Assembly: GCA_028282925.1 (NCBI GenBank)
Contig: JANQGV010000075.1
Location: forward strand, 1 to 39,418
Length of the DNA stretch: 39,418 bases
Source: Thermodesulfobacteriota bacterium
Lineage (GTDB): Bacteria; Desulfobacterota; WTBG01; CAIYCZ01; CAIRTM01
Reading direction: 5' to 3'
Shown: piece by piece, positions 1 to 39,418 of the stretch
Position numbering within the stretch: the first letter of the stretch is position 1
How the letters are laid out: each line of letters starts with the position of its first letter
The notes under the pieces: model-generated
What the model was told of the DNA's origin: nothing
What the model saw: the letters and a program-made list of their open reading frames with translations, nothing else
The model's database searches: none
Program-made: the position numbers and the translations under genes

Positions 1-226
1 CACAGGAATATGTATAGGGATATCCGTCGCGGAGGTCGTCTTTGGTCATGAACGGAAATTGCTGGATATCGCTGAGGTCGGTGATATCTGCCGCAGCGAT
101 ATTGTTTATTTTTGCAGCATAAAATTCGTTTTTGGTCTGGATCGTATGGACCGTTTTTTTGAGCCGTTCGAGCTGAAGCACGGTCAGGTCGCTGCGGTCC
201 AACTTTTCAAATTCAGGTTGAAACAT
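1..226 (-). CDS. Phenylacetate-CoA ligase-like protein, N-terminus only (runs off window)
   Basis: The minus-strand frame opens with ATG at 226 and stays open to the window edge, giving 75 residues. The segment FPFMTKDDLRDGYPY is the hallmark N-terminal motif of phenylacetate-CoA ligases (PaaK, AMP-forming), which convert aryl acids plus CoA and ATP to aryl-CoA. A purine-rich AAGGGGA lies just before the ATG. The gene follows iorB by about 40 bases on the same strand. PaaK-like genes often sit beside iorAB, where they are thought to activate or release aryl acids formed by aryl-2-oxoacid oxidation. The catalytic and AMP-binding motifs lie outside the window, so substrate choice cannot be judged. 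Confidence 0.8.
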   Translation of the reverse strand, partial: MFQPEFEKLDRSDLTVLQLERLKKTVHTIQTKNEFYAAKINNIAAADITDLSDIQQFPFMTKDDLRDGYPYTYSC

Positions 227-265
227 AGAAAATCCCCTTTACAGGCAATTCACAAAGAGTATGTT

Positions 266-781
266 TTATATTTGATACCCGGCCGTCAGGGCCTCGATGT
301 TACTGTCGAGAAAACGGGGCGGACTTATTTTTTTCAAGACGGTTTTAACCGTTGAAAAATCGAAAGGAAACGTGTCGTCTTTACAGGCATACCCCAGCAG
401 GACCAGATTTGCAACAACAACGGAACCCAAATCCTTTGAAATCCGGGTTGCATTGACGGCATTATTTTTTTTATTCGGGCTGTTCACGAATACCGTGCCT
501 GTATCTTTCTTGAGTAAATGATTATTGAACTGCAGTTCGCTGTCGGTAAGGGCAAGAATAATGTCGGCCTGGCCGGTTCTGATGAGCGGCGATGCATAAT
601 CGCCGATACGGATGTATGATGCCACCGATCCGCCCCGCATGGCCATGCCATGGGTTTCGGAAGAAATAACATTATTGCCCTGGTGAACGGCGACTTCGTC
701 GATAAGCCGGGTAAGGAACAGGACACCCTGGCCGCCTCTGCCGCAAATAACAATTTGTGAATCTATCTTCTTTTTCGTCAT
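266..781 (-). CDS. iorB: Indolepyruvate:ferredoxin oxidoreductase, beta subunit
   Basis: The 171-residue protein has the size and fold signature of the gamma-type (PF01558) subunit of 2-oxoacid oxidoreductases. The N-terminal ICGRGGQGVLF carries the G-x-G-G-Q-G nucleotide/CoA-binding motif, followed by SSETHGMAMRGGSVASYIRIG, typical of IorB. With IorA it oxidatively decarboxylates aryl pyruvates from Trp, Phe and Tyr transamination to aryl-acetyl-CoA, reducing ferredoxin in the cytoplasm. It lies only 6 bases behind iorA and ahead of the PaaK-like gene, so the three are almost certainly one transcript. No truncation is visible. Confidence 0.93.
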   Translation of the reverse strand: MTKKKIDSQIVICGRGGQGVLFLTRLIDEVAVHQGNNVISSETHGMAMRGGSVASYIRIGDYASPLIRTGQADIILALTDSELQFNNHLLKKDTGTVFVNSPNKKNNAVNATRISKDLGSVVVANLVLLGYACKDDTFPFDFSTVKTVLKKISPPRFLDSNIEALTAGYQI

Positions 782-787
782 ATTTAA

Positions 788-2605
788 TTATCTTTCAATC
801 TCTATTGCTTTAATGGGACACACGTGCACGCATACGCCGCACCCGCTGCAGGAAAGCTGATCAATTGCAGCACGGTCTTTTACGGTAATCAGGGCAGGGC
901 ACTCAAAGTTGGTGATGCAGTAATTACAACCGGTACATGCCTCCGACACCGATACCGAATACACTTTCTTTTTTTCACTGATCATCAAACAGGGACGCTT
1001 GGCGATAATAACAGCAATACCGCCGTCTGAAGCCCGGGTGAACTTTTCGGCCTCCTTCAGCGTTGCTATCATCTTTTCGATATCAAAGGGATCGACGGTT
1101 TTTACAAACTGCATACCGCATCCCTTAAGAATTCCGTGCAGGTCTACGCTGTTCCCGGGGGAGCCGTCGGCCATAACGCCGGTAAGTGCCGTGGGCTGGT
1201 TGCCGGTCATGGCGGTCGTGCTGTTGTCCAGAATCATCAGGATGAAGCGGGCGTCGTTATATTTCGCATTGATCAATGCGGTGATACCGGAATGGATAAA
1301 CGTGGAATCACCGATGGTTGCTACAACGGTTTTGGCTTCACTGCCTGAGGTTTTAAACGAGTGGTAAAATCCGGCAGCCTGGTTGATCGACGCGCCCATG
1401 CACAGGCAGGTATCAACGGCTCCCAGGTTGACGCCAAGGGTATAACAGCCGATGTCGCCCGGATACACGGCTTTAGGCAATGCTTTTTTGATGCAGTAAT
1501 ATGAAGCCCGGTGAGGACAGCCGGCACAGAGGGAAGGGCGTTGTCCGCCCGGCTTTGCCTTTGGAATTTTCCCGGTTTTACGTTCCAGGAAGGTATTCAG
1601 CGCCGGATAAATAACATCCGGCGTTAGTTCACCCTCAGGGGGTATGAAACCGTTTATTTTGCCCTGCACATTTGTTCTGTCGGGGAGCTGCATTTCAATA
1701 ACCGGATACGTCTCTTCAATGACAAGTATATGTTCATAAGAGTTACACAGGTCTTGCAAAAAATCCTGGGAAAGAGGGAAGGGCATGGGCACTTTGTAGA
1801 GCGCCGCCTGATCAAGCAGCTCGGCGTCTTTCATCATATCATAGACATACGAATAGGCCACCCCGGAAGATAAAATGCAGTGTTTCGGGGCTTTTTTACG
1901 CTTATTCACACGTTCGGGCTGCAGGTTCTTGGTAGCGCTGATCTGGGCCAGCTTCTTATTCAATTCGCCGTGCAGCTTAAAGCGGTATTTCGGTGTGGCT
2001 GCCCAGCGCTGCGGGTCTTTTGAAAAAGTTGCTTTGCGTTTCAGCTTTTGAATGGTTCCGGTTTTTACATTCTGTCGGGCATGACAGATCCGGGTAGTAG
2101 GGCGTATCATTACCGGGATGCCGTTTTTCTCAGAAAGGGTTACCGCAGTTTTAACCATCTGGTATGCTTCCTGGGGAGAAGAGGGGTCGAAGACGGGAAT
2201 TTTAGCAAGCATTGCCATCAAACGGCTGTCCTGTTCGGTCTGGGAGCTGTGAGGTCCCGGGTCATCAGCAGATACAAGCACAAATCCGCCGATAATTCCG
2301 GTATACGCACTGCTCATAAGCGGGTCTGAGGCCACATTGAGCCCGACCTGTTTCATGGCAACCGCCGAACGGCAGCCCATGTAACTGTTTGAAAGGGCAA
2401 CCTCATAGGCCGACTTTTCATTGACCGACCACTCAACATGCAGCTTCAGGTCGTGCTCATTTTTGAACCTGGCAACAGAGGAAATAATTTCAGATGCCGG
2501 AGTACCGGGATACGAAGTAATAACCGTACAGCCGTTTTCAACCAACCCAAGCCCGATTGCTTCGTTGCCCATTAGGATTTTTTCATGTGTACTTTTCGTT
2601 GTCAT
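788..2605 (-). CDS. iorA: Indolepyruvate:ferredoxin oxidoreductase, alpha subunit
   Basis: The 605-residue protein has the normal IorA length and domain order. The N-terminal pyrimidine-binding domain contains MGNEAIGLGLVENG and SYPGTPASEI. The C-terminal TPP domain has CAGCPHRASYY, GDIGCYTLG and the GDS...N metal-TPP motif (GDSTFIHSG). A ferredoxin-like tail has two cysteine sets, C557/C560/C563/C569 and C586/C589/C592/C596, for two [4Fe-4S] clusters. The subunit performs TPP-dependent decarboxylation of aryl pyruvates and passes electrons to ferredoxin. It is first in the iorA-iorB-paaK-like operon. The start is the ATG at 2605, and the 87 bases to the divergent PIN-like gene must hold both promoters. 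Confidence 0.95.
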   Translation of the reverse strand: MTTKSTHEKILMGNEAIGLGLVENGCTVITSYPGTPASEIISSVARFKNEHDLKLHVEWSVNEKSAYEVALSNSYMGCRSAVAMKQVGLNVASDPLMSSAYTGIIGGFVLVSADDPGPHSSQTEQDSRLMAMLAKIPVFDPSSPQEAYQMVKTAVTLSEKNGIPVMIRPTTRICHARQNVKTGTIQKLKRKATFSKDPQRWAATPKYRFKLHGELNKKLAQISATKNLQPERVNKRKKAPKHCILSSGVAYSYVYDMMKDAELLDQAALYKVPMPFPLSQDFLQDLCNSYEHILVIEETYPVIEMQLPDRTNVQGKINGFIPPEGELTPDVIYPALNTFLERKTGKIPKAKPGGQRPSLCAGCPHRASYYCIKKALPKAVYPGDIGCYTLGVNLGAVDTCLCMGASINQAAGFYHSFKTSGSEAKTVVATIGDSTFIHSGITALINAKYNDARFILMILDNSTTAMTGNQPTALTGVMADGSPGNSVDLHGILKGCGMQFVKTVDPFDIEKMIATLKEAEKFTRASDGGIAVIIAKRPCLMISEKKKVYSVSVSEACTGCNYCITNFECPALITVKDRAAIDQLSCSGCGVCVHVCPIKAIEIER

Positions 2606-2692
2606 AGTATTACGTTTTTGTGATAAAGAGTTGTTATGGTTCGTTTCAAGTTAATCTGTGAATAGTAATACAAATTACATAAATAATCAATA

Positions 2693-3253
2693 ATGAAACA
2701 AGCCCAAAACAAGCTTCCGACATTAAATCAAAAGATATTACAGGAAGGTGGAACCGTTTCAGCGGATGCATCGTCGATACTGCTGCTGTCGAAAGTCGGC
2801 ATGCTGGAGCACTTTGCCGCTCTGAAGCGCTGCCTGGTCACTCAGGAAATCCTTAATGAGATAAAAAATTTAAATTATAATGTTAAATCAAAACATATTA
2901 TAAAAAATGTTGATACATTACTCGAAGTCAAAGCATACGATACTACTGTAAAATTAAATACTATTTCAAAAAAAGTATCACGTGCCGACACAACAGTTTT
3001 GAAGTTGCACCTGACAATCAATACCCAGTGCATTTTAACTGATGACGGTACACTCTGCAGCTACTGCAAAACAAATGTGATTCCCTACATAAACACACCT
3101 ATGGCATTGTTCGCACTGCTATACAACAACAGGATATCGCTTGAGAAATATTCTACAGTTCTTGAGAGGACATACAGACGGGGAAGATACTCCAAAGGGG
3201 TGCGGGACTACATGACGGACATTTTGGATGAGTATAGACATTACGTCCGATAA
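2693..3253 (+). CDS. Standalone PIN-domain-like protein
   Basis: This 186-residue protein resembles a PIN-fold nuclease. ADASSILLLSKVGMLEHF near residue 25 provides a first acidic residue. SRADTTVLKL (about residues 95-104) and ILTDDGTLCSYCK (about 114-126) supply the later acidic positions expected in PIN domains, and TPMALFALLYNNRIS matches the end of the fold. PIN proteins are metal-dependent RNases, often toxins, but no antitoxin-sized gene is adjacent. It sits alone between the divergent ior operon and the convergent che operon. Bases around 2865-3000 are strikingly AT-rich compared with the neighbours, suggesting transfer. There is no clear ribosome-binding site before the ATG. The fold call is moderate; the function is unknown. 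Confidence 0.6.
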   Translation: MKQAQNKLPTLNQKILQEGGTVSADASSILLLSKVGMLEHFAALKRCLVTQEILNEIKNLNYNVKSKHIIKNVDTLLEVKAYDTTVKLNTISKKVSRADTTVLKLHLTINTQCILTDDGTLCSYCKTNVIPYINTPMALFALLYNNRISLEKYSTVLERTYRRGRYSKGVRDYMTDILDEYRHYVR

Positions 3254-3279
3254 GTTATATTATGTAAACCAATGAATGT

Positions 3280-4787
<1,508 letters not shown>

Positions 4788-4798
<11 letters not shown>

Positions 4799-5177
4799 CG
4801 TAGTCTCCCATCACATCTTTAACGACGTTTCGTAACATTTCCGGTGTTATCGGCTTGCGAATATACGCCCTGACTCCTTTCTTGAAGAGCTCTTCAATAC
4901 GTGTCTTGCTCCCTTCTGTAGAAACAATGATGACCGGCATTTTTTCCAGGATCTGATCCGCATCCATTTTCTCGATCATTTCGATACCGGTCATAACGGG
5001 CATGTTGATATCCGCAAATACAAGATCTATCCAGTTGTCTTTCATCTGCTGAAGGCCCTCTTCCCCGTTGGTAGCTTCAAAGATTTCCCCGACCGGCACC
5101 TCTGCTATCTGAATTGTTTTTTTTATGACGGAGCGAATCGTCTTTGAATCGTCGACAATTAAAATATTAAATGACAT
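4788..5177 (-). CDS. Single-domain response regulator (CheY-like)
   Basis: The 129-residue protein is a lone receiver domain: acidic pair D9-D10 (LIVDDSKTIRS), phosphoacceptor D56 (LVFADINMPVMTG), switch Ser/Thr in VIIVSTEG and conserved Lys in AYIRKPI. No output domain is attached. It differs clearly from the canonical CheY at the head of the operon. Sitting between the HDOD gene and cheX, it could be a phosphate sink or a second output regulator controlled by CheX. It lies 21 bases after the HDOD gene and overlaps cheX by 11. Confidence 0.93.
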
Positions 5178-5198
5178 TTATCGAATATCCTCCGTTGG

Positions 5199-6050
5199 TT
5201 ATATTTCAAAAATCTCTTTTAAATTCTCTATCCCGGTCATCGTTTGACTCATAATCGATTCAAGCATGATCGCCTTAAACTTCAGCCGTTTAACCACATT
5301 CTCCGAGGGCCGGTACTGCAGCCCGTCTCTTCCGACACCCATGCCTCCTGCCATGCACAGCGAGTCGGCAAGGTGGACGATATCGACCAGCTTCTGGGCA
5401 TCATCAATGGTACAGGCATCGGGATCGTGGTGCCAGAGCACAGGCATGAAAAGGTTTTGAGGTATGCCCCAGTTCTTAAGAATAACTGCGCCGGCTTCGG
5501 CATGGTCGATTCCCAAGATCTTCTTCTCGACAACCTCAAAAGATTCGTTGGAATTCTGAACATCCTCTTCGATGCGGTTGTAGTATTCATCTACAAAGGT
5601 GGATAAGGCTATCTTACCCACATCATGCAGCAACGCGGCTGTGAAAACCATGTCGTTATCCGGAAACTTTATCATCTTGGCAATGGTTTCAGAAGCGACT
5701 GCGGTTGCAACTGAGTGTTCCCATAGCGCTCCCGAAGGCATATCGTATCCGTCGATCTTATTGTTCATCAGTGGTGAAAACGAAACCGCTATAACGATCC
5801 TGTGCACCTGGTTCAACCCAAGCAGCACTACGGCCTGCTTGATCGAGGTAACCTGCTTTTGCAAGCCGAAATATGATGAATTGACAAGCTTCAGTACATT
5901 GGTGGTTATTGCCGGATCGAACTGTATCAACTGAATAATTTTATTCATGTCGATATCCTTCGACCCGAGCAGGGTCACAATCTTGCTGGTTGTGGTGCTC
6001 ATGGTCGGAAGAGCTTTAATATTTTCGAGAATCTCTTTTTTAAAGCTCAT
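5199..6050 (-). CDS. HDOD-domain protein of the che operon
   Basis: The 283-residue protein is an HDOD-family regulator. ALPTMSTTTSKIVTLL, IIQLIQFDPAITTNVLKLVNSS and VVLLGLNQVHRIV are typical of the family's N-terminal half. The HD-like metal pair is retained (H142-D143 in ALLHDVGKIAL), and further histidines occur in EHS, DHAEAG and WHHDP. HDOD proteins usually act as signalling adaptors rather than proven hydrolases, and they are common in chemotaxis operons. Its start ATGA overlaps the cheD stop by 4 bases, giving tight coupling. The biochemical role is not predictable, although the preserved HD pair leaves catalysis possible. Confidence 0.88.
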   Translation of the reverse strand: MSFKKEILENIKALPTMSTTTSKIVTLLGSKDIDMNKIIQLIQFDPAITTNVLKLVNSSYFGLQKQVTSIKQAVVLLGLNQVHRIVIAVSFSPLMNNKIDGYDMPSGALWEHSVATAVASETIAKMIKFPDNDMVFTAALLHDVGKIALSTFVDEYYNRIEEDVQNSNESFEVVEKKILGIDHAEAGAVILKNWGIPQNLFMPVLWHHDPDACTIDDAQKLVDIVHLADSLCMAGGMGVGRDGLQYRPSENVVKRLKFKAIMLESIMSQTMTGIENLKEIFEI

Positions 6051-6526
6051 AGTTCATGCTCCTTCCCGCCGGTCTTTACCGTCACCCTGCCGTTATTGAT
6101 GGACACGGATACGGTTCGGGAATGATTACCACCGATATCCTGCTTATCAATCAGGATATTATTTTTCCACAACAGTTTACGCAAAACGGTAAAATTGCGT
6201 TCCCCGATTTTGAAAAAACCTTTCTCGTCAAGGAGAGATGAACACCCTGCCGCCTTGACAATGATATTCTTTTTTTCGGCTCCCAGGTTGTACGCCTCCT
6301 TAAACAATAAGGGAATACCGGTATCGACAAACATGAATGGAGATGCTTTGGCTTTTTGCGGGTCGATTTTTGATAAGGGCAGCATGCTGTGCAGCAGACC
6401 GGCAACACGAGCAACAGGGTCGTAAATAACAACTCCAAGACAGGACCCGAGTGAATAGGTAATCAAGACTTCTTCGGGTTTGTTAGAAACTTTCATATCT
6501 GAAATGCCGACAACTTGTGTTTTCAC
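6047..6526 (-). CDS. cheD: Chemoreceptor glutamine deamidase CheD
   Basis: The 159-residue protein is CheD. The catalytic Thr23, Cys29 and His46 are found in ITYSLGSCLG and GLLHSMLP, with the same spacing as the T-C-H triad of Thermotoga CheD (21/27/44). CheD deamidates glutamines in methyl-accepting chemoreceptors and, in other bacteria, stimulates CheC-family phosphatases. The CheX-like protein encoded three genes downstream makes such an interaction plausible. The gene follows cheR by 47 bases and overlaps the HDOD gene by 4. Length is normal and no key residue is missing. Confidence 0.96.
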   Translation of the reverse strand: MKTQVVGISDMKVSNKPEEVLITYSLGSCLGVVIYDPVARVAGLLHSMLPLSKIDPQKAKASPFMFVDTGIPLLFKEAYNLGAEKKNIIVKAAGCSSLLDEKGFFKIGERNFTVLRKLLWKNNILIDKQDIGGNHSRTVSVSINNGRVTVKTGGKEHEL

Positions 6527-6573
6527 GCAAACTCCCTTAGCTAGTGATAAGTTTCTCGGTAGAAAAAGTCATT

Positions 6574-7374
6574 CTATTTCCTGTATATCGATGGTCGCAA
6601 ACACTGAAACGGTGTTTTAAGGCTCGTAAGACTCTCAGCGTGCCCGGTAAACAGATATCCTCCCGGCCGAAGCAAACGGTATATTTCATTAATCAACGCG
6701 CCGCGCGTCTCATTGTCGAAGTAAATCATAACATTGCGGCAAAATACGGCATCAAGCATTCCCTTCATTGGGAACGGGGGTTGTGAAAGATTGAGACGCC
6801 TGAAAACAATCATTTTTTTTAGGATATCAGAAGCCGCAAAAACCGTTTGATCCATTACTTTTTTTTTAACAAAGAACTGGTTTTTCAGTTGCGCAGGTAC
6901 TTTGGCCATTATCGTTTCGGTATATTCACCTTTTTGTGCCGCTGCAAGCACCTTAGTAGATATATCGGTCGCAAGTATCCGCATATCAAGGGATTTTCCA
7001 CTTGCAGCCGATAAAAGTGTCATGGCGATCGTATAGGGTTCTTCACCTGTTGAGGATGCAGCGCACCAGATGCGTAATCGGTTGCGACCTCCTGCAATCC
7101 ATTCTTCAGCAATATTTCCGAGGTAGTCAAAGTGCTCGGCTTCCCTGAAAAAACTGGTAACGTTTGTCGAAATAACATCCAGAAATTTTGTTATCTCCTC
7201 GCCGTCCTGATCATCAACTAAATACTTGAGGTAGTCTTTATGCGTTTGCAATCCCAGGAGGCGCATACGTTTTGCAATACGTGATGAAACCATCGCCTCC
7301 TTGGTTTCATTGAGATGTATGCCGCTGTGATCATACACAATTTCTCGAAAAGTCTGAAATGTTTTCTTGTCCAT
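6574..7374 (-). CDS. cheR: Chemoreceptor methyltransferase CheR
   Basis: The 266-residue protein has the CheR arrangement: an N-terminal helical domain (FREIVYDHSGIHLNETKEAM) followed by a SAM-dependent methyltransferase domain with IWCAASSTGEEPYTIA (residues 102-117). Later motifs are AVFCRNVMIYFD and LLRPGGYLFTGHAESL. It transfers methyl groups from S-adenosylmethionine to receptor glutamates, balancing CheB. Its ATG shares one base with the cheW stop (TAATG), so translation is coupled. No TPR or other extension is present. Confidence 0.97.
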   Translation of the reverse strand: MDKKTFQTFREIVYDHSGIHLNETKEAMVSSRIAKRMRLLGLQTHKDYLKYLVDDQDGEEITKFLDVISTNVTSFFREAEHFDYLGNIAEEWIAGGRNRLRIWCAASSTGEEPYTIAMTLLSAASGKSLDMRILATDISTKVLAAAQKGEYTETIMAKVPAQLKNQFFVKKKVMDQTVFAASDILKKMIVFRRLNLSQPPFPMKGMLDAVFCRNVMIYFDNETRGALINEIYRLLRPGGYLFTGHAESLTSLKTPFQCLRPSIYRK

Positions 7375-7904
7375 TACGGCATTTCTGTCTGGTTATCGGA
7401 AGCTGCGCTTTTCGATAGTGATTGAATTTCTTCCGTCGACAAAACCTGCTCGATATTAAGCAGTATTTTAACGCCGCCCTTTGTCTTTGCGATTCCTTTG
7501 ATAAATTCGGTACTCACAGCGGTGCCGAACGTGGGAGTATCTTCAATATCATCCTGCTCTATATCGAGTACTTCCGATACGCTGTCGACAATGATACCCA
7601 TTTGCAGTGATGTCGACTCCACCGCGATATCAACAACGATGATACAGGTCTGATCGGTGTCTTCGATTGATTCCATACCGAACTTGGTCCGCAGGTGGAT
7701 AACGGGGATGACCTTTCCACGCAGATTTATCACTCCCCGTACAAAATCAGGTGTTCGTGGAACCTGGGTTATGTCCATAAGCCCGATAATCTCACGGACT
7801 TTCAAAATTTCCAGGCCGTATTGCTCGCTTCCCAGACTGAAGGTCAGAAACTTTTCAGTGCGGTTCACATTGGATTGACTACTGTCGGTTATTGAATTTG
7901 CCAT
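7374..7904 (-). CDS. cheW: Chemotaxis adaptor CheW
   Basis: The 176-residue protein consists of one CheW domain with diagnostic motifs: FSLGSEQYGLEILKVREIIG, GVINLRGKVIPVIHLRTKFG and KILLNIEQVL. CheW couples chemoreceptors to the CheA kinase in polar signalling arrays. It follows cheA by 25 bases and is coupled to cheR by a one-base overlap. It has a short hydrophilic N-terminal tail of about 17 residues and a C-terminal tail rich in Ser, Glu and Gln. Only one CheW copy is seen in the window. Confidence 0.95.
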   Translation of the reverse strand: MANSITDSSQSNVNRTEKFLTFSLGSEQYGLEILKVREIIGLMDITQVPRTPDFVRGVINLRGKVIPVIHLRTKFGMESIEDTDQTCIIVVDIAVESTSLQMGIIVDSVSEVLDIEQDDIEDTPTFGTAVSTEFIKGIAKTKGGVKILLNIEQVLSTEEIQSLSKSAASDNQTEMP

Positions 7905-7929
7905 AATGTTTCCCCCGTTATGAAAATAA

Positions 7930-10900
7930 TCACATTTCAGGATGTGTGTTTTCTTCAGAACCCAAGGTGCTCTTTGAGGTGGCCAGCTTCACAATTCCGG
8001 CAATATCCAGAATAATGCCGACACGACCATCGGACATAATCGAGCCTCCGGAAATGCCCAACAGGCCTTTCATCGAAGCACCAAGGCTTTTTATAACTGT
8101 TGATTGCTGGCCGAGAAGTTCATCAACCAGCAACCCGGTCATTTTACCGCTGTCCTCAACCACTATTACGATGCCCTCGGTCGGGTCCTGTTTCGCTCCC
8201 TCGACATCAAAAAGATTAGCCAGGCGAAACAGAGGAATCAGATTATCACGGATTTTAATCATTTCCCCGCGCCCTACAATGGTTGAAATGTCTTCAATGC
8301 GGGGCCGAATCGATTCAACAATAGACAGGGTCGGAATGATATAGCGCTCTTCACCGATGCCGACCAGCATGCCGTCGATGATTGCAAGGGTAAGAGGCAG
8401 CCTGAGGCTGAAGGTGGAACCCTTGCCCTGTTCGGAGAAAATCTCGATATTTCCCCGCAGGTCTTCAATGGTACGTTTAACAACATCCATACCGACACCA
8501 CGGCCGGACACATCGGTCACTTTCTTGGCGGTGGAAAAACCGGGAAGGAATACCAGGTCGAAAATTTCACGGTCGCTTAAGGTCTGGGATTCGCGTGCAA
8601 GGCCTTTTTCGGTGGCTTTTTGCAGAATTCTGTCTTTATTCAACCCGCGACCGTCATCCCGGATTTCAATATATATATTTCCTCCTTTATGAAACGAGGT
8701 CAACTCCACCTTGCCGGTTTCGCTCTTGCCCGCTTTTTTACGGTCGTCAGGTGCGGCCTCAATACCGTGGTCGACCGAATTTCTCACCAAGTGAATCAAG
8801 GGGTCGCCGATGCGGTCTACCACACTCTTGTCAAGCATTGTGTCTTCGCCGTGGGTAACGAACTCAATTTTTTTACCGCTCTTCTTGGCAAGGTCACGGA
8901 CCACACGGGCCATTTTCTGGAACGTGGCTTTCACCGGAATCATGCGCAACGACATGCCAAGCTGTTGCAGTTCCCGGGTGATCTTGTCCATCTGGGTAAC
9001 ATTTCGCAGCAGGCTTGAAGATGCCGAGTTTCGGATGGCGTTGTCCTGCCGGATCATGGACTCGATGATAACCAACTCACCGATGGCATCGATCAACTTA
9101 TCAAGGTTCTCAGAATCGACCTTAATCGATTCCTTGATTTTCTTCACCTGCTGTTGCAGCCTTGCATCGGGAACAACGGGCTGTGGTTCCGGGGCCGCGG
9201 AACCAGGTGTCGCAGGCTCGGGAGCGGAAGCCTCCACAGGTTCCGGGGCCTGAGCCTGAGCTTGCTGTGCAGGGACAGGTTCTACGGGTTCAACCGGTTG
9301 TGGCTCATCCGGTTTCGGTTCAGACGGTTTTTCGGGCTGGGTTGTTTCAACCGGTTCGCCTGCCAGCACTTTTTGTATTTTATTGATCAGGCTGTTGAGC
9401 GACGGTTCAGTCGGATAGGTAGTGGAACCGGTTGAAATCGACTCTTCTATGTTGTTGACGAGCTTTTTCATCTCGTCGACAGCTTCAAAAATAACATCAA
9501 CCTTCACCCCGGCAAGGAGAACCTCTCCCTTCCTGGCCATATCAAGTAAATTTTCGGTGGTATGGGCCAATCGCGATATTTCATCGAGGGCCAGAAATCC
9601 TGCAGCTCCCTTGATCGTGTGAAAAACCCTGAAGATTGCATTAAGCAAATCCGGGTCTTCCGGTGTGTTTTCAAGTGACAGGAGCCTGTTGTCGATGTTA
9701 TCGATGTGCTCCTTCACCTCGGAAACAAAATCAGACAACAGATCAAGGTCGGCACTGATTAATATTTGTTCAACGGTTGCCTCTTCCACTTCGGGTTCAG
9801 GTTCCGGCTCGGGTTTTTTTACCTCGGTACCTTTATTGACGGCATAGGCTACCTCTTCCTCCTCGGCAGGGGCTTCCTCTTTCTCAGGCTTGGGAGGTTC
9901 CCGGCGCACGGCCATATCCACTTGCTCTTCCTGTGCTTCCGGAGCAGCACCGCCGCCCATACGCAAAGCCGTGACGATGTTTTCGCTTAACTCAGGAAGC
10001 ACCGTACGCTTTTTCAGCGCATCAAAAACATCTTTCAACCAGTCTTTAATGGAAAGAAATTTATCTATAGGCAAACTGTCACCGGATTCGTCGATAAGGT
10101 CTTCCGTCAGGTGACAGACACGCTCAACGTCAACCAGTTCGAAAATACCGGACTCTCCCTTAAGCGTATGGAAAATCCGCCGAAGATCCGCAATGGTTTC
10201 GGTGTCCATACCCTTTTCAAGGGTCAGCAGACACGATTCCATATTTTCAAGTACACTGTCCTGGTCGTCGATAAATTCATTGAACAAATCTTCATCAAGG
10301 TATTCAGGAAGATGAAAGGCCTTTTTGCCCCCCCTTGGGGCGGCCGGCGCGACGCTTTCCTGTTTTGCCGTATCTGCATCGGCCTGCAAAATGCCTTGAT
10401 CAAACGGCGGCATCACGCTGTTTGATTTTAAAGCGTCAAAAACATCTTTCAGCCAGTCTTTAACGGTAAGCAGCTTATCAATGGGTAATTCATCGCCGGA
10501 GGCATCGATGAGATCTTCCGTCTGATGGCAGCAGGCTTCTATGTCCTTCAGTTCAAAAACACCGGCCTCTCCCTTGAGTGTATGGAAAATCCGGCGAAGT
10601 ACCGCTACCGATTCGGCATTTTTGCTCTTTTCAAGCTTCAGTATATGATTTTCAATGTTTTCAAGAACATTGTCCTGCTCCGAAAGAAACTCATTAAAAA
10701 TTTCAACATCAAGATGCGTCGGCAGTGAGAATGCAGTTGCTTCTTTTGCCCCTGCCGCAGGGTTTTCTATACCAAGCTCTTCGGGAAATACTATTTTTTC
10801 AGGATCAAACCCCGGGAGTGCTATATGTTGAATGGACGATACAGAGTCGTTAAAGGCCTCGAACATCTTTACCCTGTCGATGTCCTCGTCCATCATAATC

Positions 10901-11088
10901 TTTTTAACAATTTCCGAAATTGCAGCAACGGCTTCTGCTATTCGTTTTAATTCTGTTCGTTCCGCCTCCTCGAGGATTGACTGGAAAAGGTCGTATATTT
11001 TCCCCAGATCCTGCAGGTTTTCCGGATCGGCAGTAACCAGTTCCTGTGCAACCGCATCTAATGCCTGTAGCAGCTTCTCAGATCTCAT
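7930..11088 (-). CDS. cheA: Chemotaxis histidine kinase CheA with three HPt domains
   Basis: At 1052 residues this CheA is much longer than the usual 650-750. It begins with a helical segment (1-100) lacking an HPt histidine. Three HPt domains follow, with phosphorylatable H169 and H307 (both RRIFHTLKGE) and H490 (VFHTIKGAAGF). The first two share nearly identical cores and DWLKDVFDALK tails, so they are a tandem duplication; the third is the classical CheA type. A Pro/Glu-rich linker (about 575-640) leads to the dimerisation domain (about 645-720), the ATPase (N770 box HLVRNSVDHG, DDGRG, GFSTA, GRGVGMDVV) and a CheW-like regulatory domain from about 900. No receiver is fused. The gene lies between cheY and cheW. 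Confidence 0.96.
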   Translation of the reverse strand: MRSEKLLQALDAVAQELVTADPENLQDLGKIYDLFQSILEEAERTELKRIAEAVAAISEIVKKIMMDEDIDRVKMFEAFNDSVSSIQHIALPGFDPEKIVFPEELGIENPAAGAKEATAFSLPTHLDVEIFNEFLSEQDNVLENIENHILKLEKSKNAESVAVLRRIFHTLKGEAGVFELKDIEACCHQTEDLIDASGDELPIDKLLTVKDWLKDVFDALKSNSVMPPFDQGILQADADTAKQESVAPAAPRGGKKAFHLPEYLDEDLFNEFIDDQDSVLENMESCLLTLEKGMDTETIADLRRIFHTLKGESGIFELVDVERVCHLTEDLIDESGDSLPIDKFLSIKDWLKDVFDALKKRTVLPELSENIVTALRMGGGAAPEAQEEQVDMAVRREPPKPEKEEAPAEEEEVAYAVNKGTEVKKPEPEPEPEVEEATVEQILISADLDLLSDFVSEVKEHIDNIDNRLLSLENTPEDPDLLNAIFRVFHTIKGAAGFLALDEISRLAHTTENLLDMARKGEVLLAGVKVDVIFEAVDEMKKLVNNIEESISTGSTTYPTEPSLNSLINKIQKVLAGEPVETTQPEKPSEPKPDEPQPVEPVEPVPAQQAQAQAPEPVEASAPEPATPGSAAPEPQPVVPDARLQQQVKKIKESIKVDSENLDKLIDAIGELVIIESMIRQDNAIRNSASSSLLRNVTQMDKITRELQQLGMSLRMIPVKATFQKMARVVRDLAKKSGKKIEFVTHGEDTMLDKSVVDRIGDPLIHLVRNSVDHGIEAAPDDRKKAGKSETGKVELTSFHKGGNIYIEIRDDGRGLNKDRILQKATEKGLARESQTLSDREIFDLVFLPGFSTAKKVTDVSGRGVGMDVVKRTIEDLRGNIEIFSEQGKGSTFSLRLPLTLAIIDGMLVGIGEERYIIPTLSIVESIRPRIEDISTIVGRGEMIKIRDNLIPLFRLANLFDVEGAKQDPTEGIVIVVEDSGKMTGLLVDELLGQQSTVIKSLGASMKGLLGISGGSIMSDGRVGIILDIAGIVKLATSKSTLGSEENTHPEM

Positions 11089-11143
11089 GAGGCATAACCT
11101 GTAAGTGTAGGTTCAGTACTCTTTGGGTGTTCTACTTTCCTGT

Positions 11144-11521
11144 TTAACCAAATATTCTGTCGATTTTTTTCTGCATTACATCCGCGGTGAACGGTTTTAC
11201 AATATAGTCATTGACACCGGCCTGGGCGGCCTGCACGACGTTTTCTTTTTCAGCCTCGGCCGTAACAAGCAGCACCGGTGTGTCTTTCAGTCTTTCATCG
11301 GCCCGTATGGCTTTAAGCAAATCAAGCCCGGTCATATTAGGCATGTTCCAGTCGGTTATGACGAATTGATAATCACCCTCTTTCATCTTTTCAAAAGCCA
11401 CATCCCCGTCTTCGGCTTCCTCGATGTTGGTGAATCCAAGCTGTTTCAATATATTTCGAACGATCCTGCGCATTGTAGAAAAATCATCCACTATCAGTAT
11501 TTTCATGCTTTGATCAGCCAT
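11144..11521 (-). CDS. cheY: Chemotaxis response regulator CheY
   Basis: The 125-residue receiver has all CheY landmarks: D12-D13, phosphoacceptor D57 in [16 protein letters not shown], Thr in LLVTAEA and Lys in YIVKPF. The [14 protein letters not shown] and WNMPNM segments are typical of the CheY that binds the flagellar switch protein FliM. It is the first gene of the che operon, with a strong AAGGAG ribosome-binding site 8 bases before the ATG. A sigma-28-like promoter lies about 80 bases upstream, so it should be expressed with late flagellar genes. This is the likely motor-controlling output. Confidence 0.97.
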
Positions 11522-11601
11522 ACTCCATACTCCTTCACAAGGTTTTCAGTTATATTTTCAGTAATTATGTATCTGTTTTCTAAGGATAATGATAAATTGC
11601 T

Positions 11602-11628
11602 GTATCCGTCTCATAAGCGTTATCTTTA
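11602..11628 (-). promoter_or_regulatory. Sigma-28-like promoter for the che operon
   Basis: On the minus strand TAAAGATA (11628-11621) is followed after 11 bases by ACGGATAC (11609-11602). This resembles the flagellar sigma-28 consensus TAAAGTTT-N11-GCCGATAA. The predicted start would leave a leader of roughly 75 nt before cheY. Confidence 0.5.
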
Positions 11629-11929
11629 TTATATATAATAATTTCCATATAAAACAACTACGGATACTTAAAAAGTCAGGAAATCGCTGATTGTTTTTCT
11701 CTGAACTATAATCGGCAATGTTGTGAAATTCTTTAAGTTAAATAAGTAAATTATAGAATATCTTCTATAATGGTTTGCGCGCTTTTTCAAGTGAAACAAT
11801 ACCATATTATCAAAAAAAGTATCTTTTATAATTTTAAACTTAAAATTTCATATCACTTTTTATGCTTGGATGTGCCTTTTTTGCTTTCATGTATGCCCCG
11901 TATATTCCTGAGAAGCCCTCATAATCTCC

Positions 11930-11957
11930 TTGACATATATCATGCATTTATTATAAA
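11930..11957 (+). promoter_or_regulatory. Sigma-70-like promoter candidate
   Basis: TTGACA (11930-11935) and TATAAA (11952-11957) are separated by 16 bases, close to the housekeeping consensus. Transcription would start near 11964, which is inside the hairpin that follows. The next gene begins at 12129. Confidence 0.45.
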
Positions 11958-11959
11958 AA

Positions 11960-11993
11960 AGCAATAATTATTTAAATTAATTGCTGTTTTTTT
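11960..11993 (+). terminator. Terminator-like hairpin in the cNMP gene leader
   Basis: AGCAATAATT (11960-11969) pairs, with one bulge, with AATTAATTGCT (11975-11985), and a run of seven T follows at 11987-11993. A-runs flank the left arm, so it could also act in the opposite direction. The stem is AT-rich and probably weak. Confidence 0.35.
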
Positions 11994-12037
11994 GCAATAA
12001 ATAACAACCGAACTGAACATGTATGAGGTTGCAGCCT

Positions 12038-12046
12038 TGGTATAAT
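12038..12046 (+). promoter_or_regulatory. Extended -10 promoter candidate for the cNMP-binding gene
   Basis: TG-G-TATAAT at 12038-12046 is a perfect extended -10 element. No good -35 lies 17 bases upstream. It would give a leader of about 75 nt to the ATG at 12129. Confidence 0.4.
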
Positions 12047-12128
12047 CCCAATAAATATGTAATTTATTTAAAAAAAAATTCGATATGTTTTATACTACGT
12101 AACAAACAATAGTGTAAGAAGCAATACC

Positions 12129-12851
12129 ATGTCACCAGCTAAACTTGAGCATCAAGTAACGATAAAAGAGTACCAGCCCCACGAAATCGTGGTAAACGAG
12201 GGAGCTGCCAACGACAGATTTTTTGTCATTTTACAGGGTAATGTCGAAATACTGCAAAACAATAAGACCATTCGTGTGCTTACCGAGGGTGATGTTTTCG
12301 GCATTGAAAATCACTATCTCGGCAGATTATATACTACAACGGCAATCGCCATCTCACGGTGCAGAGTAGCGGCGTATCATATCCAAATGATGCGCGAGAT
12401 CCTGTATGACCGCCCTCAATTGACCGAACAGATACTGAAATCGGTTATGCGGCAGCTTGAACAGACCACACAGGTTGCCGAAGAGCACATCCCGTTTGAA
12501 AAGGTGGTCGATATTAATGAAGTAATTTACCAGGATGGTGAAGTCATTATAGAGGAAGGTGCCGACGGTAAGGAAATATACCGGCTCATTGAAACAAACG
12601 ACGGACTCCAGGTATCAATACAGGGTAATGAAGTAGCTAAAATCACCCAAGCCGGAGAGTATTTCGGCGAAATGAGCGCCCTGCTCAATGAAAAGCGCAG
12701 TGCTACCATTACGTCGCTTGGGCGCAGCGTTGTACAGGTATTCAACGTCGAAGACCTCGGCAACATTCTCGAGTTGTATCCCAAGCTTGCAGTCTCTATT
12801 ATCGATACGCTGGCAAAGCGTCTCTACGATGCCAACAAACGTCTGACGTAA
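12129..12851 (+). CDS. Protein with two cyclic-nucleotide-binding domains
   Basis: The 240-residue protein consists of two tandem cNMP-binding (CAP effector-type) beta-barrels, about residues 5-118 and 124-240. No helix-turn-helix, kinase or transporter domain is attached. The second barrel keeps a phosphate-binding cassette (GEYFGEMSALLNEKRSATI, with FGE at 179-181 and R190), so it may bind cAMP or cGMP. The first has EGDVFGIENHYLGRLYTTT, which lacks the FGE/R pair and is probably degenerate. It may be a sensor adaptor that works through a partner. It lies 183 bases ahead of miaB on the same strand. Its ligand and target are unknown. The ribosome-binding site is weak. Confidence 0.88.
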   Translation: MSPAKLEHQVTIKEYQPHEIVVNEGAANDRFFVILQGNVEILQNNKTIRVLTEGDVFGIENHYLGRLYTTTAIAISRCRVAAYHIQMMREILYDRPQLTEQILKSVMRQLEQTTQVAEEHIPFEKVVDINEVIYQDGEVIIEEGADGKEIYRLIETNDGLQVSIQGNEVAKITQAGEYFGEMSALLNEKRSATITSLGRSVVQVFNVEDLGNILELYPKLAVSIIDTLAKRLYDANKRLT

Positions 12852-13034
12852 GGAGAAAAACAGCCCCGCCCTTTTTTCGCTGTGTTGCAGCTTTCTCAAC
12901 AACCCTCTCCATAAAGCATTTCCATACAGAACAGAAATTTATTTTGATATATTATGAAATCCATCGTACTATAGAGAGATTCACCGATAGTCAGCGGCTA
13001 CCGTCTTCAACAACAATAGATCTCTTGTATACCA

Positions 13035-14384
13035 ATGAGCGATGCTGAAAAAACAGACCGGACGGAAAAACGGGTATTCGTAAAAACATTCGGCTGTCAA
13101 ATGAATGAATACGACTCGTTTCGCATCATAAAGATGCTTGAATCACACGGCTATACCAGGGCTGAGTCATACAAGGATGCCGACTGTATTCTGCTCAATA
13201 CCTGTACAGTCCGCCAGAAAGCCGAAGACAAGGTATACAGCGAGCTCGGGCGTATAAAAAAAATTAAGCGCTCAAAGCCGGACCTCATTATCGGGGTCGG
13301 CGGGTGTCTTGGACAGCAGGAAGGCCGCAACCTTATAAAAAAATACCCCTACATTGATCTTGTATTCGGTACGCAGTCCATGTCACGGCTGCCGGACATG
13401 CTTGCAGAGGCAGCGGAAAACAGCGCCACCGACACCCGTATTGACTATAACGACAGCATCTACCCCCATGCCGACTATACCGTTGCACCCGGGCAAACCG
13501 GTTCATTCATTTCCATTATGCAGGGATGCGATAACTATTGCGCCTATTGTATTGTACCGTATGTACGCGGTCGCGAACGCAGCCGCACGCCTGAGGATAT
13601 ACTCACCGAGATCCGCTCGCTGGTACGGAGCGGCGTTAAAGAGATTACACTGCTTGGTCAAAACGTCAATTCATACGGTAAGGGGCTGGAGCCCGGCGTT
13701 TCGTTTCCCGACCTCCTGGCCGCTATTAATGCGGTTAGAGGGCTGGAACGTGTACGATTCGTCACATCCCATCCCAAGGATTTATCCGATGATCTGATTG
13801 CCTGTTTCGGTGACCTTGACAAGGTGTGCGAACACATCCATTTGCCGTTGCAGTCGGGCTCCAATGAAATATTGCAGAAAATGAACCGCAAGTACTCCCG
13901 CCGGGACTATTTGAAAAAAATCGACAGTCTGCGTCTGGTTAAACCGGGTATCAGCATTACATCAGACATTATTGTCGGTTTTCCGGGTGAAACAGAGCAG
14001 GATTTCCAGGACACCGTCGACATTATCAACGATATTCGTTTTACCGACCTTTTTATCTTCCACTATACCGACCGCAAAGGCACAAAGGCCGCAACCCATC
14101 CCGAAAAAATACCCTACGACGTGAAGATCAAACGTCTGAAGATTTTAAACGACATCCAGCGCGATATATCCCACGACATCAACAAACAGCATATCGGTCG
14201 TATCGAGCATGTCTTATTTGATGGAGTCAGTAAAAAGGCAAGTTCACTGCTGGCAGGCAGAACACGCACCAACATTGTTGTAAACTGCAAAGGCGGATCA
14301 GCCGATCTGCTGGGACAAATCCACCCGGTAAAAATCACCCGCGCCAATATCCACTCCCTCTCCGGCGAACTGGTAGTCGATTAA
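13035..14384 (+). CDS. miaB: tRNA-2-methylthio-N6-dimethylallyladenosine synthase MiaB
   Basis: The 449-residue protein is a complete methylthiotransferase. The N-terminal UPF0004 domain has C21, C57 and C91 (FGCQMNEYD, LNTCTVRQKAEDK, VGGCLGQ) for the auxiliary cluster. The radical-SAM domain has C165-x3-C169-x2-C172 (GCDNYCAYC), and a C-terminal TRAM domain follows. The motif set (MNEYDS, NTCTVRQKA, PYVRGRERSR, HLPLQSGS) favours MiaB over MtaB or RimO. It adds a methylthio group to i6A37 of tRNAs, supporting decoding of UNN codons. The ATG at 13035 has no strong ribosome-binding site, but it fits the family start. Confidence 0.95.
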   Translation: MSDAEKTDRTEKRVFVKTFGCQMNEYDSFRIIKMLESHGYTRAESYKDADCILLNTCTVRQKAEDKVYSELGRIKKIKRSKPDLIIGVGGCLGQQEGRNLIKKYPYIDLVFGTQSMSRLPDMLAEAAENSATDTRIDYNDSIYPHADYTVAPGQTGSFISIMQGCDNYCAYCIVPYVRGRERSRTPEDILTEIRSLVRSGVKEITLLGQNVNSYGKGLEPGVSFPDLLAAINAVRGLERVRFVTSHPKDLSDDLIACFGDLDKVCEHIHLPLQSGSNEILQKMNRKYSRRDYLKKIDSLRLVKPGISITSDIIVGFPGETEQDFQDTVDIINDIRFTDLFIFHYTDRKGTKAATHPEKIPYDVKIKRLKILNDIQRDISHDINKQHIGRIEHVLFDGVSKKASSLLAGRTRTNIVVNCKGGSADLLGQIHPVKITRANIHSLSGELVVD

Positions 14385-14514
14385 TTATTACGTGTGATGA
14401 TTAGACACAATTCCAAGAAACATCCTAAAGGGTAGCTTGCACAGAATAAAGGCTTTTCATAACGCATGAACCAAGAAAGGTTTTTCCAATTGATCGCTGA
14501 CGTCGGATTACGGA

Positions 14515-14665
14515 CCCTTTGCAACGCGGCCGAGTGCATCGATTTCAGTCGGAGAAAAGGGTCGACATGTCTGAGCCACGGCTTGCCGGGGCGAGTTTGT
14601 CGACCCGCCGGATGAAATCGTGCCGCGAGGGAATCCCGCCTGTTTCGGCGGGACAAGTTGCAGGG
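14515..14665. repeat. Nested inverted-repeat element between convergent genes
   Basis: Four pairs of complementary arms nest inside one another: CCCTTTGCAAC (14515-14525) with GTTGCAGGG (14657-14665); GCGGC (14526-14530) with GCCGC (14622-14626); CGATTTCA (14540-14547) with TGAAATCG (14613-14620); and GGGTCGAC (14559-14566) with GTCGACCC (14599-14606). A side hairpin TCCCGCC/GGCGGGA (14634-14640/14647-14653) lies within the outer pair. Base composition is much more GC-rich than the adjoining bases. A 20-bp hairpin follows directly. It lies between the miaB stop and the PilZ gene stop. No protein of known type is encoded. It may be a structured RNA or a non-autonomous mobile repeat. Confidence 0.7.
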
Positions 14666-14709
14666 CGCCTCCTTCTTTTCTTTGGCGCGCAAAGAAAAGA
14701 AGGAGGCGC
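14665..14709. repeat. Perfect 20-bp purine/pyrimidine-armed hairpin
   Basis: The arm at 14665-14684 (GCGCCTCCTTCTTTTCTTTG) is perfectly complementary to 14690-14709, with a 5-base GCGCG loop. One arm is almost pure pyrimidine and the other pure purine. No T-run follows, so it is not a standard terminator, although such a stable stem between convergent genes could block transcription from both sides. Confidence 0.85.
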
Positions 14710-14803
14710 TTGCGTCTTATTGAAATTTTGCAGATAATCCAAAAAAACAGCCGCACAGCACACATGCTATGGGTATCGATATGGCACTTGAAATTTAGAA
14801 TGA

Positions 14804-15634
14804 TTACTCGTTCTCTTCCGCCCTCAACAACTCCCTCTGCCGCTTGAAAACATACCTGATAATACACTCCCGGTCGTCTTCATTAACGGCGGCGAATTTA
14901 AGGGCAATCTCCTTTTCCTGCGGTCCGTCGGTAGTCGGTAGAGTACGAACCACCTGCCCGATCAGGCCGATGATAATACCTGAAGATATGGGCAGCACCA
15001 GTTCGATATCCAGGTAGGTGTCTTCCGGCAGTTCATCCGTTGTTTTGAAACGCAAACCCGACCCGCTGAGATTGACCTCAATGGGCTCAATATTGAAGAT
15101 ATTATCGGCATCCTGCTGCCCGAGTATCTTTATAATAAAATCGAGCTTGCGGTGGATACTGTGCATTTCACTGATTATTTCAGGCGGAATATTCGACGTT
15201 GCGTCATGATCGTCACCCAGGAAACGCTGCGGTGCTCTCAGATACTCCTCACTGTCGGGGGCCATATTCAGGACGTATTTTTTCTTCTTGGCCAGAAAAT
15301 CCGATTCCGAAATTGTTTTCCAGGTCATTTTAATAAATGCATCAACCCGCAGGTGCGTACGGGACGGGAGGTGTTTTAAACTCACCGTTATATTATCCTG
15401 CATTGCGGCAACCTCAACATACAGGCTGTACTGCAACCCGCGTTTCTTCCCCCAGATAATGCCCTTGGTTCCTTCGGTTATGCCTTCGCTGGAAAAATCA
15501 GGCTCTTCAATAGTGATAACCAGGTTTGTTTCATCAACCTCCACAACCCGCGACATGAATTTCGGACGTTTATCCTCAATTTCAATCTCAAAGTCAACCA
15601 CTTGCCCTTTAGTTAAATAGTCAGGAAAACTCAC
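14804..15634 (-). CDS. PilZ-domain c-di-GMP receptor (YcgR-like)
   Basis: The protein has an N-terminal YcgR-type barrel (about 1-85) and a PilZ domain with both c-di-GMP motifs: R92-x3-R96 (SRTHLR) and N188-x-S-x2-G193 (NLSGSG). These motifs are usually about 25-35 residues apart; here about 90 residues lie between them, including a probably helical segment (EIISEMHSIHRKLDFIIKIL). YcgR-like proteins bind c-di-GMP and slow or bias the flagellar motor. The GTG at 15634 is preferred over the GTG at 15643, because AAAGG stands 8 bases before it; this gives 276 residues. A sigma-54-like promoter lies just upstream, and the next gene encodes an HD-GYP protein. Confidence 0.85.
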   Translation of the reverse strand: MSFPDYLTKGQVVDFEIEIEDKRPKFMSRVVEVDETNLVITIEEPDFSSEGITEGTKGIIWGKKRGLQYSLYVEVAAMQDNITVSLKHLPSRTHLRVDAFIKMTWKTISESDFLAKKKKYVLNMAPDSEEYLRAPQRFLGDDHDATSNIPPEIISEMHSIHRKLDFIIKILGQQDADNIFNIEPIEVNLSGSGLRFKTTDELPEDTYLDIELVLPISSGIIIGLIGQVVRTLPTTDGPQEKEIALKFAAVNEDDRECIIRYVFKRQRELLRAEENE

Positions 15635-15677
15635 AATGCGCACCTTTATTGGTTAATGTTTTTCCTTCTATAATCCA

Positions 15678-15693
15678 AGCATTTTCCATGCCT
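15678..15693 (-). promoter_or_regulatory. Sigma-54-like promoter for the PilZ gene
   Basis: On the minus strand AGGC-ATGGAAA-ATGCT (15693-15678) has the exact -24/-12 spacing of TGGC-N7-TTGCA, with the essential GG and GC kept and two mismatches. The predicted start near 15666 leaves about 32 nt to the GTG at 15634. Confidence 0.45.
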
Positions 15694-15779
15694 AAAAACA
15701 ATCTCAGGTAACAAATTATAAGATGTTGATATATCTTCATTTAGTAATTGAGCGCTGTTCCGAGTACCGCCTGCCCCTT

Positions 15780-17324
15780 TTAATTCTTGTTGGATCCTTG
15801 ACTATATTCTTCAAGACTTTCGATAAATGCATCCACAACCCGGTTATCAAACTGTAGCTTATTGTTGACCAGTTCACGCAGGGCCGCATCCGGCGTAAGA
15901 GCACTGCGATAGGGCCTGTCGGTTGTCATGGCATCATAAGAGTCAGCAACAGCGATAATGCGTGACAGCAACGGTATGCGCTCCCCTTGCAGTCCGTCCG
16001 GGTATCCGCCGCCGTCCCAGCGTTCGTGATGGTTGCGGATAATGTCCCGTTCCATAGGCAGAAAGCCAAGGGGTTGCAATATGTTTTCACCGATTACCGG
16101 GTGCTGCTTAATGATATTATACTCATTGGCCGTCAGATTACCTCGTTTCAAGAGAATATCGTCACTGATCCCGATTTTGCCGATATCGTGCAACTGGCCT
16201 GCAGAGTTCAAAATTTCAATCTCGTCATCGGTACAGCCTATTACCTTCGCAATTCCAATGGAATAGTCGGTAACCCTGATAGAATGCTTTAGGGTGTATT
16301 TGTCGCGGGCTTCGATTGCCGTAACCAGCGAGTGCAGGGTATCGCGCATGTTTTCAATAATACTGTCATAGAGCAGCCTGTTTTCGATATTAAGGGAGGC
16401 TTTACGAGACAGGTTTTGCAACAGCATCATATCGTTCTGGTTAAACGACTGCATGGTGTGAGTGTTACCGACGATCAACAGCCCAAACATCTCGCCCTTG
16501 ATCAGCAGCGGCAACGTAGCCAGGCTGTTGCAGTTGAATTCCTGTTCGCTGATGCCGAGCACTTCATGCATGGCATTCATACCGTTGTGTATTAAAAAAG
16601 GCTCCTGCTTCTGTAATACATCCAGCCCACGTACATTCCTCAAATCAATAGTGCGGGAAACCCGATACCCGTTTAATCCGAAAGAAGCGCTGGGTATCAA
16701 CTGGTTGTGTTCACGGTCGATCACCATCAACAGTGCAAAAGAACTGCCGGTGATCTCTGCGGCCATTTCCGTTATCCGTGCATACACAGAATAAATGTCT
16801 TCATCTATATGCGGCGCGGAAAACGACTCGCTGATGGTGTACAGAATGGATATTTCCTGGATTTTAGAGTTCAGGTTTTTGTTGAGGGTCTCAATGGTTT
16901 TCTTCTGCTTGAGCTGATCGTGGAGTTGTACATTTTCCAGCAGCAGTTTCCGTTCCCTGATCAGTTTTTCAGCAATAATCTTGATCTGGTTATACCGAAA
17001 CGGTTTCGTAATAAAGTCGGAAGCACCTTCCTTCATGGCCTTTATGGCGATGTCAACGGTAGGAAAACCGGTTATCATAACCACCGGAAGGGCCGGGTCC
17101 CGCGCCTTTATATTTTTAAGAAATTCAATGCCGTCCATTTTGGGCATCAAAATATCACTCAAAACAATATCAAATGATTCCGCCTGGAGTTTTTCAAGCC
17201 CCTGGAAGGGATCAAAGGCCACATCGGCATAATAGTTCCCTATTTCGCTGAAAATCTCCTTAAGACTTTCGCAGATAATAGGGTCATCATCTACTATGAG
17301 AATTTTAAATAAATTTTTGTGCAT
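15780..17324 (-). CDS. REC-GAF-HD-GYP response regulator (c-di-GMP phosphodiesterase)
   Basis: The 514-residue protein has three domains. The receiver carries phosphoacceptor D57 (LSDILMPKMDG). After a coiled linker (about 125-160), a GAF domain spans about 160-315. The HD-GYP domain carries the catalytic HD at 379-380 (QLHDIGKIGI), HHERWDGGGYPDG at 432-444 with the GYP signature, and IAVADSYDAMTTDRPYR. HD-GYP proteins hydrolyse c-di-GMP. The receiver suggests control by phosphorylation, and the neighbouring PilZ receptor suggests the signal acts on motility. A sigma-28-like promoter precedes the gene with a leader of about 38 nt. All catalytic residues seem intact. Confidence 0.94.
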   Translation of the reverse strand: MHKNLFKILIVDDDPIICESLKEIFSEIGNYYADVAFDPFQGLEKLQAESFDIVLSDILMPKMDGIEFLKNIKARDPALPVVMITGFPTVDIAIKAMKEGASDFITKPFRYNQIKIIAEKLIRERKLLLENVQLHDQLKQKKTIETLNKNLNSKIQEISILYTISESFSAPHIDEDIYSVYARITEMAAEITGSSFALLMVIDREHNQLIPSASFGLNGYRVSRTIDLRNVRGLDVLQKQEPFLIHNGMNAMHEVLGISEQEFNCNSLATLPLLIKGEMFGLLIVGNTHTMQSFNQNDMMLLQNLSRKASLNIENRLLYDSIIENMRDTLHSLVTAIEARDKYTLKHSIRVTDYSIGIAKVIGCTDDEIEILNSAGQLHDIGKIGISDDILLKRGNLTANEYNIIKQHPVIGENILQPLGFLPMERDIIRNHHERWDGGGYPDGLQGERIPLLSRIIAVADSYDAMTTDRPYRSALTPDAALRELVNNKLQFDNRVVDAFIESLEEYSQGSNKN

Positions 17325-17368
17325 TTTTATACAGTTTTCAACAGTTAGGTTGGTGTGGGCCTTTACAT

Positions 17369-17395
17369 TGATCGATATTTTTTTAAATAACTTTA
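17369..17395 (-). promoter_or_regulatory. Sigma-28-like promoter for the HD-GYP gene
   Basis: On the minus strand TAAAGTTA (17395-17388) is followed after 11 bases by ATCGATCA (17376-17369), giving 7 of 8 and 5 of 8 matches to TAAAGTTT-N11-GCCGATAA. It lies about 45 bases before the ATG at 17324. Confidence 0.45.
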
Positions 17396-17445
17396 ATGAA
17401 TAAAGTATGCACGGTTCAAACTGTTTTTATGTGATTCAGAAGTCA

Positions 17446-17467
17446 TCACGGATCGCCTGATCTGTGA
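17446..17467. repeat. 9-bp inverted repeat between flaG and the HD-GYP gene
   Basis: TCACGGATC (17446-17454) pairs with GATCTGTGA (17459-17467) around a GCCT loop, with one G-T wobble. No T-run follows on either strand. It could be an operator or a weak terminator of flaG. Confidence 0.4.
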
Positions 17468-17580
17468 ATAAACACATCAGTTATATTAAATACTTTTCCC
17501 TGTTTTGTTGGGTTTTTCAGTGGAGGGAGTATAAGGAATACAGAACGTATAAAATCAGGATCTACACTGATGTAAGGCTG

Positions 17581-17952
17581 TTACGCGTTGGCATCTACTA
17601 AAACGCCGACCATGTCACGAATCTTGGAGGCCATTTCAAGCATTTCTCTCGGAGGGATTTCTCTGATCACTTCATCATCTTCTTTCCGCACAATTTTAAA
17701 GATAGGCGTGTTGCTGTCTTTATGTATTTCAACCTGGAGATCGGTTTCGTTTTCTTTCAGATAGTTGTTGACGCTTTCGGCAATGGTCTCTATTTCAGCA
17801 TCATTGGGCGCCTTTTTTGCAGACACTTCCTTTTCTCCCGGATCTGCCGGCGCTGCTTTCTTTTCGACCGGGGCTTTTATTCCCCGGTCAACAACATGTT
17901 GCTGCCGCTCTACTTCGGATACTTGTGTGTTTTTGTTTTCTACCGGCTCCAT
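17581..17952 (-). CDS. flaG: Flagellar protein FlaG
   Basis: The 123-residue protein has a charged, low-complexity N-terminal half and a conserved C-terminal FlaG domain from about residue 60: NYLKENETDLQVEIHKD, FKIVRKEDDEVIREIPP and MLEMASKIRDM, with the diagnostic V-x-x-IPP motif. FlaG proteins influence flagellar filament length and are commonly encoded next to flagellin and fliD, as here. A strong AAAGGAGGG stands just before the ATG at 17952. The gene is divergent from flagellin, and each has its own sigma-28-like promoter. The N-terminal half is rich in Lys, Glu and Ala and probably disordered. Confidence 0.9.
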   Translation of the reverse strand: MEPVENKNTQVSEVERQQHVVDRGIKAPVEKKAAPADPGEKEVSAKKAPNDAEIETIAESVNNYLKENETDLQVEIHKDSNTPIFKIVRKEDDEVIREIPPREMLEMASKIRDMVGVLVDANA

Positions 17953-18029
17953 GGCACCCTCCTTTACGGTGTATGGAGTACTATTCTATGTGTCTATCAA
18001 ACCAAGACCTGCTTTTTTACTCACTACCC

Positions 18030-18057
18030 TTTTCGGCAGAATACTTAAAAATCTTTA
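18030..18057 (-). promoter_or_regulatory. Sigma-28-like promoter for flaG
   Basis: On the minus strand TAAA (18057-18054) is followed after 16 bases by GCCGAAAA (18037-18030), a 7-of-8 match to the sigma-28 -10 GCCGATAA. The leader to flaG would be about 70 nt. Confidence 0.55.
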
Positions 18058-18116
18058 GTTCAGCTCAGAAAAAAGTATTACTGAGTAAATTTAGGTAATT
18101 ATAGCGCCGGGGGACT

Positions 18117-18143
18117 TAAGATTTTTGATTAATCTGTCGATAC
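18117..18143 (+). promoter_or_regulatory. Sigma-28-like promoter for flagellin
   Basis: TAAGATTT (18117-18124), an 11-base spacer, then GTCGATAC (18136-18143) match TAAAGTTT-N11-GCCGATAA at 6 of 8 positions in each half. The predicted start near 18150 gives a long leader of about 190 nt. Confidence 0.6.
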
Positions 18144-18267
18144 GGTCATTGAATACAAAGAAACCATGTAGAAAGGAGGTTAATTCACACGGTACGTTAT
18201 TAGAGACTGGTAGTAAAAGCAGTAATCGTAGTAATGTACATTCCTACAATTAGCAGAAACAAAAAAC

Positions 18268-18306
18268 GGCAAGGATGCCAATAGCTTTCGGCAAGATGCT
18301 GAAAGC
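18268..18306 (+). promoter_or_regulatory. Flagellin mRNA leader hairpins, possible CsrA site
   Basis: Two adjacent hairpins lie in the leader. GGCA-AGGA-TGCC (18268-18279) puts GGA in a tetraloop, the preferred presentation for CsrA. GCTTTCGGCA-AGA-TGCTGAAAGC (18284-18306) is a 10-bp stem with one G-U pair. The ribosome-binding site AAGGAGG (18324-18330) supplies a second GGA, so CsrA bridging could repress translation as described for Bacillus hag. No csrA or fliW gene is in the window. Confidence 0.5.
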
Positions 18307-18339
18307 AAAAGAAAAACTAAATCAAGGAGGATTTATACC

Positions 18340-19185
18340 ATGCCATTAGTCATTAACCACAACTTGATGGCCATGAATGCATCCCGTAACTTTACGACTG
18401 CATTCGACGCTCTCGCAGTTTCAACAGCCCGTCTTTCATCCGGTTTGAGAATCAACTCTTCAGCAGACGATGCTGCCGGCCTGGCAGTTAGTGAGCTCAT
18501 GCGTGCTGAAATCGCCGCCCTTAACCAGGGTGTTCGAAACGCCCGCGATGCCCAGAGTCTTCTGCAGACCGCTGACGGTGCTCTGGCTGTTATCGATGAA
18601 AAGCTCATTCGTATGAAAGAGCTTGCCGAACAGTCCGCAACGGGTACGTATACATCGTCCCAGCGTACAATCATGAACACCGAGTTCGGCCTTATGCGCA
18701 GTGAGATAACCCGAATAGCAAATGCTACCAAGTTTAACGGTGTTTACCTGTTGAACGGTAACCTCTCCGGAGCCGGAACCAACGGACTCAAGATCCACTT
18801 TGGTCCGACAAACTCCTCCGCAGAGGATTACTATTTTATTTCAATCAGCGACGCCCGCGGTTCTGCACTGGGTATCGATGCTGTCAGCATCGCCTCACAG
18901 TCCGGCGCCCAGGGAGCCCTGGTAACCCTTGACGCGGCTATTACCGCTAAAGATAATATCCGTGCCAACATTGGTAGTTATATCAACCGTCTCTCAAACA
19001 CTGTTTCGCAGTTGTCGATCCAGGCAGAGAACCTGCAGGCAGCGGAATCACGTATTCGTGACGCCGACATCGCCCTGGAAATGACCGACTTCGTAACAAA
19101 CCAGATCAAATCTCAGGCTGCTATCGCGATGCTTGCCCAGGCAAACATGCTGCCGCAGATGGCACTGACCCTGATCGGTGGTTAA
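18340..19185 (+). CDS. fliC: Flagellin
   Basis: The 281-residue protein is a short flagellin comprising only the conserved D0/D1 ends. The N-terminal landmarks are VINHNLMAMNASRNF, RLSSGLRINSSADDAAGLAV and SLLQTADGAL. The C-terminal landmarks are NRLSNTVSQLSIQAENLQAA, ESRIRDADIALEMTDF and LAQANMLPQMALTLIGG. The variable D2/D3 region is reduced to about 40 residues (145-185), rich in Ser, Asn and Thr, which offers few sites for O-glycosylation. It forms the filament after export through the flagellar type III system. A strong AAGGAGG precedes the ATG; a sigma-28-like promoter, a structured leader and a strong terminator surround the gene. It is the only flagellin here. Confidence 0.97.
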   Translation: MPLVINHNLMAMNASRNFTTAFDALAVSTARLSSGLRINSSADDAAGLAVSELMRAEIAALNQGVRNARDAQSLLQTADGALAVIDEKLIRMKELAEQSATGTYTSSQRTIMNTEFGLMRSEITRIANATKFNGVYLLNGNLSGAGTNGLKIHFGPTNSSAEDYYFISISDARGSALGIDAVSIASQSGAQGALVTLDAAITAKDNIRANIGSYINRLSNTVSQLSIQAENLQAAESRIRDADIALEMTDFVTNQIKSQAAIAMLAQANMLPQMALTLIGG

Positions 19186-19200
19186 TATTTTCCGCTTTGA

Positions 19201-19239
19201 GGGCCGGCTGGGGCAAACATTGCCTGCCGGCCCTTTTTT
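19201..19239 (+). terminator. Strong rho-independent terminator after flagellin
   Basis: GGGCCGGC (19201-19208) pairs with GCCGGCCC (19226-19233), with an inner GGCA/TGCC stem, followed by six T at 19234-19239. It lies 15 bases after the flagellin stop and separates it from the fliD promoter. Confidence 0.88.
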
Positions 19240-19298
19240 ATTGCCTGTTTTATTTTGCAATACACTGTATTTACTTCATATTTATTTGAAATTTGTTT

Positions 19299-19314
19299 TG
19301 GCTTTATATTTGCA
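19299..19314 (+). promoter_or_regulatory. Sigma-54-like promoter for fliD-fliS
   Basis: TGGC-TTTATAT-TTGCA (19299-19314) has the exact -24/-12 spacing and intact GG and GC of RpoN promoters. The predicted start near 19326 leaves about 41 nt to the fliD ATG. Confidence 0.6.
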
Positions 19315-19366
19315 TTATATCTGCTTGGATACAAAAAACCAGTAACAGGCAGGGTGTATAGAGACC

Positions 19367-21103
19367 ATGGCAGGAGCAATTACATTTACCGGGCTGGGTT
19401 CCGGCATCGACATGAAAAGCATTATAGACGGCACGCTTGAGGTCGAACGCCTGCGCTATATCCAACCTATGGAGAACTGGAAGGCTGAATGGGAGGCAAA
19501 AGTTGAGGCCTTCCAGAACCTGAACACCAAGCTGGCGAACCTGCACTCCACCGTTAAAAGCATTGACACAACAAATGAGTTTTATGCCAAAACAGCCTCT
19601 TCCTCTGATGAAAGCGAAGTAAGCGCCACTGCCGATAGTACGGCCGTTAATAATTCATATAAAATTGAAATCGGACAACTTGCCGCAGCTGAAAAAGAAA
19701 TTCACGAGGGACTCACCAGTGAAGACACAGTGGTGCATACCGGCGGCGCAGCCGGCAGTTTTGATTATACCTATGCCGGCACCTCGGTCAGCATATCCGT
19801 AGTCAGCGGTACAACCCTGACACAGCTTGTAAATTCCATCAACAACGATCCCTCAAACCCCGGGGTTACCGCCAGCATCCTGGACGATGGCTCCGGCGGC
19901 GCTACATCACATCATTTAGTTTTAACCGGAAATGATACCGGTGCCAGCAACACCATTGCAGTCACGTCCGTGCCGGATCAAATGAATAACAACTTCGATC
20001 AAACAGGTGCTGCTAATGCTTGGTTTAAAATTGATGATTATCCTGATGGAGTTGGAAATTATATTGAAAGAGAAACCAACACCATCAGCGATTTGATAAC
20101 CGGTGTTACCTTTACACTCAAAGAAACACATGATATTCCTTCAAACGAGTCGGCCACAGTTACTATAGCCACCGACAAAACAAGTACAAAACAGAATATC
20201 TATGACTTTGTTGACGCATTCAACGAGGTTCGTACCTATATACAGGAAATAACCAAGCTTGACCCCACTGTTGCGGAAGCAAACCTCACGAACGGCAACG
20301 ATGAAGTAACCCCGGAAGACACTGAAAACGGCATCCTGCTGGGAAACTACGGTGTCAATACCATCAAGAGCCGTTTGGATGCAATCGTAACAGGCAGCCC
20401 GTCCGGTTTCCGGGATGGCAGCGACACCTATATCAACCTTATGCAGATCGGCATTTATACCGATGTGGACCAGGGCTCGGAAACCCAGGGCCTGCTGATT
20501 ATCAACGAAACCGATCTCAATGAGGCACTGTCCGACAACCCGGATGCCGTGGCAGACCTGTTTGCCTCCTATTTCGACGGTCGCGCCGCCGGGGGCACTA
20601 ATTCAGATAAAATCGAGTATGTCAGCTATATCGACGGCATTACCGAGCCGGGCACCTATGAAATCGATTTCAACAGCTCAAACCCGGCCCAGAGCAGAAT
20701 GCGCATTGCAGGCGGTGAGTGGCATACGGTTTTTAGCTGGGACGTGGATACCAAAACCCTGACCGGTGCCGAGGGCGAAGCCGAATCAGGTCTGGTTATT
20801 AAAGTAACCGACGACAGCTCCGATTTCACCGACGCCTTTATCGATCTTAAGCGCGGTCTGGCAGGCGACATGAACGATGAACTGACCTTCCTGACCCATT
20901 CGGATGATGGCCCCTTGGCTGTCCTGGAAGATAATTACAATACGATTATCAATAATATCAACAGTAAAATTTCATACGAAGAAAACCGGATAGAAATTCT
21001 TGAAATGCGGCTGACTGCCAAGTACGCCCGTCTGGAAGCAACCCTGACCGAGCTGAACAGCCAGATGAATTCGCTGAACAGCTCTATCGCACGATTAGGC
21101 TAA
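19367..21103 (+). CDS. fliD: Flagellar filament cap protein FliD
   Basis: The 578-residue protein is FliD/HAP2. The N-terminus ITFTGLGSGIDMKSIIDGTL is the family signature. The FliD N domain covers about 1-105, a variable Ser/Thr/Gly-rich middle spans about 130-400, and a FliD C domain ends in a coiled coil (INSKISYEENRIEILEMRLTAKYARLEATL, then LNSQMNSLNSSIARLG). It caps the filament and folds exported flagellin. The ATG at 19367 fits the family start, although the ribosome-binding site is weak. A sigma-54-like promoter precedes it, and fliS follows after 33 bases. Length is within the normal range. Confidence 0.96.
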   Translation: MAGAITFTGLGSGIDMKSIIDGTLEVERLRYIQPMENWKAEWEAKVEAFQNLNTKLANLHSTVKSIDTTNEFYAKTASSSDESEVSATADSTAVNNSYKIEIGQLAAAEKEIHEGLTSEDTVVHTGGAAGSFDYTYAGTSVSISVVSGTTLTQLVNSINNDPSNPGVTASILDDGSGGATSHHLVLTGNDTGASNTIAVTSVPDQMNNNFDQTGAANAWFKIDDYPDGVGNYIERETNTISDLITGVTFTLKETHDIPSNESATVTIATDKTSTKQNIYDFVDAFNEVRTYIQEITKLDPTVAEANLTNGNDEVTPEDTENGILLGNYGVNTIKSRLDAIVTGSPSGFRDGSDTYINLMQIGIYTDVDQGSETQGLLIINETDLNEALSDNPDAVADLFASYFDGRAAGGTNSDKIEYVSYIDGITEPGTYEIDFNSSNPAQSRMRIAGGEWHTVFSWDVDTKTLTGAEGEAESGLVIKVTDDSSDFTDAFIDLKRGLAGDMNDELTFLTHSDDGPLAVLEDNYNTIINNINSKISYEENRIEILEMRLTAKYARLEATLTELNSQMNSLNSSIARLG

Positions 21104-21136
21104 CAACAACATTTACTATACGGGAGGATGCACATC

Positions 21137-21595
21137 GTGAATTACCAAAACAACGCCAACGCGAACACTTACAAAAACATGGAGGTTTCATCAAGCAACC
21201 GTCTCAAAATCATTGTGATGGTATACGATGCGGTAATTGCATCGCTTAAAGAAGCCATAGAGACCCATGGGCGCAACGATATGGTAAAACGCAACCAGTA
21301 TATCTCCCGGGCCCAGTTTATTATCCTGGAGCTGAACAGCGCCCTTGATATGCAGCGCGGCGAAGAAATCGCCGAAAACCTGCGTAAGATATACCACTTT
21401 CTCAACCGACACCTGGGCGATTTCCTCAATGACAACGATATCCGGAAAGTACGTGAATCATTGAAAATACTGGAAAGCATCAGGGAATCGTGGAAAGCCA
21501 TTGAGAAGGAAAACGAAACCGGCAGCCAGGGAGCGGCCGTATACCACAGCAGCCGGAATGACGCCCAGCCGACAATCAACACCCGGGTCGGATGA
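21137..21595 (+). CDS. fliS: Flagellin export chaperone FliS
   Basis: The 152-residue helical protein has the FliS core: NTYKNMEVSSSNRLKIIVMVYD, then AQFIILELNSALDMQRGEEI and LRKIYHFLNRHLGD. FliS binds the C-terminus of flagellin and prevents premature polymerisation before export. The GTG at 21137 is chosen because GGGAGG (21122-21127) stands 9 bases before it; the in-frame ATG at 21128 would abut that site. The first 10 residues and the Ser/Asn/Gln-rich C-terminal tail after about 125 are less conserved. It follows fliD in the usual order and is probably co-transcribed. Confidence 0.93.
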   Translation: MNYQNNANANTYKNMEVSSSNRLKIIVMVYDAVIASLKEAIETHGRNDMVKRNQYISRAQFIILELNSALDMQRGEEIAENLRKIYHFLNRHLGDFLNDNDIRKVRESLKILESIRESWKAIEKENETGSQGAAVYHSSRNDAQPTINTRVG

Positions 21596-21611
21596 TAACG
21601 GGATAGCATGC

Positions 21612-21630
21612 CGGGCCAAAAACCGGCCCG
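21612..21630 (+). repeat. Short hairpin after fliS
   Basis: CGGGCC (21612-21617) pairs with GGCCCG (21625-21630) around a 7-base loop, 16 bases after the fliS stop. No T-run follows, so it is a possible but non-canonical terminator or mRNA 3'-end stabiliser. Confidence 0.4.
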
Positions 21631-21870
21631 TTCGGGTTAATGGTAACCAACGCATGCTATTCCACACGCCCTCCCTTTGCTCCATTACCGTTCAGCACAA
21701 ACGAAAACTATACACAATCACTTTTAATCAGAAGAACCCTGAATTTCACATCAGCCCTTTTCTTACAAGCCATTAATATTTAACGTATAAACAACCAGCC
21801 CGTTTTACATTATCTACATCTGACCCTGAAAATTATATAGACCCAAAAACCGGTCACCCTGCGACGGGGA

Positions 21871-22004
21871 GACTGTGTCGTAATAAAAAACGCGAAAATG
21901 AAGGCTTTCATAGCCCAATAAGCGATTATTTTAAAATTTTAACGATCGCATGGTTAAAAAAAACAGCTCCTAAACCGGTAAAAATGAATTGTGACACAAC
22001 CTCC
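21871..22004. mobile_element. Possible MITE-like remnant with imperfect terminal inverted repeats
   Basis: GACTGTGTCGTAAT (21871-21884) and the complement of AATTGTGACACAACC (21988-22002) agree at about 10 of 14 positions, enclosing about 130 AT-rich bases without a gene. The size and ends resemble a transposon-derived miniature element, but no target duplication was recognised. The rest of the 21596-22214 gap shows only the two hairpins listed separately. Confidence 0.3.
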
Positions 22005-22167
22005 AAGTCGCAGAATGACTTTTTAATACTTATAAGGTTGACCGGGTTTAGTAGAATCAACCAATATGTGTATAAATTATGGCTACTGTCCGTAATCGAT
22101 ATGAGTGGATGGTCGGCATTGCTTCCCCAAGTTTACCAGGGAAGACAATGTACGTGATATGCTTTAC

Positions 22168-22200
22168 AACATAGTGAAACTTATACAGTTTCACCATGTT
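22168..22200 (-). repeat. 14-bp inverted repeat at the end of the glycosylation operon
   Basis: AACATAGTGAAACT (22168-22181) pairs with AGTTTCACCATGTT (22187-22200) around a TATAC loop, with one mismatch. It lies 14 bases past the stop of the last minus-strand gene, where a terminator is expected, but lacks a T-run on that strand. Confidence 0.6.
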
Positions 22201-22214
22201 GCTTCACATTTTTC

Positions 22215-22574
22215 CTAAAGTTTCTTATCTATAAACTTCGGGATATGGGACTTTTTAGCGTTGAATTTCCTGCGCAGCTTGCGCATTTTCTGGTATTTGT
22301 CGATGTCCTTGAGCAGTTCTTTTTTGTACCCTTCAAGGAGACCCCGCAATTCACAGTCTTTCTGCAGCATGTGCTCAATTTCACCGGCGGTCTTCTTACG
22401 GCTGTCGGTGTCAAGGTCCCTCTTGAAGATATTATTCTTTTCAAGGATCGCCCGGCGCTTTTCCAGGCATGAAGTGACCTTGGCAAGATTATTGACCCTC
22501 CCGGCCTGCAACGCCATGTCTGTAAGAAGGCACAACTCGTCTATATGATTTAAAGAGAAATCTTTTCTATTCAT
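22215..22574 (-). CDS. Small helical protein, FliT/FlgN-like flagellar chaperone candidate
   Basis: The 119-residue protein is almost entirely charged helix. LCLLTDMALQAGRVNNLAKVTSCLEKRRAILE resembles the helical pattern ending in a (K/E)R-ro-x-L motif found in FliT- and FlgN-type export chaperones. A very basic C-terminus follows (MRKLRRKFNAKKSHIP). Such chaperones bind FliD or hook-associated proteins and are usually encoded near fliD-fliS, as here. It is the last gene of the minus-strand island, 15 bases after the 205-residue hypothetical gene. Sequence identity to any named family could not be established by eye, so the role is inferred from size, helicity and position. Confidence 0.5.
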   Translation of the reverse strand: MNRKDFSLNHIDELCLLTDMALQAGRVNNLAKVTSCLEKRRAILEKNNIFKRDLDTDSRKKTAGEIEHMLQKDCELRGLLEGYKKELLKDIDKYQKMRKLRRKFNAKKSHIPKFIDKKL

Positions 22575-22589
22575 GGGTGCGGTCTCTAT

Positions 22590-23207
22590 TTAATTGTTAT
22601 TGTATTCAGCCGATTTCGTTTCGAAAATAGCAATCCAGTTCGTCAGCATGGGTACAATTTCATACTCAATCAAGTCCGCCAGCAGGATCAAGTCGCCCTC
22701 TTCCTGGGTGGTTTTGATTTCGTCGATGATATTGATCAGCTTTGACCACTCATCCTGAACCGTGTGACCGTTATACTGTGTTCCCTCAAAATCCCAGTTG
22801 ATGGTGTTACGGGTCGTATCGATAAACTTGAACAGGTCTCTGAACGATTCAAGCAGGTTGATAAAATTTTCGAACGCCTCGGCCTCATCATACATTCTGA
22901 ACAGCTCGGCGGTCCTGTTGGCTGAATCGATGATGCGGGTAATCAGAACGCTGCTGTCCTTCAATGCCGCACCGGCAACCTGCTCGAGAGACACGGTCTT
23001 GATGTCGAGATCCATAACCCGCTCGAGACCTATATCACGCGCCTGACCCGGGTAGAGCTCTGAAAATTCATTGCCGTTCACAACAACCGTTCCCACGAGA
23101 TGATTTTCCGGTACGGCATTGTTTGCCAGTTGCACCAGCGCTTCCTCAAGATTGCCTGCGCTTGCGCATTGGCCGTTTACCATGTTTCCATTGATTGTAA
23201 TGTTCAT
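22590..23207 (-). CDS. Hypothetical protein of the flagellar glycosylation island
   Basis: I do not recognise this 205-residue protein. Residues 1-60 look beta-rich and open with MNITINGNMVNG, then a VVVNGNEF strand. The rest looks helical and acidic (FENFINLLESFRDLFKFIDT, LILLADLIEYEIVPML). There is no signal peptide or membrane segment. A strong AAAGGAGG lies just before the ATG, suggesting good translation. It sits between a GT9 gene and the FliT-like gene, so a chaperone or targeting role for flagellar export or glycosylation is possible, but this is only context. Confidence 0.7.
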   Translation of the reverse strand: MNITINGNMVNGQCASAGNLEEALVQLANNAVPENHLVGTVVVNGNEFSELYPGQARDIGLERVMDLDIKTVSLEQVAGAALKDSSVLITRIIDSANRTAELFRMYDEAEAFENFINLLESFRDLFKFIDTTRNTINWDFEGTQYNGHTVQDEWSKLINIIDEIKTTQEEGDLILLADLIEYEIVPMLTNWIAIFETKSAEYNNN

Positions 23208-23227
23208 AGTTGCCTCCTTTGTTAAAA

Positions 23228-24901
23228 CTATCTATTCATTAGTATAAATAATTGTTGTCCTATTGCTTCCAGTTCATTGATTCGTGAAACTAACACTTCA
23301 TATACCGTCCTGGTCTGAACGGCCATATCCGTAATGGAACCGCCTTCTATAATTTCCTTTTCGTACAGGAAAAGGTGTATCAAGTTTTTGAACGGTTTTA
23401 TCATTTCACCGGCACTTATGACTTCGTTGTCAAGGGCTTCAAGTTGTTGTGTAAGATGCTGGAGCCGTGAAATATTGGGAACCGGGTTCATTCCGGCGCT
23501 ATGCACCTCATCCGCCAGCACGCCTCCTTTTCCGGCTGTTCTTTTCAGTTGAATAAAGTGCGGTAATAATACGTTCCACTGTCGAAGCAGATCAGGCACA
23601 GTATGCGTATGGTAATGCTTCTGTATATAGCGGTATATGTTTACAACAGCCTTTTCTCCAAGCCTGGGAACACCATACCCGGCTTCTGTTTCCGCCAATA
23701 CCCGGGACCACAGTACACGCTGCATATACACACTGAGTTTTTCAAATGAAATATCCTTTTTTTGCAAAGGATAAAAATCCATGAATCCGTTGGCATCAAA
23801 CCCTGAGCAGAACAATTGCACGCCCTTTTGTGCACAAAGGGCCTCAGTGTGTGTTTCAGAATGCGCTCCTAAAAGTATTTCAAGTGCGGCAAATACACTA
23901 TCAGGTGTAATACGGTTTCTGCATTCAAGGCTGTGACACGATTCAGGAAATTCGCAGGGATGGCATGCCATGTCGGGTTCGATTGCCAGGTTCCCTTCGC
24001 CATAGGGACCTGTGGAAATACATTTTTCCTTACCGGTGTGCAAGCTCAGTACTTTGGTACCGCAGGCTGTTGCAACATGCATGGGCCCGCTGTCGTTGGT
24101 AATAAGCACATCAGTATAGTGCATAAATGCCGTCAGCTCCTCCGGGGTTGTTTTACCGAGCATACTGATGACCTGACCGGGATAGTTCTTGAGCAGATAT
24201 GTAGAAACGTTGTTTTCCGTTTCAACACCATACAATATCATTTTGCAGGATATGTTTTTTATAATACGTTCACACAGCTCTATAAAATGTTCTTGAGGCC
24301 ATCTTTTTTCGTCCGTGCTTCCACCGGTATGCAATCCCAATAAAAGAGTGCCTTCGTCTATCCCCTGATGCTGAAGCATGTTGGAAGCAAACTGATACGT
24401 TTCCTGTGATGCATTCAATTTTGGTACAATCAAGTGCTGATCCAGACCGGCCATTTTTGAGTATAAGTCGATTACATGCATGGGCAGCGTTTTCCAGTTG
24501 CGGGTTGTAGAAATGAAAAACTTAGTCCAGGCCGAAATGTTTTCATTCAACCTGTTGCCCTGCCCTGCCAGAAACGCTGATATGACACCTATATGATGGG
24601 GTGTAATGTTTATGACCTTATTGAAATTTCTCAGCCGCAATTTCCCAAAAAATTCCTTTAAGTAACTGTAGGTCTGTTCAATACCGGCCGGATTGTTATG
24701 CAGGTCTGTACATATCTGTTTAAAATCAAGTGTATAGTATTCGTCGATACCGGGCAGCAGGCTGCAAAGCTGCTCGCAGTTGTTGTTTACCAGAAGAGAT
24801 ACGCGGGATTCAGGATACACGGACTTCAATCCCTGCAGCATAGGTGTTGTCTGCACAATATCACCGAATCTGGTTAAATTAACCACGAGAATCGATTCCA
24901 T
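23228..24901 (-). CDS. Glycosyltransferase family 9 protein with C-terminal helical extension
   Basis: The 557-residue protein starts with a GT9 (ADP-heptose:LPS heptosyltransferase-like) domain: ILVVNLTRFGDIVQTTPML at the N-terminus, LGLHTGGSTDEKRWP at 188-202 and LITNDSGPMHVATACGT at 266-282. A four-cysteine motif C313-x2-C316-x5-C322-x4-C327 follows STGPYGE. About 215 further residues, mostly helical, have no recognised domain. GT9 enzymes transfer heptose-type sugars from nucleotide donors. Beside flagellar genes, with no LPS genes visible, flagellin glycan assembly is the likely role. Its ATG shares one base with the preceding stop (TAATG), implying coupling. The donor sugar is unknown. 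Confidence 0.85.
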   Translation of the reverse strand: MESILVVNLTRFGDIVQTTPMLQGLKSVYPESRVSLLVNNNCEQLCSLLPGIDEYYTLDFKQICTDLHNNPAGIEQTYSYLKEFFGKLRLRNFNKVINITPHHIGVISAFLAGQGNRLNENISAWTKFFISTTRNWKTLPMHVIDLYSKMAGLDQHLIVPKLNASQETYQFASNMLQHQGIDEGTLLLGLHTGGSTDEKRWPQEHFIELCERIIKNISCKMILYGVETENNVSTYLLKNYPGQVISMLGKTTPEELTAFMHYTDVLITNDSGPMHVATACGTKVLSLHTGKEKCISTGPYGEGNLAIEPDMACHPCEFPESCHSLECRNRITPDSVFAALEILLGAHSETHTEALCAQKGVQLFCSGFDANGFMDFYPLQKKDISFEKLSVYMQRVLWSRVLAETEAGYGVPRLGEKAVVNIYRYIQKHYHTHTVPDLLRQWNVLLPHFIQLKRTAGKGGVLADEVHSAGMNPVPNISRLQHLTQQLEALDNEVISAGEMIKPFKNLIHLFLYEKEIIEGGSITDMAVQTRTVYEVLVSRINELEAIGQQLFILMNR

Positions 24902-26748
24902 TACCTGTGTTCCTGAAGGAGCTGTTCATATTCCTTAATAAGCAAAAACAGGGCTTCCGGGTACTCGATGGGCCCCTGTTTGGCATGTATGGCAGCAGCC
25001 ACCGTATCAATATTCGGTGCCCCCTGTGTGCGCCGCAGGGCATCGGATAGTATGGAAGTTGTTTCCGGATGTTTGGTATAAAATGCTTCCACGTCGTGTA
25101 TTACCGGCGATGACGGGGCCGATTTCTGATAGAAGCAATCGGGTTTTCTTTGCTGTATAAAGGACAGCATGTGCTCCATACGATGTTTGTAGGTATGCTC
25201 CTGCATAACACGTTTTTTGGCACGCTGTGCAATGGCCAGACGTTCATCGTCATGGGTCAGGAAGTATTCAATTTTAGCCCGTAAATCTTCAAGGTCCTTA
25301 TACGTAATAATTTCCTCACCAACCGCAAAATGGCGGTTCAGGATGCTGCGCTCATCAACCAGTTGAAAAGCCCCGCACGATGCAAGCTCATAGGTCCGAG
25401 GGTTCACAAAATCGCCCTGTGGATTGACCCCTTCATGGGAGACCGAAGAGTGTAAATTTATATTTATTTTTGAAGCATTAAAAATCTTCACCGTATCGTC
25501 GGTTGATATCCTGGCGCCGCTTCTCTGTACGTGCTGCCACACAGGGGAACGCATATCCCATTCGTTCCCCCAGATCTTGAAATCAAAATCAAGCAGGCCG
25601 TGAAACATTTTTTGACGATTATAATAACCGGCACCCATAAAAGAAATATCACTGCCGAATTCCTGCATGTCTTCCTGGGAAAGATTGGTTTCATTATGCA
25701 CCCCTGGATCAGCGGCCATGGGGAGGTAACAGTAATTCTGCACGCCGATATCCCGCAGTTCATCAAAAAAGCGGTCATCCTGGATGGTAAAATAAAAATC
25801 ATACAGCGGTGCATACTGTTTCCAGTACGGCATGTATTTGTAATCTTCCACAAACCAGAAGGCAGTTGTAATATTCAATTCGTTGAGCCGTTGCAAAGCC
25901 TGGGGACTCAGCGGTGCCTGAGAAAGGGCAAGTACCATGTCCGGTGCATAATCAAGACAGGTGCCGACTACCATTTCAGAGATAAGGTGCAGGAACAGGT
26001 CATTTAAGACCCTGGTGCTGTTGGTGTCGATCTTCATGCCGAGAACCTTCTGAAAAGGCTCATTAAACATCGATGCATCTAAAAGCTGTACTTCATGACC
26101 GAGTTCTTTAAGAGCATCGGTACAGTAACGTGTAACCGGCAAAGAACCGCCATAAATGGGGGAAACAATCAGAATACGAATTTTCTTTTTGGAAACTGTC
26201 GAATCCAGACTTGTTGTATTTGAGGCTGAAGAACAATTTTCTTTTTCAGTCAATTGTTTGAACACGCTTTGATTCACTTTGACCGTCGGCTGATGGGCAA
26301 ACAACACTTCAGGTGCCCGCTGCAGCTCGCTCACATCACAGCAAATGGTTATGGCTTCAATCAGGCCGGCCATATCGATCTGTTCGAAGGCGCACCTCAG
26401 AACATCAAGGCGCGGTTCAAGTACGACGACCCTGTTTGGCAGTTCGGTAAATGGCCGCACATGGTATCCAAACCCGAGCCCGAAAATGCATACCGTATCT
26501 CCGGGCTGCACGCTCTGTTTCGCCAGATGCGCCTGCAAAAAAGATCGGCCCTCCTTTTCAGGGTCGTACAGGCTGTGCAGGCTGATCCTGTTTATTTTCA
26601 GAACCGGTAATCCGTTTTTAGACATAACAACCTGATATTCCTGTGAAACAGAAGCAGACAACACCTGTTCAGCAAGAACAGGGTTCTTTTTTTGAAGAGC
26701 GGCAATATTATGTTCGAAAACCGTTTTATTCATTACAGAAATACTCAT
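24901..26748 (-). CDS. Maf-N-like/CgeB-like glycosyltransferase fusion (copy 1)
   Basis: The 615-residue protein has an N-terminal Rossmann-like part (about 1-170) with VCIFGLGFGYHVRPF and VVVLEPRLDVLRCAF, resembling the N-terminal domain of flagellin-glycosylating Maf proteins. A GT-B-type CgeB/DUF3880-like glycosyltransferase follows: IRILIVSPIYGGSLPVTRYC, FWFVEDYKYMP, YLPMAADPGVH, NPRTYELASCGAFQLVDER and MQEHTYKHRMEHML. It is one of three such fusions in the island and directly abuts the GT9 gene before it. A role in flagellin glycosylation is inferred from the Maf-like part and location. Acceptor and donor are unknown. Confidence 0.78.
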   Translation of the reverse strand: MSISVMNKTVFEHNIAALQKKNPVLAEQVLSASVSQEYQVVMSKNGLPVLKINRISLHSLYDPEKEGRSFLQAHLAKQSVQPGDTVCIFGLGFGYHVRPFTELPNRVVVLEPRLDVLRCAFEQIDMAGLIEAITICCDVSELQRAPEVLFAHQPTVKVNQSVFKQLTEKENCSSASNTTSLDSTVSKKKIRILIVSPIYGGSLPVTRYCTDALKELGHEVQLLDASMFNEPFQKVLGMKIDTNSTRVLNDLFLHLISEMVVGTCLDYAPDMVLALSQAPLSPQALQRLNELNITTAFWFVEDYKYMPYWKQYAPLYDFYFTIQDDRFFDELRDIGVQNYCYLPMAADPGVHNETNLSQEDMQEFGSDISFMGAGYYNRQKMFHGLLDFDFKIWGNEWDMRSPVWQHVQRSGARISTDDTVKIFNASKININLHSSVSHEGVNPQGDFVNPRTYELASCGAFQLVDERSILNRHFAVGEEIITYKDLEDLRAKIEYFLTHDDERLAIAQRAKKRVMQEHTYKHRMEHMLSFIQQRKPDCFYQKSAPSSPVIHDVEAFYTKHPETTSILSDALRRTQGAPNIDTVAAAIHAKQGPIEYPEALFLLIKEYEQLLQEHR

Positions 26749-28299
26749 CTATTGCATTATCGCCTGTCTCAGCATACCGGTGCCTGCAGTAAGGCCGTTT
26801 ATAAAAGAAGTGCTTGCCCTCTGTTGAGCAGCCTTCCGGCAAAGGGCGCTTTCTTTCATATCATGATAACAGTTAAGCCAGGGGTGCCAGAAGCTGTTGG
26901 TCATATCAAGTCTGGCTGTTTCCGTGGCATATGGATTTGAATAATAGCTGTTCATAAGGGTCTCGGCCGACTCAATAGCCTGCAATACACCATCCAGCCC
27001 ATGTACATGCATTCCCTGCTCATAGCCGCATTTCCCGGCTGAATCAAAATCGCAATCATCAAGGAGTACCGTTCCCATGGTACGGTAGCAGGCGTTTTGT
27101 ACATCATCACATTCGTTTCTTAAACCGGCTTCGTGCTTAAACACAATGCCGAAATCATCAAAGTCTGATGACAGAATACGGCAGGTGCTGCTGAGTGGTT
27201 TTTTAAGCGAATGTCCAAAAAGAATATGCTCGGACACCATCATCACATCTTCAGGTATAATAGAGGTTTTACAGGCATAGCCTCTCCGGCAGTTCTGATC
27301 TTCTACACATGGGCTGCACTCATCGCTTCCCTGGATAATCCAGTGATTTTCTCCATAGGGACCGGTATGAAAAACATACGCCGGACCGAAGAAGAGAGCC
27401 AGGGTCCGGCAGTCTACGGCGGTAGCCATATGCATGGTGCCCGTATCGCCGGTGATCAGCAAATCGCTGCATTTCAGTACTGCAGCAAGTTCCTGGAGGG
27501 ATGTTTTATCGATGAAAGAATGAACCCTTGAAACCGATTGCGGACCAACGATACTCAAACCCCGTAAAAATTCCTGCTCCGTCGATCGATCTTCACCGGT
27601 GCCGAGCAGAAGAAGATGTATGTTTTTATACTGAAGCAACCTGTTCGCAAGCTCTACAAATGAGTCCACCGGCCATGTTCTCTGCGGGTGCCGTGATCCG
27701 AGTTGCAGTGCGATGCACATGCTGTCTTCAGGCATCAAGTGTACAAGTCTTTTAACCGTTTTTGCATGGCTGGCCGGGTTCACTGAAAAATATGTTTTTT
27801 TCGGGTGGTTGGCGGCGCGTCCGGCACAATAGTAAAAGTAATCCACCAGGTTAAAGGGTGCCAGACGGGCCTGGTCGAAAGTTGCATTAAAAAAAGAAAA
27901 CCATGGGTCTTTGGTAATGCTTCTGTCTGAATCGGCAAATCGATACCCGCGTACTGTTTCGGCCCGGGGAATGGAGCTAAGAGTGTTCGTCAATGCAGAA
28001 TAATTAAGGTTCACAAGTGTATCAAACACCTGCCCATGCAACTCACTGCAGGCATCATTAAGTACTTCATAGCGCTGCATCGTATCCTCGATTTCAAGCA
28101 TGCATCGCATAATTTTCCGTGAATCTATAGAGTAGCGGGTGTCCACATCGGGGCAGTGCCCGGCGGTTTCAACAACCCGTTCGTCGACAAGCACGCATAT
28201 TTCAGCTTCAGGGTGCTCCTTTTTTAATCCATGAAGCAACGGTGTTGTTTGCAGGAAATCACCCATACGGGCCATTTGTATTACCAGAATCCTATCCAT
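26749..28299 (-). CDS. Glycosyltransferase family 9 protein (second copy)
   Basis: The 516-residue protein is a diverged paralogue of the other GT9 protein. It has ILVIQMARMGDFLQTTPLLHG at the start, IALQLGSRHPQRTWP at 196-210 and LLITGDTGTMHMATAVD at 280-296. A four-cysteine motif C328-x2-C331-x5-C337-x5-C343 again follows HTGPYGE. The C-terminal region of about 165 residues has no recognised domain. It overlaps the upstream CgeB-like gene by 8 bases. The alternation Maf/CgeB-GT9-Maf/CgeB-GT9 suggests duplication of a two-gene unit. Likely a sugar transferase for the flagellar glycan; the sugar is unknown. Confidence 0.85.
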   Translation of the reverse strand: MDRILVIQMARMGDFLQTTPLLHGLKKEHPEAEICVLVDERVVETAGHCPDVDTRYSIDSRKIMRCMLEIEDTMQRYEVLNDACSELHGQVFDTLVNLNYSALTNTLSSIPRAETVRGYRFADSDRSITKDPWFSFFNATFDQARLAPFNLVDYFYYCAGRAANHPKKTYFSVNPASHAKTVKRLVHLMPEDSMCIALQLGSRHPQRTWPVDSFVELANRLLQYKNIHLLLLGTGEDRSTEQEFLRGLSIVGPQSVSRVHSFIDKTSLQELAAVLKCSDLLITGDTGTMHMATAVDCRTLALFFGPAYVFHTGPYGENHWIIQGSDECSPCVEDQNCRRGYACKTSIIPEDVMMVSEHILFGHSLKKPLSSTCRILSSDFDDFGIVFKHEAGLRNECDDVQNACYRTMGTVLLDDCDFDSAGKCGYEQGMHVHGLDGVLQAIESAETLMNSYYSNPYATETARLDMTNSFWHPWLNCYHDMKESALCRKAAQQRASTSFINGLTAGTGMLRQAIMQ

Positions 28300-30079
28300 A
28301 GATGCGGGCCATAAAGCTTGTTACTATTTGCAAGCGATGAATATACGTATGTTCATTCATAACCCGCTTGTACGCATTTGCAATAATACGCTCGCGGGCT
28401 GCATCATTTTCAAGATAATAGCGAACCAGCTCCGGTATTTCTTCCGGGTCTTTAAAGCACACTAGTTCTGAACCGATTTCAAAAGCATTTTCGAGTTGTT
28501 CGCGGTAATCGGTAAGAATAAAACCACCGCAAGCCGGTACGTCGAATACACGCTGGTTGAATCCCCGTTTCATCTGCGCACTGGTGGTATTGAAATTAAT
28601 GGTGCAGACATTATAAAAACCGGGCAGCTCGTCATAGTAGTTCAGCTCATCATGGATAACGGTTTGACCGTTTACAAGTGTATGCCAGCCGGGATCTCCA
28701 AAAATATGCGGCCTGAATGGATACAGTTTTTTAATACAGTCCAGACGATACTGCTGGGTAGCCATCCAGGTAACAGCCGGTTCAAAAGCTTTACGATGAG
28801 TATGCATGTACATTTCGTATAGCGCCCGCTGTGAAGGGCTTAAGGTAAGGGTGATATTCTCCAGCAATTTCTCGGCAGACAGGGAGTACTGGCCTGCAAT
28901 GGTGTACAAAAGATCGAGGGCTGTTTCGGAATCAGGTAATTCCTGAACACATTCAGTTATACTGTTTATCCAGGAACTGCCCACAAAGCCCACCTCACAC
29001 TGCAAATGGCGCACGGGGTTATCTGCCGAAGGTATTTTCCTGAATATGGTAGGGTCGGTTGCCAAAGGCAATGGGCAAATGTGCTCAAAACCCCGGTGCT
29101 TCATGTCGTTGATATAGTCGGTATCCCACATAAAAACACACAAGTAGGGCGAAACCTGTTTCTCAAAATCTTCAAGAATAAAAAGCGGGTTGTCGACAAA
29201 CCAGGATGCATACGGCATCTCAATGTCGTCAAAAAGTTGCGTTAGGATACCTTCACGATCAAAACCCAGGTGATTAACCGTTAAAATAAAATCGGGCTTA
29301 AAGGAGAGTATTTCATACAAGAGCTTTTCTATAACATTCCGGTCGCCGCCCTGTTTCAAATCGTCCTGCAAAATAATGGTTTTTGTGTTGTGCCCCAAAT
29401 GTTTGAGCGACTGGATTATTTCAGCCAGCAAATAGTACTTGCTGTGCAACACCAGGATGTTCAGTTGTTCCTGCTTGAACTTACGGTACCGGAGTTTTGC
29501 CATGGTGTCGGCTGAACCGATGTCCTGCAGTTGCCGCTGAACGGAATCATAAAACGAATTGTAGGCTCTGACGGTCGGCATGTGCGACAGTACTCTTAAT
29601 TGTTTCAAATTATGCTGCACCTGCAGGCGTGATATTGCATTAATCACCTCACTGCAACTGTTGCTGCAGATAAAAAAAACGTCCTGCCCGTTTGTTATTT
29701 CACGAATATCTCTTCTGTTAAACAGTTCGTGTAACAATCCTGCATTTTGTTCAACAACGATTACCGGCCCCTGAAATGTACCGGTTAACGCTGCAAGGTG
29801 ATATCCGAAACCAGCGCCCAGCACGACCGGCAACTCATTATGCCGGAGCGAAACGCCTTCGGCGAATGTACGTGCTTCGGCGACCGGGTTTACCGAGCTG
29901 TGCAGTGAAACCCACTTCCCGTTTTCAGACAGCACACGGGGTATTTCATGTCCGTCCTTTGCCGTTGCAACAGAAACCGTGCCTGCTGCCGCCGACGAAA
30001 GGATAGTTTCCAGTTGCGCCGGGACTATGCACGAGTGCAAAATTTCCAGATTTTCTTTAAGAATTCTGGCATTCGGCAT
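28292..30079 (-). CDS. Maf-N-like/CgeB-like glycosyltransferase fusion (copy 2)
   Basis: The 595-residue protein repeats the Maf-N plus CgeB-like architecture. ELPVVLGAGFGYHLAALTG and PVIVVEQNAGLLHELF form the Rossmann-like part. YASWFVDNPLFILEDFE, CPLPLATDPTIFR, FDVPACGGFILTDYREQ and VMNEHTYIHRLQ mark the GT part. The ATG at 30079 is chosen: AGGA stands 8 bases upstream, and it overlaps the TPR gene by only 23 bases, whereas the longer frame needs a TTG at 30106. It is followed by a GT9 gene with an 8-base overlap. The function is inferred as flagellin glycosylation. Confidence 0.78.
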   Translation of the reverse strand: MPNARILKENLEILHSCIVPAQLETILSSAAAGTVSVATAKDGHEIPRVLSENGKWVSLHSSVNPVAEARTFAEGVSLRHNELPVVLGAGFGYHLAALTGTFQGPVIVVEQNAGLLHELFNRRDIREITNGQDVFFICSNSCSEVINAISRLQVQHNLKQLRVLSHMPTVRAYNSFYDSVQRQLQDIGSADTMAKLRYRKFKQEQLNILVLHSKYYLLAEIIQSLKHLGHNTKTIILQDDLKQGGDRNVIEKLLYEILSFKPDFILTVNHLGFDREGILTQLFDDIEMPYASWFVDNPLFILEDFEKQVSPYLCVFMWDTDYINDMKHRGFEHICPLPLATDPTIFRKIPSADNPVRHLQCEVGFVGSSWINSITECVQELPDSETALDLLYTIAGQYSLSAEKLLENITLTLSPSQRALYEMYMHTHRKAFEPAVTWMATQQYRLDCIKKLYPFRPHIFGDPGWHTLVNGQTVIHDELNYYDELPGFYNVCTINFNTTSAQMKRGFNQRVFDVPACGGFILTDYREQLENAFEIGSELVCFKDPEEIPELVRYYLENDAARERIIANAYKRVMNEHTYIHRLQIVTSFMARIYG

Positions 30080-30674
30080 ATGTACATTCCTGGTGAACCT
30101 CTTCAAGTGCCCTCATGAGATCGTTTGCGTCAGGGTGTTCAGGCTCGAAAATAAATATTTTTTCCAGGCACTCACGGCATTCATGATATCTTTTTTGTTT
30201 GAAATATGTTCCTGCCAGGCAATACAAAATTTTCATATTTCCGGGATACAGATCCAGGTATTTATTCAGGTATGTAACGGCCACTTCAAGCTCGCCGAGA
30301 GCATAGGCACTTTTCATTAAGCCCATCAGGGTTGTCAGACTTGTGGGATTAATGTCCATCGATTTCTGATATGTTTTCAAGCCTTCAGGAACATCACCCG
30401 AATTGGTAATGGCCATAGCGAGACCGGTCAGGGCTTTATCATTGTTGGGGTTTTTATCGATGGCCTTGTTGAAATAGTATTTTGCTTCATCCAGGTTGTT
30501 TTTTTGCATAACAGCCACACCAAGGCCGATAAAGGGTCGCTCACTTTGAGGTTCGAACCTGCAAGCTGTTTCAAAATGCACGATAGCCTCATCGATGTTG
30601 CCGATCTGGGTATAGCATTCGCCGAGTTCCTGATAGATTTCAAAAGGTACATTTTCGGACATATTTTGTTCCAT
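30057..30674 (-). CDS. TPR-repeat protein
   Basis: The 205-residue protein is made of about five tetratricopeptide repeats, for example YQELGECYTQIGNIDEAIVHF, ALTGLAMAITNSGDVPEGLKTY and LYCLAGTYFKQKRYHECREC. There is no signal peptide. The ATG at 30674 is favoured by an AAGGGGAG site 7 bases upstream; an in-frame ATG at 30704 overlaps the preceding gene and has no such site. TPR proteins in glycosylation loci often serve as scaffolds or acceptor-recognition subunits. It sits between the four-domain transferase and a CgeB-like gene and overlaps the latter. Its exact role is unknown. Confidence 0.85.
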   Translation of the reverse strand: MEQNMSENVPFEIYQELGECYTQIGNIDEAIVHFETACRFEPQSERPFIGLGVAVMQKNNLDEAKYYFNKAIDKNPNNDKALTGLAMAITNSGDVPEGLKTYQKSMDINPTSLTTLMGLMKSAYALGELEVAVTYLNKYLDLYPGNMKILYCLAGTYFKQKRYHECRECLEKIFIFEPEHPDANDLMRALEEVHQECTYAECQNS

Positions 30675-30696
30675 GGGTCTTCTCCCCTTAAAATAG

Positions 30697-33672
30697 TTAT
30701 GCAATTTTTCTTTTTGCCTGATTCAGCAAATCAATGGCCCCATTAAAATTTTTTTCTTTTTTCATCAAACGGGCTTCTGCAAGAAGATCCGCAGCACTCG
30801 GTCCGGGATCCGCCTGTCCCTGTGCATTTTCAAACAGCATGCTTGTTTCTTCTTTTGTTATCATATATTTTGCCTGTTCAAGGACCTCGATAACCTTATG
30901 GTATTCCGCATCTTTTTTATGCTGCTTCGCTGTTGCAATAAAATTCTGCAGTTCATTTTCAAAAAGCTTTTGTTCCAGTGGTGCGTTGGTAATGCGACTT
31001 ACAGGATGTGTACATAACAGACTTTTAGCCTTTTCCAGCAACTCTACGGCCCTGTGAAAGTCTTTTTCCTTCTTATATGTAAGGGCTTCTGCAAGAAGTG
31101 CCGCTGCTGTATTCGGCATTGCGGTTGGAACTTCTTCTGTATGCTTCTCAGCAGGATATGTATTTTCAGTAAGTACGGGTTCGTGCAGTTTTTCACAATG
31201 GGGTTTCAGAGGTTCCCTTTCAATTCCGACATCTTCAGGTTCAATAGCAAACACTTCAAGTGCATGCCACATTGTGAATCCTGCCTGAACGACTTTTTGT
31301 CCAAGTTGTACAAATGCCTGATCAACGTCGACATTCTCCGGCAATAATCCTGTTTTTTGGAAAATATCCCTGGATATCATAATACACGGGCCGCTGATGT
31401 GATCGCTTGCGAGATCATTACCCATGAGACAATAGTTAAAAAACTCCTGAATACCGTGAAGACCGGCTGGAATTTTCCCGCTCTCATCAAGGTCCAGTAT
31501 CTGCCGGTACGGTTCCCTGCTGGACAGGGCTTTTACCGCACCTGCATCAGGATGAAACAAAAAATAGTTGTACATCCACTGCAACCAGCGGTCGGGAAGT
31601 GCAATGCGCGGTTTAAAACAGACCAGCATGCTGCCCCGGGAACATTGAAATGCCGTGTTTAAAGCACCGGAAGTTACGCTCGGCACATCGATCCAGTCGG
31701 CGATACTTTGAAGGGAGCCGCTACAGTCAAACGGACGCGGTCCGATACAGATTATTTCTATGGACACCCCTTTATTCAGAGAGGTAATCATATCAACAGC
31801 GTGCTCCACCTCTACCAGTGAAGGTGCCCGGTCCCATGGAATAATCACGCTGAAATCAACGTTTTTCAGCCTGGTCTGCTCTCCGGAGTGTGCAAGCTTC
31901 ATTATTTCATCGGCTGCCCGTTTGGCGCAGTCGCCGTCGACGGCACAGTTCAGCATGTCGGCATACTTCCTGCGCTTGGCGCTGTATTCCTCCGGGTCAA
32001 GCAGCGACAGCTTTACCGCCAGCTTCATTTCTTCAACGGTTGATACTTCAATTGCCGCATCACGCACTGTATGCTCGATATCACTGGGGTCATAATGAAT
32101 ATACTGTTTCATCAGCGGGTTATTGAAAAGGACCACCGGTTTATCAAGGAGCATGAATTCAACGTAGGCCGAAGAAACATCACTGATCATCACATCTGCA
32201 CACACCATTGCATGGTGATAATCTTCATTGTCCACCAGCACAACATTTTCATTGGCTTCGGCGCAGTGTTCATAAAGCCGTACCCATTCATCGCCGGTCA
32301 TGCCGTGCAGCTTGATAAGCACGGTTGTTGAAGCATCGGTTATTTCAGCTATTCGATCTTTTACACAGGGAATGGCGCTCAGATCTTCATTAAAGGTCGG
32401 AGCGAAAAGCACAATCGTATGTTCCGGATCAACACCATACTTTGTTTTGAAATTATCGATTTCGTGTTTGGTGCAACGGTACTGCACGTCGGATTTAATA
32501 AACCCGGTAACGGCAATGGGAGTGTATACATTTTTTTGCAGTTCCTGTTTATGCCACTCTCCCGGTACACATATTAAATCTGCATGATTTTCCCTGCGGA
32601 CGATGGGCTTGTCGGTATAGTAAAAACCCTTGCTGATCAAACCATGCCCCACAGTTACAATCTTTTTACAATGGCGGACTTCATAGAATGTTGAATCCGC
32701 CACTACGCATATATCGGCCTCGAAATCTGATGCCGTTGGGTAAAAAGTTGTTTTGTGCTTGAGCCTGCGTATCTCATCCGGCGCTATGCCGACACCGGGT
32801 TGTCCGCGTTCCGCTTTTATGTAGGGCGGAGACGAAAAGGCCAGTTCAGCATCGTAGTGCTGTGCTATATAGTCATGTACGGGTTCCAGAAAGGGAACAT
32901 GTAAATTACGTTCGACATAAAAAAGAATCCTGGGACGATGTCCCATTTCGGCCTGGTCGATGGCCCGAGCTATTGTGTTTTTGGCGTCGATAAAATCCTC
33001 TGGGAAATCAATTTCAATACAGGGCAGATCAGTGATATCAACCGCAGTCAGTTGAACATCTTCGGTAAGATAATCAAGGGCTGCCTCAAAATAACGCTCA
33101 TTGCCGCCGGGTTCGTCATGTACCCGTTGCAGGGCACGAGCAAACGATTCGCACATAGTGGCCGAAAATTTTGCAATACCGATAAACTCTCCGTAGGTTG
33201 TTGCCGGATCATACTGCTTGCCGATGCGCTGAATTTTCGTATCGTCGAGCACTACTTTTACTTCCTCGTCGCCACACTGCTTGCGGATAACAGCCAGGGC
33301 GTTTTCTTTATGAGCGTAAAAGAGCCTGCGGGTCAACTCCTGTGGGAATAGGACATCGGCATTCATGTACATGAAATCATCATTCATTTCATGCCGAGCG
33401 AGCCACAGTGAAAAAGCGGTGTTGGTAGTATCGAATTCCCGGTTTTCAATAAAGGTAAAGATGATATCTGTATATCGCCGGGTATGTTCGATGATGACCT
33501 CTTTTTCAAAGCCCACTACCATCACAATTTCGGTAATACCAAGTGCCCGAACCGATTCGATCTGGTAATCGAGCAGTGTTTTACCCCCGAAGGAAAGCAT
33601 GCACTTTGGAAGGTTGTTCGAGTATTCAGCCAACCGTCTCCCCCGTCCTGCTGCCAGTATAATTGCTTTCAT
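30697..33672 (-). CDS. Four-part nucleotidyltransferase / CDP-glycerol-phosphotransferase-like / GT2-like / helical-repeat protein
   Basis: The 991-residue protein joins parts rarely seen together. Residues 1-245 are a LicC/inositol-phosphate-cytidylyltransferase-like domain (AIILAAGRGRRL, PKCMLSFGGKTLL, ENREFDTTNTAFSLWLA, NADVLF). Residues about 247-595 resemble CDP-glycerol glycerophosphotransferases (GHGLISKGFYY at 342-352, FAPTFNED, IKLHG, CADVMISDVSSAYVEFMLLDKPVV). Residues about 605-840 are GT2-like (DFSVIIPWDRAPSLVEVEHA, ISGPCIMISRDIFQKTG). From about 880, two TPR-like repeats occur (LLAEALTYKKEKDFHRAVELL, LLAEARLMKKEKNFNGAIDLL). The first two domains could activate and transfer an alcohol phosphate. 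It lies 14 bases after gpsA. The substrate is unproven. Confidence 0.85.
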   Translation of the reverse strand: MKAIILAAGRGRRLAEYSNNLPKCMLSFGGKTLLDYQIESVRALGITEIVMVVGFEKEVIIEHTRRYTDIIFTFIENREFDTTNTAFSLWLARHEMNDDFMYMNADVLFPQELTRRLFYAHKENALAVIRKQCGDEEVKVVLDDTKIQRIGKQYDPATTYGEFIGIAKFSATMCESFARALQRVHDEPGGNERYFEAALDYLTEDVQLTAVDITDLPCIEIDFPEDFIDAKNTIARAIDQAEMGHRPRILFYVERNLHVPFLEPVHDYIAQHYDAELAFSSPPYIKAERGQPGVGIAPDEIRRLKHKTTFYPTASDFEADICVVADSTFYEVRHCKKIVTVGHGLISKGFYYTDKPIVRRENHADLICVPGEWHKQELQKNVYTPIAVTGFIKSDVQYRCTKHEIDNFKTKYGVDPEHTIVLFAPTFNEDLSAIPCVKDRIAEITDASTTVLIKLHGMTGDEWVRLYEHCAEANENVVLVDNEDYHHAMVCADVMISDVSSAYVEFMLLDKPVVLFNNPLMKQYIHYDPSDIEHTVRDAAIEVSTVEEMKLAVKLSLLDPEEYSAKRRKYADMLNCAVDGDCAKRAADEIMKLAHSGEQTRLKNVDFSVIIPWDRAPSLVEVEHAVDMITSLNKGVSIEIICIGPRPFDCSGSLQSIADWIDVPSVTSGALNTAFQCSRGSMLVCFKPRIALPDRWLQWMYNYFLFHPDAGAVKALSSREPYRQILDLDESGKIPAGLHGIQEFFNYCLMGNDLASDHISGPCIMISRDIFQKTGLLPENVDVDQAFVQLGQKVVQAGFTMWHALEVFAIEPEDVGIEREPLKPHCEKLHEPVLTENTYPAEKHTEEVPTAMPNTAAALLAEALTYKKEKDFHRAVELLEKAKSLLCTHPVSRITNAPLEQKLFENELQNFIATAKQHKKDAEYHKVIEVLEQAKYMITKEETSMLFENAQGQADPGPSAADLLAEARLMKKEKNFNGAIDLLNQAKRKIA

Positions 33673-33686
33673 GTACGCCCTCGTCC

Positions 33687-34664
33687 TTAATGATTCTTAT
33701 ACTGTGTTAAACAATTAATAAACGTGTGCGGTAAATGACCGTTCGGCTCGAAAATTATCTTAGCGATGGCGGCAAAAAGCGGAATCGGCATATTCAAATC
33801 GTCCAGGTCGGAAATGGTTTTCGCCATTTGTACTCCCTCCACAACCATACCGACCTCCTGCAATGCAGCTTCGCGGTCCATTCCTTTACCCAGCATGTAC
33901 CCGAATCTCCTGTTTCGGCTGTCTTTACTCAGGCATGTCGCTATAAGATCCCCCAGGCCGGCAATGCCGTAAACCGTCTTTGAGGAAATCCCCAGAAACC
34001 CTGAAATGTCGGCGAATTCCTGCAGGCCGTACGTAACAATCAGGCTCATAAAATTGTTGCCCAGATCAAGACCGTCCGCTATGCCGACCCCGATTGCAAT
34101 AATACCTTTAAGCGAAGCACACAGTTCAACACCCTTGACATCACTGCTGATCTCAAAAGCCAGGTGTTTGTTTCTGATGGTTTTTGCAACCTTTGAAACG
34201 GCACCCAGGTCCTTCGATGCCAGAACGGCTTTAGCCGGTTTACCCTCGGCTATTTCCCGGGCAATGTTCGGTCCGGTCATGATCACAACCGGCGTTTTGG
34301 GCAACTCGTCCTGAATAACCTCACTCATGGTTTTAAAAGATGTATGCTCGAACCCCTTGGAGACACACATAACCGTCTGACCGTTTATAACGCCTGAGAG
34401 TTCTCTGGAAATGCTGCGCACCTGGTGCGATGGCACGGCAATCACCAGTAAATCATCATGCCCGATGGATTCACCGAATTTGGGCAGCGCATGTATTCCG
34501 TCCGGCAAAGGTATGCCTTTCAGATACGTACTGTTCTCCCTGCAGGTATTTATGGCGCCGGCTTTTGCATCGGAGGTGGTCCATAAAGAAACCTCTTGAT
34601 TTTCCGAAAAAATACAGGAAAGCGTCGTTCCCCAATTACCGGCACCAATTACAATTGTCTTCAT
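33687..34664 (-). CDS. gpsA: Glycerol-3-phosphate dehydrogenase [NAD(P)+]
   Basis: The 325-residue protein is GpsA. Its N-terminal dinucleotide fold has VIGAGNWGTTLS; family motifs are LVIAVPSHQVR, VSKGFEH, VIMTGPNIARE, the catalytic-lysine region SSDVKGVELCASLKGIIAIG and GLGDLIATC. It reduces dihydroxyacetone phosphate to sn-glycerol-3-phosphate, the precursor for phospholipids and for CDP-glycerol. It is usually a housekeeping gene. Here it heads a sigma-54-like transcription unit and directly precedes the CDP-glycerol-phosphotransferase-like gene, suggesting dedicated precursor supply. Whether it is the only gpsA in the genome is unknown. All family motifs seem intact. Confidence 0.95.
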   Translation of the reverse strand: MKTIVIGAGNWGTTLSCIFSENQEVSLWTTSDAKAGAINTCRENSTYLKGIPLPDGIHALPKFGESIGHDDLLVIAVPSHQVRSISRELSGVINGQTVMCVSKGFEHTSFKTMSEVIQDELPKTPVVIMTGPNIAREIAEGKPAKAVLASKDLGAVSKVAKTIRNKHLAFEISSDVKGVELCASLKGIIAIGVGIADGLDLGNNFMSLIVTYGLQEFADISGFLGISSKTVYGIAGLGDLIATCLSKDSRNRRFGYMLGKGMDREAALQEVGMVVEGVQMAKTISDLDDLNMPIPLFAAIAKIIFEPNGHLPHTFINCLTQYKNH

Positions 34665-34710
34665 AGGTAACCTGTTTCTTCAGTTATTAGAACCATTCGA
34701 CAAAATAAAT

Positions 34711-34726
34711 TGCAATTATTGTGCCG
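34711..34726 (-). promoter_or_regulatory. Sigma-54-like promoter for gpsA and the downstream glycosylation genes
   Basis: On the minus strand CGGC-ACAATAA-TTGCA (34726-34711) matches TGGCAC-N5-TTGCA with exact spacing and only the first T changed among the core positions. The predicted start near 34700 leaves about 36 nt to the gpsA ATG. Confidence 0.6.
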
Positions 34727-34890
34727 CATATTTAACATTGTATTTTCAATAACTTAGGTAATACGGGAGAAAAAACAGGTTTAAAAAAGCGGATGAAACT
34801 GCCTCGGGGAGGAAAAAGTTAACCAACAGCAACTGCGTGTATAACAGACGGTTTTTCAAGGCCTTGTTGCAGCCTGGGCCCTATTCCGGT

Positions 34891-35688
34891 TCAGACGGCT
34901 TTTTTTACGTTATTCTTTGCGGCTGCCGAGCAGCGCTGCTGATACTCAAAGCCGCTTAAATGGTCAACATAACATCTGTGCCATTGCACCGCTTTGAGGG
35001 CCCGGGCATTGAGGGCCATAATGTATGATACCGATTCAAGGGGCTGCAGCAGGTTGACCAGGTGATAGGGCATTGCCAGAAACAGATCGCGGGTACACAA
35101 CCATGCCCCTCCATATGCTTCAACCGGATGCGAGGTGATATAGTATTTATGTTTGCGGGGCCGTTTTTGCAGACTTTCATAAAATTTCAGTCCGTTTTTT
35201 TGACCAACGGCATAGGCAACATATTTTTCACCCTTGGAAATCACAGGGACACCCCGCCCCGGTATCCCCTGTTCAAACACCTTTTCTATTCTGACCGGGC
35301 TGATAAAGGTTTGTTTGTCCAGCAGACCGCAATCTATGTGGATGTCTTCAAAATGAACCACATGGTCCGCCTCGGTATAGAAAATATAATCCGCCGGTAT
35401 GCTTTTTTTATGCACAAGCTGTTGCATCCCTATTAAACTGTAGCTCGGCAGAAATTTCGGGCTGACCACATCCTGCATGTAGTACACATTCGTCCGTTCA
35501 TAGCGCTTGTTGACCCTGCGTAAATCGTCGCGCATGCAAACCGATATCAATATTTTTTCAAAATACTGCAAACAACTGGCAACGGTATCGTCAAGGTACT
35601 GTAAACGGTTTTTCCGCAAACTGTGTCCGCTGTACGATTCATTTTTACCGCCATAATACGGTATGATGCATATACTGTTTTTCAACAT
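34891..35688 (-). CDS. GT-A-fold glycosyltransferase-like protein
   Basis: This protein opens with MLKNSICIIPYYGGKNESYS and contains DYIFYTEADHVVHFEDI, where an acidic EAD stretch resembles the metal-binding DxD region of GT-A glycosyltransferases, and HPVEAYGGAWLCTRDLF, which resembles an acceptor-binding segment. I do not recognise the exact family. The ATG at 35688, 41 bases after the preceding stop, is preferred; a longer frame would start at a TTG (35790) deep inside that gene. This gives 265 residues. It is flanked by a CgeB-like gene and the gpsA promoter and is probably the last gene of the first glycosylation transcript. Confidence 0.65.
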   Translation of the reverse strand: MLKNSICIIPYYGGKNESYSGHSLRKNRLQYLDDTVASCLQYFEKILISVCMRDDLRRVNKRYERTNVYYMQDVVSPKFLPSYSLIGMQQLVHKKSIPADYIFYTEADHVVHFEDIHIDCGLLDKQTFISPVRIEKVFEQGIPGRGVPVISKGEKYVAYAVGQKNGLKFYESLQKRPRKHKYYITSHPVEAYGGAWLCTRDLFLAMPYHLVNLLQPLESVSYIMALNARALKAVQWHRCYVDHLSGFEYQQRCSAAAKNNVKKAV

Positions 35689-35728
35689 TTCAGGTATCTC
35701 TGCTCCAACCGGTTTTGGTATCCGAAGG

Positions 35729-37393
35729 CTACTGAGCAACAGCTTCAAGAATTCTGTCGGCTCGATTGCCGATTCCGTGTTTACGTACAATAATTTCCCG
35801 CAACGCCCGGCCGTATTCCTTGCGGAGCTCTTTATCCCGCGAGAGAAACAGCGCTTTTTCTCTCAGGTCCCGGAAATCATCAAACAATAGTTCTTCAAAG
35901 CCGTTGCCGAACAGCTCGTTCCAGCCGGATAGTCGCTCTCCGAGCACGATTCGATTGCAGGCCCCTACATCGAAAATCCGCTGATTAGGGTAATGACGCA
36001 TTTGTAAATGCGTTAATGATATATGCACCGCGTCGGACCGGTAGACCTGCGGCAGCTCACGGTAATAATCGACATATCCCCGGACTTCGACCCCCTCAGG
36101 AAGCAGACCTTCCCATCCGTCACCGTACACAATCGGGCGCAGGTCTGCAAGGGCGCTCAGGGCCTGTACCCGGTAAGCGGTATTTGCTCGATAAACAGCG
36201 TAGGCCGGCAGGCGCTGATACCCGACCGGGGTAAAAGTGTGCGCATCCAGGCCGAGTGCATCAATAGCATTGTCCACCTCACTCTGCGTCGGAACGCACC
36301 GTTTTGAAACAATCGATTCCTGCAGATGTGCCGCAACGGCAGCGGCCTGCCGGTCTTGCAGAAGCGTTACAAAATAGGCCTCTTCATTGCCGAAAGAGGG
36401 ACTGCCGACGTATACGATACGTCCTGCCAGTTCAGGGCAGCCCTCACCGGGCGTGAAGGTGTTGAGATTCGTTGCCAGGGGCAACAGGCCCGTCTCTGAA
36501 AAACCGAGTCGGTTACAGGTTTCAACCCCCGCGCTGTCCCAGCACAGTCCGATTCTTTTTTGGGTTGCATGCATTTCATGCTCACTGATCACAAAACCCG
36601 GATCATCAACAAACCAGCTGATCCAGGGAATTCCGGCATGCAGGCAGGCACTGGCCATCAGACCGTTTTTATCAGACCCCCGGTTATTGATTGAAAAGAC
36701 AAAATCCGGGGTTGTATCATGCAACGTGTCCCACACTTCGGCAGGTGAGAGGTTCCTATTCGCGAATGAATCGGCGCTAACAATGCGGAGTCCTTTGTCC
36801 CTGAAAGCTGCATGAATATCGGGCTCCACAATATGACCTGAAAGGGGAAACAAAACGGTTTTGCCGTTTGTACCTTCTCTCTTCACATACGGTTTTTGCA
36901 GACCCTGCACAAACATGCTTAATGGACCGAACAGTTCCGGAAACGCCTTTGTCTCCCTGGGGTGTTGAACAATGCTGCACTGCTCTTCAGTAAAAAAGGT
37001 TCTCACTGCTTCAAGAACGTTCGGCGTAACGGTCTGGGCCACAATAAAAGAAATATCACACGGCCGGACGCTGTTTTCCTCAAGGAGCTGCCTGTTACAC
37101 TCGACAAGAAACGGGCTTCCGGTAATCACCATAATACGCCTTACACCTGATTTCACAATTTCAGGCACCAGATATCCCGATCCCGCCCCAAGCAGCAGCG
37201 CAGACCCCTTCCCTTGCAGCCTGCTTCGCCCGGCCAGTTTCAGCATTTCCTGAACAGGTTCATACGGAGAATCGATCGCCCGCCAGCCACGGTGAGTCCT
37301 GATTGAAACAAACCGGGTACTTTGATCCGGCACACATTCTCTTTTGTGTTGTTCTTTATACTTTTTAGATGTAAAATCGTTTACTTTTATCAT
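35729..37393 (-). CDS. Maf-N-like/CgeB-like glycosyltransferase fusion (copy 3)
   Basis: The protein has the same plan as the two other island copies. GSALLLGAGSGYLVPEIV and IMVITGSPFLVECNRQLLE form the Rossmann-like part. PWISWFVDDPGFVISEHE, GLLPLATNLNTFT, PIVYGDGWEGLLP, NQRIFDVGACNRIVLGE and VRKHGIGNRADRILE mark the transferase. The ATG at 37393 (554 residues) is chosen over a GTG at 37462, because that GTG overlaps the sigma-54-like element and would lie upstream of its predicted start site. It is the first gene of the minus-strand island. The N-terminal half is more diverged than in the other copies. Confidence 0.78.
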   Translation of the reverse strand: MIKVNDFTSKKYKEQHKRECVPDQSTRFVSIRTHRGWRAIDSPYEPVQEMLKLAGRSRLQGKGSALLLGAGSGYLVPEIVKSGVRRIMVITGSPFLVECNRQLLEENSVRPCDISFIVAQTVTPNVLEAVRTFFTEEQCSIVQHPRETKAFPELFGPLSMFVQGLQKPYVKREGTNGKTVLFPLSGHIVEPDIHAAFRDKGLRIVSADSFANRNLSPAEVWDTLHDTTPDFVFSINNRGSDKNGLMASACLHAGIPWISWFVDDPGFVISEHEMHATQKRIGLCWDSAGVETCNRLGFSETGLLPLATNLNTFTPGEGCPELAGRIVYVGSPSFGNEEAYFVTLLQDRQAAAVAAHLQESIVSKRCVPTQSEVDNAIDALGLDAHTFTPVGYQRLPAYAVYRANTAYRVQALSALADLRPIVYGDGWEGLLPEGVEVRGYVDYYRELPQVYRSDAVHISLTHLQMRHYPNQRIFDVGACNRIVLGERLSGWNELFGNGFEELLFDDFRDLREKALFLSRDKELRKEYGRALREIIVRKHGIGNRADRILEAVAQ

Positions 37394-37445
37394 TCGACGC
37401 AAACGCACCTCGCGATAAGACCTTGTGTATACGGTACGTAATAAA

Positions 37446-37461
37446 CGCAAATTGCATGCCA
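37446..37461 (-). promoter_or_regulatory. Sigma-54-like promoter for the glycosylation island
   Basis: On the minus strand TGGC-ATGCAAT-TTGCG (37461-37446) has exact -24/-12 spacing and intact GG and GC; the final base differs from the consensus A/T. The predicted start near 37436 leaves about 43 nt to the ATG at 37393. Confidence 0.55.
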
Positions 37462-37512
37462 CATATTAAAACATGTAATTACAGATAGTTGTATGTTTCA
37501 GGGAGAAAGGAA

Positions 37513-37559
37513 CCGGTAAAAATCTACCGGCAGGCGCGTATATTTTTCTCACCGGCAGG
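37513..37559. promoter_or_regulatory. Possible enhancer-binding sites upstream of the glycosylation promoter
   Basis: ACCGGCAGG is repeated at 37526-37534 and 37551-37559, and CCGGTA/TACCGG (37513-37518/37525-37530) forms a dyad. The cluster lies about 75-125 bases upstream of the predicted sigma-54 start, the usual place for activator sites. No activator gene is in the window. Confidence 0.35.
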
Positions 37560-37633
37560 AAAAAGTATCGGCATAAAACGTTCAGAGGCCGAACTGCTGA
37601 AGGTTAAAAAAGTTGCGTAACTAAATAATTTTC

Positions 37634-37662
37634 TTGACAAAAATTAATAATATTGTTATCAA
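37634..37662 (+). promoter_or_regulatory. Sigma-70-like promoter for tRNA-Val
   Basis: TTGACA (37634-37639) and TATCAA (37657-37662) are 17 bases apart, and the tRNA begins 20 bases after the -10. The context fits a stable-RNA promoter. Confidence 0.65.
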
Positions 37663-37681
37663 TTTTAGATTAATTTTATAT

Positions 37682-37756
37682 AGGCGCGTAGCTCAGGGGG
37701 AGAGCGCTACCTTGACGCGGTAGAAGTCGGCGGTTCGAAACCGCCCGCGCCTACCA
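37682..37756 (+). tRNA. tRNA-Val (anticodon GAC)
   Basis: The cloverleaf is complete: acceptor AGGCGCG/CGCGCCT, D-stem GCTC/GAGC, anticodon stem CTACC/GGTAG with loop TTGACGC (anticodon GAC at 37714-37716), T-stem GGCGG/CCGCC with loop TTCGAAA, and an encoded CCA end. It reads GUC and GUU valine codons. A T-run directly follows. Confidence 0.96.
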
Positions 37757-37792
37757 TTTTTTGCACCAAAAGCTTCAATACAACACTGCACC

Positions 37793-37827
37793 AAATGGCA
37801 TCATGAAAATCACATGTGGTGCCATTT
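37793..37827 (+). repeat. Inverted repeat in the thrS leader
   Basis: AAATGGCA (37793-37800) is perfectly complementary to TGCCATTT (37820-37827), with a possible inner CATG/CATG pairing. It lies 15 bases before the thrS ATG, so it could affect translation. It does not resemble a T-box. Confidence 0.4.
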
Positions 37828-37842
37828 AACGTATAAGAAACT

Positions 37843-39418
37843 ATGGAAACACGACATATTACATTGCCCGACAGTTCCGTAATCGACGTAGAGTCCGGTG
37901 CGACAATCGGTGCGGCGCTGCAAAAAGCAAAATCAAAATCACCGATTGTGGCGGTCCGGGTCGACGATCAATTGCTTGATCTCAGCACCCCTGTCGAACA
38001 CGACATGAATGTTGTTCCAATTGAAGTGACCTCAAGTGAGGGTCTTGAAATATACCGTCACAGCGCCTCGCATATCATGGCCGAAGCGGTAAAAGAGCTG
38101 TACCCCGATGTAAAAGTAACCATCGGCCCTGCTGTGACCGACGGCTTTTATTATGATTTTGATTATAATGGAACCTTTACCCCCGATGATCTCAAAAAAA
38201 TTGAACAGAAGATGAAAGAGATTGTCGGCCGTAAAAGCCCGTTCAAACGCATGGTAATGTCGCGCCGGGACGCTGTTGCGTTTTTTAAAGAAAAAAACGA
38301 AGACTACAAAGTCGAACTCATCAACGATCTGCCTGAAGAAACCGAAACGGTCAGTGTATACCAGCAGGGTGAATTTTATGATTTGTGCCGTGGGCCCCAC
38401 CTGCCCACAACCGGGTATCTGAAAGCGTTTAAACTCATGAGCATTGCCGGTGCATACTGGCGGGGTAACGAAAACAACAAGATGCTGCAGCGCATCTACG
38501 GTACGGCTTTTCCGGACAAGAAAAAGCTGAAGGAATACATTCATCAGCTTGAAGAGGCCAAAAAACGCGATCATCGCAAACTGGGACGCGAACTCGACCT
38601 TTTTAATATTTATGATGAAGCCGGGGCCGGCTTGATTGTGTATCACCCCAAGGGGGCTCTTTTGCGCCGACTGATTGAAGACTTTGAAATAAGCGAGCAC
38701 CTGAAACGCGGATACCAGCTTGTGAAAGGCCCGCAAATACTGAAACTCGATTTGTGGGAAAAATCGGGGCATCTGGACAACTACCGTGAGAACATGTATT
38801 TCACGGAAGTTGATGAAAAACAATACGGCCTGAAGCCCATGAACTGCATAGCCCACATGCTGATCTATAAAGCAGGATTGAAAAGCTACAAGGACCTGCC
38901 CATCAGATATTTCGAGCTCGGTACGGTCAACCGGCATGAGAAATCCGGTGTTCTGCACGGATTGTCCCGCGTGCGGGAGTTCACCCAGGACGATGCCCAT
39001 ATCCTGTGTACCCCGGACCAGTTGCTGCAGGAAATCACCAATATCATCGACTTCGTGAAAGATGTTATGGGCATTTTCGGGTTCGAATTCGAGGTAGAAC
39101 TCAGCACCCGGCCTGAGAAATCCATCGGCAATGACGATGACTGGAACCGGGCAACCGACGCTCTTCGTGCGGCCCTTGACAGCAATAATTTAATCTATGA
39201 TATCAATGAAGGTGACGGTGCCTTTTACGGCCCAAAGATAGATTTCAAGTTAAAGGATTGTCTTAATAGATCGTGGCAATGTGCTACAATTCAATGTGAT
39301 TTTTTTCTGCCGGACCGATTCGACCTGACCTACGTCGGAGATGATGGGGAGAAGCACCGTCCCGTCATGCTGCACCGGGTGATACTCGGTTCAATTGAGC
39401 GTTTTCTCGGTGTTTTGA
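37843..39418 (+). CDS. thrS: Threonyl-tRNA synthetase, C-terminus missing (runs off window)
   Basis: The frame from the ATG at 37843 is open to the window end (525 codons). It shows the ThrRS order: an N-terminal TGS domain ([17 protein letters not shown]), an editing domain with [16 protein letters not shown] and [10 protein letters not shown], and the class II catalytic core with motif 2 ([24 protein letters not shown]), QDDAHI and [13 protein letters not shown]. It stops within SIERFLGVL, just before the anticodon-binding domain. It charges tRNA-Thr with threonine and edits mis-charged serine. The last TGA of the window is out of frame. It lies downstream of tRNA-Val and may share its promoter. 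The ribosome-binding site is weak. Confidence 0.96.

Follow-up and report, generated by a model that had tools for sequence, protein, structure and literature searches.

What role does a second gene for a glycerol-3-phosphate (G3P) dehydrogenase play beside the flagellin gene of a Thermodesulfobacteriota bacterium, and what is the large fusion protein encoded directly after it? The sequence-only reading of the window, a DNA stretch of 39,418 nucleotides, proposed that an activated alcohol phosphate is made here and placed on the flagellin glycan. Our analysis supports this proposal, within which we infer the identities of the alcohol and the acceptor. Most likely, this dedicated gene set produces glycerol phosphate in activated form and adds it to sugars of the flagellum. 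Phosphate-linked decorations of flagellin are known from Clostridioides difficile and Pseudomonas aeruginosa, and the one proposed here is most likely a new version of them.

The two genes lie on the minus strand. The dehydrogenase gene, gpsA2, spans 33687–34664 and encodes 325 residues. The gene for the 991-residue fusion protein, FUS991, spans 30697–33672 and follows after a spacer of 14 bases (33673–33686). Both reading frames and the spacer are exactly as first read. The next gene on the minus strand encodes a TPR protein (30057–30704), assigned by TPR families, which overlaps the end of FUS991 by 8 bases and adjoins the FUS gene in the relative G003 too. It is sequentially followed by a CgeB-like glycosyltransferase (28292–30106; Glyco_trans_1_2 and DUF3880 profiles; kept in G002 and G003), a GT9-family glycosyltransferase (26749–28299; PF01075), a Maf N-terminal domain joined to a CgeB-like glycosyltransferase (24901–26748; PF20157, 5.6e-7; PF13524, 3.5e-39), another GT9-family enzyme (23228–24901; PF01075), a hypothetical protein of 205 residues with no Pfam family (22590–23207), and, as the last gene of the operon, a FliT-like flagellar chaperone (22215–22574; PF05400, E = 0.0027, below the cut-off; syntenic in G003). 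Of the Maf domains, the Maf-N/CgeB protein has Maf_flag10_N only, and its catalytic part is CgeB-like and not the Maf catalytic domain. The 205-residue protein is kept in flagellin islands, with homologs beside fliC in G003, G002, and G011. On the plus strand lie fliC (18340–19185; PF00669/PF00700), encoding flagellin, the proposed acceptor, and fliD and fliS (19367–21595; family profiles and gene order). The profiles confirm that the pair continues into Maf-N/CgeB-like and GT9 genes beside fliC-fliD-fliS. Two of the island proteins scanned gave no family match.

The pair was also thought to have its own sigma-54-like promoter. The candidate site, CGGCACAATAATTGC (GG-N10-GC; 34712–34726, minus strand), lies 61 bases before the gpsA2 start and is the sole zero-mismatch match of its pattern in the window. 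Base arithmetic predicts about 0.3 perfect matches for the window, so the match by itself is no proof and a footprint was needed. G003 has the block CGGCAYANTAATTGC at −62, and G004, a genome that keeps the promoter and FUS and has no gpsA2, has it at −72, immediately ahead of the FUS gene. The site is conserved at −61/−62/−72 in three genera, in agreement with a promoter of its own for the pair.

GpsA2 scores 291 bits against NF000942 (cut-off 257). A second, housekeeping gpsA is located elsewhere in the genome, at C101, making gpsA2 a dedicated paralog of an NAD(P)-dependent glycerol-3-phosphate dehydrogenase. The housekeeping enzyme could already supply G3P. The gpsA2 clade is separated from other GpsA by a gap in bit score (>550 versus ≤226). 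K120, K204, D260, T264, R269, and N270 of the catalytic set are kept in all six clade members aligned, including the first-shell residues K120, K204, R269, and N270. GpsA2 thus shares with GpsA the family and the phosphate- and carbonyl-binding residues, but is a distinct, operon-linked paralog in which position 205 is Gly (6/6) rather than Asn (27/27 canonical GpsA). The substituted position adjoins the catalytic lysine K204, and the clade also carries a Tyr-to-Glu change at 171.

Because the Asn205-to-Gly change is clade-wide and may mean a differing substrate, a related polyol is conceivable as the product. GpsA2 would then reduce another phosphoketone resembling dihydroxyacetone phosphate (DHAP), and FUS991 would make another CDP-polyol or phospho-alcohol and transfer it to flagellin. 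The flagellin systems of C. difficile and P. aeruginosa use threonine, and substrates of COG1213 enzymes are diverse, comprising sugar, choline, glutamine, and glycerate phosphates (PMC12275187). Nevertheless, the phosphate-binding R269 and N270 and the carbonyl-side K120, K204, and D260 are all kept, and in human GPDH Asn205, which positions K204, belongs to the second shell (PMC12874384). The occurrence of FUS without gpsA2 in G004 is also easier to explain if the substrate is the common G3P. We regard another alcohol as unlikely, though it is the strongest of the competing explanations, and favor glycerol with modest confidence.

FUS991 begins with a LicC/COG1213-like cytidylyltransferase domain (residues 1–235; 32968–33672, minus strand), as the sequence-only reading had claimed. 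The domain matches NTP_transf_3 (2e-14, residues 3–132), and LicC (1jyk) is the best PDB sequence match of FUS991 (1.7e-14). The AAGxGxRL...PK motif and the aspartates of NADVL and EIDFPED are present in the alignment with 1jyk and in the A4 consensus. The domain fits the COG1213/LicC cytidylyltransferases and is predicted to use CTP. Its gpsA2-linked copies form one clade with a support of 97/95.

The following TagF-like CDP-alcohol:acceptor phosphotransferase domain (residues 248–595; 31888–32931, minus strand) bears out the second domain claim. PF04464 (Glyphos_transf) matches residues 332–591 with 1e-19 and 71.2 bits, against a gathering score of 22.1. The proposal had depended on both a nucleotidyltransferase and a CDP-glycerol-transferase match, and both were found. 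The active-site motifs HG...K, H, and SDxSS are represented by the invariant residues H343, K348, H456, and S497-D498-S500-S501.

In the C-terminal half of FUS991, residues 605–810 (31243–31860, minus strand) had been read as a GT2-like domain. The fold stands, but an active enzyme is unlikely. The region has no Pfam match, and profile–profile comparison with true GT2 domains by hhalign gives a probability of 80% (E = 1.4e-5, 189 columns). The DxD motif is absent from all five sequences compared, where the position reads KPRI, QPGT, KSGT, ESGL, or VGDM. The domain is therefore probably catalytically dead and provides no obvious polymerase. The missing DxD likewise weakens FUS991 as a bifunctional glycosyltransferase-polymerase. 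Residues 843–991 (30700–31146, minus strand) were described as TPR-like repeats, a description that holds through a weak ANAPC3 match (3e-4, below the cut-off) and helices in a low-confidence model. In G002, the TPR-like C terminus of FUS is fused to the next TPR gene. The AlphaFold model, built from an eight-row alignment, has a mean pLDDT of 56. Its GT2/TPR half was of too low quality, and Foldseek matches of the model were considered for the N-terminal domain alone.

FUS991 orthologs occur in G003, G004, G112, G165, and G461. In a sample of 395 genomes of the phylum, gpsA2 is present in four and the Glyphos-GT2 part of FUS in five, with an overlap of four. In G112 and G461, gpsA2 is followed by the LicC and TagF parts as two individual, neighboring genes, and the fusion therefore joins steps of one pathway. 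G004, lacking gpsA2, and G441, which has gpsA2 and in which no FUS was found, break the pairing. Other FUS matches in a wider set of contigs (L003–L006) are LicC- or TagF-like genes with no gpsA2 match.

Might the two genes be neighbors by chance, gpsA2 being a spare gene for lipid synthesis and FUS991 making an unrelated CDP-choline or phosphonate conjugate? The reaction of GpsA2 is of a housekeeping type, and LicC and PntC are both close neighbors of the N-terminal domain in sequence and structure. However, gpsA2 adjoins FUS991 or its LicC/TagF parts in five genomes of two families (G000, G003, G112, G165, and G461), and within the sample of 395 it is confined to genomes with FUS991 relatives. 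No choline kinase or phosphonate gene was found among the island proteins scanned, and we consider chance adjacency very improbable. A LicC-like domain serving choline or phosphonate was rejected, as no kinase, PEP mutase, or transaminase turned up in the island.

A further explanation places the phosphoglycerol or polyol phosphate on LPS or capsule as a general surface polysaccharide; FUS991 would be a TagF-like capsule enzyme and the flagellin genes accidental neighbors. The solved PF04464 relatives are TarL and Cps3D, and HS1.09 is a large multidomain TagF-like capsule enzyme (PMC11924219). The UDP-galactopyranose mutase gene glf adjoins gpsA2 in G461 of the second family, and by sequence similarity also in G112 and G441; this neighborhood could point to a general surface glycan. 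Against this stands the linkage to flagella. In both G000 and G003, the genes share one operon with the FliT-like gene, next to fliC, and the entire island is syntenic in G003. In the family of the window, FUS991 is present in 4/4 flagellin-positive genomes and 0/5 flagellin-negative ones, so that the cluster tracks flagellated genomes; the contig of G002 ends inside the FUS gene and carries its C terminus. Paralogous, non-fused LicC/TagF pairs occur in the flagellin-negative G001 and G007 as well. In the second family, gpsA2, LicC-like, and TagF-like genes lie beside another type of flagellin (FlbT/FlaF). In G461, about 10 kb separate the gpsA2-LicC-TagF genes from flagellin-FlbT-FlaF, and G165 has the same arrangement beside flagellin; the flagellins of G112 lie at a distance of about 98 kb. 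With two unrelated flagellin contexts and a GT2-like domain lacking DxD, a role in surface polysaccharide appears quite improbable.

We have good confidence that a CDP-activated phospho-alcohol is placed on the flagellar filament. In the proposed pathway, a sigma-54-controlled operon would build and finish the flagellin glycan, its first two genes providing the phospho-alcohol branch. GpsA2 would reduce DHAP to sn-G3P, and the LicC-like domain would combine G3P with CTP to give CDP-glycerol. The TagF-like domain would then transfer phosphoglycerol to a flagellin-bound sugar, releasing CMP. The acceptor sugar would be put on flagellin beforehand by the Maf-N/CgeB and GT9 enzymes. Binding of the glycoprotein acceptor probably falls to the GT2-like and TPR parts of FUS991 together with the neighboring TPR protein. 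We infer a flagellin glycan as the acceptor and a phosphodiester as the product. The explanation as a whole, phosphoglycerol on the flagellin glycan, is somewhat favored.

To our knowledge, CDP-glycerol synthases are of the TagD type. The four strong CTP_transf_like proteins of the genome resemble CoaD, NadD (two), and RfaE/HldE by eye, and thus no TagD is evident. Counting against glycerol, no COG1213 enzyme using glycerol-3-phosphate in vivo was found in the literature searched. A phosphoglycerol modification of flagellin, which the proposal predicts, did not appear in the papers searched. The chances are about even that the locus encodes a dedicated CDP-glycerol pathway under flagellar control, which caps flagellin glycans with phosphoglycerol. 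On this reading, the pathway would include a G3P dehydrogenase of its own and the first CDP-glycerol synthase of the COG1213 rather than the TagD type, and it would have arisen or spread in no fewer than two families, whose flagellins differ in type. If so, a new family of CDP-glycerol synthases is predicted, and teichoic-acid-like chemistry would in effect operate on the flagellar filament. Phosphate-linked flagellin caps would be modular, the LicC-like and TagF-like pair being loaded with threonine or glycerol by a swapped supply gene. As a genomic rule, such systems could be recognized by a gpsA paralog whose catalytic Lys is followed by Gly.

Several known systems share parts of this arrangement. 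Teichoic acid synthesis by TagD/TagF and the Gram-negative TagF-like capsule polymerases Cps3D and HS1.09 have in common with it a CDP-glycerol-type donor and a PF04464 transferase. They make a polymer, however, whereas a flagellin cap is proposed here, and in the teichoic acid route CDP-glycerol comes from TagD (COG0615) rather than a COG1213-like domain. CpgD of Caulobacter, a COG1213 CTP:phosphoglycerate cytidylyltransferase, makes CDP-glycerate (PMC12275187). It shares the fold and a three-carbon phosphate substrate, but uses glycerate, not glycerol, and serves a sphingolipid.

Among known systems, those that modify flagellin with phosphothreonine in C. difficile (CD0240–0244) and P. aeruginosa (PA1088–1091) come closest. 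In C. difficile type A, the LicC-like nucleotidyltransferase CD0242 and the TagF-like phosphotransferase CD0244 act on flagellin (PMC10714395). This pair also lies beside flagellar genes, and its substituent is phosphodiester-linked to a flagellin-bound sugar, as is proposed here. However, the two activities are separate in C. difficile and fused in FUS991, and the CgeB, GT9, and Maf-N transferases of the island distinguish it from the type A pathway. The C. difficile substituent is N-methylthreonine, made via a ThrH-like enzyme and a methyltransferase; a G3P dehydrogenase paralog takes that place here, and no HAD or methyltransferase family was found among the island proteins tested, the ThrH-like and N-methyltransferase steps being absent. 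The b-type system of P. aeruginosa shares with the present one a Gram-negative flagellin and LicC-like and TagF-like enzymes: PA1090 is LicC-like, and PA1091 fuses a GT2 with a TagF-like phosphotransferase (PMC11833859). The GT2 of PA1091 is an active enzyme (FgtA), with the nucleotidyltransferase as a protein of its own, whereas FUS991 fuses nucleotidyltransferase and phosphotransferase and its GT2-like part has no DxD. The alcohol is threonine in P. aeruginosa and is proposed to be glycerol here. The system would work like the phosphothreonine flagellin modification of these two bacteria, but is no member of it.

The gene gpsA2 (33687-34664, minus strand), a divergent second copy of the glycerol-3-phosphate dehydrogenase gene, is followed after 14 bases by FUS991 (30697-33672, minus strand), which encodes a 991-residue fusion protein; the sequence-only reading had placed both frames exactly. 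Residues 3-132 match NTP_transf_3 (2e-14), and LicC, the CTP:phosphocholine cytidylyltransferase, ranks first among PDB sequences, bearing out the proposed LicC-like nucleotidyltransferase. The proposed CDP-glycerol-phosphotransferase-like domain is equally evident: residues 332-591 match PF04464, CDP-glycerol glycerophosphotransferase (1e-19), and a profile of the middle part recovers TarL and the TagF-like capsule polymerase Cps3D. The claimed GT2-like domain holds as a fold (hhalign against genuine GT2 domains: probability 80, E 1.4e-5), but has no Pfam match. Because the DxD motif is absent from the expected position in all five homologs inspected, this part is taken to have kept the fold and lost glycosyl transfer. 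The C-terminal repeats, also called TPR-like, are tentatively so. TagF-like domains that share about 33-41% identity with the one in FUS991 occur in giant proteins of the window's genome (L044, G000:C235, 1761-7766, 2001 aa) and of G003 (L045, G003:C56, 9560-13999, 1479 aa); the former also has several glycosyltransferase domains, and the latter has two TagF-like domains.

The operon runs on one strand in the order gpsA2, FUS991, TPR protein, CgeB, GT9, Maf-N/CgeB, GT9, 205-aa unknown and FliT-like (E 0.0027, under the cut-off), with overlaps or gaps of at most 20 bases. It converges on fliC-fliD-fliS, continuing through the Maf-N/CgeB-like and GT9 genes as predicted. The predicted sigma-54-like promoter is CGGCACAATAATTGC, 61 bases upstream of gpsA2 and the sole zero-mismatch match to its pattern within the window. 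G003 and G004, both of the window's family, carry the same block at -62 and -72, respectively; in G004 it lies immediately upstream of FUS991, because gpsA2 is missing there. A second sigma-54-like site, TGGCATGCAATTTGC (37447-37461, minus strand), lies within the start annotated for the CgeB-like ORF 35729-37462, which probably begins farther downstream, near 37393 (MIKVNDF...); in G004 the ortholog (L040:12583) is preceded by TGGCATGGGATTTGC. The 205-aa protein (22590-23207, minus strand) has no Pfam family, is conserved in G002, G003 and the more distant G011, where it adjoins flagellin genes, and is a candidate unknown flagellin-glycosylation factor. The N terminus of CheA (7930-11088, minus strand, 1052 aa) appears to hold several repeated HPt-like segments.

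Within the window's family, G003 has the entire island in identical order as far as fliC. Flagellin is present in the window's genome, G002, G003 and G004, and was not found in G001 or G005-G008. FUS991 follows the same division: it is present in the window's genome, G003 and G004, its C-terminal part lies at a truncated contig end in G002, and it was not found in any of the five flagellin-negative genomes (4/4 versus 0/5, two-by-two p = 1/126, among related genomes of which G001 is only 76% complete). This is the opposite of conservation confined to genomes without flagella. A separate LicC-like/TagF-like paralog pair, elsewhere in genomes of the family, also occurs in flagellin-negative G001 and G007; therefore, the flagellar link belongs specifically to the fused version.

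In another family of the phylum, G112, G461 and G165 have gpsA2 followed by LicC-like and TagF-like/GT2-like sequences, fused in G165 but two separate genes in both G112 and G461. The gpsA2 of each of the latter two is 54-55% identical to the window's copy. G461 encodes a flagellin together with FlbT and FlaF roughly 10 kb away from this set, G165 has the same arrangement beside a flagellin, and the closest flagellin in G112 is about 98 kb off. FlbT and FlaF are usually associated with alphaproteobacteria. The flagellin-FlbT-FlaF genes of G461 adjoin glycosyltransferases including an OGT-like GT41, and the flagellins noted in genomes of another family of the phylum lie at L111 (5328-7736) and L103 (11048-13420). 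Across a sample of 395 phylum genomes, the gpsA2 clade scores >550 bits against <=226 for every other GpsA. It occurs in four genomes, all among the five with the Glyphos-GT2 part of FUS991 (hypergeometric p ~5e-9, relatedness ignored), and the gpsA2-linked LicC-like domains form a single clade (support 97/95). At L110 (G441:C18, 2564-3535), gpsA2 adjoins a UDP-galactopyranose-mutase-like gene; LicC/TagF genes were not found in that genome, which either lost them in assembly or puts gpsA2 to another use.

GpsA2 would reduce DHAP to G3P, the LicC-like domain would convert G3P and CTP to CDP-glycerol, and the TagF-like domain would place phosphoglycerol on a flagellin sugar. The sequence-only reading of this route is largely upheld, with flagellin the likely acceptor and glycerol the somewhat favored alcohol. 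No TagD is evident in the window's genome, where the four strong CTP_transf_like proteins resemble CoaD, two NadD-like proteins and RfaE/HldE, judged by eye on general knowledge of these families. That a COG1213 enzyme can use a three-carbon phosphate has a precedent in CpgD (PMC12275187). All six GpsA2 proteins retain the GPDH first-shell residues K120, K204, R269 and N270 and the second-shell D260 and T264, but have Gly at position 205, which is Asn in 27/27 canonical enzymes. In human GPDH, second-shell N205 positions K204 (PMC12874384). GpsA2 thus probably acts on a phosphorylated ketone, for which DHAP is the simplest candidate, but with a changed pocket. A normal gpsA is also present in the window's genome; if the GpsA2 product is ordinary G3P, it is easy to see how G004 could have lost gpsA2.

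C. difficile CD0242/CD0244 and P. aeruginosa PA1090/PA1091 act on flagellin; loss of a supply or activation gene leaves the core sugar alone, and flagellin is unglycosylated when the fused PA1091 is lost (PMC10714395, PMC11833859). The phosphodiester product was measured, and CDP-threonine chemistry is the authors' proposal (PMC10714395, PMC11833859). Because the threonine-supply genes are absent from the window's system, it is not a member of the phosphothreonine modifications. It would nevertheless work alike, and by analogy these systems offer strong precedent for the activation and transfer steps on flagellin.
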